Shown piece by piece: positions 1 through 51,534 of a stretch of DNA of 51,534 bases. Below the pieces are notes generated by a model. It had not been told where the DNA came from and did no database searches. It saw only the letters and a program-made list of their open reading frames with translations. Each line of letters begins with the position of its first letter. Position 1 is the stretch's first letter. The stretch is from assembly GCA_029261155.1 (NCBI GenBank), contig JAJDBW010000059.1, positions 1 to 51,534 of the forward strand, read 5' to 3'. A program made the position numbers and the translations under genes. The stretch comes from Nitrospirota bacterium (GTDB lineage: Bacteria; Nitrospirota; Nitrospiria; SBBL01; JAADHI01).

Positions 1-83
1 GAACTTTGGCATACATATCCACGTTATACATCCTTCCCCTTCCATCAGAGTTGTTAATCCTGATGGAGAGTTTAGACGGTGGC

Positions 84-431
84 TCACTTTTTCGGCGCCT
101 TTTGCACCGCCACGTGGATCATTATCCCAATGCCATTCACACTTTCGACGAACCGGAGAATGACTTTGGGTGCATATCCAAAGATCGCACTCAGTGATAT
201 AAGATCTACATTTGCAAGAAGCAAAACGAGGATAATTTCTTTATGCTTTTTCGATACTAAAGGTTCTCGACTGGATTCAGTGGCGGGGAGGCTCCACCAC
301 TTTTTTTCGATCCATGACATCGATCTGCCGAGATGGGGAGCGATTTGCTTGATCGATAAACCAACTTCCTTGGCCAAATAGATAAATCTATCCTCGTTCT
401 TTATATTTAGGACGCCTTCAAAATCATGCAC
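84..431 (-). CDS. Small protein of unknown function, possible helix-turn-helix
   Basis: The protein is about 115 residues and I do not recognise its family. The stretch after residue 15 (EDRFIYLAKEVGLSIKQIAP, continuing HLGRSMSWIEKKWW) has the spacing of a helix-turn-helix, so DNA binding is possible but unproven. I prefer a GTG start at 431 because GGAGG lies six bases upstream; an ATG at 449 gives six more residues but has no ribosome-binding site. It is the last of three same-strand genes (1379 to 84) with a 68-base gap to its upstream neighbour, so co-transcription is likely. Function unknown. Confidence 0.5.
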   Translation of the reverse strand: MHDFEGVLNIKNEDRFIYLAKEVGLSIKQIAPHLGRSMSWIEKKWWSLPATESSREPLVSKKHKEIILVLLLANVDLISLSAIFGYAPKVILRFVESVNGIGIMIHVAVQKAPKK

Positions 432-517
432 AATGATCCTCCATTTCATTCCAAAATACAGTTTAAGAAGAGGAAACAGATTTAATAAATACGATGAATT
501 ACACCCTCGTTCGACCG

Positions 518-997
518 TTAGGGTCTCTTCTCTAAGGTCTGCTTCAGAATCCTTCCATTCAAGATACTAATGATACAATTTTGCTGATAAATCGTTTTCT
601 CCAAGCTTTGAATTGCGATATCTCGTTCAGGCGAGAGCGGCCCATTACTCCCACTTATCATCCCTGGAGATTGTTGTTTGCCGTGTTCAGGACAGAAGAA
701 GTGGCGCAAAGCCTGGTCCAGAGAAAGGATTTCCAGGGGTTTGGACGGCATTGAGGGTTCCAACTGCGCCACGTGTTCTATATCCTCAAGACTAATCCCT
801 GTATACGGTTTCAAGTCAGCAACAAGCCCCGGCAGCACCTTTAATTTTTTAAAAAGCATGATCCGTAAGTTGAATTTTCCGATACTCTGAGCTGCCACCA
901 TAACGAGCTCCGCAAACATTTCGTCTTTTGTTGTATTTGCGGTATCGACAAGCTTCGTAAGGATGGACTGTTCAATGCGTGAATGAAGATCATCCAT
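518..997 (-). CDS. Hypothetical protein, 159 aa
   Basis: This is a soluble-looking protein with no signal peptide or membrane segment. The ATG at 997 has a strong GGAGGGG box just upstream. A short CPEHG motif near residue 96 has only one cysteine-histidine pair nearby, so a metal site is speculative. The start overlaps the 3' end of the upstream gene by 8 bases, which indicates translational coupling. I considered a distant relation to FlhD/FlhC-type regulators but the resemblance is too weak to claim. Function unknown. Confidence 0.55.
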   Translation of the reverse strand: MDDLHSRIEQSILTKLVDTANTTKDEMFAELVMVAAQSIGKFNLRIMLFKKLKVLPGLVADLKPYTGISLEDIEHVAQLEPSMPSKPLEILSLDQALRHFFCPEHGKQQSPGMISGSNGPLSPERDIAIQSLEKTIYQQNCIISILNGRILKQTLEKRP

Positions 998-1379
998 TTT
1001 TCCCCTCCGTTGACAATGCTTCTTGGATTAATTGTTTGAGGTGTTCGCGCTCAATGGGGGTGATGAGGATGTGATTAAATCGTTTGAATTGGTCTACATT
1101 GGTCCTTGTTTCTTTCTCTTTGAGCAGCAAAATTTTAACTGTTTCTGGGTTGTTATATTGGATCGATTCGCAAATCGCTGAGTCGATCAATACAAGGGGG
1201 ATGCTTCCTTTAAGAAGGGAAGCCTTCTTTCTCGGGTTACACTTGACTTCCGTCTTCTTGATTCTCAGTTCACTAAGTATTCCCCTTGTCATCGCACTAA
1301 TGGCATGACCAATGCTCTTATCATGGTGGTGAATGATTATCTTCAGATTCGACCCCTTCGTTTTAGTTTTAGGCTTCAA
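990..1379 (-). CDS. Degenerate receiver-like small protein
   Basis: The 129-residue protein has the alternating pattern of a response-regulator receiver: a first strand NLKIIIHHHD, a strand with an aspartate (PLVLIDSAI, where the phosphoacceptor would sit), a strand VKILLLKEK, and a last strand plus helix ILITPIEREHLKQLIQEAL resembling the usual KPI-x-LxxxI ending. The conserved lysine before the proline is threonine, and the acidic pair after strand one is reduced to a single aspartate. It is therefore at best a pseudo-receiver used for protein contacts. No output domain is present. The start is TTG at 1379 without a clear ribosome-binding site. It heads the three-gene run ending at 84. Confidence 0.45.
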   Translation of the reverse strand: MKPKTKTKGSNLKIIIHHHDKSIGHAISAMTRGILSELRIKKTEVKCNPRKKASLLKGSIPLVLIDSAICESIQYNNPETVKILLLKEKETRTNVDQFKRFNHILITPIEREHLKQLIQEALSTEGKNG

Positions 1380-1508
1380 TCAAGGTTCATCTATTAAGGA
1401 TTGTTGGCGTTGTGATAATCCTATTACGCAATTTATATGCCACTTTGATTTTGTCTCTTTTAAGGCGGAAACCCGCTTATATCGATAGGATTTGATCTTT
1501 ATAAAAAA

Positions 1509-1551
1509 GCCGGTGCGCGGTTTTGTAACACCCCTGCGCGGATATGTTACA
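1509..1551. repeat. Inverted copy of a sequence near 10.46 kb, likely IS-end remnant
   Basis: Read on the minus strand, 1551-1521 begins TGTAACATATCCGCGCAGG and ends TTACAAAA. The plus strand at 10463-10491 begins TGTAACATATCCGTGCAGG and ends ATACAAAA: two substitutions and a two-base gap. The continuation here (TGTTACAAAACCGCGCACC) also matches 10671-10690 (TGTTACAAAACCGGGCAGCC). The sequence lies in a gene-free stretch (1380-1732) in which I see nothing else. It may be a transposon-end remnant; the family is unidentified. Confidence 0.55.
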
Positions 1552-1798
1552 ACTCGCGGCTGTGCTTCTGGTTTCTATATCTGTTTTAGATTGGGACAAG
1601 AAATAACCGTAATTGCGTTTCGATCGAGGGTGGTGTAGGAAAAGATTGAATGCGTGGTCTCCCCTACTGGAGTCTAAAAATCCGTCAAGGAACCAGGGGG
1701 AAGTAGACAGGACTTTCTAGGGAGAAGATCTGGTGATTGAAAATGTTAGTCGGTTTTTCATTATTATTTTTTTCTTTTTGCTTGTGGCACAACCTTGG

Positions 1799-1945
1799 GT
1801 TAAAAAAGAAGGAAGGTATAGTGTTTCCGCCTTTGGCACCTTTACCCTGACCAAGTGGGCCGCTACTCGAGGGAATGAGTCGAGTACTAGAAGGAAGGGC
1901 CGTAATCCTCAGACGGGCGAGGCGATCAAGATTAAGGCGTCCAAA
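1799..1945 (+). pseudogene. Remnant of an HU-family DNA-binding protein gene
   Basis: Translation gives VKKEGRYSVSAFGTFTLTK, then twelve or thirteen foreign residues, then RKGRNPQTGEAIKIKASK. The flanks match the HU protein encoded at 19463-19750 (VKKDGRFSYPGFGTFSLTSR and RKGRNPQTGESIKIKASK). The N-terminal helices are missing and the DNA-binding arm is split by an in-frame insertion of about 36 bases containing TACTCGA and TCGAGTA as a 7-bp hairpin (1864-1886). The frame stays open into the following gene, but no intact HU can be made. Confidence 0.75.
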
Positions 1946-1957
1946 AGGAAATCGAAA

Positions 1958-2284
1958 ATGGGAAAAAATAAAATCGAATATGAAAAAAGCTCAGGTAATG
2001 TGTTTCAAGATTTAGGCTTTCCTAACCCCGAGATGGAGCAACTTAAATCTGCCCTCTCTTTTGAGATATTCAACATTTTAAAACAACAAAAACTGACACA
2101 AGCTCAGGCGGCAAAAATACTCGGTATCGACCAGCCGCAAGTATCAAGGTTAAAAAACGCGGACTTCACCCGTTTCAGCGTAGAACGGCTTTTTGGCTTT
2201 CTGAACCGGCTTGGCCGTCATGTTGATATTTATCTCAATCGAGCCGAGGAGGAAATCCCACATCAACGGGTTGTTCATGCTTAA
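1958..2284 (+). CDS. HigA-like XRE-family antitoxin/transcriptional regulator
   Basis: The ATG at 1958 follows an AAGGAA box and gives a 108-residue protein. The middle contains a clear helix-turn-helix of the XRE/HigA2 type: LTQAQAAKILGIDQPQVSRL followed by KNADFTRFSVERLFGFLNRLGRHVDIYL. This layout is typical of antitoxins paired with RelE/HigB toxins, which they neutralise while repressing their own operon. No toxin gene lies upstream, where the HU remnant sits, or downstream, so it is solitary here. The open frame extends upstream through the HU fossil, but that extension is not expected to be part of the protein. Confidence 0.75.
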   Translation: MGKNKIEYEKSSGNVFQDLGFPNPEMEQLKSALSFEIFNILKQQKLTQAQAAKILGIDQPQVSRLKNADFTRFSVERLFGFLNRLGRHVDIYLNRAEEEIPHQRVVHA

Positions 2285-2520
2285 AGGGATTGTTGTACAA
2301 CAGTACGAAAATGTACGCATTTAAAAACATGCCAACTTATACATAAAAGTTAACAAGCCGGGGGACAAGGAGTTGCTTCCCGAAACCTTCATATGGCAAA
2401 ATCCTTCAAACTCCGAAGGTTGCTTTCGGAATTCGTCAAATTCGGAGATATCTAGTTTTCTAGATAACATTACATTTATATCCAGGTAGATTTGAGAAGA
2501 CTACTAGGGTCTGTTGACAT

Positions 2521-2907
2521 TTAAGCCAGCCACACGAAGGCGGCAACGAGCGCGATGAAAGAAGAGAAGCGGCTTGCCAGCTTGTCGTAACGGGTGGCGA
2601 TGCGACGAAAGTGTTTGAGACGACAAAAAAACCTCTCAATCAGGTTGCGATGTTTGTAGTGATACGTATCGAAAGATCGAAGCCGCCGCCGGTTCTCCCG
2701 AGGTGGAATCACCGCGCTCGCGCCCGTCTGCGTGATGAATTCAATCAACGGGTCTGCATCGTAAGCCTTGTCCCCCACGACGGCTTGAGTTCTAATTCCC
2801 GCAATCAATGTCTGGGCTTGCGTGACGTCGTGTGTTTGACCGGCGGTCAATGTCCAACGGGCCAATTGCCCCAAGCCTTCGACCACCGCGTGAATCTTGG
2901 TGGTCAA
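2521..2907 (-). CDS. IS5-family transposase, C-terminal catalytic part (OrfB)
   Basis: This 128-residue frame begins MTTKIHAVVEGLG and contains GDKAYDAD (second catalytic aspartate) and ERFFCRLKHFRRIATRYDK (catalytic glutamate with the YREK-like signature). It overlaps the end of OrfA and is expected to be expressed as an OrfAB fusion by -1 frameshifting at the A7 run (2942-2948). All DDE residues and both ends are present, so the element may still be active. Confidence 0.9.
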   Translation of the reverse strand: MTTKIHAVVEGLGQLARWTLTAGQTHDVTQAQTLIAGIRTQAVVGDKAYDADPLIEFITQTGASAVIPPRENRRRLRSFDTYHYKHRNLIERFFCRLKHFRRIATRYDKLASRFSSFIALVAAFVWLA

Positions 2908-3272
2908 CCCGCCCCTCGAGCGGCCCAGCGCCTGATCCCCGTTTTTTTAGCAGCACCCGCCGCATGTTGGTGGGCCCGGACAATCGTGGAATCCAGGAAA
3001 ATCTCTTCAAAGTCGGCATCCATTGCCAATGCCGCGAACACGCGCTGCCACACACCATTATTCGACCAGCGGGCAAAGCGTTTGTACACACTGTTCCAGC
3101 AGCCAAACTCTTCCGGCAGATCGCGCCAGGGGGAACCGGTGCGGGCCACCCACAACACCGCTTCCATAAAGAGCCGATTGTCCTCTCCGGTTCGTCCCGG
3201 ATCGCCCGATTTGCCAGGTAACATCCGTTCGATACGTTTCCATTGGTCATCACGTAATAGTCTTCGCACCAT
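2904..3272 (-). CDS. IS5-family transposase, N-terminal part (OrfA)
   Basis: The 122-residue product starts MVRRLLRDDQWKRIERMLPG and carries the DUF4096-type N-terminal domain of IS427-group transposases. FLDSTIVRAH near residue 92 contains the first catalytic aspartate. Near the end is a run of seven A residues on the coding strand (T run at 2942-2948), where a -1 shift enters the frame of the downstream ORF that supplies the rest of the catalytic domain. ATG at 3272. Confidence 0.9.
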   Translation of the reverse strand: MVRRLLRDDQWKRIERMLPGKSGDPGRTGEDNRLFMEAVLWVARTGSPWRDLPEEFGCWNSVYKRFARWSNNGVWQRVFAALAMDADFEEIFLDSTIVRAHQHAAGAAKKTGIRRWAARGAG

Positions 3273-3338
3273 CTCGCCAACCTCCTTGTCGGGTTGGCAT
3301 AATTATCCCAATATGAAACTGAATGTCAACAGACCCTA

Positions 3339-3426
3339 GGGCATCACCTACTTTTTAACTGTAAACAAATTGATATTTGATGTCTGATTCGATACTATCC
3401 AGGAACGAGATACTAACTCGTTGGGA
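3339..3426 (+). other. attI-like cassette insertion point, leader of element A
   Basis: The leader ends AGATACTAACTCGTTGGGA, and the equivalent place in element B reads AGATACTTACTTGTTCGGT. The first GTT (3420-3422) marks where similarity between the two elements stops and unrelated cassettes begin, as expected for a G/TT crossover. GTTGGGA (3420-3426) is the exact reverse complement of TCCCAAC at 3707-3713, the box closing the same cassette. I see no convincing hairpin upstream, so an attI-type rather than attC-type site is favoured. Confidence 0.6.
3370..3398 (+). promoter_or_regulatory. Putative cassette promoter (Pc-like) in element A leader
   Basis: TTGATA (3370-3375) and TACTAT (3393-3398) are separated by 17 bp and match sigma-70 consensus at 5/6 and 4/6. 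Element B carries the same two hexamers with the same spacing (49296-49268, minus), although the spacer has diverged, which supports function. Transcription would start near 3405, reading across the insertion point into the cassettes. The IS5 element ends about 33 bp upstream and leaves the promoter intact. Confidence 0.55.
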
Positions 3427-3437
3427 AGTAAAGCATT

Positions 3438-3685
3438 ATGGGTGCCCTCGACACCGCTAGAGAGATTGTCAAAATCGCCGTCAGTTCCGGTTTGGGTCAA
3501 GAGTTAATCGCTCTTCTTGAGAAAAAGAGTGCTTTGCTTTCGGAGCAAGTCTCGACACTTGAGTCGGAAAAGGCGGTTCTTATAAAAAGGTATCTGACCT
3601 TGTAACTGAGAACAAAGAATTTAAAAAGCAACTTTACAATTCTGAACTTATGCGAATCGGGCATGTTGAACCTCATGAGCTTTAA
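3438..3685 (+). pseudogene. Frameshifted coiled-coil protein gene of the first cassette
   Basis: The ATG at 3438 gives MGALDTAREIVKIAVSSGLG and then a heptad-like run (LIALLEKKSALLSEQVSTLE), ending at TAA at 3603-3605. A -1 shift at the A5 run (3584-3588) restores a longer frame, VSDLVTENKEFKKQLYNSEL, ending at TAA 3683-3685. The two parts together resemble the N-terminal coiled coil of a common small-protein family of unknown function. Either the gene is mutated or the product is truncated to 55 residues. The stop lies 21 bp before an attC-like site, the normal arrangement in a gene cassette. Confidence 0.6.
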
Positions 3686-3706
3686 AATTATCCATGTTCC
3701 AAGTTC

Positions 3707-3794
3707 TCCCAACCAGTCGGTCAACTTGACCGCATTGTACTTGTTTTGGTAAGAGGCATCGCCGTTTGCGGCCAAGTTACCTCACTCGTTATAC
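3707..3794 (+). other. attC-like recombination site 1
   Basis: R''-type box TCCCAAC (3707-3713) and R'-type box GTTATAC (3788-3794) flank a long imperfect hairpin. GGTCAACTTGACCGC (3719-3733) pairs with GCGGCCAAGTTACC (3768-3781) with one unpaired C and one mismatch. Unpaired bases on one arm are typical of attC sites. The outer AAC and AGT bases also pair. Length 88 bp. It closes the coiled-coil cassette and opens the TerB operon unit, whose first ATG is 52 bp further on. Confidence 0.7.
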
Positions 3795-3845
3795 GGCAGC
3801 TAAAACGGCTGTGTAATTCCCCAAAAAATAACGATTGAGGCGAAT

Positions 3846-6122
3846 ATGAAATTCTGGCTATTAATAGGAGGTGCAGTATTTTTATATTACGTCATCAAAG
3901 CAATGGCAAAGTCCTCAAAGCAGCAAGTTCAGAAGAATAATAGACCAAGTTCCGGAAATGAATTTAGTGTAACAATGACACCGAGCAATCGGATAGCAGC
4001 AAGCAGTAATCGTGATAATAACGACGATCTGGCTACGTTCAGTATCTCTTATGGTTACAACGAAGAAAAAAGCAAAAACAAAACGCTTGGTGAATGGATA
4101 AAATCCGGTGAATCCATCACCATAAAAGGACAAACATTTACTGGCGGTAATTTTTATTTTGGCGGAAAGCTCAGTTCGTTAGATGGGTACGGAACGGAAG
4201 CCTCATTAGTTGATGATTCGCTAAAAATTGAAAACAAGCCATCAAGTTATGAAGATGAAAGTTTAGGATATTGGCCTAAATTTATCTCGCTCACACCTAA
4301 AGGGCGTGGTGCTTTCCTTAGTTGGCTGTCCAGCAATAGAAGTGATCCAGAGACACCATTAGGCTATGTATTTATTTATTTCTATGGCCTTGAAAGACGC
4401 ATTACTGTTGATTCAATTAAGCAGGCGGTGGATGACACAGAATTTAAATCGTTGTTTGACGAAATACTACGCTTAAAAGGCATTTACGGCAGTAGTCGAT
4501 CTTTCTCAAATTATTCTACACGTCTTTTAGAAATCATGTGTCTATTACGACCTCACGTAGTATCACATCCAGAACTTGAAAAAACACCTCAAAGAGATTC
4601 ACTACTATTTAAACATCGCCTTGCCACAACGGTAAATGAAGAAAAGCCCGTTTCTGCTGAACTGGCGTTGGCATGGATTAGATTTTATCCGGATTATAGT
4701 CTGAAGAAACCGGCACGGCGTTGTGGTTATGAATTCAGTCAGATTTTTACACGCCTCTATAACAAAAAATATGGGGACGGCATTATCGTCAAACCCAATA
4801 AAACACGATTAAAGATTGAATATCATCCCGCTAGTTTTTCCTTGCGTGGAATATCATTTCCTCAACAGGATCTTCCCGACCCAAGTAACTTGAAAGGCCC
4901 TGTAAATAAACTTATTGCCATTGCAGATGAATGTACGACTGAATTAGATGCGTATAGTCGCTATCTTGCTAAACCCGATACGTCTCGCACCGATATTGAA
5001 GCCGTATTATTGCTGCCGGACGATCTTAGTGATGTGGGTGCTACGCTAGGATTAGGAAAGTTTAAGAAATGGGCGGATGATGCCATTTCAACGAAAAATG
5101 GTTTGGTAAGTGTCGAGGAATTCTGGACATATACCAAATCGCCTTTACCTGCCAAGATTAATAAAAAGGAAGCTGAATTAATTCAGAATCTTGCACAAAA
5201 AGCCGGTTATGGCATAGCACCCGATACACGTTTTCACCACGCTAAAACAAGTACAGATGGAAAACTGGTTCTATTTCCTGAAGGACATGGTAAATACTTT
5301 GAACCCTCCAAAGCATTTAGTGAAATGGGAATGGCGCTGCGTCTAGGCGCTATGGTCGTCACCATTGATTCACATGTGGATCAGGCGGAATTACATCTAT
5401 TAACTCAGCTCATTGACCACGATACCAATTTATCTCCTACCGAGAAACGATCATTACATGCCTATCTGGTGTGGAGACTTAATACACCTTCAAATATTAC
5501 GGGCTTAAAAGCCAGAGTGGAATTACTTGGTAAAACAGAAAAAGCTGCTGTTAGTCGCATTTTGGTCGGTGTTGCGATGGCCGATGGAAAGATTGATCCT
5601 GAAGAAATCAAACAGCTTGAAAAGCTCTATATCTTACTAGGACTTGATAAAACCCTTGTTACTGGAGACATTCATGGAATGTCATCCAGTAAAGCGGGAG
5701 CGCAACCCGACAGCCCTCAATCAGAAACTATCTCACCAGCTTCCTCGTCATTCCAGCTCGACGAAAGCATTCTTGCAATACATGAATCGGAAACCAAAGA
5801 TGTACAAAGCATGTTGGGCGCAATATTCGTGGAGGACGAACCCGCAGACGAATCCGATGACTCAGCCACAGATAGCACTGTTGTAGAGGAAGAAACCGGA
5901 ATTGATAAACCGCATTATGCTTTGTTTGAAAGCCTTATACGAAAAGATAGATGGACTCGTGAAGAAGTGGAAGCACTGTGCCGTGATTCGGGTTTGATGG
6001 TTAGTGGAGCATTGGAAACTATTAATGACTGGTCATTTGATAAAGTGGATGCAGCTGTACTTGAAGAGGATGGTGACGCAATTTATGTCGATCAGGAAAT
6101 CGTAGAAGAGATAGAAGGTTAA
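3846..6122 (+). CDS. TerB-N/TerB/TerB-C domain protein, membrane anchored
   Basis: The 758-residue protein starts with an anchor (FWLLIGGAVFLYYVIKAMA) followed by a polar linker. From about residue 85 it resembles the TerB-N domain (ESITIKGQTFTGGNFYFGG; later YGLERRITVDS), then a TerB-like helical domain with AVSRILVGVAMADGKIDPEE (about 570-590) whose acidic MADG-x-I-D/E signature is the known metal-binding feature of TerB. A C-terminal TerB-C-like part follows (YALFESLIRKDRWTREEVEALC, about 695-720). Such proteins are known from comparative genomics to sit beside DUF2791 ATPases and Lhr-like helicases and are thought to act in DNA processing or stress defence. Start supported by GAGG six bases upstream. 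First gene of a tight three-gene operon; inferred scaffold or membrane-linked sensor. Confidence 0.85.
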   Translation: MKFWLLIGGAVFLYYVIKAMAKSSKQQVQKNNRPSSGNEFSVTMTPSNRIAASSNRDNNDDLATFSISYGYNEEKSKNKTLGEWIKSGESITIKGQTFTGGNFYFGGKLSSLDGYGTEASLVDDSLKIENKPSSYEDESLGYWPKFISLTPKGRGAFLSWLSSNRSDPETPLGYVFIYFYGLERRITVDSIKQAVDDTEFKSLFDEILRLKGIYGSSRSFSNYSTRLLEIMCLLRPHVVSHPELEKTPQRDSLLFKHRLATTVNEEKPVSAELALAWIRFYPDYSLKKPARRCGYEFSQIFTRLYNKKYGDGIIVKPNKTRLKIEYHPASFSLRGISFPQQDLPDPSNLKGPVNKLIAIADECTTELDAYSRYLAKPDTSRTDIEAVLLLPDDLSDVGATLGLGKFKKWADDAISTKNGLVSVEEFWTYTKSPLPAKINKKEAELIQNLAQKAGYGIAPDTRFHHAKTSTDGKLVLFPEGHGKYFEPSKAFSEMGMALRLGAMVVTIDSHVDQAELHLLTQLIDHDTNLSPTEKRSLHAYLVWRLNTPSNITGLKARVELLGKTEKAAVSRILVGVAMADGKIDPEEIKQLEKLYILLGLDKTLVTGDIHGMSSSKAGAQPDSPQSETISPASSSFQLDESILAIHESETKDVQSMLGAIFVEDEPADESDDSATDSTVVEEETGIDKPHYALFESLIRKDRWTREEVEALCRDSGLMVSGALETINDWSFDKVDAAVLEEDGDAIYVDQEIVEEIEG

Positions 6123-6126
6123 ACTT

Positions 6127-7452
6127 ATGGAAAAACGTATCCGATTAAAAGAACGTGACGCAATCATTCAATCACTGAAATCTGGTGTAACTCCCAAAAT
6201 TGGGATTCAGCATATTCAGGTAGGACGAAGCAATGAAGTCAAAGCGTTGTATAAGGACATTGAAAGAATCTCTCAAGGCGGCGCAGCGTTCAGGCTTATC
6301 ATTGGTGATTATGGCTCTGGGAAAACATTTTTTCTGAGTGTGGTACGTTCCATTGCTCTTGAAAAGAAGCTGGTTACAGTCAATGCGGATCTTTCACCGG
6401 ATCGGCGTGTACACGCTTCTTCAGGACAGGCACGAAATCTTTATTCCGAGCTTATGAGGAATCTGGCAACCCGTAATAAACCGGATGGAAATGCATTAGC
6501 CAGTGTTGTAGAACGGTTTGTGACTCAGGCTCGTAAAGAAGCAGATGAAAAAAACACTGATGTTTCAACAGTAATTCATCAAAAATTGGCGTCCCTGTCA
6601 GAATTGGTTGGCGGATATGATTTTGCAAAAGTTATTGATGCCTACTGGAATGGTCATGAGCAGGATAATGAAGAGTTAAAATCAAATGCTATTCGTTGGT
6701 TACGTGCTGAATACACTACTAAGACAGATGCAAGAAGAGATCTTGATGTCAGAACGATTATTTCGGATAACTCGTTTTATGATGCGTTAAAGCTTATGAG
6801 CCTGTTTGTGCGTCAGGCGGGCTATGAAGGCTTACTCGTCAATTTGGATGAAATGGTCAATCTTTATAAGTTAAGCAGCACACAAGCACGTACATCTAAC
6901 TATGAGCAGATTCTTCGGATACTCAATGATTGCCTTCAGGGTTCAGCTGAATATCTTGGGTTTTTATTGGGTGGAACGCCGGAGTTTTTATTAGATCCCC
7001 GCAGAGGATTATATAGCTATGAAGCACTGCAATCCCGTTTAGCTGAAAATAGCTTTGCGCAACGTGCGGGTGTTATTGACTATTCATCACCTGCACTACA
7101 TCTAGCGAGCTTAACACCGGAGGAGCTTTATATTCTCCTGAAGAATCTTCGTCATGTCTTTGCCGAAGGTGATACGTCTAAATATCTAGTACCTGATGAT
7201 GCTCTCAAAGCTTTTTTACACCATTGTAGCCAGACTATCGGTGATGCCTATTTCCGCACACCGAGAAATACCATCAAAGCATTTTTAGATATGCTGGCAG
7301 TCTTGGAACAAAATCCTTCTATGCAATGGTCGCAGTTAGTTCAATCCATTGCGATTGAGGATGATCGTCCAAGTGATACGGATAAAATTATGGTGGATGA
7401 AGAGACAGGCGAAATTTTGAATTCTGATGGACTAGCTGATTTCAAATTATGA
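6127..7452 (+). CDS. BREX-type ATP-binding protein (BrxD-like, DUF2791)
   Basis: The 441-residue P-loop ATPase has Walker A GDYGSGKT at residues 60-67 and Walker B GLLVNLDEM near 238-246. The opening IQHIQVGRSNEVKALYKDIE (about 28-47) and the later GTPEFLLDPRRGLYSYEALQSR match the BREX system ATP-binding protein family. In type 2 and type 6 BREX this protein (BrxD) is adjacent to an Lhr-like helicase (BrxHI), exactly as here. It starts four bases after the TerB gene stop, and its end overlaps the helicase start by four bases (ATGA). No PglX methylase or PglZ phosphatase is present, so this is not a BREX locus but a related module. Confidence 0.88.
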   Translation: MEKRIRLKERDAIIQSLKSGVTPKIGIQHIQVGRSNEVKALYKDIERISQGGAAFRLIIGDYGSGKTFFLSVVRSIALEKKLVTVNADLSPDRRVHASSGQARNLYSELMRNLATRNKPDGNALASVVERFVTQARKEADEKNTDVSTVIHQKLASLSELVGGYDFAKVIDAYWNGHEQDNEELKSNAIRWLRAEYTTKTDARRDLDVRTIISDNSFYDALKLMSLFVRQAGYEGLLVNLDEMVNLYKLSSTQARTSNYEQILRILNDCLQGSAEYLGFLLGGTPEFLLDPRRGLYSYEALQSRLAENSFAQRAGVIDYSSPALHLASLTPEELYILLKNLRHVFAEGDTSKYLVPDDALKAFLHHCSQTIGDAYFRTPRNTIKAFLDMLAVLEQNPSMQWSQLVQSIAIEDDRPSDTDKIMVDEETGEILNSDGLADFKL

Positions 7453-9656
7453 TAGAGGAATATCAACGCCTTGATAAGCGTGTACAAAAATGGTTATTTA
7501 ATCAGGGATGGCCTGATTTAAGAGAAATACAAAAACGGGCAATTGCACCCATTTTGTCAGGTGATAGAGATGTACTGATTAGTGCATCAACGGCGGCAGG
7601 TAAAACAGAAGCATTTTTTCTACCCGCATGTAGCGCAATTGCCGACGAGAAAAACGGCTTTGGCATTCTGTATATCAGTCCTTTAAAAGCACTGATAAAC
7701 GATCAGTACCGCAGGCTCGAAAGTTTATGTGAAATGTTGGATATGCAGGTTACGCCATGGCACGGTGATAGTCTTCAATCCCAAAAGAAGAAAGCCAGAA
7801 ACAATCCTTTAGGTATTCTTTTAATCACTCCTGAATCCTTGGAATCACTGTTAGTCAGAGAGCCAGGATGGGTGAAACAATCCTTCACCTCACTCAAATA
7901 TATTGTCATTGATGAATTTCATGCGTTTATCGGAACAGCGCGAGGACAGCAATTACTTTCTCTGCTTACCCGCCTTGAACACATAACTGGCCGAATCTCT
8001 AATCCTATTCCACGGATTGCGCTAAGTGCGACACTCGGAGAGCTTGAAAAAGTACCACTTTCTCTTAGGCCAAATAAAAGTCTACCTTGTGAAACCATTA
8101 CCAGCAGTCAACACCAAAGCACTATTAAGGTTCAGGTTAAAGGGTATTTAGAACCGGTAGACATCATGGCGGATGAAACACGTACTTCCGCCGAGCAGCA
8201 GATTTGCCAGGAAATATTTAGGCTCTGTAGAGGCGACTCACATCTGGTATTTGCAAATAGCCGTAGCCGGACAGAAAGCATTGCTGCGCAGTTAAGTGAT
8301 TTATGCGAACAACAAGTTGTACCGAATGAGTTTTTCCCTCATCACGGTTCATTAGCTAAAGAACTTCGAGAAGATTTAGAATCCAGATTGCAGAAAGAAA
8401 CCCTACCAACAACAGCTATTTGTACCATGACCCTAGAGCTAGGCATCGACATTGGGAAAGTGAGCTCTGTCATTCAGGTTACTGCTCCACACTCAGTATC
8501 AAGTTTACGCCAACGGTTAGGTCGATCCGGTAGAAGAAACTCACCGTCCATATTACGGATGCTAATCGCAGAAAATGAACTGAATGATAAATCTAATATT
8601 GTAGATGGCCTTCGATTAGAGTTGGTTCAATCACTAGCAATGATTCGATTGCTGATTATAGAGAACTGGTTTGAACCGGCAGATACAGGGCAAATGCATC
8701 TCTCTACATTTTTACACCAGATTCTTGCTGTAATTGCGCAATGGGGTAGCGTCAGGGCAGACCAGCTTTATTCTTTATTGTGTGAGCAAGGATCGTTCAA
8801 AGAAATATCAATTCAGCACTTCAAGCAACTATTGTCCCATATGGGGGCAGTCCAACTAATACAGCAACTCAATAGTGGTGAGTTGGTTTTGGGAGTTGAA
8901 GGCGAACGCCTTACCAATTCCTATACGTTCTATGCTGTGTTTAAAACACCAGAAGAATTCCGCGTTGTTGCCGGAAGCAAAACACTCGGTACGCTACCCG
9001 TTGATTCGCTAATACTTAAAGATCAGCACATTATATTTGGTGGCCGTAGATGGAAGGTCACGGATATTGATGATGAAAAGAAAGTCATCTATGTCACTTC
9101 TACAAAGGGTGGCAAACCCCCAAAATTTAACGGTAGTGGCACGTCGATTCATGACAGGGTTCGACAAGAGATGTTAAGCATCTATCGCAACGGTGACTAC
9201 TGCATTGAGGTTGGCAATCAAAAAATAGATTTTGTAGACAATCTCGGAAGACAACTTTTTCAAGAAGGAGCATATCTTTTTAAAGAAGCCGACCTTGAAA
9301 AACAACCTGTCTATCAAAGCGGTAAGCATAGTTATATTTTCTCATGGATGGGCGATAAAGTAGTAAATGCACTTACTGTTTTGATCATTAGAAGTGGATT
9401 TGTATGCAGTAATTTTGCCGGTGTTATTGAAGTGCAGAATTCAAATGTCGATGACATAAAAAATTGCTTAATAGAGCTAGCAAATAATGATGAACTACCG
9501 GATGAAACTGAACTAGCAGGTACTCTTTCCATTCAACAAAGGGTCGTTGAAAAATATGATGAGTATCTGCCTGAAGATTTATTAACCGAAGGCTATGGAC
9601 GAAAAGCGTTTAATTCTAGGGCTGCTAAACAGTGGATACTAGGCAACCTTGTTTGA
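7449..9656 (+). CDS. DEAD/DEAH-box helicase, Lhr/BrxHI-like
   Basis: The 735-residue superfamily 2 helicase has a Q-like motif (LREIQKRAI, about 24-32), Walker A STAAGKT (about 47-53), DEFH box in YIVIDEFHAF, LSATLG (motif III) and QRLGRSGRR (motif VI). TMTLELGIDIGKVSSVIQ is the usual motif V region of Lhr-type proteins. After the two RecA domains there is a winged-helix and Lhr-like C-terminal region (AVFKTPEEFRVVAGSKTLGT; FGGRRWKVTDID). It probably translocates on DNA, working with the ATPase encoded just upstream, whose stop it overlaps. The stop codon is 18 bp before an attC-like site. Confidence 0.9.
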   Translation: MIEEYQRLDKRVQKWLFNQGWPDLREIQKRAIAPILSGDRDVLISASTAAGKTEAFFLPACSAIADEKNGFGILYISPLKALINDQYRRLESLCEMLDMQVTPWHGDSLQSQKKKARNNPLGILLITPESLESLLVREPGWVKQSFTSLKYIVIDEFHAFIGTARGQQLLSLLTRLEHITGRISNPIPRIALSATLGELEKVPLSLRPNKSLPCETITSSQHQSTIKVQVKGYLEPVDIMADETRTSAEQQICQEIFRLCRGDSHLVFANSRSRTESIAAQLSDLCEQQVVPNEFFPHHGSLAKELREDLESRLQKETLPTTAICTMTLELGIDIGKVSSVIQVTAPHSVSSLRQRLGRSGRRNSPSILRMLIAENELNDKSNIVDGLRLELVQSLAMIRLLIIENWFEPADTGQMHLSTFLHQILAVIAQWGSVRADQLYSLLCEQGSFKEISIQHFKQLLSHMGAVQLIQQLNSGELVLGVEGERLTNSYTFYAVFKTPEEFRVVAGSKTLGTLPVDSLILKDQHIIFGGRRWKVTDIDDEKKVIYVTSTKGGKPPKFNGSGTSIHDRVRQEMLSIYRNGDYCIEVGNQKIDFVDNLGRQLFQEGAYLFKEADLEKQPVYQSGKHSYIFSWMGDKVVNALTVLIIRSGFVCSNFAGVIEVQNSNVDDIKNCLIELANNDELPDETELAGTLSIQQRVVEKYDEYLPEDLLTEGYGRKAFNSRAAKQWILGNLV

Positions 9657-9673
9657 ACTCTGTCGATCTAAAC

Positions 9674-9743
9674 GTATCAAGACGCTGCACCGGACGGCTA
9701 TTCCGCCGCGCTTCATTGCCGCCGGTGAGCTTCGGCGTTAGCC
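9674..9743 (+). other. attC-like recombination site 2 (decayed R'' box)
   Basis: GCTGCACCGGACGGC (9684-9698) pairs with GCCGCCGGTGAGC (9718-9730) leaving exactly one G and one A unpaired, the classic extrahelical pattern of attC. The site ends with the R'-type box GTTAGCC (9737-9743). The expected R'' for a unit opening with TTATAC is GTATAAC. The sequence has GTATCAA at 9674-9680, which could be GTATAACAAG missing two bases. It lies directly behind the helicase stop codon. Confidence 0.6.
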
Positions 9744-9857
9744 CCACTTTCTCGTATATAATAATCAATTTTCGGATAGTGTAGATGTGAAGAATTGTAG
9801 GAATATTCGATAATCTCCAAAGATTAGATTTTTATCGAATGTTAAGATGAAGCTGAG
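9738..9857 (+). repeat. Right end of element A
   Basis: This matches the right end of element B: TGAAGAATTGTAGG (9788-9801), then ATTCGATAAT, and ATCGAAT followed by TTAAGATG. Similarity ends near GAG at 9855-9857. Within it TTCGATAA (9805-9812) and its partial complement ATCGAA form a wide inverted repeat present in both copies, a possible protein-binding end. From here to about 9950 I see no gene. Confidence 0.6.
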
Positions 9858-9958
9858 AATTTTTCTATAAAAATTTCCTCCATGTTGAAACGCCTATCTT
9901 CCTTTACCCTTCGCTTTTTTTCCACATTATTTTTCTGAAAAAACCAGAAACCCTAAAC

Positions 9959-9997
9959 GGGCTTGCCCCTGCCGACAGAAGCAGCTGGGGCAAGCCC
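9959..9997. terminator. Strong hairpin, possible terminator
   Basis: GGGCTTGCCCC (9959-9969) and GGGGCAAGCCC (9987-9997) form a perfect 11-bp stem with a 17-base loop. No T run follows on either strand, so intrinsic termination is uncertain. It may instead be an end or recombination hairpin of the adjacent debris. Confidence 0.4.
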
Positions 9998-10156
9998 GCG
10001 AAATTCAGGCCTGGATACCATCCCTCAAGATGAGTGCACCAGTTTCTGGCAAGTACCTAGGCCCGGACTTGCAACAATGAATGGGCTCCCCGCTCGCTCC
10101 AGCATATCTGCTGTTTCTTACCATATCGGTTCCAGCCCCCGGTTTTTTCCGGCCTC

Positions 10157-10489
10157 CTATTCGTAGAGAAACTGTTCGTTCAGGCGAAAGCGGAAATGGG
10201 ATAGAAGCGTTTTTCGGACGTTGGTTGAGAAACTGGTGAAGCCAGCCCGGTCCACACGGTAATCCTTTCCCCGGATCAAGAAACGGTGCAGGTGAAAATC
10301 GGTCCATTCGAAGGAAATCTGAAGGATGTCGTGGAGGTCAGCGATGCTGGTATTGCTGCGAACCAGGAGGCGTCGCCACATAGGCGGATTGACATGCAAC
10401 AGCATCACATGCAGTCGACAAATCTCTGAAGACTGAACCACTTCGGTCATTGCGTAACCAGGTGTAACATATCCGTGCAGGTGATACAA
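10157..10489 (-). pseudogene. Truncated pRiA4b ORF-3-like protein
   Basis: ICRLHVMLLHVNPPMWRRLLV, followed by DLHDILQISFEWTDFHLHRF, is the N-terminal signature of the plasmid pRiA4b ORF-3-like family, common on plasmids and near IS elements; its function is unknown. Members continue with a YDFGDxWxH motif and a cysteine-rich end. Here the frame stops right after FRLNEQFLYE, and the continuation is not recognisable in the other frames. The gene is therefore broken. The 5' end overlaps the IS-like repeat at 10463-10491, so the first residues may be foreign. Confidence 0.65.
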
Positions 10490-10491
10490 AA
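10463..10491. repeat. IS-end-like repeat, opposite to 1521-1551
   Basis: TGTAACATATCCGTGCAGG with the following GTGATACAAAA region matches 1551-1521 on the minus strand. About 180 bp further on, TGTTACAAAACCGGGCAGCC (10671-10690) matches the rest of the same unit. The copies lie outside element A on both sides, so they may be remnants of an IS that once bracketed the region. Confidence 0.5.
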
Positions 10492-10736
10492 ATGTAACAC
10501 CTATATTTTAGAAATTTGAGGGTAGTATCTAATATTCTTATATGAGACTATTCGATAATAATATTTATTTTTAATAAAATCATTATGTTAGAATCCAAAT
10601 CTTCTCAATATATTATTTAGGTATATGGCTTGCTCTTATCCTTTGTTTTACCCCAGATATAGGGAAGAATTGTTACAAAACCGGGCAGCCATTTTTACAT
10701 TCTGAACCGAGAGACAACCCAATGAGAGGAAAATCA

Positions 10737-12683
10737 ATGAAAACAATTTATCTTGTGATGGTTCTGTCTTTTACTTTTTCGGCTGTGGTCTTTGGAAAAG
10801 ATAGTAAAACTACTTCTTCTGAAAACAGTGAGATTAAAATATCAAGAGCCAATGATCCGGTCCTCCACAACGATTTTGCGCTGTTAAGCTCAGACGAATA
10901 TATTTATTCCAATTCGAAGAGATTCGAGTCTCTGAGAACTTCCCCAGGTACTGTCTCAGTAATTACACCCACACAATTAGGATCACTGTCGGGACGATTT
11001 ATTCCACAAATGTTGCGTTTATTTCCCGGAATTGACGTACTCCAAATTTCAAGGACAGAATTTTCAGTCAGTACACGTGGGTTTTCGAATAGATCACAAT
11101 TTAGACCCAGGGATCTACTCGTCCTAATCGATGGGAGGACGGTCTATGACGATTTTTCCGGGACCGTAGAATGGGAAACCTTTGATATTTTCCCACAAGA
11201 TATCGCCAAAATCGAAGTTATTCGTGGAGCCGGCTCAGCCGTTCATGGACCGAATGCATCTCGAGGGGTAATAAATATTCTCACGAACCCTCCCGAGGTA
11301 TTACCTGGATTTGGGTTACATACGAACATTGGGAAAGATGCTCTCCAGCAGCGAATTTCTTCAGCTCAATCGGAAAATGGAATTTCATGGAAATTTAACA
11401 CTGGGTTTGAAAAAGTAGAGCTCTTCGACAGATTTGCAGACGCGGGGCCTATAGTAGATGACACCGGGATTAAGACTTGGCGCGGGAATGCAGTTGTTAC
11501 AAAAGAGATCTCTTCAAACAGTGAATTAAAACTAAATATTGGAACAAATACTGGGGATCTCGCTCAGACAACAAGTTCTGGCCAACTTCTTCAAAATGAC
11601 CAAACAACGAATCATGTTCTAATAGAGTACGATAGCGCATTATATACGATTCGAACATTTTGGAATCATCGCAAACTTGAATCGACTGATATGTTTACAG
11701 GTGATCTTACTTCTGATAGAACACAAAATTTGTACGATATTGAAGCCGTTCACCGCCACATAAATCACGGGATAAATTATCTAACTATCGGTGCTGGCCT
11801 TAGGTCCATTGATGTAGAGGCAGAGAGTCTAAATGGGAAAGCAAACATTTTCTCAGGAGGCATATTTTTTGATGACCAGGTCAATATCACCCCAAAATTC
11901 CAAATTCAAATTGCGAGTCGCCTAGACTATCACGAGGAAACCGATTACCAGTTTTCTCCTCGGGGAGGGCTTGCCTATGAAATTAATCCTGCGCATACAA
12001 TCAAAACATCGGTAAACATTGGGTACCGAAATCCCACTGTCGCAGATAATTTTTTTGATTTAACAGTAACGCAGGGACCATTTACGTCAACCATTTTAGG
12101 CAATCGCGATCTTGATCCGGAAAGATCGATTTGGTATGAAGCTGGATATCAAGGGACACCCACTCAATCTCTCTCTTTTGGAATCGATCTATTTCATGTG
12201 GTAACAGAGGATTTTATAAGATCAACTTTTATCCCACCCGGTACCGTGACTTTTTCGAATAGTGACAGCAAAGTGAGAGGGAAAGGTGGAGAAATATGGA
12301 CTCAATATAAAGTCCACCAAAATATCTTGGTGATTGGGAATTATGCATATGCCGTATATAAAGAAGATGGCATTAGAAATGAGGCAACTCCAAAGAACAA
12401 AATTAATTTTGGAGTCCTCGTTAGCGAAATTCGTAAAATCTCCGGGGCATTGTTAGTCCACTTTGTTGATAAGACCGACTGGCCTTTTGGAGGGCCTCCT
12501 TCACCTTTGACTAAGGAAGGATCCTACTATACGGTAAATTTACAAATTGGTTACCAAATTACATCTAACTTAAGTGCTCGTGCAGAAATTTATAACCTCA
12601 CAAACAACAAGCATCGAGAGCTCCCTCTTCTCGGAGAAGAACTATCTACAGATGCGTTCTTTACAATTAACTACCAAATATGA
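10737..12683 (+). CDS. TonB-dependent outer-membrane receptor
   Basis: A signal peptide (MKTIYLVMVLSFTFSAVVFG) is followed by a short polar segment, the plug domain (TSPGTVSVITPTQLG; LLVLIDGRTVYDD; IEVIRGAGSAVHGPNASRGV) and a beta-barrel ending in an amphipathic strand (FFTINYQI). It imports an unknown ligand, powered by TonB from the inner membrane. I start at ATG 10737 because GAGAGGA lies just upstream; ATG 10722 has no good site. At 648 residues it is in the usual size range without an N-terminal signalling domain. It opens a five-gene same-strand group (peptidase, ABC-type binding protein, two-component pair). The region 10492-10720 upstream is very AT-rich and gene-free. Confidence 0.92.
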   Translation: MKTIYLVMVLSFTFSAVVFGKDSKTTSSENSEIKISRANDPVLHNDFALLSSDEYIYSNSKRFESLRTSPGTVSVITPTQLGSLSGRFIPQMLRLFPGIDVLQISRTEFSVSTRGFSNRSQFRPRDLLVLIDGRTVYDDFSGTVEWETFDIFPQDIAKIEVIRGAGSAVHGPNASRGVINILTNPPEVLPGFGLHTNIGKDALQQRISSAQSENGISWKFNTGFEKVELFDRFADAGPIVDDTGIKTWRGNAVVTKEISSNSELKLNIGTNTGDLAQTTSSGQLLQNDQTTNHVLIEYDSALYTIRTFWNHRKLESTDMFTGDLTSDRTQNLYDIEAVHRHINHGINYLTIGAGLRSIDVEAESLNGKANIFSGGIFFDDQVNITPKFQIQIASRLDYHEETDYQFSPRGGLAYEINPAHTIKTSVNIGYRNPTVADNFFDLTVTQGPFTSTILGNRDLDPERSIWYEAGYQGTPTQSLSFGIDLFHVVTEDFIRSTFIPPGTVTFSNSDSKVRGKGGEIWTQYKVHQNILVIGNYAYAVYKEDGIRNEATPKNKINFGVLVSEIRKISGALLVHFVDKTDWPFGGPPSPLTKEGSYYTVNLQIGYQITSNLSARAEIYNLTNNKHRELPLLGEELSTDAFFTINYQI

Positions 12684-12709
12684 TAGCCAATAGAATCCCC
12701 ATCTAAAAG

Positions 12710-12727
12710 CCTGATACTTTTATCAGG
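12710..12727. terminator. Small hairpin after the receptor gene
   Basis: CCTGATA (12710-12716) and TATCAGG (12721-12727) form a perfect 7-bp stem with a CTTT loop, 27 bp past the receptor stop. No T run follows. It may attenuate or stabilise the receptor transcript relative to downstream genes. Confidence 0.35.
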
Positions 12728-12840
12728 GAATGAATACCCGATTGGAAAATATGGAGGCAATTGTTAAAAAGTTCCGCCCTAAGATAGCGCTTCTTCACTA
12801 AAGAAAACATATTTTATTGCCGAGACTGGAGGAATGTCAG

Positions 12841-14943
12841 ATGTGTGCAAGTGGGAAGAACTTTTCAGTATATCTTGCTAGTGTAATTTTCCTATCATCC
12901 TTACTCCTGTCCTGTAGCCCCCTCCAAATAAAAAAAGACCGGCATAACGTCATTAAAGATGCCAATGTTCATCACGATATTGACTTAGATATCGACTTTA
13001 CGGAGAGTGGAATTCAGGTAAGAGACGAGGTGCAACTGGTGGCTAAGGCGCCAACGTTATCCATGCAGCTCAACCCAAGTCTTACAATAAATCGTATTTC
13101 ACTGGATAATCGAGATCTCGTATGGAAAATAGTGGCATCCGATGGTAAACCGGACATTGTAGAAATTAGTTTTCCTTCAGATCCGTCCAACAAAGTTGTA
13201 AAAATTGTCATTGAATATTCGGGAAAGTTTCAGTCTATTGACTTTAATGACGGTCGGCATCGCGGGACAGAAGTAGAAGCCTACATCAATAAGGATTCTG
13301 CAGTACTCCTCTCAAATGCAAATTGGCACTCAATATTCCTACCCGAAAGGTTCTTAACTTACACATTGAGGATCTCGGCGCCAGAGGGCCAAGAAGTCCT
13401 TGCGGCTGGCGAAAAAACGAAATCTAGCGGTTCCTCTCGTATTATTACATTCGACATGTTTGAACCGACGGATGGGATAAATTTATTTTCCGGCCCTTAT
13501 ACGGTCAAAGAAGATAGACTTGGGAAAACAAAACTCTATTCATATTTTTTGGAGCAGGATTCTGACATAGCCGAAAAATATCTTTCTGCGATGAAAGATC
13601 ATATTAAACGATATTCAAACCGGTTTACCCCTTATCCATATCCGGCGATGTCAATTATTTCTACTCCGATTATGGAGGGATTGGGTTTCCCAGGGTTTAC
13701 AATGATTGGAGAAAAGCTTCTTCGGATACCAAATATGGAGAAAATGAGTTTAGGACATGAGATACTTCATAACTGGTTTGGTAACGGCGTCTATGCAGAC
13801 CCTAATGAGGGAAATTGGACAGAAGGTTTAGTGAACTATCTTCATGATTTCGATATGTCGGCAAAAAGGAGTGGAGAAGGTCCCGCACGTCGAAATCTAC
13901 TAAAATATTATACGCTTTACACGAAGGCTGAAGAATCAAGTCTTTTAGAATTTAAAGAGAGAGACAGCGCGGCCGCGATGGGCGTCGGCTACTTTAAGTC
14001 GGCGTTTGTTTTTGCAATGCTTGAAAATGAGTTAGGGGAAAAAGTATTCGACAAAAGTCTAAAAGTTTTGCTTAAAAAAAAGATGTTCCAGCAAGCATCA
14101 TGGGAGGACTTACAGGAGGTATTTGAAAAGACATCTGGGAAAAATTTAGATGCTTTCTTTAAGCACTGGATAAATACTCCGAATGCCCCCTCGATATCCA
14201 TAGCGGGAGTGGCTCCCCGCTCCGAAAATTCGGTTTCAATTACATTAAAATCAGAGCCGTTTTTTCCTTATAATCTGCCAGTCGTCATTGACACAGTCAT
14301 GGGTCAGGAAAATAAGGTTTTTTCTATAACAGGTTCCCCCCAAAGTATCGAAATCTCGGCTCTCAATAAAATAGATACAATTGGCATAGACCCTACTTAT
14401 ACAATCCTTCGAAAATTATTGCCTGAAGAGTTGCCAATGTCCATCGCCAGCGTTTTAGAGACCAACAATGAACTCCCTGTGGTGTTTTCAGACTCTCTTA
14501 CACCAGAGTTGCGTAAGATGTACGAAAGTTTTCTAGAAAAGTCAGGGATTAAATATTCCGAATTATCGTCAATTGATGAGTCCGATGGGCCGACAATAAT
14601 TATAGGCCCTCCGACAAGTACTGGGATGTCCTCTGCTTCCTCAAAAATGTTTTCTGATGAAGTCCCATGGAAGTGGGAAGACTCTGCCCTCACGATTGAA
14701 AATACCACAATACAGGAAGGGGAGGATTCGGCTATTTTCTCATGGCATGGCCCAAAAGGTGTCAAGCAACCCATAGTCTGGATTCTCGGATTTAGCGAAG
14801 AAGGGTTGGAATCTCTTTCTAAACGATATGGGTATTTCATGACAGACAGTTTCGTAATGTTTAAAAAGGGGCAAAGACCTAAGCGAGGAGAGTGGGAGCC
14901 AAAAAACAATCCTTTTATAATCACCGTACCCAAGCCTATTTAG
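12841..14943 (+). CDS. M1-like gluzincin metallopeptidase, lipoprotein
   Basis: ATG at 12841 follows GGAGGA by seven bases; the open frame continues upstream only to a TTG. The N-terminus ends in a lipobox (SLLLSC), so it is likely lipid-anchored facing the periplasm or outer membrane. The zinc motif is HEILH (306-310) with the third ligand in NWTEG (E328); the spacing is 17 residues rather than the classical 18 of M1. GNGVYADPNEGNWTEGLVNY resembles the gluzincin subgroup with GNW-x-EGL. A beta-rich N-terminal domain precedes the catalytic domain, and the last 150 residues form an extra domain I do not recognise. Expected role: peptide cleavage, perhaps of the ligand taken up by the neighbouring receptor (inference). 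Confidence 0.85.
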   Translation: MCASGKNFSVYLASVIFLSSLLLSCSPLQIKKDRHNVIKDANVHHDIDLDIDFTESGIQVRDEVQLVAKAPTLSMQLNPSLTINRISLDNRDLVWKIVASDGKPDIVEISFPSDPSNKVVKIVIEYSGKFQSIDFNDGRHRGTEVEAYINKDSAVLLSNANWHSIFLPERFLTYTLRISAPEGQEVLAAGEKTKSSGSSRIITFDMFEPTDGINLFSGPYTVKEDRLGKTKLYSYFLEQDSDIAEKYLSAMKDHIKRYSNRFTPYPYPAMSIISTPIMEGLGFPGFTMIGEKLLRIPNMEKMSLGHEILHNWFGNGVYADPNEGNWTEGLVNYLHDFDMSAKRSGEGPARRNLLKYYTLYTKAEESSLLEFKERDSAAAMGVGYFKSAFVFAMLENELGEKVFDKSLKVLLKKKMFQQASWEDLQEVFEKTSGKNLDAFFKHWINTPNAPSISIAGVAPRSENSVSITLKSEPFFPYNLPVVIDTVMGQENKVFSITGSPQSIEISALNKIDTIGIDPTYTILRKLLPEELPMSIASVLETNNELPVVFSDSLTPELRKMYESFLEKSGIKYSELSSIDESDGPTIIIGPPTSTGMSSASSKMFSDEVPWKWEDSALTIENTTIQEGEDSAIFSWHGPKGVKQPIVWILGFSEEGLESLSKRYGYFMTDSFVMFKKGQRPKRGEWEPKNNPFIITVPKPI

Positions 14944-14948
14944 AGCAA

Positions 14949-15896
14949 ATGAAAAAACAGATGTCTTCTATTCGAAAATTCATAATTGGCGTTTTTATAG
15001 GGATTTCCACTTTAATGGTTATCCCTGAGTTTGCGATGGCGAAAAGCCCGGTGGTTATTCTCCTTAGTTCCGATGAAGGACCATTTCGCCAATCGGCAGG
15101 TGGAGCGATCGACGCACTTGGAAAATCAAAAGCAAGGATAATTGTTCTTGATAAAGATCCTGAAAACATATTTCATTCAATGAAAAAAGTATCCCTTATT
15201 TCCCCCCCTGTTGTTATAGCTATTGGAAATCAAGCAGCTTTAGCACTTCAAACATATCCAATAGAAGCACCTATTGTATTTTCTCTTATCGTTGACCACA
15301 GAAAAGCCCTCACTATCCCTAACTCTTATGCTATCTCAATGCATCTATCACCGGAAGATGCCTATAGTAATATTTTGCAAATCTTGCCAGGATCTCGAAT
15401 CGGTGTCCCTTATAATCCTGAGCGAACGGGGTTTCTAATCGATGATCTTGCACAATTTTTTAAAAATAAAAAGACGAAGATGGTTCCAATCCCAATCAAT
15501 TTGCCCTCAGAAATGGGTCCGGCCCTTAAGGCAATGCGGTCAGAATTCGATGCGATATGGATCTTGCCTGATCCAAGCATTATTCATCCACTTTCATTAG
15601 AGTATCTCATGGAGTACTCCATCCGTGAACGCATTCCCGTGTTGGGATATTCAAAGGCTTTCACAAAGGCTGGAGCAATATTCTCAATTTCATCCAGTTA
15701 TGAAGATATGGGTCGTCAGGCTGCACTGCTCTCGAAAAAGATACTAAATGGAGATAAAGCAGAAAAATTATATTACCCTGAGAGAATACATCGCTTCATA
15801 AATATTCGAGTAGCGAAACTACTGAACATAACGATTCCAAATCAACTCTTTGCGTCCATAGATCAGGTCTACCCAATAGAACCAAGGTTAAGGTGA
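14949..15896 (+). CDS. ABC-type substrate-binding protein (ABC_sub_bind family)
   Basis: A signal peptide (IIGVFIGISTLMVIPEFAMA) precedes a two-lobed periplasmic binding fold: SPVVILLSSDEGPFRQSAGG, ISPPVVIAIGNQAALALQ, APIVFSLIVDHRKAL, and FDAIWILPDPSIIHPLSLEYL. These match the PF04392-type family. No permease or ATPase gene is nearby; in many Gram-negatives such proteins sit with TonB receptors and sensor kinases and serve as sensing components. I start at ATG 14949, five bases past the peptidase stop. The stop overlaps the kinase start (TGATG), suggesting translational coupling and a ligand-sensing role through the kinase. Confidence 0.85.
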   Translation: MKKQMSSIRKFIIGVFIGISTLMVIPEFAMAKSPVVILLSSDEGPFRQSAGGAIDALGKSKARIIVLDKDPENIFHSMKKVSLISPPVVIAIGNQAALALQTYPIEAPIVFSLIVDHRKALTIPNSYAISMHLSPEDAYSNILQILPGSRIGVPYNPERTGFLIDDLAQFFKNKKTKMVPIPINLPSEMGPALKAMRSEFDAIWILPDPSIIHPLSLEYLMEYSIRERIPVLGYSKAFTKAGAIFSISSSYEDMGRQAALLSKKILNGDKAEKLYYPERIHRFINIRVAKLLNITIPNQLFASIDQVYPIEPRLR

Positions 15897-17383
15897 TGAA
15901 GTTACCAAAAATGAATATACGAAAGAGACTCATCGTTTTTGGAATGATATGGCTCACAATTTGTTCTGTCGCATTAGCTAGTCTGTTAGTTTGGCATACT
16001 CAGACAGCGCTTTTAATTGGGGCCGCTGAAAAATCAGAAACCATAGCGCACAAATTAGTCAATGCCTCAAAGGCAAACATTTTTAGCGGAGATACCGAAG
16101 AGATTAAAAAGGAAATAGATAAAATAGTTTTGGGCGATATCATCGGTGCTTCCCTAAAGTTTGATGGTCTCCTATTTGGCAATAATATCAGTAAGGAGAA
16201 AGCTAAAGATCTGACTACTAGCATCGGTGCAAATTCTTCACTAATCTTAGTTAATGGAATGAGGGTAATTAAAACAGAGATCATGGTGTCTCAACCCGGA
16301 CAACAGACCATTTCCGTATCCATTTTTCTTAACGCAGAAAATATTTATGAACAGGCTAAAAGCATTTTGTGGTTAGGATACTTATTCCTAATACCGATGC
16401 TCATCAGTTTCCTGATTATCGCTTGGATATTATCCGGCAAAATTGTTTCACCGCTTCAACGTCTTTCGGCCCATATCATTGGCAAAAAACAATTAAAACA
16501 AGATCAAGCGCTATTAGGGCATGAGAAGAAGGATGAAATTGATCTGATCTTTGAATATTGTATTGAGCTTGAAGATAAATTAAATAAGAAAGCTGTAGCG
16601 TTTGAGACAGTAGATGAGAAACATAAAGCCCAACTCAGAGAAACAACTGAATCCTTTGAGGGGAAAAACATTCAATTAGCAAATACACTGGAATCACATA
16701 AAAAACTATTACTGTTGCTGTCGCATGAGGTCAGAACCCCGATGACGGCTCTATCTCTTCACATAACGAATCTTTTTGACAGCCTCGATCTAGACCTTAC
16801 GGATAAGCAGGCGAATCGAGTAGAAAGGATTAAGAGCCTAGCTCAACGTATTTTTAGGCTGATGGAGTCTGTTTTAAAGTTTTCTCTCCAAGAAGCTACA
16901 CATTCTGAAGTTCCACGGGTATCTGTCGACTTGTCAAATGTTTCAAAGCAAGTCATTTTTTCTCTCAATCATTTAATCCGTGGAATGGATGTTGAATGTC
17001 TAATTGATGCTTCGGTACACAATAAATACGTTTTTATAAATCCGGACCACCTTGAGCAAATTCTATTGAATCTCGTCCACAATTCGATAAAACAAAGCCC
17101 CCCTGGTTCTAAAATTATTCTTTCAGCTAATGAAACCGATGGATTCATTCAGTTTAGTGTAGAAGATTCGGGATTAGGAATCGATGCTTCCATTAAGGAT
17201 AAAATATTTAAGGGACCGCTTAAAACCACTTATCAGGAATCAAATGGTGTCGGGCTTTACATTTGTCGTTATTTGGTCGAATTACACAACGGTTCTATCT
17301 GGTTTGAAGATAATCCTAAGCAAGGCACGACATTTATTTTTTCTTTACCTAAATCGGATCCAGTAAACATTTTTTCAGGATAA
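15896..17383 (+). CDS. Membrane sensor histidine kinase
   Basis: There are two membrane segments (about 12-35 and 155-180), the second ending FLIIAWILSGKIVSPLQRLSAH, which leads into a HAMP-like linker and coiled coil. The dimerisation domain has the phosphorylated histidine in LLLLLSHEVRTPMTAL (H277). The ATPase domain has the N box (LEQILLNLVHNSIKQ), G1 (VEDSGLGID) and G2 (NGVGLYICRYLV). The periplasmic loop of about 120 residues has no known sensor fold that I recognise and may contact the substrate-binding protein encoded just upstream. ATG 15896 overlaps that gene's stop. The partner regulator follows after 13 bases. Confidence 0.92.
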   Translation: MKLPKMNIRKRLIVFGMIWLTICSVALASLLVWHTQTALLIGAAEKSETIAHKLVNASKANIFSGDTEEIKKEIDKIVLGDIIGASLKFDGLLFGNNISKEKAKDLTTSIGANSSLILVNGMRVIKTEIMVSQPGQQTISVSIFLNAENIYEQAKSILWLGYLFLIPMLISFLIIAWILSGKIVSPLQRLSAHIIGKKQLKQDQALLGHEKKDEIDLIFEYCIELEDKLNKKAVAFETVDEKHKAQLRETTESFEGKNIQLANTLESHKKLLLLLSHEVRTPMTALSLHITNLFDSLDLDLTDKQANRVERIKSLAQRIFRLMESVLKFSLQEATHSEVPRVSVDLSNVSKQVIFSLNHLIRGMDVECLIDASVHNKYVFINPDHLEQILLNLVHNSIKQSPPGSKIILSANETDGFIQFSVEDSGLGIDASIKDKIFKGPLKTTYQESNGVGLYICRYLVELHNGSIWFEDNPKQGTTFIFSLPKSDPVNIFSG

Positions 17384-17396
17384 AAGGAGTGGGACT

Positions 17397-18788
17397 ATGG
17401 CATCTAGAATCTTAATTATAGATGATGATGAAGATTTTCGTGTTGCTTTAAATGACCGATTAAGTCGGAAAGGATATGAGATTTATGAAGCAGGTTCCTC
17501 TGCTCAAGCCCTAGCGACAATCAAAAAGTGTGGGATCGATTTAATATTGTTAGATCTCCAATTAGGAGACGAAGATGGGTTAGACTTATTGGACCAATTA
17601 AAAAAAGTAGAAGATACTTTTGAAGTCATTATGATTACCGGATACGGATCTATTCAAGCGGCTGTAGAAGCAATGCGCCGGGGGGTTGGTGATTTTATTC
17701 AGAAGGATTATGGGCTATCCGACCTTGAAGCAAGAATAGAAAAAGTCCTCGAACTCTTCCAACTTAAATTACAACGCCAGCGGCAAAATGATAAAGATAG
17801 TAAAACTATTATTGGGAAGAATCCTATTTTTACAGAATGTCTGGGCAATGCGCGTCGCCTAGCAAAGACAGACACAACGGTATTAATTACCGGCGAAACT
17901 GGAACAGGGAAGGAAGTTTTTGCTAGACACATTCATTATAGTGGTCTTAGGGCTGAAAAGCCTTTTGTGGTTATTAATTGTGCGAATCTTTCAGAAAATT
18001 TATTAGAAGATGACCTTTTTGGTCACGAGCCTGGGGCCTACACTGACGCGGTTAAACAAAGGCGGGGTAAAGTAGCCCTTGCTGAAAAGGGAACACTTTT
18101 TCTTGATGAGATAGGTGAAGTTCCTCTTGGTCTCCAATCTAAGTTACTCCGCTTTATAGAAACAAAAACGTATAGCCGGGTAGGAAGCGATAGAGATTGT
18201 AAGGCAGATGTTCGAATTATTACAGCCACAAATCGTGACTTAAAATTAGCGATTGAGAAGAAAATATTCAGAGAAGATTTATATTACAGGTTGAATATTT
18301 TTCCAATATTGCTACCCTCAATTCGAACGAGACGAGATGATATTAAGCTCTATGTAAATCATTTTCTTCAAGACTTAACCCATTCATCTCCTTTGTCAGA
18401 TTTTTCTATTTCGGAAGAGGCGATGATGCTTTTAGAAGAATATCCATGGCCAGGAAATATTCGAGAAATCTATAATGTTATAGAACGCGCAAAGATCTTA
18501 TCAAAAAGTGGCGTGATAACAAGGGATCAACTCCCAATTGAGATCAGGAATCCACAAAATAATAATGGATCTCAATCATCAAAAAAACCAACCGATCTAA
18601 AATCTGCAATGGATAATATACAAAGAGAGACTATAGAAGAAGCACTTACAATAACAAAGGGAAACCAGACCGAAGCCGCAAATCTTTTACGGATTAGTCG
18701 AACTCAACTTTATAGAATATTAAAGGACTATGATGAGAAAGGAATATTAGTAGACAAACGAATAAGAACTTACCCGATCGCCTTTTAA
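17397..18788 (+). CDS. Sigma-54-dependent response regulator (NtrC family)
   Basis: The receiver has DDD at 9-11, the phosphoacceptor D53 (LILLDLQLGD) and a terminal Q-K-D region. The AAA+ domain has Walker A GETGTGKE (about 164-171), Walker B GTLFLDEIGEV and arginine-finger region FREDLYYRLNIF. A Fis-type helix-turn-helix closes it (GNQTEAANLLRISRTQLYRI). The sigma-54 contact loop reads GAYTDA (213-218) instead of GAFTGA. It presumably activates a sigma-54 promoter on a signal from the upstream kinase; I could not find a convincing -24/-12 site in the cluster. ATG follows an AAAGGAGTG box. Confidence 0.93.
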   Translation: MASRILIIDDDEDFRVALNDRLSRKGYEIYEAGSSAQALATIKKCGIDLILLDLQLGDEDGLDLLDQLKKVEDTFEVIMITGYGSIQAAVEAMRRGVGDFIQKDYGLSDLEARIEKVLELFQLKLQRQRQNDKDSKTIIGKNPIFTECLGNARRLAKTDTTVLITGETGTGKEVFARHIHYSGLRAEKPFVVINCANLSENLLEDDLFGHEPGAYTDAVKQRRGKVALAEKGTLFLDEIGEVPLGLQSKLLRFIETKTYSRVGSDRDCKADVRIITATNRDLKLAIEKKIFREDLYYRLNIFPILLPSIRTRRDDIKLYVNHFLQDLTHSSPLSDFSISEEAMMLLEEYPWPGNIREIYNVIERAKILSKSGVITRDQLPIEIRNPQNNNGSQSSKKPTDLKSAMDNIQRETIEEALTITKGNQTEAANLLRISRTQLYRILKDYDEKGILVDKRIRTYPIAF

Positions 18789-18882
18789 AGCCAAGCCTAT
18801 ATTAGAACCATCGTACGCGACTCGGGTTGACCCTCTGGCTTGTTCGCGCATTATCCGCCACAATCCGAAGGCCTCAGGACTA

Positions 18883-19275
18883 TTATAATGCGTGTAGATC
18901 TTCCTCTGATAAAATCTTTTTATCTTTTAAAATTGAGATCAATTTGGCATACGAATCATCGGAATTTTTCACCGCTTTAGTGACCAGGCACTGGTAGCGG
19001 TCGCTATATTCAAGCAAGACTTCGTGTTGCGCGAGTTGATGGATGATTTGCAACATAACAATCAAAATGGCTTCCGTAGCAGCTTTTAGATTATCTTGGT
19101 GAGAGGTGATGATATCTTGGACGGTTGGCCCTAGTTTTTCTTGCCACTCCGGATACTTCGCCTTCGTAAAATCATTTAATAGTGTGGCGTATCTGGCATC
19201 TATCTCCGCACCGACTTTCTCGCTAAGATGCAGTGCGTTCGCTTCATCTTGAATTTTGTCCCAATCGAATTCCAT
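18883..19275 (-). CDS. Hypothetical protein, 130 aa or longer
   Basis: From ATG 19275, with GGAG five bases upstream, the product begins MEFDWDKIQDEANALHLSEK and is acidic and helical; it has one hydrophobic helix (AATEAILIVMLQIIHQLAQH). The frame upstream to about 19455 also reads like protein (VEFYLPKIKLSKALDKINQN), so the true gene may be longer, using a rare start, or may have lost its 5' end where the HU gene begins on the other strand at 19463. I do not recognise the family. Confidence 0.5.
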   Translation of the reverse strand: MEFDWDKIQDEANALHLSEKVGAEIDARYATLLNDFTKAKYPEWQEKLGPTVQDIITSHQDNLKAATEAILIVMLQIIHQLAQHEVLLEYSDRYQCLVTKAVKNSDDSYAKLISILKDKKILSEEDLHAL

Positions 19276-19462
19276 GGCATCTCCAGGAAAAATAATGTGC
19301 AGTTTAGCAGAAATCTTAATTTGCGTTTTGACAGAGTTTTGGTCTGTAGGTCCATAAGAGGATAGATTATTTTGATTTATTTTGTCTAATGCTTTTGACA
19401 ATTTTATTTTTGGAAGATAGAATTCGACGCGATGTTCAACCAGGCCAAGAGGGAGTTCTTTT

Positions 19463-19750
19463 ATGAAAAAAAGCGAATTGATTGAAAAAGTTTCAAAATC
19501 GGCATCGATGGCGACAAATAAGGAAATCAGCAAAAAAGCAGTAGACACTGTCCTCTCAGACACTTTAAAGCTCATTGCAAAAACTGTTAAAAAAGATGGG
19601 CGATTTAGTTATCCCGGATTTGGGACATTTTCATTGACCAGTCGCAAGGCACGGAAAGGTAGAAATCCTCAAACCGGCGAATCCATTAAAATCAAGGCAT
19701 CTAAATCCATCAAATTTAAGCCGGCGCCGGGGATAAAAAACAGTCTGTAA
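19463..19750 (+). CDS. HU/IHF-family DNA-binding protein
   Basis: The 95-residue protein has the complete HU architecture: helical dimerisation part (MKKSELIEKVSKSASMATNK), FGTFSL strand signature, and the DNA-binding arm RKGRNPQTGESIKIKASK. The C-terminus KFKPAPGIKNSL is standard. It bends DNA and may serve transfer or recombination on this element. A related decayed copy lies at 1799-1945. It is divergent from the gene ending at 18883. AT-rich gene-free DNA follows to 19909. Confidence 0.92.
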   Translation: MKKSELIEKVSKSASMATNKEISKKAVDTVLSDTLKLIAKTVKKDGRFSYPGFGTFSLTSRKARKGRNPQTGESIKIKASKSIKFKPAPGIKNSL

Positions 19751-19878
19751 TTCTTGTTACGGCTATGGAGATACTTTGTTTTCTTAAAATAATCGGTGGC
19801 AAACCGAACGAAAATTTAAAGCTTTCCACGCTAAAAAATGCCAATTCGAGTTGCCTTTATATTAATTTTTGAAAAGCG

Positions 19879-19897
19879 CTACTGATTTAAACAGTAG
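19879..19897. terminator. Possible bidirectional terminator hairpin
   Basis: CTACTG (19879-19884) and CAGTAG (19892-19897) form a 6-bp stem between the convergent HU gene and the minus-strand nuclease gene. T-rich tracts lie nearby but not directly after the stem, so function is tentative. Confidence 0.3.
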
Positions 19898-19909
19898 AAT
19901 ACCACTCGA

Positions 19910-20734
19910 TCAGCCGCTTGATGTGGTGACGTTTTCGCAAGTAAGCCGATCCCCGAATTTATCCACTGGCCAACTATTGACCGGCGCTTTACCGGGATCT
20001 ATCGCGTGATCTAAAAACTCCATCTCGGGAAAGTAGTCCACGCGGATTTTCAAATCGGTGATGGCGATCAAAAAGTCATCGATGTTGCTGGACTTTGAAA
20101 TGTTGCTGTTAGGAAATAGCCAAGCGACATATGTTTTCTGGTCCTGACGGTAGATTATTTTCCACCAGAAATCCGGGGTCTTGATGCCGTGAGTTTGGGT
20201 GAAAAAATCGTTTTCCATGTTTGTTCCCCAGATGACGCCCCCCAATATTTTCAATTTCGATATTTCTCGATAACATTCCGTGATGAGTTCTGTTTGATGC
20301 CAAGCCCCGTGTTCCTGGTTAAAGTCTGAGTGCTGGGGAAGAGTGTTGGTCAGTAGAAAGGATTCTTTTAGGGTTACGAGGCTCTCATCCATGTGATTTG
20401 CCGCGACCAAATGACCTCTGTCCCAGGTACCGATGCCCGACTGAACAGTCTTAGTTCGGTAGGAACGCCGAGACCGAGGTTGACAGGAGGAGGGGACTTT
20501 TTGATCGGGTCTGAAATCGATGTTTTTACGGGAGGCATGTCCCCGGTCCCGGTCCAATTCGTAATAAAACGCAACGGCCCCATGGTGTATCTCACAGTCA
20601 AGCCAAAGAGTGAATCCTTTATAGGTCCGTTTTCGGATTTCGGAGGCGGCCGCATTGGAAAGAAGAACGAAAACGATGAGGAAAACGGCAGCAATGCGGT
20701 AGAAGGTAGGATACAGTCGGGATCTGGCGATCAT
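19910..20734 (-). CDS. Secreted DNA/RNA non-specific endonuclease (NUC family)
   Basis: A signal peptide (IAAVFLIVFVLLSNAAASE) leads a 274-residue protein with the beta-beta-alpha-metal signature TWDRGHLVAANHM (DRGH at 105-108; H108 general base) and the metal-ligand asparagine in SDFNQEHGAW (N139) after TNTLPQ. It cleaves DNA and RNA in the periplasm or outside the cell. On conjugative elements such nucleases occur often, perhaps attacking competing DNA. It starts eight bases after the small gene ending at 20743, so it may be co-transcribed with that gene and the SPFH/NfeD set upstream. Confidence 0.9.
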   Translation of the reverse strand: MIARSRLYPTFYRIAAVFLIVFVLLSNAAASEIRKRTYKGFTLWLDCEIHHGAVAFYYELDRDRGHASRKNIDFRPDQKVPSSCQPRSRRSYRTKTVQSGIGTWDRGHLVAANHMDESLVTLKESFLLTNTLPQHSDFNQEHGAWHQTELITECYREISKLKILGGVIWGTNMENDFFTQTHGIKTPDFWWKIIYRQDQKTYVAWLFPNSNISKSSNIDDFLIAITDLKIRVDYFPEMEFLDHAIDPGKAPVNSWPVDKFGDRLTCENVTTSSG

Positions 20735-20742
20735 GATCTACT

Positions 20743-20988
20743 CTATTGTTGTTTAATATTCCTTACGCATATTCCATTGATAATAATTGTCTCTGCAACG
20801 TATTCTGCGCCAGGTGTTAGAAGGATGCTCCTGCCCGCCAAGGAGTGGCTTTTGCAGCATCCATTGTCTTTCATTGATTGCGGATGATTACAGTCTAATA
20901 TGATCCCGTCTTTAACCCAAACTTGTAGATTATAATCAAATCCGTTCCAAATAAAACAGCTTCTTATTTCGTCGTTGCTTTCTCTCAT
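20743..20988 (-). CDS. Small conserved-looking protein, 81 aa
   Basis: From ATG 20988 (GAGG ten bases upstream) the product begins MRESNDEIRSCFIWNGFDYN and contains LQVWVKDGIILDCNHP and CCKSHSLAGRSI, with four cysteines and two histidines in the centre that could bind metal. The frame continues upstream to 21123 but overlaps the neighbouring gene and looks non-coding there. No family recognised. Confidence 0.5.
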   Translation of the reverse strand: MRESNDEIRSCFIWNGFDYNLQVWVKDGIILDCNHPQSMKDNGCCKSHSLAGRSILLTPGAEYVAETIIINGICVRNIKQQ

Positions 20989-21022
20989 CAACAGCCTCGA
21001 TCTTGTCACATGAGAATCAAGC

Positions 21023-21238
21023 CTATTGGCTTTGAGGTTCTTTCTGAAACGAGATTTGGACCGTCCCCTGAACTTGCTGACGGATGCATTCGGCCATATA
21101 GTCTGATATCGATCTTTCCCCATGTTCAGCTGCTAAGATAATTCTGGCTTGCTCAGTGGGACTAAACTGTTTAAGCGACACGGCATCTTTGGATTTCTCT
21201 TTTTTTGGTCTGGATTTGTCTTTGGTTTTTGGGTCCAT
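21023..21238 (-). CDS. Small ribbon-helix-helix-like or charged protein
   Basis: The 71-residue product is lysine-rich at the N-terminus, then has QFSPTEQARIILAAEHGERS and ISDYMAECIRQQV, a strand/helix/helix pattern suggesting a small DNA-binding or mobilisation accessory protein. It begins three bases after the SPFH gene ends and is probably in its operon. Family not assigned. Confidence 0.55.
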   Translation of the reverse strand: MDPKTKDKSRPKKEKSKDAVSLKQFSPTEQARIILAAEHGERSISDYMAECIRQQVQGTVQISFQKEPQSQ

Positions 21239-21241
21239 TAC

Positions 21242-22231
21242 TTAGGCCTCCTTAGGTTGTTTGACGAGGATCCGTTTTCGATCGGTTGAGTTATTGAACA
21301 TTTCTTTAATGCCGCCAATCGAGCCAAGCACGCCGGTTGCCTCGAATGGCAGGTAAATCACTTTGTTATCCTTTCCTGAAACCATTTCTTTAAACGCTTC
21401 GATATAGCGCATTGCCACGAGGTATTGTGTCGGGTCTCCGCCCTGATCTTTTATAGCCGCCGTGATTATTGTGATAGCGCCGGATTCCGCTTGAGAGGTC
21501 AATTCTAGAGATTTTGCTTCTCCTTCCGCCTTGAAGATGGCGGCCGCTCTTATCCCTTCTGCCTCCAAAATAGCTGCCGCCTTTTTTCCTTCTGCTGTAA
21601 GGATGGAGGCACGTTTTGTCCGTTCAGCGCGCATTTCGGCCTCCATCGCATTTTTGATATCTTCAGGAGGAGTCACATTTTGAAGCTCGACGCGGGTGAC
21701 TTTCACCCCCCAGGGATCAGTGGCGTGATCTAAGGTTGCCTGGAGACCCGTATTAATCTCATCTCTGGAGCTCAAGGTCTGGTCAAGGGTCATTTCTCCA
21801 ATGGTGCTGCGCAGGCTTGTTTGGGTTAATTTTTCGAGCGCGTCCGGTAAGTTTTTGATTTGGTAATAGGCGTCTTTGGGTGTGGTGACTCTAAAGTACA
21901 GTATGGCATTGATCTTCATGACCACGTTATCTTTCGTGATCACGCTTTGTTCCGGAAAATCGTAGACGGTTTCCCTTAGATCGATTCGAGTTATATTTTT
22001 TGTTTCTATGACTTTATTGCCCTCCAGGTCGGCCTTGATGTACTTCCATTCTATTTCTCTGGCTTCTTCTAAAATGGGCCAAATGAAGTTGATTCCTTGG
22101 TTCAGGGTTCGGTGATAAGCGCCCATTCTCTCGACAATCATCGCCTCTGCCTGCTGAACGATTGTGAAGCCGATAATGGCAAAGACGACCAAGAAAAGGA
22201 CCAAGATTCCATATATGATGAGAGAAGTCAT
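21242..22231 (-). CDS. SPFH/band-7 stomatin-like membrane protein (paraslipin, QmcA-like)
   Basis: One N-terminal membrane segment (IIYGILVLFLVVFAIIGFTI) is followed by the band-7 domain (VERMGAYHRTLNQGINFIWP; KDNVVMKINAILYFRV; LRSTIGEMTLDQTLSSRD). An alanine/glutamate-rich coiled coil follows (RAERTKRASILTAEGKKAAA). It oligomerises at the membrane, and family members act in membrane-domain organisation and protease control. Its ATG overlaps the stop of the NfeD gene upstream, the standard stomatin-NfeD operon. Confidence 0.93.
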   Translation of the reverse strand: MTSLIIYGILVLFLVVFAIIGFTIVQQAEAMIVERMGAYHRTLNQGINFIWPILEEAREIEWKYIKADLEGNKVIETKNITRIDLRETVYDFPEQSVITKDNVVMKINAILYFRVTTPKDAYYQIKNLPDALEKLTQTSLRSTIGEMTLDQTLSSRDEINTGLQATLDHATDPWGVKVTRVELQNVTPPEDIKNAMEAEMRAERTKRASILTAEGKKAAAILEAEGIRAAAIFKAEGEAKSLELTSQAESGAITIITAAIKDQGGDPTQYLVAMRYIEAFKEMVSGKDNKVIYLPFEATGVLGSIGGIKEMFNNSTDRKRILVKQPKEA

Positions 22232-22683
22232 TGTACGGTTTCCTTTCGTTTAACGGTCAGGGTTGTTCCCGATACCTCGACGATTTCAGTTATGTCGCCT
22301 TGCTCGATACTTGTGTTGTCTCTAGAAATTCCTATCCAAGAGCTTCCTTCGACAGACACCCGCCCTTCAGTGGTATGCGGCCTGATCGATTTGGTAACGA
22401 TAGCTGTTTTACCAATGAGTGCCGCAACATTGGTTTTAGTATCCGTCCCGGAAGAGTAGAGAAGTTTCATGGCGATGGGTCGAATGGTAAGAAAGAAAAG
22501 TCCGACGGCTGAGAAGAGAATAAGTCCTTGGACTCCATGACCCATTCCCATATAGGCAGCGAGCGCAGAGAATAGACAGGCGATACCAACGCCGGCAAGT
22601 ACGAATCCCGGAATCAGGGTTTCCAGGGTGATAAAAGCGATACCGGCGATAAACCAAAGTTGCCAGTCTTCAAATGCCCCCAT
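22228..22683 (-). CDS. NfeD-family membrane protein
   Basis: The 151-residue short-form NfeD has two or three membrane segments (LWFIAGIAFITLETLIPGFV; LILFSAVGLFFLTIRPIAMK) and a C-terminal OB-fold (IGKTAIVTKSIRPHTTEGRV; EQGDITEIVEVSGTTLTVKR). NfeD proteins partner with the SPFH protein of the same operon, to which it is coupled by a four-base overlap. Confidence 0.92.
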   Translation of the reverse strand: MGAFEDWQLWFIAGIAFITLETLIPGFVLAGVGIACLFSALAAYMGMGHGVQGLILFSAVGLFFLTIRPIAMKLLYSSGTDTKTNVAALIGKTAIVTKSIRPHTTEGRVSVEGSSWIGISRDNTSIEQGDITEIVEVSGTTLTVKRKETVQ

Positions 22684-22703
22684 TCTTTCTTCTCCTTCTT
22701 TCC

Positions 22704-23216
22704 TTACGGGATATTTACGCTAATTGTTTTGCTGTCACAGACTCTTGTTTGTTTTGCATCAAATATACAAGACTCCCCGACTGCAAAAAGGTCACCTGTA
22801 CTTGATATCGTTTTGGTGTCAATATTTGAGCCTGCAAGGGAGCAGATGAATTTTGGAAACCCGGTTGTTGCATCCTTCCTTTCACAGACGACTTCTATGG
22901 TTTCCACGCAAGGCTGCAGGGCTGTTCCGCAATTGAGACCGAATATTTTGGTTGTGTTCGAAAGGGCCGATGTATCTGTTGTGAGATGAAACTCAAAGGT
23001 ATAGATCTGACTGGGTGCATCGAAAGCGGTTGTGGCATTCACAGTAAGAGATTGGCCATCTGAAAGGGTTGCCGGCGTGATCGAGAATGCGGTAAGGGCG
23101 ACAAAATTGGTGGCATTACCTCCTGTGCCGGGTGAGCTGCCGCCCCCGCATCCAGCAAATACCGTTAAGAAGAACAATAGAATGGTTACTATTTTGTGTG
23201 TCCGTATTTTTCCCAT
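22704..23216 (-). CDS. Predicted lipoprotein of unknown function
   Basis: A signal peptide ends in a lipobox (FLTVFAGC), followed by a glycine/serine linker (GGGSSPGTGG) and a 130-residue beta-rich domain with several cysteines. It begins a dozen bases after the lytic transglycosylase gene and 20 bases before NfeD, so the set is probably one transcription unit. Surface or periplasmic function unknown. Confidence 0.75.
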   Translation of the reverse strand: MGKIRTHKIVTILLFFLTVFAGCGGGSSPGTGGNATNFVALTAFSITPATLSDGQSLTVNATTAFDAPSQIYTFEFHLTTDTSALSNTTKIFGLNCGTALQPCVETIEVVCERKDATTGFPKFICSLAGSNIDTKTISSTGDLFAVGESCIFDAKQTRVCDSKTISVNIP

Positions 23217-23229
23217 GGTTAAATCCTTT

Positions 23230-23724
23230 CTACCGTGGCGGGAGCTGGTTTAAGATATCGATTACTTTTTCTCCGTATGCCCTTTGTTTCGCGTCGCTGG
23301 AGGCGTTGTAGCAGCCGATTCCGTTCAGTGTATTTCCAAGCCTTCGAATACATTGAGACAAGATCCACGCCCCTACCTTTACGTTTTGACAAGGGTCGCT
23401 TAAAGAATTCCATATTGGGTCTCCTAGTTTATTTTTCCAGGACGAATTGATCTGCATGACGCCATAGTCATAGCTTTTATTGTTGTTTTGGTTGTAGGCT
23501 TCGGGATCAAAATTTGATTCGATCTTGGCGATGGCCCAGAGTAAGCGCGGAGGAACGCTGTATATTTCACCGGCCTCCTCAAAACAAAAAGCGTGACTGG
23601 GTGTCGGAGTTAGGTAAGGCAATGAGAGGGATACGAGCAAAATAAGTAAAGAACAGTGCAATTTTCTTTGGGGATTGACATTAAAAAATCCCCGCAGTAA
23701 TCTTAAGTTCAGGGTATGTTTCAT
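23230..23724 (-). CDS. Lytic transglycosylase (SLT family, conjugation-type)
   Basis: After a hydrophobic signal (CSLLILLVSLSLPYLTPTPS) comes an SLT domain: YSVPPRLLWAIAKIESNFDP with the catalytic glutamate, then YDYGVMQINSSWKN and VGAWILSQCIRRLG. It cuts peptidoglycan so the transfer apparatus can cross the wall, like F ORF169/VirB1. The ATG at 23724 lacks a ribosome-binding site. Translation may start there or slightly downstream. It lies past traG, with one small plus-strand gene between. Confidence 0.85.
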   Translation of the reverse strand: MKHTLNLRLLRGFFNVNPQRKLHCSLLILLVSLSLPYLTPTPSHAFCFEEAGEIYSVPPRLLWAIAKIESNFDPEAYNQNNNKSYDYGVMQINSSWKNKLGDPIWNSLSDPCQNVKVGAWILSQCIRRLGNTLNGIGCYNASSDAKQRAYGEKVIDILNQLPPR

Positions 23725-23737
23725 AGGAGGACTAGCC

Positions 23738-23947
23738 ATGTCAGGATTGGTTGTAACGCTTCTGGTAGCCCTATTTGTCGTTGTCATTGCTAAAAAGCTC
23801 TTCCCTGGATTATTTCCAGCCCTTGGCTTTCTTGTGAATGCTAAAGCCTGGGACAGTGATGAACAATTTTATGACCCCTCAGATACTGCCGACCCTATAA
23901 ATCATGGCCTCTTTCCTGGTGACGTAGGTTATGACGATAATAGATAG
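23738..23947 (+). CDS. Small membrane protein, 69 aa, opposite to the transfer operon
   Basis: ATG 23738 follows a perfect AGGAGG by seven bases. The product starts MSGLVVTLLVALFVVVIAKK, a single membrane helix, and then has an acidic tail (SDEQFYDPSDTADPINHG). It is on the strand opposite to traG and the transglycosylase and is short, yet the ribosome-binding site and the topology argue that it is real. No family recognised; possibly a transfer-region accessory or exclusion-type peptide (speculation). Confidence 0.6.
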   Translation: MSGLVVTLLVALFVVVIAKKLFPGLFPALGFLVNAKAWDSDEQFYDPSDTADPINHGLFPGDVGYDDNR

Positions 23948-23971
23948 CCAAGGATTTTTGGGATTAAGAAT

Positions 23972-26900
23972 TTACTCCAGCGCTTCCGCAGCTTCTTTTA
24001 TTTTTGATTTTATTGCGTCGGCGCCATATTGATCTGGATTGCTTGTTCTCGCCTTATCGTAAATTCCCTTGGTGAATTTTGAAATATTCCCAGTAATGTG
24101 TTCCGCCATCTTTTGTTGGTCCAACCCAAGATTTCTTCCTTCGTTGTAAGAAGATCGAATCAGCTGGTCATAATTTGATGTAAGAAGATCGACCGTTTCA
24201 TTTTCTCGCTGTGATCTTCCTGCAACTACCCTTCCAACTACACCAGGCAGAGGAATATTACCGCCGGCATCTTCGCTTGTGTGGCCAAAATCCATTCCTT
24301 GGTGACGAAAGAAAGTATTCATGTCCGTTGCGAGGTTCCTCGCAGTCGTCGCCACGTTGGCGTCAAAGGCTTTTGGATTGGACGTGGCCAGCTCTGGATC
24401 GGAGACAAAAGATGCGACTTTCGAATTCTTGTTGAGGGCCATCTGCATGGACTCCGGCAGTTTCACACTGTCTTCAACAATTTGCTGAGACACATTTTCG
24501 TTGACAGATCGGCTCCCGGTAAGACTGCTGCTGTGCGCCTTAAAGACTGATTCGATCCCTTCTTTCGAGAGTGAGAAGTTTTGTTGAGCCGCGGTACCGC
24601 CTGAGTTGACTGAAATGCTCCCGGTGCCGCCCGCAGTCCCCTTCGTCAATGAAACATCCGCTGACTGGCCACCTGCTGCAAGTGTTTTTAAAGCATTTGC
24701 AACGTGATTGGGACCGCCTTCGGCCAGGACCTGATCGGCCAGTGCAGTGAGGCCTTCCGGTCCAAGTGTTTCCTTATGTTGAATACCTTGTTCAACTTCT
24801 CCCTTCGTAAGATTTAAACCAATACCCTTGATTGTGCCGTCCGAGTTTTTAGAGATACTGGTTTGAGTTCCCCGAAGACTAATGTCTCTACCGTCAGTGG
24901 TTGTGCCGTTAACATAGACTTGGTCTCCCACGGACTGAGCCTTTCCGCTCTGAAGTTCGTATGTTCCGTTCTGGGTTTGAACCGTGAAAGGACCTTCAGA
25001 AGGAAGGGTGGTTTCAGAAAAATCTTGACTTTGAACGGTAGTACTATCGCTTGCACGAAAACTGCCCACCCCGGTGTTTGGGTTAATATCGTAACTGGCC
25101 ATCATTCCTGGCTTTAAGGTTTGGGAGGCAATATTGTGGCCGCTTGCTTTGGCAATCTTTGTTAGGGCATCGATGTTCTCCGGGGTAACAGGTCCGGAAG
25201 AAGATATTTTGGATAATTGACCCGTGCTTGAATCGAATGTTTGCTGGGTGAGGGACATGCCTGGAACGATCCCTTGAAAACCTTGTTCCTGAGCATGTTG
25301 GGCCATTTGGGGGGTAATATACTGGCCCGTTGCGTTAAAGGTAGCCATTTCTGAGGGGTTGCGAATCCCAAGAACTTTTTTCCCGAAGCTGGTTTCTCCC
25401 TCGGTTTTACCAAACCATGTGCTTTTTTGGTTATATTCGCTTTTATTCATGGCTCCCGAAACGTCACCCTCTGAAATATCATTCGCAAAGGCTTGTTTTC
25501 CTCGGGCAGTTCCAACCGCGGCCGCGCCTTCGATTCGACCCGTCTCGAAAGCCATATTCTGAGATCCTAATCCCATGCCGACCCCTATCCCTTTTGCCCC
25601 AGTATTAGCTTTTGCCGTTGTGCGCTCATTGAAGTTGAAGCGATTGGCATTGCTCATTACAGGAGGGGCTGCCTCCAATGAGTTAATGGTCGAGGCCTTG
25701 CCTTCAGGAGTCGTAACAACTCCGGATTTTTCTCCTTCACTTTTTGCCGTCGATGTCATTTGTCCGGAAAGGTGACTGAGGGCGTGACCGCCAAATTTAA
25801 CGAGCATGGTCGTGATAACAGTGGCGATGAATATTCCGGTCCATCGAATTGTCCCGAAGGCGGCAAGGGTTTTCTGGGAGGCGGTGGCAAAAGCGGCGAT
25901 GGCGGTAGTGCCGAGCTGATACTGTCGTGCTTCGTCGAAGACTGTCGCTGCGAGGTCGATGGCAAATTGATGGGCGATCGCATCGGTAACCCCCCAGGCC
26001 GTGAGCCAGAGGAAAAATCCCGCGATCACGCCAAGGGCCCGTAGAAAAATGGGTGTGGGGATGAAGATAATTAATATGGGAATAATGCCGATCGCCATAG
26101 CCGTAGCCACAGCGCGGATAATTGGGATCCATTCGTTTGCCATGATGTTTGAAGAAATCATGCGTGTGCCGGTGTTACGGGATCCGAGAATCTGAACCGC
26201 AGTGTCTGGACTACTTGCCCTGACCACGGTTTCGATTTCTTTAGCGATGAGGAATTGCCTGAATACGTCCGTCAGACTAAACACCCCGCCTTGAAGCCAG
26301 TTGACTAGGTTGGTCAGCAGAGTTTTACACGTGGTGAACTCGGCTGGAATCGTTGGGTCAAAACCGGCTTCGGCACATCGGGACCGCGTCGAGCTGTCAA
26401 ATTGTGCAGCCGGCGTAATGGCGGCCTGTATTTGAGTATTCACCGTTCCGCAGTCTCCCGAGATTCCTGCCGGTGTGGCATCGTTATAAAAAACCGTGTA
26501 AATGGCTGGGCTTGCCGCTGCGTCAAAAAGAGGGAGGAAGTTGTCATTGTTTGCAAATTGGTTAACCGTAAGGGTTGTCCCGGGGCGATTGAGTTCGAAG
26601 AAAATACAATCCTTAATATAATTGCGTATCGATTGGTGGAGATATTGGTCCGCCAGGATGACTCCCCTTGCGTTGAGGTTAAACAGCATGTCAAACCCGA
26701 CCCCTCCGGCCTGAGCCTGAAATCCAACGGGGTCGCCGGAGACGGACACAATGTCGGTTAAACCTCTTTCAATCATATTGAGGAATCCTGCAATTAAGAC
26801 AATGCCGTCTGGAACGCCGGCAACGGGTTGGTACTGATTTTTTACGGGATCGTAGATATGCAAAGTGCCGGTAGGAACGATCAGTGCGGAGTAAAAGATA

Positions 26901-27181
26901 ACACCCGCTAAGATCGGGATGACCCAGGCCAAGGGATTCTGTCCTCCTTTTTTGGATTCAAGGTAGGTTGCGGCCGCGCCAAAAACGATCGCAATGACAA
27001 TAATCACGAAGAAAAGTGCTCGGTAGTTCCCGTCAGTGGAGATGAGAGCGAGTTTTTCAAAGGCGTTCACGATGGGACCGAAGCCGTTATAGGTATAGTA
27101 TTCCAATTCCAGCGCCCATGCGGGTGCAGGGCTAGATAGGAGAAGGGTTAAACAGATTACGAATCGTTTTTTAAAGGCCAT
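23972..27181 (-). CDS. traG: Conjugal transfer protein TraG (mating-pair stabilisation)
   Basis: The 1069-residue protein has a signal peptide and an N-terminal region with several membrane segments (FFVIIVIAIVFGAAATYLES; NPLAWVIPILAGVIFYSALI; FIPTPIFLRALGVIAGFFLW), matching the TraG_N domain. A long periplasmic, glycine/serine/threonine-rich C-terminal half follows. In F, TraG acts in pilus assembly and mating-pair stabilisation, and its C-terminal half contributes to entry exclusion in the recipient inner membrane. It is the last gene of the minus-strand transfer operon, four bases after traH. Confidence 0.9.
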   Translation of the reverse strand: MAFKKRFVICLTLLLSSPAPAWALELEYYTYNGFGPIVNAFEKLALISTDGNYRALFFVIIVIAIVFGAAATYLESKKGGQNPLAWVIPILAGVIFYSALIVPTGTLHIYDPVKNQYQPVAGVPDGIVLIAGFLNMIERGLTDIVSVSGDPVGFQAQAGGVGFDMLFNLNARGVILADQYLHQSIRNYIKDCIFFELNRPGTTLTVNQFANNDNFLPLFDAAASPAIYTVFYNDATPAGISGDCGTVNTQIQAAITPAAQFDSSTRSRCAEAGFDPTIPAEFTTCKTLLTNLVNWLQGGVFSLTDVFRQFLIAKEIETVVRASSPDTAVQILGSRNTGTRMISSNIMANEWIPIIRAVATAMAIGIIPILIIFIPTPIFLRALGVIAGFFLWLTAWGVTDAIAHQFAIDLAATVFDEARQYQLGTTAIAAFATASQKTLAAFGTIRWTGIFIATVITTMLVKFGGHALSHLSGQMTSTAKSEGEKSGVVTTPEGKASTINSLEAAPPVMSNANRFNFNERTTAKANTGAKGIGVGMGLGSQNMAFETGRIEGAAAVGTARGKQAFANDISEGDVSGAMNKSEYNQKSTWFGKTEGETSFGKKVLGIRNPSEMATFNATGQYITPQMAQHAQEQGFQGIVPGMSLTQQTFDSSTGQLSKISSSGPVTPENIDALTKIAKASGHNIASQTLKPGMMASYDINPNTGVGSFRASDSTTVQSQDFSETTLPSEGPFTVQTQNGTYELQSGKAQSVGDQVYVNGTTTDGRDISLRGTQTSISKNSDGTIKGIGLNLTKGEVEQGIQHKETLGPEGLTALADQVLAEGGPNHVANALKTLAAGGQSADVSLTKGTAGGTGSISVNSGGTAAQQNFSLSKEGIESVFKAHSSSLTGSRSVNENVSQQIVEDSVKLPESMQMALNKNSKVASFVSDPELATSNPKAFDANVATTARNLATDMNTFFRHQGMDFGHTSEDAGGNIPLPGVVGRVVAGRSQRENETVDLLTSNYDQLIRSSYNEGRNLGLDQQKMAEHITGNISKFTKGIYDKARTSNPDQYGADAIKSKIKEAAEALE

Positions 27182-27185
27182 CGTT

Positions 27186-28589
27186 TTATCGGCTCGCTGT
27201 ATACATTATTTTTGAAATATTGGCGGTGGTAATGCTTTCAAAGGCTTCAAGGCGCATAGAGTAGGCCATGATGGATTCCTTTTCGGCGGTCATAGTTGAA
27301 TACGATTTTTCCAATCGGGTTAAGGTCTTATAAATATCTGTTGCAAGTGTATGGGTGGCGGCGATGGCCGGTTCGAAAAGGGCGATTTGGCAGGTTGGGC
27401 CGGAAGCGTTACCTTGGTTCGCCAAAATCTTATTGGTTGTGTTGATGCCGTTTATCGCAAATCGATAAAGATCGGACATCATATTGAAGGCGTAGGCCCG
27501 CGCCACGAGGTCGGACAAAGTGATGACGATGTTGTTTTGTTGATTTGTGGCGACAGCGAATTTTAAGGCCGAGTAAACCGGTAGCGGTACATTTTCGATA
27601 AAGGCAATCTCTGGGGCCAGATGTGGGGACTGGGAATTCATGTTCAGGACGATACGGTCTAAAATTGTCGTGGAATACTGCACCAGATTTGCGTTTGTGT
27701 CCGTTATGTTGACACATGCGCCGCCATCGGCTGGCCTGCTTTCGGCATTGCCCATAAAGAAATTGTCGATTGACGACTGGGCATTGTTTTCGCAGGGGGA
27801 GATGATTTTAGGAACGATCTGAGTTGTTCCGTTGGCGGACGTTTCCTGCTGAATTTGAACATCTCCGATGTAGCCCCTGGCAAGATCCACGTAAGCCGTG
27901 GGGAATCCCCTTTTAATCGCAATCGCTTGAAGCACGGTCTGCCCCGGTGTGGCAAAAAGGTCTTTTAAATCGGCCGGGCAGCCAGCAATTTGAGCGGTGT
28001 CGTCGACTGTGGGTTGTTGGTTGCCGGACTTCCAAATCGCTGAGACATCCTCCCTGAGGTCGCTTATCCCCGTTGTGAGTGAAAAATCACTTTCCGCTTC
28101 CGCCCGGACCTTGCCGTTATCGGTAAAGGGTTGGAATGCCTTTGCGACGAGCACCTTGGAGGCCTTGCAGTCATCGAATTGAAGTTGATTTAAAGAGTCG
28201 GTAATGGCTTCAAAAGACTTGACGGCCTTAGCGCAGGGTTCACACAGGACATTGAATGCCAGGTCGAAAGCGATCGCCGGCGCCGCCGTAACCATGGCCT
28301 GTAATTTTTGGACGAGATAATTGAACTCCATAAAAGAGACGGCCCCGGCGAACATATCGATTCCGCCACAACCGGACTTAATCGTGGGGGGCATGGCTGT
28401 AACAGGGTATTCGGTGCCGTTGTACCAGCGCGCTGAAAAGCTGCCACCGTTCATGTAGCCGCGCTTTTGTCCTTCAAAGGATCCCGGAGATACACCGTTT
28501 TTTTGGACGATCCAATCGTCGACCCATCCGGCATGGCCTGTCGTATGAAAGCTTAAGAGAATTGAGATAATGAGAATAAAGTATTTCAT
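27186..28589 (-). CDS. traH: Conjugal transfer protein TraH
   Basis: The signal peptide is followed by GWVDDWIVQKNGVSPGSFEG, QKRGYMNGGSFSARW and SGCGGIDMFAGAVSFMEFNY, all hallmark TraH sequences, and by paired cysteines (VLCEPCAKAVKSFEAI). At 467 residues it matches F TraH. It is a periplasmic/outer-membrane-associated part of the pilus assembly complex with TraF, TraU, TraW, TrbI and TrbB. It depends on disulfide formation, which fits the two thioredoxin-like proteins encoded in the operon. Confidence 0.95.
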   Translation of the reverse strand: MKYFILIISILLSFHTTGHAGWVDDWIVQKNGVSPGSFEGQKRGYMNGGSFSARWYNGTEYPVTAMPPTIKSGCGGIDMFAGAVSFMEFNYLVQKLQAMVTAAPAIAFDLAFNVLCEPCAKAVKSFEAITDSLNQLQFDDCKASKVLVAKAFQPFTDNGKVRAEAESDFSLTTGISDLREDVSAIWKSGNQQPTVDDTAQIAGCPADLKDLFATPGQTVLQAIAIKRGFPTAYVDLARGYIGDVQIQQETSANGTTQIVPKIISPCENNAQSSIDNFFMGNAESRPADGGACVNITDTNANLVQYSTTILDRIVLNMNSQSPHLAPEIAFIENVPLPVYSALKFAVATNQQNNIVITLSDLVARAYAFNMMSDLYRFAINGINTTNKILANQGNASGPTCQIALFEPAIAATHTLATDIYKTLTRLEKSYSTMTAEKESIMAYSMRLEAFESITTANISKIMYTASR

Positions 28590-28617
28590 CGCAGTGTCCT
28601 TATTTTATGGGGCCGGT

Positions 28618-29460
28618 TTAGGGAAGAGACCCTGTTGTCAGTTTTAGCGGTGCGGTCACGTCGAAGCCGCCCCCTTTTTCAAAATCGAACATAGAAAAGG
28701 ATTCGGGTTTTATTTTGTCGTTTAGCAACCGAATGCCGCGATGGAGTCGGGTTTCCAGTTCTTTCAAAGTAATGACACCCGCCGCGATCGGAAGCGTTTT
28801 TTTTGTTTTCTTAGAGAGGAGGACAAGATAGGGTACGGCATGAACACCTAAATCCTCCGCCAATTCCGGGTTATTCGTAATATTGATCCCCCTGATCGTC
28901 CAAGGATGTTTCGTTTGGAAAAGCTGCAAGATTTTGTTTTGTGCGTCGCAGAAGTGGCAGCTTGGTGAATAAAAATAGATCAGGGCGAAATCGTCTTGGG
29001 ACTGACCGATTGTGGTATTGATTTCTGAAATCTGTTGTTGGGTTTTAGCGTTTTGACCAGGGATGTTGCTTGGGTAGTCCGCCTCCAGCGAGAAATTGGG
29101 ATATTTTTGGACCACCATGGAGGCCACGTTCGCGTAACCGAGCGCTTTACGCCGGGCAATATCTTGAATGACAAGGTAATCTTTTACGTCGTCCTCTTTC
29201 AGGGTCTTCACTGCCTTTTTATGAATGCCGGTTAGAAGTTCTTGAAAGGCGTCGGGATGCATGTTCCAAAGCGTTTCGATTGTGAAATCGGACAGGCTTG
29301 GCATAGCCTCTTCTTTTTCGGAAGACTCCTCAACTGGGGCAGGCTCGATTTCGTACCACCACCAGCCCACCTTATCGGTTTCATCGCCTGCCTGGACTGT
29401 AGACAAACTCGAGGTGAGAATGACGAGACTAAAAAACGGGATGAGCAATTGCCAGTACAT
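28618..29460 (-). CDS. traF: Conjugal transfer protein TraF (thioredoxin-like)
   Basis: I start at ATG 29460 because GGAGG lies six bases upstream; the open frame reaches 29523. A signal peptide (LLIPFFSLVILTSSLSTVQA) is followed by the TraF domain and a thioredoxin fold with CHFC active site (FALIYFYSPSCHFCDAQNKI) and cis-proline in VHAVPYLVLLS. F TraF itself lacks the CXXC, so this protein may combine the TraF and TrbB (disulfide isomerase) roles. The start overlaps the S26 peptidase gene by about 32 bases. Confidence 0.9.
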   Translation of the reverse strand: MYWQLLIPFFSLVILTSSLSTVQAGDETDKVGWWWYEIEPAPVEESSEKEEAMPSLSDFTIETLWNMHPDAFQELLTGIHKKAVKTLKEDDVKDYLVIQDIARRKALGYANVASMVVQKYPNFSLEADYPSNIPGQNAKTQQQISEINTTIGQSQDDFALIYFYSPSCHFCDAQNKILQLFQTKHPWTIRGINITNNPELAEDLGVHAVPYLVLLSKKTKKTLPIAAGVITLKELETRLHRGIRLLNDKIKPESFSMFDFEKGGGFDVTAPLKLTTGSLP

Positions 29461-29920
29461 CTTTTTCCTCCATGAATCCATAGTATTTTGAGTCAAAGCT
29501 ATCTTTGCTCGGGGAAAACACAAAGATTTGCCCTTCCGGAATAATGCCTGAATAGACGAAGTGATCTAAAAGTTTTCCGTCGATCGTCCGTTCTTTTGCA
29601 ACGCCTAGATATTGTCCGTTGCAATAGTAATAAAGACCTTCGACCGTGAGGGTGTCTCCTTCTGCGCAGGCGACTTTTTTGATGACCCTTCGGGTTTTCA
29701 GGTCCTTTATTTCGAAATCTTTAATCACATGCTCCGGCAGGTTAAAAAGGATATGCCGGTTGTGCTGGATACGATCTTGTGTAGGATAACGGTCAAGAAT
29801 GAATATGCGGCTTTCCAGCGAGGGCGTAATTGTGACACTGATTCGCGGGGGAATCATCGCGCCCGCGATCAACAAAACGCATGTGACGGCGGCAAATCTA
29901 TTCGGTGAGGGCTTTTGCAT
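29429..29920 (-). CDS. S26-family signal peptidase (conjugative TraF/LepB type)
   Basis: The 163-residue protein has a membrane anchor (AAVTCVLLIAGAMIPPRISV) and conserved peptidase boxes. The serine lies in TITPSLESRIFIL (probable nucleophile S), and the lysine in RRVIKKVACAEGDTLTVEG. The C-terminal box is GIIPEGQIFVFSPSKDSFDSKYYG. It resembles TrhF/TraF maturation peptidases of IncH and related transfer systems and probably processes the pilin or another transfer protein. F itself uses host LepB, so this is an IncHI/R27-like trait. It sits between trbI and traF. Confidence 0.88.
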   Translation of the reverse strand: MQKPSPNRFAAVTCVLLIAGAMIPPRISVTITPSLESRIFILDRYPTQDRIQHNRHILFNLPEHVIKDFEIKDLKTRRVIKKVACAEGDTLTVEGLYYYCNGQYLGVAKERTIDGKLLDHFVYSGIIPEGQIFVFSPSKDSFDSKYYGFMEEKDVLAIAHPVF

Positions 29921-30245
29921 CGTTCAGCACGGTCTCCTTATTAAGAATGATAATGTTGCTGGGTTGGGATTGGATCTTCACCTGTAAACCTGTCAAATTC
30001 CGTTTAAGCGTTTCCTCGTCGATGTTGCCGGATAAAAAGAGCTTGCGTTGCTTTTCCAAAAACCCTTTAAAATCGACCACCATGATTTTGGGTGCGAAAT
30101 AGTGGTCATAGGTCAGGATAGATAGGATAGAAACAGGGATGGCGACCATAAAAGAAAACACGATTCTCTGGAGCCATTGGTTTTTCCCTGAGGATGCCGG
30201 CTCTGTCTTGGTTTGCCTTGAGGTCGTTGTGCTGTCCTGCGTCAT
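29898..30245 (-). CDS. trbI: TrbI-like F-type transfer protein
   Basis: The 115-residue bitopic protein has a polar cytoplasmic N-terminus, one membrane segment (IVFSFMVAIPVSILSILTYD) and a periplasmic part beginning PKIMVVDFKGFLEKQRKLFL. Size, topology and the K-I-x-VVD element agree with F TrbI, which influences pilus retraction. It overlaps the S26 peptidase gene by 23 bases and follows trbC after two bases. Confidence 0.8.
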   Translation of the reverse strand: MTQDSTTTSRQTKTEPASSGKNQWLQRIVFSFMVAIPVSILSILTYDHYFAPKIMVVDFKGFLEKQRKLFLSGNIDEETLKRNLTGLQVKIQSQPSNIIILNKETVLNDAKALTE

Positions 30246-30247
30246 GG

Positions 30248-31258
30248 TTATTCCTTGTCCTTTCTGAAAGCGGTAAGCAGGCGTTTTATCGATCTCGCCT
30301 TTGTTTCCCGATGCAGTGTCTCAAGTAGATATTCAAGAGAGGCGTCACCGAAGAGGCTGTAGTGAGGCGGTGTCTCGCCGATGCCTTCGCTTCCTTCCGG
30401 ATCTTGGCTGGCTTGCGATGGGACGTAAACCAAGGCAGGAACCTGAATAATGCTGTACTTCCGAAAGAGCAGCGGATCGACCACCAGGTTGATGTTTCTC
30501 GCAGGACATTGGGATTCTTTAACCCGGCAGCTTGGATCCTTGACCATCATTTCGGAAACGAATTGAAGGGTCGGACCCGCTTGTTTCATCCCATTTATAA
30601 ATCCGCGTAAAACGATGGTGATGTTCGCATCCCCGATGCGGTCAAGGTCACTGATATAGTTACGAAGCGTGGCCATTGGTATCGAGGATGAGATAAAAAG
30701 ATAGACTCGCTCTTGGGAAGACAAATGCCGTCGCCTCCCATTGTTCCCCTCCTCGCCGGATGTTGACGCCACAGGAAGATGAAAGACGTCTTGTTTGATC
30801 CGATTGGTTTCGTCCTTTATTCGGGCTTGATATTCGTCGGATTGTAAAAGCTGGTTTAAGGCCTTGGCGCGTTTCTCACCCTCTTCGGAAAATCGGTTTG
30901 CTTCGATACGAGTCGTGTTCTCCATTGTGGTGCTATTTTTCATGAGCGTCCGAACGTCGTCTTGGTTAAAAGGCTGGACCTTTTGCCGTTGCCAGAATTT
31001 ACCATCGACGTAAATATCGACGGACGTGATATCGCGCGGGAGCGTCACTTTTACCCGGCCTGTCATTTGAATACATTGTTTTGTGGCTGCCTTGAGGTAG
31101 ATCTTCTGGTTTTTGATGGCGTCGACCACATGGCAGGGTGAAGGAGCGGGAATAAAAACTGTCTGTGCGGCTTTCGGGGCGGGATTTTCCGCATAAATCG
31201 CAGTTGAAGCAAGGATGAGTAAAGCGATGAGCGAGAGTAGGATGTGAGGTTTTTCCAT
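30248..31258 (-). CDS. trbC: TrbC (F-type) pilus assembly protein
   Basis: ATG 31258 follows AAGGGA by about seven bases. After the signal peptide there is a variable, partly helical region, then the TrbC core: RVYLFISSSIPMATLRNYIS, ITIVLRGFINGMKQAGPTLQ, NINLVVDPLLFRKYSIIQVP and ALVYVP. This has a thioredoxin-like fold without a CXXC. In F, TrbC cooperates with TraW in pilus assembly. The stop is two bases before trbI. Confidence 0.92.
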   Translation of the reverse strand: MEKPHILLSLIALLILASTAIYAENPAPKAAQTVFIPAPSPCHVVDAIKNQKIYLKAATKQCIQMTGRVKVTLPRDITSVDIYVDGKFWQRQKVQPFNQDDVRTLMKNSTTMENTTRIEANRFSEEGEKRAKALNQLLQSDEYQARIKDETNRIKQDVFHLPVASTSGEEGNNGRRRHLSSQERVYLFISSSIPMATLRNYISDLDRIGDANITIVLRGFINGMKQAGPTLQFVSEMMVKDPSCRVKESQCPARNINLVVDPLLFRKYSIIQVPALVYVPSQASQDPEGSEGIGETPPHYSLFGDASLEYLLETLHRETKARSIKRLLTAFRKDKE

Positions 31259-31268
31259 GGTCGTTCCC

Positions 31269-32297
31269 TTAAATTGCACAGCAGGCTCGTTTCCTAAAAA
31301 TCATCCATAAAAAATTGTCGCTTGAGTTGGGTCCGGCTGAGAAGGGTGGATTTTTAACTTGCCCCCAAATCATGCTTGAGCGGCCGATGGGGTGACAGGT
31401 AATGTCCCGAATCGGTTTTGCGATGTGAATACGATAGTTGTGCTTTACCCAAATCGGTGTCGGGATACAGCTGCACAAGTAAATTCCGGTGTCGCAAACA
31501 AGGAGCTGGCGAGAAAGTTTATAGATCGTCCGGGCCGCGATGGCGGCATTGGCTTGGACATAGGCGTCGTCATTGACGTGACCGGTGAGCGGATACGCGG
31601 ATCCCCAGGACCCCATGCACCAATAGAGCGCGCTTAAGGGCAGACCGGCGTTGGCGGCGACACTGTCAGCGATACAGGCCATTTGCGCGATTGGATTTGC
31701 AAATAGGAGGGCTTCTGGATTAATGACGAAGGCCAACATATCGTTGTTCCATAATGGATCGACTTCCGTGAGATAGGCCAGGTCAAAACCGCTGCTCTCG
31801 ACGCAGATGAAATCGGTGAGCAATTCCATAATGGCCCAGGCCGGAAAGATGAAGTAGTGGGCTTGCGCGAAGGTTGAAGTATCGACGTTGGCGCCGCTTG
31901 ACATCTCGGAATGGGTGCCGCTTAGGAAGCCGGCACTTGGATTCGTCATGGGAAACCCGAGACTTGGAAAGTAGTAGGGGTCTTTTACAGTCTCGACAAA
32001 CCTGGCAGGCTCCCAAAAGGCAATAGGAATACCCGCCCGGAAAAATATGGGTGGTGGTGCAGGACAGATGCAAATGGGGCCGACAGCGGGATCGGGGGCA
32101 TCCATGACCACGCCCGGCACGACGGGGATTCCTCCGATTTTAATCGGAAAAATACAATGCCAGCAGATATCTGTCACTGGATTTAGAGGCGTCCCGTATC
32201 CGAGCGCATAGGCGTCGTCGTGATTTACGAGTAACAGTAAAAAAATGGCGGCGGCGAGGAACAATGAACGATTCCCATTAATCGAAGGCAATTTCAT
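31269..32297 (-). CDS. traU: Conjugal transfer protein TraU
   Basis: The second ATG, at 32297, has GGAGG close upstream. A signal peptide precedes the TraU core with many cysteines: NPVTDICWHCIFPIKIGG, ICICPAPPPIFFRAGIPIAF, WEPARFVETVKDPYYFPSLG, LYWCMGSWGSAYPLTG. TraU is a periplasmic protein needed for DNA transfer in the mating pair and needs disulfide bonds. At 342 residues it matches the family. It overlaps traW by 20 bases and trbC's frame lightly. Confidence 0.94.
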   Translation of the reverse strand: MKLPSINGNRSLFLAAAIFLLLLVNHDDAYALGYGTPLNPVTDICWHCIFPIKIGGIPVVPGVVMDAPDPAVGPICICPAPPPIFFRAGIPIAFWEPARFVETVKDPYYFPSLGFPMTNPSAGFLSGTHSEMSSGANVDTSTFAQAHYFIFPAWAIMELLTDFICVESSGFDLAYLTEVDPLWNNDMLAFVINPEALLFANPIAQMACIADSVAANAGLPLSALYWCMGSWGSAYPLTGHVNDDAYVQANAAIAARTIYKLSRQLLVCDTGIYLCSCIPTPIWVKHNYRIHIAKPIRDITCHPIGRSSMIWGQVKNPPFSAGPNSSDNFLWMIFRKRACCAI

Positions 32298-32907
32298 GAA
32301 CCTCCATGACAGCATTGTTTTGCATGGCTATTGAGGGTAGAGCTTTTATTTGCAGACGCGATAGTATTTTGTTATCGGCGTAGAACACGGCGCGGTCGAG
32401 TTGCTCGTAAAGTTGAAAATATTCCCCTGAGGTGAGCAAGAGCATGGTCTTTGGGTCGTTTGCGTATGTGGAAGTTTTAAACCATTCGACTTGTTCCGGA
32501 TCGCCCGCATCAATAAAAACGAGGGTGTTCGGAAGTACCATATGACTGAGGGGGTTAAAGGAATAACCACGCGGATAGAGAATCCCGCCTTCGCCATTTG
32601 GGATGTCCATCGTTAAGGTGTAGGTCATGTTGACGATAAACCGGTCGTTCTTCTCTGCCCGCGGCAAACGCTTCAGTCCTGATGGCCGATACGCTTTTAC
32701 GGTTTTCTCCGTTGTCTCTTTGTTGAGGACGGTTTCCCAATCCACCTCTTTTGCACGTTGCTCAATTTCCGTTAAGGCATCGGGTTCGGCGATGGGATAG
32801 GAGGCGCCGAAAGTCCCGAGGTTTTTTGCGGATGCGTAGGAATCGTATCCGAGAATTAACAAAATCAAGAGAATTCCCAAAAGAACTTTTGATATTAAAC
32901 TGGACAT
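32278..32907 (-). CDS. traW: Conjugal transfer protein TraW
   Basis: After the signal peptide, NLGTFGASYPIAEPDALTEI is the TraW N-terminal signature. The later ILYPRGYSFNPLSHMVLPNT, LVFIDAGDPEQVEWF and VFYADNKILSRLQIKALPSI complete the domain. At 209 residues it matches F TraW, a periplasmic pilus-assembly factor working with TrbC. It lies 13 bases after traN. Confidence 0.95.
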   Translation of the reverse strand: MSSLISKVLLGILLILLILGYDSYASAKNLGTFGASYPIAEPDALTEIEQRAKEVDWETVLNKETTEKTVKAYRPSGLKRLPRAEKNDRFIVNMTYTLTMDIPNGEGGILYPRGYSFNPLSHMVLPNTLVFIDAGDPEQVEWFKTSTYANDPKTMLLLTSGEYFQLYEQLDRAVFYADNKILSRLQIKALPSIAMQNNAVMEVHEIAFD

Positions 32908-32920
32908 AACAAAACGGCTC

Positions 32921-35377
32921 CTATGGCCTAAGATTGTTATAAAAATCGTTTACCTCACTACTCATATCTGATTCGATGCCGGTTTGTGTCTTTGTTGTGA
33001 TGTCCCCAAAGAACTCTGAGAGATCGATTTGGCTAAAATCGATCATTTGTAGGTCCTCCGGCAAAAAGCCGCTACAGTTTGGTGCAGGGGGTGTTCTCCA
33101 ATCCCCCGTTGGACCGTATGTGAGTAGCTGTGGCCGGCCTTGCTCATGGATGATTCGCCCAAGCTTTCCATTAAACGAACAATAGACTTCTTCATTTTGT
33201 ACACACCCAATTAACGGAATGCTTCGGATGCATTGAGAACCGATATGATGCGTTTGTCCGTTGTCCCTTGCATCGTTTAGTGTTCGTTCCGATGCCTTGC
33301 AGTGTTTTAAAAAATCGATCGGTGAAGAAGATCCGTTGCTGCAACAATTAAAAAACCCCGTATCGGACCCAGACGGTCGGCAGGTCGCGCGTTCTCCGCC
33401 GAATATACGGATTTGACCTGAACAAATACCGGTCGCTGGATTTGTTGTACCCTCACAGAGGGTGTCTTCTCCGGCCGATTCCAAAACCTCCATCATCGTG
33501 GCCGCTTCTAAAAAGTCGTTTTGGCATTGGCAATCTGCTTCAAGGGTCTCCCCAGGCTCGATGGGACAAGAGGGTGTGCCTGATACAATGGGGCACGATT
33601 TATAAAAATAATCCGTTCCTGCCGTCGAGGTTCTGAATTGAGAGGTTGTTCCGCTTATTGAGGCGTTGGTATTGGTTGTTGGACGGCTTGTTTTGCAGGC
33701 CAGTTCGCAGACGGGCGGGGGCGTCGTGGCAGGTATTGCAAAAGTGCTGTTTTCCGATGTCCAGGTGGACCCGTCTTTCCTTAGGTCTTCATAATAGAAA
33801 GAGCTTGGGTTGTTACTGACGTTTCCCGTGACGACTTCCGCGCGGGTTTTGGCGTCGCTAAAATCGAATGTCAAATTCGTTTCACAACGATAGGTTCGAT
33901 CCGTGTCCCACCAATTGCGGCATCGGACATAGTTTCCTAGCGCCCCGGTAAAAGTCTTACACGATGAGAGAGGAGTGATCCGGGTGGGCTGGTAATTCAC
34001 GTAGGTCTGAACACTATCCATTGTTTCTTCTCGAAGTTGGCATTTCGGATCTGCATCGAGGCCTATACAACCATTGTTGATGGTTTCTGAAATGGTGTCC
34101 GTGACGTAGTTGAAGAGATAGTTGTAATTAAAGGGTGGGTAGGCTTCGCCAGAGCCGTGACAGGTCATGACATTGACCGAAGTGTTTTTTGTGGTGACGC
34201 AAGCGGTCCCGGAGGCGGGACAAGTACCTGTCGTGGGATTCATGCAATAATTAAATGACGTGGGAGGTGCTGGAAGATTGACTATCTCGAGGGTGTGCCA
34301 ATCGTCAACACCCCCGCCGGTACCGGTGCCGCCACAGTTTCTGTGGCCGTCACCTCCAGGACCCGTATCCAAATATTGGAGGTGATATCGGGTGGGTGTT
34401 TCCTCGTGCGCGCGGATATAGACGAAGTGATCGGAACAAAGCGTGCCGGCCCCTCCGTTTCCAATGGAACCGGTTTGACTGGTAACGGTAATGATCCGAT
34501 CGAGTCCACAAGTTTGATAACTTGATGAGGCCGTGCTGGCGGCCATGGTTCCGGTCATTAAGCTGTAATAGCTGTTGGGGTCACTCGATTGGATGGAAAT
34601 TTCCGTCGATGTGTCAGGTGCAATTGCGGTGGGATTCCCGAAATATTGCTCGGGGGAACTGGACCCGCTTGTAGAGGACACAGTGGAGCAGTTCGCTGAA
34701 TCCTTCCCATAATATTGGATGGTATTTCCCGAGATGGTTGTATCGGTGATGGTATATTTTGGATCGCGGGCTTGAATCGCGGCGCTGATTCCGCCGCCTA
34801 AGTCAGTGAGGATTTTGGGTAACAAAGTCGTCGACGGGGCGCCACAGCTGTTGTTAATGCAGTAGCAGCCTCCTAGATTTGTCATGAGGGTTGGGCTTAG
34901 GGAGAGATTGATACTGGAGTCGACCTGCCAGGTGTAGTAACTGCACCCTGTCCATGTCCCTGCCGAGCAGGAAATCACGCCGTTACCACATACGCCGGAT
35001 ATTGGCGTCGGAGACGAGAAGGTAAAGTCGGGCGCACCATCCATGTCCCGGTCGATTTGAATCGTCATCGGAGATAAATCACCGAATCCGGCCCAGGCCG
35101 ATGCCGTAACGCTCACAAAGCTTTGTGTCGAAGGACAAGTGAGTTGAGCGTCGAAAGTGGTGGCGTCATCGAGTGTAGACATTGTTGTTCCATTATTGGT
35201 GAGCGGGTTTGCGCTTCGCTCCTTAATTCCCTTGGTTGTTCCAAGTCGATCGCGAACCCAAGCACCAAGATCCGTACCGGCTTGAGTCGGATCGGTTGTT
35301 GCCCCAAGTGTCCGAGTGGGATTGAATGGATTCAGCAATAAGGTCATAAAAAAAACGATCATTGTTTTAAGCAGCAT
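32921..35377 (-). CDS. traN: Conjugal transfer protein TraN (outer-membrane mating-pair stabilisation)
   Basis: The 818-residue, cysteine-rich secreted protein has the C-terminal TraN motifs DCQCQNDFLEAATMMEVLES, CCSNGSSSPIDFLKHCKASE, and SIPLIGCVQNEEVYCSFNGK-LGRIIHEQGR. The N-terminal 450 residues contain a calcium-type DRDMDGAPDF repeat and a variable threonine/serine-rich region, probably the recipient-contact tip. TraN binds recipient outer-membrane receptors to stabilise mating pairs. The start overlaps traC by 11 bases. Confidence 0.92.
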   Translation of the reverse strand: MLLKTMIVFFMTLLLNPFNPTRTLGATTDPTQAGTDLGAWVRDRLGTTKGIKERSANPLTNNGTTMSTLDDATTFDAQLTCPSTQSFVSVTASAWAGFGDLSPMTIQIDRDMDGAPDFTFSSPTPISGVCGNGVISCSAGTWTGCSYYTWQVDSSINLSLSPTLMTNLGGCYCINNSCGAPSTTLLPKILTDLGGGISAAIQARDPKYTITDTTISGNTIQYYGKDSANCSTVSSTSGSSSPEQYFGNPTAIAPDTSTEISIQSSDPNSYYSLMTGTMAASTASSSYQTCGLDRIITVTSQTGSIGNGGAGTLCSDHFVYIRAHEETPTRYHLQYLDTGPGGDGHRNCGGTGTGGGVDDWHTLEIVNLPAPPTSFNYCMNPTTGTCPASGTACVTTKNTSVNVMTCHGSGEAYPPFNYNYLFNYVTDTISETINNGCIGLDADPKCQLREETMDSVQTYVNYQPTRITPLSSCKTFTGALGNYVRCRNWWDTDRTYRCETNLTFDFSDAKTRAEVVTGNVSNNPSSFYYEDLRKDGSTWTSENSTFAIPATTPPPVCELACKTSRPTTNTNASISGTTSQFRTSTAGTDYFYKSCPIVSGTPSCPIEPGETLEADCQCQNDFLEAATMMEVLESAGEDTLCEGTTNPATGICSGQIRIFGGERATCRPSGSDTGFFNCCSNGSSSPIDFLKHCKASERTLNDARDNGQTHHIGSQCIRSIPLIGCVQNEEVYCSFNGKLGRIIHEQGRPQLLTYGPTGDWRTPPAPNCSGFLPEDLQMIDFSQIDLSEFFGDITTKTQTGIESDMSSEVNDFYNNLRP

Positions 35378-37865
35378 ATTTTAGAACCATGGTTTCAATG
35401 GCTTCTGTATAGGTCTTCCCTTGTGAAACCATCGCAGCAATTTCTGCGACTTCATGTTTCTCGGAGGAGTTGATGTAATACAAAAACTTATCGACAATGA
35501 GTCGAACGACACCCTTGGATAAAGGGGTATCGAAAAAAATCTCCGAATAGAATGGTTTTTTACTGGCTGTGGTTTTAAGCAGCTTAAAAGTAAATGGATC
35601 GAGGTCTATCAAATTAAGCTTATACGCCTGGTCGAAATCGCTGGATTGCAGGTAAAGTTTAAAAGCGGAATTGGCTCGGATTACGTCCCCGACTTTTCCA
35701 AAATTATACAGATCAAGAGGAGATTGGGTGACAACGCCAAAAGAGCCGCCATGCTTTCTGGCTCTTCTATATCCGCCTTCTATGACTTGTTCCAAGGCGC
35801 CCAGGTCTCCGCCTTCTTCTCCTAGGAATTGTGAGGCCTCCTCGAATATATTGAGGCTCTGACGGTAGGTTTTCGATAGATAAAGATCCTGCGTGATGGC
35901 GTTAACGATCTGAAGGGTGACAACCTTAAAGAGTTCCTTTTGTGGTTTTAGATTCTGGAGTTCCAGGACGACAAAGTCGTCATTGGAAATATTGAGCGTC
36001 GATTTTCCATTGACCCACTTACCGTAGACACCTTTCGATGTGAATTCCGTCAGGTTAAATGCGAGACGTTTTGCGAGATCAATCAGATGGGGTTGATTGA
36101 AATCCGAATTTTTATCTTGCTCAGGAAAGGTTTTAAGATAAAGGAAGACAAGATCGATATGATTTTGTTTCTGGGGGTGCTCATAATACGCCCAAGTGGT
36201 CGCATACTTTATGAGCGTCATAATACTCTCGGCGTCGTCTTTCGGAACGGATCCGGTAGCCGAATAAATCATCTGCAGAATAATCGCCGCGATAACGGAT
36301 ACATCGTCATCAAAATCGACGACATTGCTAAATGGATTGAGACAAACTTTCGAAAATTTATCGAAGTCAAGATAAACACCGTTGACCATTTTCGTGAGTT
36401 TGTTGTAGGAACCGCCCAAATCGGCGATTCGAATTTTCGCCCCTGCCTTGTAGTACTTCAAACAAAGATCGTTGATTAAAAAAGATTTTCCTTCTCCACT
36501 TCTGGCTCCGAGATAAAAGTTATGGTTCGGCGCTCTTTTATCGAAGAGGTCGATCCCGCAGGTCTGCCCTTTTCGTCCGACGTAGGTTAAAACGGGTTTT
36601 CCGATACCGGAGAAATCCCCTTGAACAGGCATAAATGAAGCGATCGCATTGGTCGGGGCGATAAAATCTCGTTCTAATAGATCAATATTTTTTTTGTTGA
36701 GGTAGAACCCGAAAGGAAGGGATCCGATGAATAGGCTTGTGAGGATGTTTCTGTCTTTCTGCATCACGAATTGGGCGCCTTCCCAGATACGCTTTATCCT
36801 CTCGATGCCTTCGGCAGCCACCTGTTCTTCTTTGTGCCATACCCAGAGCGCAGGAATAATCCTCAAAAACTTTGTCCCTTTTTCGAGTTCGTCGGTGGCC
36901 CACTGATACTCTTCTTGTTTTCGAAACAGAGAGCGAGCCATGCTGCCTACGCCTTTTTGCAATAAGATCAGGTTGCATTTTTTATGTAGTTCCGGTTTGA
37001 GGTCATCAAAAATGATATTTAGGGTAAATAGGAAGGGTGTTTTGATTTGGTCATTGTCAAAATCTCCTCCCAAATAGCTACCGAAAAGCCCATGAGTTAT
37101 GAGCGAGTCGATTGTGCTCGGGAAAACCTTCGGCGTAATGCATTTAAAATAATAGTCTCCAATTTTAAGAGAAGTTCCGAGATCTTCTATCGGAGTTTCG
37201 GCCGAGATGATCTGCTTTCGTATAGGCATTCCTTCTGAGTAGTGTCCCCCTGGCAAGCTCGGTTTTTGGTTAAAAAGCCGCCACATCCAATCGATGAGCA
37301 TTCGAGGCGAAAGATGTTCGGGACAAAGTGAGGCTCCGGATAGGTTTTCCGCCATCATATTTTTTATGTCGATTAACTGGTTGGAGGATAAGGGATGGGT
37401 GTGAGTTGGTAACTTTAGGCATTCGAAATGTCTGAAATTTCGAATAGGCATCCCAGAAAGCTTATCTAAGCCCGAGGTGCCTTGTTTTAGAAACTCGCAA
37501 AAATGCTCGGTTGTTTTTTCGATTAAGGGGCTGGATCTTTTTCCTGCGGCTCGAAAAGCGTCTAGAAAAGGATCGATATTGTTATCCGCATAAAGGATCG
37601 ATTGTAAAACAGTACCCGCTGGGAAAGGGTAGTTAAGCATGTTTTCGAGCGTGCTGTGTGTCTTGGCGCCGGCGAAAGCAAGGGGCGCGCATTCCCACAG
37701 AAACCCCTCAGACTCATCGGTGTTTTTATAAAGATTCGTTTCCGAGTCATGAAAACTCCAGGGCAAAAAGTCTGAAAATTTCGTCCGGCTTAGAGATTGT
37801 TCAATATCCGCGTGTGTGAGCCCGCCTTTTTTTCCAAAGATATTAAATAGGTTTGGAATATTCAT
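35367..37865 (-). CDS. traC: TraC (VirB4-like) secretion ATPase
   Basis: The 832-residue protein has Walker A GARSGEGKSFL (about residues 450-460) and Walker B LNIFEEASQFLGEEGG (about 670), with the conserved ADLGGSYNKL segment between. The N-terminal half (LPWSFHDSETNLYKN; GSYLGGDFDND) matches TraC_F. It is the cytoplasmic motor for pilus assembly and retraction. It starts nine bases after traV. Confidence 0.95.
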   Translation of the reverse strand: MNIPNLFNIFGKKGGLTHADIEQSLSRTKFSDFLPWSFHDSETNLYKNTDESEGFLWECAPLAFAGAKTHSTLENMLNYPFPAGTVLQSILYADNNIDPFLDAFRAAGKRSSPLIEKTTEHFCEFLKQGTSGLDKLSGMPIRNFRHFECLKLPTHTHPLSSNQLIDIKNMMAENLSGASLCPEHLSPRMLIDWMWRLFNQKPSLPGGHYSEGMPIRKQIISAETPIEDLGTSLKIGDYYFKCITPKVFPSTIDSLITHGLFGSYLGGDFDNDQIKTPFLFTLNIIFDDLKPELHKKCNLILLQKGVGSMARSLFRKQEEYQWATDELEKGTKFLRIIPALWVWHKEEQVAAEGIERIKRIWEGAQFVMQKDRNILTSLFIGSLPFGFYLNKKNIDLLERDFIAPTNAIASFMPVQGDFSGIGKPVLTYVGRKGQTCGIDLFDKRAPNHNFYLGARSGEGKSFLINDLCLKYYKAGAKIRIADLGGSYNKLTKMVNGVYLDFDKFSKVCLNPFSNVVDFDDDVSVIAAIILQMIYSATGSVPKDDAESIMTLIKYATTWAYYEHPQKQNHIDLVFLYLKTFPEQDKNSDFNQPHLIDLAKRLAFNLTEFTSKGVYGKWVNGKSTLNISNDDFVVLELQNLKPQKELFKVVTLQIVNAITQDLYLSKTYRQSLNIFEEASQFLGEEGGDLGALEQVIEGGYRRARKHGGSFGVVTQSPLDLYNFGKVGDVIRANSAFKLYLQSSDFDQAYKLNLIDLDPFTFKLLKTTASKKPFYSEIFFDTPLSKGVVRLIVDKFLYYINSSEKHEVAEIAAMVSQGKTYTEAIETMVLKYAA

Positions 37866-37873
37866 GTTCGTCC

Positions 37874-38377
37874 TTATTGAAGAGGATTCGTTTGTCGATG
37901 TGGAATCGCTTCGCCCGGTTTCCGCCCGAGCTTGTTATCCAAGACCCACTGTGCTTGATCGACGACCAGATAGATGTGCCGGGCCATGTAGAGTTCCCCG
38001 TGGCCCCCTTCATATGGGAGGACGAGTATTCGAATAACGCGCGGCGGTTTAATTAAAGGAGTTTTGGGGGCTTTTAGAATGCCGGTTATTTCTTCAATTA
38101 ATGCGTTGTAGTAAGTAATCTCTGACGGGGATGTAAGAGGATTGGTCGAAAGATCCAATGGGGCGATATCCTCTTTACTTTCAGAGATTTTATCTAGAGT
38201 AAGGTCTTTTATGGGTTGCCCATCTTCTTGACCGATTGATTCTTTGTAGGCCTCAGATGCTGAAACGCATTTCCCATTGAAAGTTTTTGGACAGGTAAAG
38301 TCGGATTCGTAGGGCGTAAAGGCAGCACATCCGCTTATCAATAAGATGAGAAAGCCCGAAAAAATCAGTTGTCGCAT
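37874..38377 (-). CDS. traV: TraV outer-membrane lipoprotein
   Basis: The lipobox LLISGC is followed by AAFTPYESDFTCPKTFNGKC, where the paired cysteines and spacing are those of TraV; the C-terminus has RVIRILVLPYEGGHGELYMA and RHIYLVVDQAQWVL. It forms the outer ring of the secretin-like core complex with TraK and TraB. The start overlaps the end of traB by 13 bases. Confidence 0.93.
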   Translation of the reverse strand: MRQLIFSGFLILLISGCAAFTPYESDFTCPKTFNGKCVSASEAYKESIGQEDGQPIKDLTLDKISESKEDIAPLDLSTNPLTSPSEITYYNALIEEITGILKAPKTPLIKPPRVIRILVLPYEGGHGELYMARHIYLVVDQAQWVLDNKLGRKPGEAIPHRQTNPLQ

Positions 38378-39537
38378 TCTTGATCTCCTATACAGGTGTC
38401 TTTTATTTCAAGCGTGACGCCTTCGGTAATAATAAGGGTCACTGTCTTCGTTGCGCCCACTTCGATGATGGGTGTCGCCTGTCGGGCCAGTTCAAGGAAA
38501 AGGCGCTGGATTTCCTTACTCCCACTGGAGAGGCCTCCGCCAATAGCGGCCTTTTCTAAGTTTGTAGATTCAATAATGGCTGTTGACCCCAGTGGGCTTG
38601 TTGTTTGTGTGGTTGCGGCGGCGCTTAAGGCGTCTCCGGCGCCCCCAAAAATACCTGCCATCGTGGCATAGGAGATGCTGGCCCCCATTCTAGAGACAAC
38701 ATTTCCTCTGAGGCCGTTTTTACCGTCCTCATCGGCCACAAAGCCTTTCACGCTTTGGTCAATAACGGATCGGCCATCTTTTGCCAGGCAGGACAGTGTG
38801 ACCAGGCGCAAGAGGACTCTTTCTTTTGAAAGTTTTCCATAGCCATGGGCAATGGCAAAACATCCTTTAAGATTGGCTTTGATTCGGTTAGGCAGCACGG
38901 CCAAATCTTTTATGCGGAGCAAGACAGGTTCGGGCTGAGCCTGGGCTGACTCAACCGTTTCAGCATCAAGGCCAGTTAACAAGGTCGCTTCCATAAAAGA
39001 AGGGGGAAGATAAACGCTTGTCGTCCCTTTTTTTTTATCTGAAGGCTCCTTATTGATAAGCCCATCTGAAAAGGGGTTTGAAACGATAGTGATCTCTCCG
39101 ATCGTCTCTCTTAATGGAATTATCGTTGCTGCTGAGGGTTTTGAGTTTTGCGTCAGAGGTGGCGGCGGAGGAGGAATATTTAAGGCCTTTCCAGAAGGAG
39201 AGACTTGATTGATATGGCTGGCTTGCCTTTCGGTATCGGAACTACGTTTTTCCTTCTCTCTTTGGAGCTCGTTTATTGTCTTCTTCATGTCCGCCATTTC
39301 CAATTCAAAATCCCGTATCGCTTTTTCGCTTTCCGCGACCATTGATTTTTCGATGATACGGTCATCGAGGACGACTGGTTTTTTTGTATCTTGCGTATTG
39401 GCCACTGGATGTGAAGACCGGTTAACCTTGTAAGCAACGACCGATCCGGCGATCACCGCTATGAAAAAAATAAGCAGCACAAACCGACGTTTTCGCCCGG
39501 GGTTTAGATTGCGCCATGATTCCTTGAAACTAGCCAT
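38365..39537 (-). CDS. traB: TraB core-complex protein (VirB10/TrbI-like)
   Basis: A cytoplasmic N-terminus and membrane segment (RRFVLLIFFIAVIAGSVVAY) lead to a coiled coil (AESEKAIRDFELEMADMKKT), a proline-rich stretch (NIPPPPPPLTQ) and the VirB10-type beta-barrel domain (GCFAIAHGYGKLSKERVLLR; VKGFVADEDGKNGLRGNVVS; VTLIITEGVTLEI). It spans the envelope and links TraK/TraV to the inner membrane. Overlaps traK by eight bases. Confidence 0.95.
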   Translation of the reverse strand: MASFKESWRNLNPGRKRRFVLLIFFIAVIAGSVVAYKVNRSSHPVANTQDTKKPVVLDDRIIEKSMVAESEKAIRDFELEMADMKKTINELQREKEKRSSDTERQASHINQVSPSGKALNIPPPPPPLTQNSKPSAATIIPLRETIGEITIVSNPFSDGLINKEPSDKKKGTTSVYLPPSFMEATLLTGLDAETVESAQAQPEPVLLRIKDLAVLPNRIKANLKGCFAIAHGYGKLSKERVLLRLVTLSCLAKDGRSVIDQSVKGFVADEDGKNGLRGNVVSRMGASISYATMAGIFGGAGDALSAAATTQTTSPLGSTAIIESTNLEKAAIGGGLSSGSKEIQRLFLELARQATPIIEVGATKTVTLIITEGVTLEIKDTCIGDQECDN

Positions 39538-40306
39538 TGGATTCGCTTCCCCTTCTTTCTATGATGATCATTCTGGCCGCTTCCCCAGACTTCAGCGACT
39601 TGACGTCGATCGAGATAGCGACAGGTCGCAGGGTGATTGCATCGAGGAGAAAATCTTCTTCCTTTAAGCCAACAGCGGCAGAGACCTTTTTGGGTTGGAT
39701 GACAAATTCCTTAATCCGATACCCTTCGCCTTCGACTTCTATACTTCGAATAAGGGTAACGATAATGTCTTGGAATAGATCTATTTTTTCCTGATGCGAT
39801 TGAACCGTAAAGCTGTTAGGCAGTTGATCGGTATAGGAGAGCTGGAAAAGCCGAGATATCTTTTCTTCGTGGGGGAGGCCCTGAAAAAGGGATTGATTCT
39901 CCTTGATGGCTTTGGCGGCGCCGTTAGTCAGGCGCAGGGTTTGCGATGGGATCCTCTTTGGCATGGCAACAAGATGATAAGTATTTCCGTTGCAAACAAT
40001 AAAGATTTCCGTTGGATTAAAAGCGTATTGGAGCTGCGGGCCCTCTTTGATAATTTGAAATTTGATATAAGCGTCATTTTTAGTGAAATGAATAATCAAA
40101 CCTTTTTCTTGGGAATAAACGACATCGGTAATGGGAGTCCCACAGATCACACGGTTTGCGTCTGTGTTGCTGAGCGCGACCTGTGTCGTTGTTTCAGGCA
40201 GTATGGGTGGGTTGATTTGAGAATCGATATCGATCGTCTCTTGGGAAAAGACAGGTGTTGAAAAAATAAGGACGGTCAACAGAAAGGGGAAATATTTTAG
40301 ATTCAT
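39530..40306 (-). CDS. traK: TraK core-complex protein (secretin-like)
   Basis: A signal peptide (LLTVLIFSTPVFSQ) is followed by two beta-rich TraK domains (NRVICGTPITDVVYSQEKGL; FIVCNGNTYHLVAMPKRIPS; GYRIKEFVIQPKKVSAAVG). It sits between TraB and TraV in the outer-membrane core, equivalent to VirB9. 258 residues, close to F TraK. Start overlaps traE stop by four bases. Confidence 0.93.
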   Translation of the reverse strand: MNLKYFPFLLTVLIFSTPVFSQETIDIDSQINPPILPETTTQVALSNTDANRVICGTPITDVVYSQEKGLIIHFTKNDAYIKFQIIKEGPQLQYAFNPTEIFIVCNGNTYHLVAMPKRIPSQTLRLTNGAAKAIKENQSLFQGLPHEEKISRLFQLSYTDQLPNSFTVQSHQEKIDLFQDIIVTLIRSIEVEGEGYRIKEFVIQPKKVSAAVGLKEEDFLLDAITLRPVAISIDVKSLKSGEAARMIIIERRGSESNG

Positions 40307-40872
40307 CGTTTTTTCCCTCCGGAGAGTGCTTCGTATTCGTTATAGTCGAGCAACGTAAAACGGCCATCGACTATTTCGTAGTTGATGACATAGGTTTTAT
40401 TTTCAGGCGCCAAGCTTGAGGATTCTGAGAACATTTTGTTAATACCGTGGATCTCAATTTCTCGGTTAGAGGCAAGAACCTTTTGGATCACAAAAGCGTT
40501 AGTGACTTTGGCAATTTCGATTCGCTCAGCCAAGTCGTAGAGTTGGGCCTTGGCGCGCTGATAAGTGCTTGGGGAGAACATGGAGAGTAAGGCGTTAAAC
40601 TGGCGCCTAGCCGTAGCGGGGGTATAGTTTCCGCTCAGGGACATGATGTAACGCGCATAAGCGTCAAGAGTGATATCGGAGGCCTCATTTCCGCTGATTT
40701 CCAAGGGCGAATTGAACGCAGGCGGAATCAGGATCGTGCGTTGACTGGAGATGGCTCTTTCAAGCTGGAACGCATTCCAGACGGAAATGACCCCAATGAC
40801 CAAAACGACAAATTTTAGAAGCCTGTTTTGTGCCCAGGTATTAGAACTCGGACTAACATAGTTACCACTCAT
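40303..40872 (-). CDS. traE: TraE pilus assembly protein
   Basis: The 189-residue protein has one N-terminal membrane segment (LLKFVVLVIGVISVWNAFQL) and a VirB8-like periplasmic part: LDAYARYIMSLSGNYTPATA, RRQFNALLSMFSPSTYQ and YVINYEIVDGRFTLLDYNEY. It matches F TraE in size and topology and belongs to the inner-membrane assembly platform. Ten bases separate it from traL. Confidence 0.94.
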   Translation of the reverse strand: MSGNYVSPSSNTWAQNRLLKFVVLVIGVISVWNAFQLERAISSQRTILIPPAFNSPLEISGNEASDITLDAYARYIMSLSGNYTPATARRQFNALLSMFSPSTYQRAKAQLYDLAERIEIAKVTNAFVIQKVLASNREIEIHGINKMFSESSSLAPENKTYVINYEIVDGRFTLLDYNEYEALSGGKKR

Positions 40873-40881
40873 AACAATGTC

Positions 40882-41151
40882 CTATTCGTGAAATTCTTTC
40901 TCGAAATAAATGGGATATCCTTTTAATGTTGCGAGTCCAATCATGAAGAACAGGTGTTTGACGAATCCTCTGGGATGCCGTTTTTTAAATCGAAGGTAGA
41001 CATAGGGTCCTATAAAAATGAGGGGTATAAAATATCGGCCGAAGATAAGAGAGAGCGTATAAAATATAAAAGCTAAAATAAATTCATCCATTTCCAGCCA
41101 CAAAATTTGAAATGGATTTGACAGATATTGTGGAAATCGATATTGCTCCAT
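40882..41151 (-). CDS. traL: TraL pilus assembly protein
   Basis: The 89-residue protein opens YRFPQYLSNPFQILWLEMDE, the TraL signature, then has two hydrophobic segments (ILAFIFYTLSLIFGRYFIPL) and KKRHPRGFVKHLFFMIGLAT-LKGYP near the end. Equivalent to VirB3, it helps assemble the pilus at the inner membrane. Standard position after the pilin gene. Confidence 0.94.
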   Translation of the reverse strand: MEQYRFPQYLSNPFQILWLEMDEFILAFIFYTLSLIFGRYFIPLIFIGPYVYLRFKKRHPRGFVKHLFFMIGLATLKGYPIYFEKEFHE

Positions 41152-41167
41152 AGGGCACCCTTTTTGA

Positions 41168-41199
41168 CCGCACCCTGAGCCTTTCTACTCAGGGTGCGG
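41168..41199. promoter_or_regulatory. Hairpin between pilin gene and traL
   Basis: CCGCACCCTGAG (41168-41179) and CTCAGGGTGCGG (41188-41199) form a perfect 12-bp stem with an eight-base loop. It lies 14 bases past the pilin stop in the reading direction. On the minus strand it is followed by GTCAAAAAGGG, not a T run, so it is more likely an mRNA-stabilising or processing hairpin than a full terminator, allowing high pilin expression relative to the downstream genes (inference). Confidence 0.6.
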
Positions 41200-41212
41200 C
41201 ATTTGAGTTGTA

Positions 41213-41542
41213 TTAAATGATCATGCCTAAGCTTGCGACAACGGTGTCGGCCGAAAGGAGGACTGCACCTCCCAACACGGCCGAGATCGCCATGATGATT
41301 TCGGTCCGCATCGCAGCCCAGGCTCCGAAGCCAATAGCAAGAACGCCTAATACAAATCCAATGGGGCCGTTTAAAATTTGGTTGACCGCAATGTCATAGG
41401 CGTCGTAGGCGAAGCTGCCGGCAACTGGGACGGCAATCGCCCAGGCGACTGTTGCGAACACCATTAAAAACATTGGTGCGAACAATGCGGCAGCGTTCTT
41501 ATTCTTGAACCATTGGTGGCTGTTTAAGAACATTGTTTCCAT
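41213..41542 (-). CDS. traA: TraA-like prepilin
   Basis: The 109-residue protein has a positively charged leader (NSHQWFKNKNAAALFAPMFL), likely cleaved after the VAWA region or thereabouts, and two hydrophobic helices (GPIGFVLGVLAIGFGAWAAM; EIIMAISAVLGGAVLLSADT) separated by a short charged turn, as in F pilin. It is the pilus subunit. AAGGAGG precedes ATG 41542. Sequence identity to F TraA is low; the call rests on size, topology and its place just before traL. Confidence 0.82.
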   Translation of the reverse strand: METMFLNSHQWFKNKNAAALFAPMFLMVFATVAWAIAVPVAGSFAYDAYDIAVNQILNGPIGFVLGVLAIGFGAWAAMRTEIIMAISAVLGGAVLLSADTVVASLGMII

Positions 41543-41590
41543 TTCGTTACTTCCTCCTTCCTTGTCGTTCTTGGGTAATTGATGCGTTTC

Positions 41591-42319
41591 TCAGGAATGT
41601 CCATCTAGAATCTCTTGGATCTTTCTGAAATCCGCTCCTGGTACAAATTGGCCGTTAATCCAAAGTGCTGGCGTACCGCGCACGTTGAGTTTCCGGCCAA
41701 TTTCTTGATGAGCAAGGAGGAGCGTAACGGCTTTATCCTCCTTGCATTCCGCCAGCATGGTCCTATCTAAGCCGCCGGAGAGTGCTTCTTCATATGCCTT
41801 GTTTCTGTCGTTGGCACATAAAATATACAATGCTTTTTTTTCAGCTTCCGGATGGATCTGAGTAATGGGAAAAAGAAAAATATATCGTGTTAAGTCGTTT
41901 CTTTTATTAAAAAAGGCGTGGGTTTTTCGGCAAAAAGGGCAGTCGGGATCGACAACTTCAATAACCGTGTTCGGGCCGTTACCGATTCGAATCGCTTTAT
42001 CCAAGGGGAGGTCTGCGATTTTGGCCGCTTGGAGTGCGTTGGTTCTTACGGCGGTTAGATTCTTCTTATTCTGATCCCACATCTCTCCAAAGAAGGTAAT
42101 GCCGGATTCCGGAGCGTAGTAGACGACTTGGTCATTGACTGTCAGCTCAAAGACGCCGGTCACCGGCGTGGCTTGGATATGGTCGATCGTGATGTCTGGA
42201 AATCTGGCTCGAATAACGTCGGCCTCATTCGGTTGCTCTTCATGCGTATGGCCCAGTTGCGGCGAGAGGATGAGAAGGACTGTGAAGATTAAGTATTGAA
42301 AAGTCTTGACTGCCTTCAT
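41591..42319 (-). CDS. DsbC-like thiol:disulfide interchange protein
   Basis: A signal peptide (YLIFTVLLILSPQLGHTHEE) precedes a DsbC-type dimerisation region (ITIDHIQATPVTGVFELTVN) and a thioredoxin fold with CPFC (IEVVDPDCPFCRKTHAFFNK) and cis-proline GTPALWINGQFVPGA. It isomerises disulfides in periplasmic transfer proteins such as TraN, TraU and TraH. Coupled to the OmpA-like gene upstream by a four-base overlap. Confidence 0.93.
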   Translation of the reverse strand: MKAVKTFQYLIFTVLLILSPQLGHTHEEQPNEADVIRARFPDITIDHIQATPVTGVFELTVNDQVVYYAPESGITFFGEMWDQNKKNLTAVRTNALQAAKIADLPLDKAIRIGNGPNTVIEVVDPDCPFCRKTHAFFNKRNDLTRYIFLFPITQIHPEAEKKALYILCANDRNKAYEEALSGGLDRTMLAECKEDKAVTLLLAHQEIGRKLNVRGTPALWINGQFVPGADFRKIQEILDGHS

Positions 42320-42930
42320 GATTGATCTCCTTTTGGATTAATTGGGTTTACGAAAATTTCAACCCTTCGATTGAGACGGGTTTCCTTCGATATAGGGCAA
42401 CACGCACCCTTCCCCTCGGCCGTGTCGATAGTGATGTCTTGATCTTTAAGTACCCTTCTGACGGCAAGAGCACGGTCTCGGGAGAGACGATCGTTATAGA
42501 CCGGGTCCCCGATGGTGCAGGTATGTCCCACCAGAACGATCTGCTTTTCTCCTGGGAGCGATTTTATTTTCTTAATGATCTTCCTTAATTTTTCCTGACT
42601 ATATTCTGTGACCACTGTGGAGTCGAAACCAAAATGCACGGTGAATACCCGAGGTTCGAAAAAGAATTGTGTTTTGGCTATTGTTGGTACCGGTTTTTTC
42701 GCCGTCATTTTGAGAGCCAAGGCCGGTACTTGCACGAAGCGTTTTAACGAGGGGGGTTCCGGGCAATCGCAAATAATGAAAGTATCGCCTTCCTCAATAA
42801 GGACTAATCTACTGTCTTCGTATCCGTAAGGTTCGACGATGACTTCGGCGGCCCAGCCTTGAGAGGGCGTCCAGAAGAACATACCAACTAAAAATATAAT
42901 ATTAATGACGGGGTGCTTGAGTTTCTTCAA
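42316..42930 (-). CDS. OmpA-like peptidoglycan-binding protein, first gene of transfer operon
   Basis: The 204-residue protein has a signal peptide and an OmpA C-terminal domain: VHFGFDSTVVTEYSQEKLRK, KQIVLVGHTCTIGDPVYNDR and LSRDRALAVRRVL, with the usual end (ETRLNRRVEIFV). It probably ties the transfer complex to peptidoglycan. An OmpA-type gene at the head of an F-type operon has no F plasmid counterpart. The divergent region with the long inverted repeat lies directly upstream. Confidence 0.88.
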   Translation of the reverse strand: MKKLKHPVINIIFLVGMFFWTPSQGWAAEVIVEPYGYEDSRLVLIEEGDTFIICDCPEPPSLKRFVQVPALALKMTAKKPVPTIAKTQFFFEPRVFTVHFGFDSTVVTEYSQEKLRKIIKKIKSLPGEKQIVLVGHTCTIGDPVYNDRLSRDRALAVRRVLKDQDITIDTAEGKGACCPISKETRLNRRVEIFVNPINPKGDQS

Positions 42931-42989
42931 TCTTTGTCCTCGTAAAATCGTGATAGCTTTTTGCGCTAAATGAACGATACCAGGGGTAT

Positions 42990-43064
42990 GGAGACAAAAA
43001 ACACCCCAAAAATCTTCAAAAATAGGGGTGAAAAATGAAGATTTTTGGGGTGTTTTTTGTCTCC
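42990..43064. other. Perfect 29-bp inverted repeat in divergent region, candidate oriT or operator
   Basis: Positions 42990-43018 are the exact reverse complement of 43036-43064, with a 17-base spacer. Each arm has the order GGAGAC, an A6 tract, CACCCC, an A5 tract and TCTTCA. The motif AGGGGT(A/G) also occurs just outside the left arm (42982-) and within the spacer (43024-), with AAGGGTG after the right arm. It lies between the divergent transfer operon (from 42930) and the coupling-protein operon (from 43089). Long perfect arms in such a position suggest an oriT, a regulator-binding palindrome or a transcript insulator; sequence alone cannot decide. Confidence 0.6.
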
Positions 43065-43088
43065 AAGGGTGTAATACGATGAAACCAA

Positions 43089-44099
43089 ATGCATGGAACA
43101 GGGCTAATGCGGCGAAATCGGATATATATCGGAAAATGGCTTGGCTTTAAGACCTACCTCCCTTGCCGCCTACGTTTTCCAAGTCTGTTTATCCATTCTG
43201 ATCAAGCGTCTCTTCAAGATCTTTATTTACTGCATTTCTTAAAGATGGAGTCCGCCCTCCCCTGTTCCTCAATTGTGGTTACGCAAAAAAGAGGATTGAT
43301 CGAAAAAATAAAAGCCCATGCCCTCGGTCGAAAAAACGTGCTCTATATGGATCCCGACGACTTGCGGACCTTGTCCTTAAACCCGATCGAGCAGCCAGGT
43401 GATTTTATGTTCGAGGGGCTGGTCAGGTCCTTATTGCACAAGGATTGCGGAAGGAAGGCTGCGGAATTGCTCGATAGCCTGCTCAAGTTGGTGGCGACCG
43501 AAGGGGGTGGGCGCATGGCGCTGCCCGCGCTGCAGGCCCTTTCAGGAGATGGTGCCGGTGGCTTGAAGCATTGGTTGCAGCAGGGAAAGACCCCCCTGCG
43601 GATCGCATTATTAAACGATGTGGATAAGATGGACGAAGGGGTCCTAAATTGTTTGCTCAGTGAGATTGCGCAGGGCATGGGTTTTTTGGCGGATGATCCG
43701 GTGAAGCGGCTTTTTCTTGAACCGACGATTTATGTCCCCATTTTATTTCACGAAGAAACGGTATTTCTTGTTCATGTTTCGGAAAAATACGAACAGGCCC
43801 AGCGAATAATTCAATTGATCTGCCATTCCATCTTCCTTCAAATTGCCGGCTATCCAAAGAAGGATTCTTTAAAACCATTATTTTTTCACTTTGATTCTCA
43901 TCCGGACCTTCACCTGCCGGATGAGACCTTGACGATATTGAAAGCTGCGCGCGTGGGTCTGACATCGCATTGTAGAGACCCTGATTGCGACCACGGGGGT
44001 ATCGCGGCCGGTATCCGTTTAGTTGACGGGAAGAGGGGGACGATCACGGACGGGAGGAGACAAAGAAGATTCACGCCCGTATTCATTGAAAATACTTAA
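43089..44099 (+). CDS. Degenerate TraD-like protein without nucleotide-binding motifs
   Basis: The 336-residue protein has no Walker A sequence. Its C-terminal part (PLFFHFDSHPDLHLPDETLT, then ILKAARVGLTSHCRD) lines up with the TraD gene just downstream (SLFFYLDEVYALHLPDWADF, then ANTARSARVGLVTGLQ), but the Walker B LDE is FDS. Earlier VLYMDPDDLRTLSLNPIE parallels the TraD segment VILFDPFQSNCIGFEPLR. It therefore looks like an inactive paralogue of the coupling protein, perhaps a regulatory or adaptor subunit. The start is uncertain (ATG 43089 or 43107; weak ribosome-binding sites). It ends ten bases before the TraD start. Confidence 0.65.
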   Translation: MHGTGLMRRNRIYIGKWLGFKTYLPCRLRFPSLFIHSDQASLQDLYLLHFLKMESALPCSSIVVTQKRGLIEKIKAHALGRKNVLYMDPDDLRTLSLNPIEQPGDFMFEGLVRSLLHKDCGRKAAELLDSLLKLVATEGGGRMALPALQALSGDGAGGLKHWLQQGKTPLRIALLNDVDKMDEGVLNCLLSEIAQGMGFLADDPVKRLFLEPTIYVPILFHEETVFLVHVSEKYEQAQRIIQLICHSIFLQIAGYPKKDSLKPLFFHFDSHPDLHLPDETLTILKAARVGLTSHCRDPDCDHGGIAAGIRLVDGKRGTITDGRRQRRFTPVFIENT

Positions 44100-44109
44100 G
44101 AGGATGGCG

Positions 44110-45897
44110 ATGGAAATAGTTGAAGGAATAAGAAACAGCGGTTTTTTCTCGGGTCAGAAGGGGATGTTTTGGATCGGCGTCGTTATTTTCATTATTCTAT
44201 TAATTGGAATCGCGAGCCGGTCTAAAAGACAGAGTACGGGCTGCTATGCGGGCATGTTTGAAAGTTTTTATCATCTTGGCGATTGGTCCAAATGGCCCTT
44301 ATCGTTTTATGCCTTTGTTCTGATTGTGCTGTCGGGTGCTGCTTTGGCCTTGGGAGCGGGATACTATTCGTGGGGACCTTCTTTCATACGTGATCAGGAT
44401 CGGATGATTATAACGCTTGGCCTTTGTTTCATCGGATCTCTCGTCGCCTATTGGCTTGTCTTTGAGATTATTTTTGTTCGGCGGAGTAAAAATCGGTTTG
44501 TACTAGGGGAAAGATTCTTTGGGCTGCCGTTATTTCTATCCCTTCAGGAAAAAGATCGCTATGAGCATATCCTTATGGAGGGCCGGGCAGGGACCGGAAA
44601 GACAACAGGCTTTATGTTTCCACAGTTGCTTGATGATGCAGATGGCGATTGTTCGGCCGTGTTCTTGGATGTGAAATCTCCTGAAGGCTATGAAACCGTC
44701 GCGGGCGCCTGGTCGAATCGTGGGAAGAAGGTAATTCTATTTGATCCCTTTCAATCGAATTGTATTGGGTTCGAGCCTCTACGCAATGCCGATCAGGACG
44801 CTTTGGAGGGCATTGAGGAAACTGTTTTTGGTAAACGGAGTACGGACGAAAGTCAACAAACCGTATGGTTTGAAGAACAAGAACGGCGCTTGTTCCGTTT
44901 TTGTTGTGAACTGGTGATGGGATACAAAAATCGCTCTCAATGCAGTTTGCCCATGGTGTATCAGCTTTTACTCAGAGGAAGCTCCGAATTGCAAGGCGCT
45001 GTCACATATAGCGGTAATACGGGGCTGCAGACAAGATTCGAACCCTTATTTGAAAATAAAAATCGATTACAGGACCTCATTGGCGGCGTCTTGAATCAAT
45101 TGGATTTATTTTCTTCAAAAGAGATAGCCGCCGCTTTTTCCCGTCCGGATTTGGATGTGGGGTTATTGTTTCGTGAGCCTTGTTTGTTAATCATCGCGAG
45201 TCCGCATAGTAACCCAAAGGCGCGTATGGCCGCATCGATTCTATTAAGAGCGATTATGATGGAGGTTTATAAAAACCCGGTTCGCGCGATGGGTGATGGA
45301 CCCTCTTTGTTTTTTTACCTAGATGAAGTCTATGCACTGCATCTACCGGATTGGGCGGATTTTGCGAATACGGCTCGATCTGCGCGGGTGGGTCTTGTGA
45401 CGGGTCTTCAGACAGAAGAGCAGTTGCGTCGTTATCAGCCTCATGAACGGGCGACGATCAAAATCAATACGAAGACAAAAATCTATTTACAAGGATGCGA
45501 TTTCAGAACGTGTGAGGAACTGAGTAAGCGGTTGGGTAAACGGTCAGTCCGGGATAAACGGTATTCACGATCCATGCAGAGGGGATCGATGGTGTCGACA
45601 GGTTTTGTCGAGGTGCCCTTGGAGACACCGGATTCGATCGAGAACCTACCTCTTGATCAAGCCCTCATTTTTGTCGGGGGACTACGGGGCTTTAAAGTAA
45701 GACGTATTTCATCTTTTAAAACCCGACAGTACAAGAAACGGCTCAACCTGCCCGCACGGGCGCACAGACCGACGAAAGAACCCCTGGTGCCTCCGAGCTA
45801 TAAGGACATGGATTACGGGTTACCACCGGAAACGCAGTATCCGGGTAAAGAAACTGATAAACCTGCTGATCCAAGTTCAGGGATGATTGGGTATTAG
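44110..45897 (+). CDS. traD: TraD-type conjugative coupling protein (T4CP)
   Basis: ATG 44110 has AAGAGG six bases upstream; the frame opens further at 44023 inside the upstream gene. Three membrane segments (GMFWIGVVIFIILLIGIASR; LSFYAFVLIVLSGAALALGA; IITLGLCFIGSLVAYWLVFE) precede a RecA-like motor with Walker A EGRAGTGKTTGF (about 157-168), AVFLDVKSPEGYETVAG, Walker B LFFYLDEVYAL (about 400) and ARVGLVTGLQTEEQL. It pumps the relaxase-bound DNA strand into the secretion channel. The usual TraD C-terminal relaxosome-binding tail is short. Confidence 0.92.
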   Translation: MEIVEGIRNSGFFSGQKGMFWIGVVIFIILLIGIASRSKRQSTGCYAGMFESFYHLGDWSKWPLSFYAFVLIVLSGAALALGAGYYSWGPSFIRDQDRMIITLGLCFIGSLVAYWLVFEIIFVRRSKNRFVLGERFFGLPLFLSLQEKDRYEHILMEGRAGTGKTTGFMFPQLLDDADGDCSAVFLDVKSPEGYETVAGAWSNRGKKVILFDPFQSNCIGFEPLRNADQDALEGIEETVFGKRSTDESQQTVWFEEQERRLFRFCCELVMGYKNRSQCSLPMVYQLLLRGSSELQGAVTYSGNTGLQTRFEPLFENKNRLQDLIGGVLNQLDLFSSKEIAAAFSRPDLDVGLLFREPCLLIIASPHSNPKARMAASILLRAIMMEVYKNPVRAMGDGPSLFFYLDEVYALHLPDWADFANTARSARVGLVTGLQTEEQLRRYQPHERATIKINTKTKIYLQGCDFRTCEELSKRLGKRSVRDKRYSRSMQRGSMVSTGFVEVPLETPDSIENLPLDQALIFVGGLRGFKVRRISSFKTRQYKKRLNLPARAHRPTKEPLVPPSYKDMDYGLPPETQYPGKETDKPADPSSGMIGY

Positions 45898-45906
45898 GAG
45901 GATCAG

Positions 45907-47592
45907 ATGTCTTCAAATAATGCGTTTGCAGAGGTCAAGGAGCGCGCGGATCTGGTTGACATTATTTCGCGTTTATCAAACAAGAAAATCACGGGGAGCG
46001 GGAAACGTTTTCAGCTTTCAGAATGTCCTTTTTGTGAGGGGCATGGTTGTTTTTCGATCTCGACCGAAAAACAACTCTTTAATTGTTTTCAGTGTCCCGG
46101 GGAATCCACGGGCGGAGACGTATTTACTTTCGTAAAGCGGCTGAAGGGCTGTGACATGCGGGTTGCGCTGGAGGTGGTTGCTGCAGAGATTGGCTATATC
46201 CTTCCAATACAAAAGCCCGTTGGTAAACAGAATATTCGCGATGCCATCATGGCATGGGCGAAGGGAAATTTGTCTTTGCATGAAGCAGTGCCATATCTGG
46301 ATTACTTAGTGCAGACTAGGGGGCTGTCGAAAGAGCTTATCTTAAGCCTTGATGTGGGCTATCTCTTGGATCGAGGGTCATTGATTTCTCATTTCAAAAA
46401 GGAGGGCTACACCTATAACGAAATTAAGGATTCCGGTATTTTGACAAAGGATTTCGGATCGTTTTACCGGATCGTATTTGGATGGCGAAACGCCTTTGGC
46501 AGTGTTGAGGGATTTGTCGGGGGTGCAACAAGAGACCAGATGGAGCGGCTTTCACAAGAGGAAGACGAAACATACCCGAAATACAAGAAAAACGCGGATT
46601 TTCATGCTTCTGATCCGTTTAATTTGAATCATGCGAAGCGGTTTGTGCCAGTCGGTGGAACGTTGGTCATTGTTGAAGGATTTTTGGATTGCCTCCGAAT
46701 GATGAACGAAGGGATTCATAATGTCGTGGCTTTGGCGGGGAGTGTCTTTAAAGAATCGTATATTCAAGCGATCGAACAGACGGGTTTCTCGCGACTGATT
46801 CTATTTTTGGACGGCGATGAGGGAGGGAGGAAAGGAACCAAGCGGGCAATTGATATGATGTTGAAACGGAAAACCCGACTAAGAATTTATGTCGCCGAGC
46901 TTTGCCTAGATGATCCCGAGGATGAGACTCGATTCATAAAAGACCCGGATGAGTTGATTTCGAAGAAGGGTGTTGGTGCCCTTAAGGATTTGATTCAGAC
47001 GCCTGTGTACGGAGGGACTTGGTTGGTCGGAGCGATGTGGACGGAGATGGATTTGCGAAGTCCGCTGACGCGCGATAGTGCAATAAAATATATTGGCGAG
47101 TTATGGGGCTTTTTTAAAGATGAAGTTGAGAAGAAGGAAATCCTAAAAGTAATGGCCAGCGCCTGTGATTCGACACAGGATGACTTGCGTAAGTCTATTG
47201 AGCGGTGGTTACCTGAAGAAAATACCGTTGCCGCTCACGGGGAATCCAGCGCGGTATCGACCGTCCAGGGAAGTGGATTGGAAGAGTGGAAAAAGAAGTA
47301 TAAAGAGGTACTTGAAGAAAAAAAAGTTTTAAAAAAACAACTCCGAGGCGCGTTAACCGGATACGCAAAAGCAGTAAAACAAGGAGGTGCCTTATCTAAG
47401 GCTGGCCGTTTATGGCATGTCAAACGTCTGATGGAAGCACATATGCGGGTGCTTAAAAAAGTGCGCCGCGATCCTAACGGGGTTGTGTGGATGATTGAGA
47501 CGATCGATGGCATTTTTTCCTCGGCCAGACTAAGGGATTTGGAACGCATTAATCAGGAGGTGACTGAATTTTTAGATGAGGGCGAGTCTTAA
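45907..47592 (+). CDS. DnaG-like primase (CHC2 zinc finger and Toprim)
   Basis: The 561-residue protein has a zinc finger with C40, C43, C60 and C63 (SECPFCEGHG and NCFQCPGESTGG), a primase core (IVFGWRNAFGSVEGFVGGAT) and Toprim motifs (GTLVIVEGFLDCLRM; SRLILFLDGDEGGRKGT). A coiled-coil C-terminal part follows. Plasmid primases prime the transferred strand in the recipient. AGGAGG is directly upstream of ATG 45907, nine bases past the traD stop. Confidence 0.93.
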   Translation: MSSNNAFAEVKERADLVDIISRLSNKKITGSGKRFQLSECPFCEGHGCFSISTEKQLFNCFQCPGESTGGDVFTFVKRLKGCDMRVALEVVAAEIGYILPIQKPVGKQNIRDAIMAWAKGNLSLHEAVPYLDYLVQTRGLSKELILSLDVGYLLDRGSLISHFKKEGYTYNEIKDSGILTKDFGSFYRIVFGWRNAFGSVEGFVGGATRDQMERLSQEEDETYPKYKKNADFHASDPFNLNHAKRFVPVGGTLVIVEGFLDCLRMMNEGIHNVVALAGSVFKESYIQAIEQTGFSRLILFLDGDEGGRKGTKRAIDMMLKRKTRLRIYVAELCLDDPEDETRFIKDPDELISKKGVGALKDLIQTPVYGGTWLVGAMWTEMDLRSPLTRDSAIKYIGELWGFFKDEVEKKEILKVMASACDSTQDDLRKSIERWLPEENTVAAHGESSAVSTVQGSGLEEWKKKYKEVLEEKKVLKKQLRGALTGYAKAVKQGGALSKAGRLWHVKRLMEAHMRVLKKVRRDPNGVVWMIETIDGIFSSARLRDLERINQEVTEFLDEGES

Positions 47593-47607
47593 AAGGAGGC
47601 GGATATA

Positions 47608-48423
47608 ATGCTAAAAGGGTTGCATTTAACAGATCGTGATTTCGGTCTTTTTGAATATCTTGCCTCTGGTCCTGCTTTTGAAGATGACCTTCATGCCAGG
47701 TTTTTTAATGCGGAAGGACGCCTTGTTCATAGGTCGATCATATTAAGACGGATGCGCAAGTTAAGGAAAGAAGGCTTAATTGGTCGATTGAATCCACGCC
47801 GCATTTCGGGCAAGGGCATCGGTCATAAAGCCATCTACGTCCTTGATAAAGCTGGGATTGAATTGTTGAGTCGGGAGGGAGTGATGCCGTCAGAGCGAAT
47901 TAGGCAGGTTCGCTTGGATGTTCGATCAATTTTTCATGAGATACTCCTGACGCGTTTGATTCGAAAAATATACGAAGGAGAAGCGAGTCGATACCAGGTC
48001 GAGCGACTATATGACCATTTAGATTTAGCAAAGATGGCACACAGAAAACGATTGAAGCGGATTCCTGATTTGCGGTTTACTGTAAAATTGCGGAGCGGAG
48101 AATATTTTAGTTTTATCGTCGAAGTGGATGCCGGCACAACTCATATGCCTGAGATGGTTCAGAAGTTGGCGGTATTTCCTAAAATCAATAAGGCGCTCTC
48201 TCCAATTGGGGCGACGGGACGCTTTGGCATTCTCATCGTGTGCCACACGGAAAGTTGGATGGCACGGATTCAAAGAGCGGTCCGGGAGAGTCGCGTGACC
48301 GCTCCATTATTGCCTAACTTTCTTTTTAATGCGATCAGCAATGTGGATAATAGTTTGGGATTGCACAACCCTTGGTTCCGGGCGGATGGGAAAAAGGTCG
48401 AATCGATTTTTAAAAGAGGATAG
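47608..48423 (+). CDS. Replication-relaxation/MobC-like protein
   Basis: The 271-residue protein has an N-terminal winged helix (LTDRDFGLFEYLASG; IILRRMRKLRKEGLIGRLNP; AIYVLDKAGIELL) and a C-terminal nuclease-like fold with RIPDLRFTVKLRSGEYFSFI then VEVDAGT, the PD-(n)-E-x-D pattern seen in replication-relaxation family proteins. Such proteins often sit in mobilisation regions and may nick DNA or bind oriT. No classical relaxase is present in the window, so it is a candidate for that role (inference). Strong AAGGAGG before ATG. Last gene of the plus operon. Confidence 0.75.
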   Translation: MLKGLHLTDRDFGLFEYLASGPAFEDDLHARFFNAEGRLVHRSIILRRMRKLRKEGLIGRLNPRRISGKGIGHKAIYVLDKAGIELLSREGVMPSERIRQVRLDVRSIFHEILLTRLIRKIYEGEASRYQVERLYDHLDLAKMAHRKRLKRIPDLRFTVKLRSGEYFSFIVEVDAGTTHMPEMVQKLAVFPKINKALSPIGATGRFGILIVCHTESWMARIQRAVRESRVTAPLLPNFLFNAISNVDNSLGLHNPWFRADGKKVESIFKRG

Positions 48424-48578
48424 TGGTTTTTTATGTCATCTCGGTCGACAGATCGCTGGTGGTATAACTCCATTGCATCTTAAATTCGATGAAAATTTTA
48501 ACTCTTGAAATTATCGAATTCACCTACAATTCTTCAAGAATCAAAAACCTGAGGATTAAAGATAATGGGGAAAAAAGA

Positions 48579-48633
48579 GGATAACGTTCGGCTTCAGACT
48601 CGCGGCGCGTAGCCCTACAAGCCGTTGTTCGGG
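48579..48633 (-). other. attC-like recombination site 3
   Basis: On the minus strand CCCGAAC (48633-48627) and GTTATCC (48585-48579) are the R''- and R'-type boxes. Between them CGGCTT and AAGCCG pair, with smaller internal pairs. The cassette opens with GTTCGGT (49246-49240), whose complement ACCGAAC matches the closing box at six of seven positions, as cassette logic predicts. At 55 bp it is at the short end for attC. Confidence 0.6.
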
Positions 48634-48788
48634 AGCACGCGCGCTTGAACTGCACCGCCTGGAAGGACTGCAAGCAGCCAGAAGCGATCGTTCGCGGGCA
48701 GGCCGAGAACCTCCACGCGGGTGTCGCTTCGGACGTCAAAGATCGCGAGCCGTCCCGATAGCTCCGTTGGGCTGTGCACCCACCGGCG
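48615..48788 (-). pseudogene. C-terminal gene fragment behind the cupin gene
   Basis: Minus-strand translation from 48788 gives RRWVHSPTELSGRLAIFDVR, continuing DTRVEVLGLPANDRFWLLAV and LPGGAVQARVLPNNGL, and stops at TAG 48617-48615. Codons mostly end in G or C, unlike surrounding genes, so it looks like real coding sequence from a higher-GC source. No start or N-terminal part is present. Protein family not recognised. Its end overlaps the attC-like site. Confidence 0.45.
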
Positions 48789-48798
48789 CTGAGCCACA

Positions 48799-49212
48799 TT
48801 ACGGCATTGGGACCGTGCTGCGTTGGCCCTTCTCAACGATTACGAACTCAAGAAACACCAACTTCTCGCTGGAACCGGCATTGCGGTGGGAATGGATCAT
48901 TCCGGGACGCACGTGCAAGGTGTCGCCGGGCTTGAGCGTTACCGCTTCCTTCCCATCTTCTTGCCACACGCCCTCACCTTCAAGCACGTAAAAGACCACA
49001 TGCGAAGTGTGATAGTGCTTTGGGTTCTGACCGCCCGGAGCATACGTCATGCGCATAACGCGAAACTCCTTCGACGGCATGCTCAGGTCATCAAAGATGC
49101 CTAGCGATTCTTTGGTGATCCCAATGCGTTGCGCCTGCGCGCTCTTGATCGAGGGAGCTATCAAGACTACGAATGCTGCGAATACTGCGAGCTTTGTGAA
49201 CAATCTGCTCAA
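48799..49212 (-). CDS. Secreted cupin-domain protein (cassette gene)
   Basis: The likely start is TTG 49212, since AAGGAGG lies six bases upstream; the open frame extends to 49296 through the recombination site and is not expected to be translated. A signal peptide (FTKLAVFAAFVVLIAPSIKS, then AQAQ) is followed by a single cupin fold: HYHTSHVVFYVLEGEGVWQE, GKEAVTLKPGDTLHVRPGMI and HSHRN, with histidines for one metal ion. It probably binds a small molecule or acts as a periplasmic metal-dependent enzyme; substrate unknown. The gene begins 28 bases after the cassette crossover and is richer in GC than its surroundings. Confidence 0.8.
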   Translation of the reverse strand: MSRLFTKLAVFAAFVVLIAPSIKSAQAQRIGITKESLGIFDDLSMPSKEFRVMRMTYAPGGQNPKHYHTSHVVFYVLEGEGVWQEDGKEAVTLKPGDTLHVRPGMIHSHRNAGSSEKLVFLEFVIVEKGQRSTVPMP

Positions 49213-49246
49213 TTTCAACCTCCTTTTTGCGAATGTGCCACCGAAC

Positions 49247-49436
49247 AAGTAAGTATCTAGCTTCTGGATAGTATCGAACCAGACCTCAATTATCAATTTT
49301 TCAGCAGTTAAAAAACAGGAAATACCCTAGTATTCTTCTCAAATCTATCTGGATATCACTACAATGTAATGTTATCCAGAAAATTAAATATCATCGAATT
49401 TGATGAATTACGAAAGAATCCTTCGTTGTTTGAAGC
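49247..49436 (-). repeat. Leader and attI-like site of element B
   Basis: This is the uninterrupted version of the leader of element A. It ends AGATACTTACTTGTTCGGT at the cassette junction. Similarity runs from about 49436 to 49246 and stops at the GTT. It contains the conserved promoter hexamers and a CTAG at 49327-49330, the equivalent of the IS5 insertion site in A. Confidence 0.6.
49268..49296 (-). promoter_or_regulatory. Putative cassette promoter (Pc-like) in element B leader
   Basis: TTGATA (49296-49291) and TACTAT (49273-49268) are 17 bp apart, identical in both hexamers and spacing to the promoter in element A. It points into the cupin cassette, whose TTG start is about 56 bases downstream. 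Confidence 0.55.
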
Positions 49437-49460
49437 AAATATATTCCTGAGTGGTCGAGT

Positions 49461-49488
49461 GGCGTGGGGGGGATCACACCTCCACGCC
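49461..49488. terminator. GC-rich hairpin outside element B
   Basis: GGCGTGGGGG (49461-49470) and CCTCCACGCC (49479-49488) pair at nine of ten positions around an eight-base loop. It lies 35 bases past the end of the truncated gene at 49524 in that gene's reading direction and may end its transcript, although no T run follows. Confidence 0.35.
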
Positions 49489-49523
49489 AAACGAGCTATT
49501 ATACAGTCAGGTTGAGCGACGGA

Positions 49524-50057
49524 TTATTGAATTTTACCACCCGCGTTTATTTCTCTAGCGCCTAATTCATATATTTTGCTATTACCAACATTGAAAAAAT
49601 GCCCTTTTCTAATATTGGGTTTTGGGCCTGAAAATTGATGAGACAAACAGACGGCATAAGTATTTAAATTAAACAATGAAATTTGTGCCAAGACTGAAGA
49701 TTTATCATCTGCCCAATTTACGGTAATTAGGTGCCCTAGCCTTCTTTTACCCTCAATTGGTTCGCCCTCCAAAATTGGTTTTTCAACAATTTGGAAATAT
49801 GGAAGTTTCATTTTTGTTCCATAACGAATAAATTCCCTAATTGGATCGAAATCAGGAAGAAAGGCAATACTTGCACCATTCCAATAGATGAAATAGTTTA
49901 ATCCAACTTTTGCAACTGCACGACAAATTTTTGAATCAATGGTAAATTGCACTTCGCATAGTAAATCAATATAAGAATTATCATCAGGAGACTCTCCACA
50001 AAATTTTACCTTAAAACCATTCTCCGATAATTTTTGATATGCAACCTCTACCTTACA
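49524..50057 (-). pseudogene. Gene truncated at its 5' side by the IS3-type element
   Basis: The frame is open from the IS edge: LYCKVEVAYQKLSENGFKVK, then CEVQFTIDSKICRAVAKVGL and NYFIYWNGASIAFLPDFDPI, up to the stop at 49524. A GTG at 49952 could restart translation of 142 residues but has no evident ribosome-binding site. The content (ICRAVAKVGLNYFIYWNG; HLITVNWADD) resembles the tail of HNH-associated or stress-type hypothetical proteins, but I do not recognise it firmly. Confidence 0.55.
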
Positions 50058-50118
50058 ATAAAGTGGTCGGATAAATCAAACAGTTTTTTTGTGTTCGATA
50101 AGTGGACTCTTCTTTTCA

Positions 50119-50949
50119 TTATGCGGCTTCCTTTAGCAGGATATCTCCCTTATATATTTCTGATGGATAGTTATAATCCAGAGATTGGTGTTCTCTGAGA
50201 TTGTTGTATCGATCAAAATAAGCGGTCAATCCCTCTCGGCATTCTGAGACATTTCGATAGCCTTTCAAATAAACCTCTTCTTGTTTTACAGTTCTCCAAA
50301 GCCGCTCGACAAAGACATTGTCCAAAGCACGGCCTTTCCCATCCATACTGATCTTGATCTGGTTTGACTTTAGGATTCCTGTGAATGCTTCGCTCGTATA
50401 CTGGCTTCCCTGATCTGTATTAAAGATTTCTGGTTGCCCATGTCTCCCCAGGGCCTCATTTAAGGCCTCTATGCAAAAACCTCGATCCAGCGTCGTTGAA
50501 ATCCTCCAGGAGAGGACGTACCGGCTATACCAATCCATAACGGCTGTCAGGTAAACAAATCCTTTCTTCATGCGCACATATGTTATATCCGTGCTCCAGA
50601 CCTGATTCGCCCGGGTGATTTTAAGCCCCCGAAGCAGGTAAGGGTATTTTTTGTGTAATTTGTTTGCAATGGACAAATGCTTCTTTGGATATATCGCAGC
50701 AATCCCCATGATGCGCATCAGACGTCTTACTTTGTCCCGTCCAGCCACAAGAGAAAAACGCTTCTTCAGTGCCTTACTCAAGCGACGCGTCCCGCGCGTC
50801 GGGTTCTCTGTGAAGAGCTCATCCAGCTTCTCCATCAGTTTTAGGTCCATCTCGGTGATTCCCGCAGGACAATAGTAGTATGAGCCCCTTGAAACGGACA
50901 GAAGAGCGCACTGCCGTCTGATCCCTAGGATCCTTCCCTTCTTAACCAT
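50119..50949 (-). CDS. IS3-family transposase OrfB (integrase catalytic domain)
   Basis: The 276-residue frame has the HTH_21-type N-terminus (QCALLSVSRGSYYYCPAGIT; TENPTRGTRRLSKALKK) and the rve core: WSTDITYVRMKKGFVYLTAV (first D), FNTDQGSQYTSEAFTGIL (second D) and FVERLWRTVKQEEVYLKGY (E). All three catalytic residues are intact. It is probably made as an OrfAB fusion through the frameshift at 50984-50991, since the -1 frame is open from there into this gene. Confidence 0.93.
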   Translation of the reverse strand: MVKKGRILGIRRQCALLSVSRGSYYYCPAGITEMDLKLMEKLDELFTENPTRGTRRLSKALKKRFSLVAGRDKVRRLMRIMGIAAIYPKKHLSIANKLHKKYPYLLRGLKITRANQVWSTDITYVRMKKGFVYLTAVMDWYSRYVLSWRISTTLDRGFCIEALNEALGRHGQPEIFNTDQGSQYTSEAFTGILKSNQIKISMDGKGRALDNVFVERLWRTVKQEEVYLKGYRNVSECREGLTAYFDRYNNLREHQSLDYNYPSEIYKGDILLKEAA

Positions 50950-50957
50950 AAGCTTCC

Positions 50958-51263
50958 TTACAGAAGGCTCAGTTTCTTTAAGCTTTTTTTTAGAAAGTCG
51001 ATGTCCATACTTTGTTGGCCAATCCGCTGGTGAAGACGATCTCGCTCCTCTTGCAAGCGCTTAAGGGCTTCTTTGTCGTCTTTGTTCTCACTAAATACAA
51101 CGGAAGCCTTTTCCAAAAACTCATTCTTCCAGTTCCTGATCTGATTCGTGTGAACACCAAATTCGCTCGCCAATTCAGCAAGGGTCTTTATTTCTTTGAT
51201 CGCTTCAAGGGCAACACGAGCCTTGAAACTCGCGTCAAAATTTCGCCTCTTCCTTTTTGTCAT
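50958..51263 (-). CDS. IS3-family transposase OrfA (helix-turn-helix)
   Basis: ATG 51263 follows AAGGAG. The product has the HTH_Tnp_1 helix-turn-helix (FDASFKARVALEAIKEIKTL; ASEFGVHTNQIRNWKNEFLE) and a leucine zipper (LKRLQEERDRLHQRIGQQSM), typical of OrfA, which binds the terminal repeats. It ends just after the A8G slippery site. Confidence 0.92.
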   Translation of the reverse strand: MTKRKRRNFDASFKARVALEAIKEIKTLAELASEFGVHTNQIRNWKNEFLEKASVVFSENKDDKEALKRLQEERDRLHQRIGQQSMDIDFLKKSLKKLSLL

Positions 51264-51324
51264 TGTGGTCTCCTTCTTGGTCATATTACCAATCGGATCC
51301 ACTTATCTCTCAACTTTATTTTGT

Positions 51325-51534
51325 TCAAATCTCCCAGACCATTATACAACCAAATGACCTTATGAAATTAGGTTTATCTATATCGAAATCTTCCACTGAT
51401 AGATCTTCCTTTTTAGGTAATTGATCAATCAAGTAGTACTGGTAGTCCTCAGAATTCTTTTTCAAAAAACCTACTTGAGGAATTGGTTGCAGAGTAATTT
51501 TATTTTGCTTCTTAGAATACTCACGAAATGCATA
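51325..51534 (-). CDS. Partial coding sequence running off the window
   Basis: The frame is open from the window edge to TGA 51327-51325: YAFREYSKKQNKITLQPIPQ, later DYQYYLIDQLPKKEDLSVED and FIRSFGCIMVWEI. The stop falls within about ten bases of the IS3 edge. It may be a complete C-terminus of an upstream neighbour or the front part of the gene whose remainder is at 49524-50057. Family not recognised. Confidence 0.5.
   Translation of the reverse strand, partial: YAFREYSKKQNKITLQPIPQVGFLKKNSEDYQYYLIDQLPKKEDLSVEDFDIDKPNFIRSFGCIMVWEI

Follow-up and report, generated by a model that had tools for sequence, protein, structure and literature searches.

Gene content around the junction

The window (the whole stretch of DNA that was analysed, 51.5 kb) belongs to a Nitrospirota genome with relatives among the Ca. 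Manganitrophaceae and carries a conjugative module. A long palindrome (42989-43065) occupies the junction of two divergent operons, and the gene calls on both sides agree with the initial annotation, which had placed it between the operons for the channel and for the DNA-processing proteins. The leftward operon, encoding an F-type T4SS, begins with the gene of an OmpA-like protein (42316..42930, minus strand, PF00691), and the remainder of it (23230..42319, minus strand) is syntenic in a second complete module of the same genome (contig C40) and in the related genomes G003 and G001. Leftward from the palindrome, the order of products is OmpA-like, DsbC-like, a small membrane protein, TraL, TraE, TraK, TraB, TraV, TraC, TraW, TraU, TrbC, TraF, TraH, TraG and a transglycosylase (SLT). 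A perfect 12-bp hairpin (41168-41199, CCGCACCCTGAG/CTCAGGGTGCGG) lies between the pilin-like gene and traL and is identical in C40 (12195-12226); the complete Manganitrophus plasmids (GAC) have a different, 14-bp hairpin downstream of the dsbC-like gene. The hairpin at 41168-41199 is perhaps a site of mRNA processing or partial termination.

The rightward operon, on the plus strand, begins with a degenerate TraD/T4CP relative that is devoid of the Walker A motif (43089..44099; 97.7% and E 2e-12 when A6 was compared by hhalign to the TraD alignment), for which no match was found in the modules of the plasmid GAC4 and of G011 except cross-hits to TraD. It continues with a TraD-like coupling protein (44023..45897, PF02534 and PF12696), the true start of which is probably downstream of 44023, a DnaG-like primase (45907..47592, PF01807 and PF13155), which is found in the same operon across complete modules, and a candidate MOBC-type relaxase (47608..48423, PF13814).

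Geometry and strength of the palindrome

The two arms (42989..43018 and 43036..43065) are 30 nt each and 100% complementary, and are separated by a 17-nt central loop (43019..43035, AAAATAGGGGTGAAAAA), giving 77 bases in all. The exactness of the arms and the length of the spacer are as first described, but the arms had been given as 29 bp and gain an extra base pair at the outer end. Perfect 30-bp arms in 51.5 kb are far beyond chance: the runner-up in the window has perfect arms of 12 bp, and a mismatch-tolerant scan found nothing else scoring at least 14, versus 30 for this palindrome. Folded alone as RNA, either strand reaches approximately -48 kcal/mol (z = -10.8 and -13.3 versus dinucleotide shuffles).

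The left flank (CCAGGGGTAT) and the loop (ATAGGGGTG) each hold the AGGGGT motif noted earlier, and the right flank carries AAGGGTG. The copy in the left flank is common to C40 and to a third, fragmentary copy of the site on contig C24, but is missing from more distant relatives, and the loop AGGGGT and the right-flank AAGGGTG are absent from both C40 and C24. An Rfam scan of the palindrome gave no match at gathering score, only sub-threshold hairpins such as miRNA precursors, and a reading as a structured-RNA gene is disfavoured. A blastn search of plasmids with the palindrome junction as query found no match, nor did a scan of viral contigs or a first peptide-pattern scan of genome contigs, in which the patterns were poor.

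Flanking and loop motifs

Just outside the palindrome lie two conserved motifs that face outward, so that both -35 regions would fall inside the arms. On the minus strand, TGGTATCGT (42974..42982) is a candidate for the extended -10 element of the channel operon, though it could instead be a site for protein binding; it takes the form TGNTATCGT (minus strand) in the relatives, being conserved in C40, C24, G003 (two loci) and G001. On the plus strand, TGTAATACGAT (43070..43080) is a candidate -10 element of the processing operon that is identical in C40 and C24, versus TGTATGATT in the matching position of G003-C1 and G001. A consensus promoter scan called neither motif, and we infer their promoter role.

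A further candidate motif, CAAAAATAGGGG, spans 43017-43028, its first bases lying in the left arm. The central pattern CAWWWWAG(A)GGG is seen, on either strand, in the window, G003-C1, G001, G003-C24 and GAC4 (chance per junction 0.7-5%), and CATAAGTGGG is present in two enterococcal loci; the loops of C40 and C24 of this genome do not contain the pattern, which is a lead only because it was picked after looking. A comparison of the window loop (43019-43035) with those of loci L021, L022, L023 and L029 places the G-run of the loop on one strand in the window, G003-C24 and GAC4, and on the opposite strand in G003-C1 and G001. The loop thus seems to flip inside the palindrome between elements.

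Conservation of the palindrome in related modules

The relatives are Nitrospirota MAGs, several of them Ca. Manganitrophaceae, and include complete Manganitrophus plasmids; besides the enterococci they represent only about five independent lineages, with some loci being assembly fragments. This genome carries three copies of the site, every one at the transfer junction (the window, the second complete module on C40, and the fragment on C24). As the initial annotation had proposed, repeats were sought in related elements, and a long palindrome was found at the same junction in G003 (two loci), G001 and three near-identical complete Manganitrophus (GAC) plasmids, being the strongest palindrome of each such locus (tied in L060). 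The exceptions are the G011 module, which has only a short GCGACAT hairpin at the junction, and L028, which has no comparable palindrome.

The palindrome matters because its letters vary among the relatives but the hairpin shape is retained. Between the window and C40, five stem positions differ, four of which are changed on both sides, and the stems of the window, C40 and C24 have 74 of 78 cells paired, versus a shuffle mean of 68.0 (reached in 97 of 20,000 shuffles); for the G003/G001 pair by itself, shuffling gave no significant covariation (2,519 of 20,000). The arms of the window group and of the G003 group are both palindromic but unrelated in their letters, and the proteins of the two groups are 45-95% identical.

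On C24 (L008), the transfer region is only about 400 bp long, matching 42741-43136 of the window with the palindrome included, and is adjoined by a tRNA-Val, a tyrosine integrase and an HTH_17 protein (1961-4096); the contig ends early. By our own estimate, a random 400-bp remnant of the approximately 29-kb region would have a chance of about 1% of including the complete palindrome. C24 may be a mobilizable element that borrows or mimics the oriT, or a decayed remnant. The first 141 bp of the window (1-141) are identical to the start of C24, and a TonB receptor region (10463-11651) is 81% identical to C24 142-1330, which probably reflects branching of the assembly at a repeat.

A candidate MOBC-type relaxase

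The window had been thought to lack an obvious relaxase, but the product of 47608-48423 matches PF13814 (40.6 bits, cut-off 25.3), and the match was repeated on the DNA. PF13814 represents the MobC relaxase superfamily (PMC5357655), and MOBC relaxases are kin of PD-(D/E)XK endonucleases (PMC12857230). The processing operon ends in a PF13814 protein in every module examined. D154, E172 and D174 of the window protein are invariant in eight sequences, and their D-x17-E-x-[D/E] spacing equals that of D152, E170 and E172 in the family of pAM373 and other enterococcal relaxases, with which the window-type set gave a weak match by hhalign (E 0.0016, probability 16%) that aligns the catalytic positions. 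A MOBC relaxase would be expected to have a restriction-endonuclease-like fold with an N-terminal winged helix; an AF2 model of moderate confidence (pLDDT 64, pTM 0.62) brought up several folds of the restriction-endonuclease-like kind in Foldseek, among them SdaI, EcoO109I, EndoMS and Nt.BspD6I, all with E above 0.001 and none significant, and a PDB sequence search found no match. We assign the protein to the MOBC-type relaxases with good, though not full, confidence.

A TrwC-type (MOBF) relaxase is encoded elsewhere in the genome, on contig C45 (L075, G000:C45:2805-3602), presumably on a separate element. It occurs also in G003 but is missing from G001, G011 and GAC4 despite the presence of the module in all three, and is therefore unlikely to be the usual partner of the module.

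Comparison with enterococcal MOBC plasmids and other transfer systems

In pAM373, which is typed MOBC, a palindrome with 25-bp perfect arms and a 27-nt loop lies between the coupling-protein gene and the PF13814 gene; the oriTs of pAD1 and pAM373 are reported to contain inverted repeats (PMC5587640). In six further enterococcal loci (L062-L067), which are homologous and hence not independent, the top palindrome has arms of 18-36 bp and is located just upstream of the relaxase gene, again with the coupling-protein gene on its other side. The window site resembles pAD1 oriT2 and pAM373 in its long palindrome, the G-run of its loop, and its place beside genes for a coupling protein and a PF13814 relaxase. 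The enterococcal MOBC oriT differs in its Gram-positive host, its co-directional genes and the TraX direct repeats beside its palindrome; the arm letters are unrelated to those of the window and the similarity of the relaxases is marginal.

The direct repeats of pAD1 are the binding site of TraX, and the published spacing from this site to nic is 70-120 bp. L062 has an array of direct repeats with an 11-bp period (2002-2056) and its palindrome at 2104-2177; assuming that L062 is pAD1-like and that the published spacing applies, its nic would lie near 2122-2126, inside the palindrome. No direct repeats were found at 42920-43095 of the window. Since such repeats are described for pAD1 only, the site is proposed to work like a MOBC oriT, not as one of the pAD1 type.

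Like the window site, the oriT of RP4 (IncP) has an inverted repeat, there adjoining nic, and separates two transfer operons that diverge; however, the RP4 repeat is much shorter and its relaxase is of the HUH type (MOBP), whereas a profile search of this genome found no match to PF03432 (MOBP). C40 and C24 have an IncP nic consensus (ATCCTG) on the left side of their palindromes, but it was rejected as a candidate, since the window has an altered version and the other relatives lack it. The F plasmid has the same channel genes (TraL-E-K-B-V-C-W-U-F-H-G) but uses the MOBF relaxase TraI, whereas the adjacent candidate of the window is of the MOBC type and its operon diverges from the channel operon. 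The IncA/C relaxase is of the MOBH type, and PF07514 was likewise not found in this genome by profile search. The IncA/C oriT has inverted repeats that overlap the promoters of a transfer gene (PMC5587640); the inverted repeat of the window is similarly near promoter-like elements, but those of IncA/C are short.

The palindrome as a putative origin of transfer

Related modules and MOBC plasmids have a palindrome of matching position and anatomy, the operon next to it encodes a candidate MOBC-type relaxase, and C24 carries an oriT-only copy. These findings argue that the palindrome is the oriT core of an F-type module with the PF13814 relaxase (47608-48423), with a probability of about 0.68. 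Of the two roles first suggested for the site, oriT or the site of a transfer regulator, the former is thus the better supported. The palindrome would be extruded as a hairpin, or opened by the relaxosome, and the restriction-endonuclease-like relaxase would nick in or near it; TraD would pass the nicked strand to the T4SS, and the complementary strand would possibly be primed by the DnaG-like primase of the module. As the candidate -10 elements lie just outside the arms, a relaxosome occupying the site between divergent promoters could also regulate the channel and processing operons, and the palindrome may have a dual role as a promoter/operator region. Nicking at the site, its strand and the position of nic, as well as priming and regulation, are steps that we infer. 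It is conceivable, though rather doubtful, that hairpin shape is the main feature by which MOBC oriTs are recognised, with arms that drift freely under compensation and a short central CAWWWWAG(A)GGG that specifies cleavage; as the loop is able to flip within the palindrome, the nicked strand, and hence the direction of transfer, could then invert between elements.

The main rival, unlikely in our judgement, is that the palindrome is not an oriT but an operator or cruciform switch through which the divergent transfer operons are regulated together. The palindrome does lie exactly between outward-facing, conserved promoter-like motifs with both -35 regions inside its arms, but the unrelated arm letters of the window and G003 groups, despite the similarity of their proteins, are unexpected for the operator of a conserved regulator, and no regulator gene was recognised beside the palindrome. 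Moreover, the genes on either side of the enterococcal MOBC palindromes are co-directional, and C24 retains the palindrome without the operons. The initial annotation had named transcription termination as the alternative to oriT, and the window stem (AAAAAACACCCC...GGGGTGTTTTTT) does look like an intrinsic (bidirectional) terminator with its A-tract, GC stem and T-tract, as do those of C40 and C24. This reading is disfavoured to the point of being improbable, since the T-tract is limited to these three copies and the other relatives retain the palindrome with no T-tract after the GC stem; the palindrome is also upstream of both divergent operons, and terminator scans made no call here or in L021.

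Equally improbable is the reading that the DnaG-like primase uses the palindrome for priming after transfer, as an ssi or single-strand promoter, with nic elsewhere. Priming sites such as the RSF1010 ssi and Frpo of the F plasmid are hairpins, and complete modules encode the primase in the same operon, but in the enterococcal MOBC loci, over the stretches retrieved, no primase is annotated adjacent to the palindrome. Long inverted repeats are also typical of the ends of MITEs and insertion sequences, yet a mobile repeat inserted between the operons is scarcely credible, given that copies are not dispersed but number only three in the genome, each at the transfer junction, and that the same position is occupied across genera by palindromes with unrelated letters.

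Putative mobility of the elements, and neighbouring genes

Nitrospirota conjugative modules look relaxase-less to standard typing, and the three Manganitrophus plasmids are classed as non-mobilizable by MOB-suite, according to PLSDB. With a putative MOBC relaxase and a putative hairpin oriT, these plasmids and integrative elements become candidates for self-transmissibility. A long palindrome beside a PF13814 gene would be a structural signature for locating oriTs that escape sequence searches. Beside the transfer module of the window, a TerB-domain protein, a BrxC/BrxD-family ATPase and a DEAD helicase are encoded in tandem (3846-9656), a possible defence cluster.
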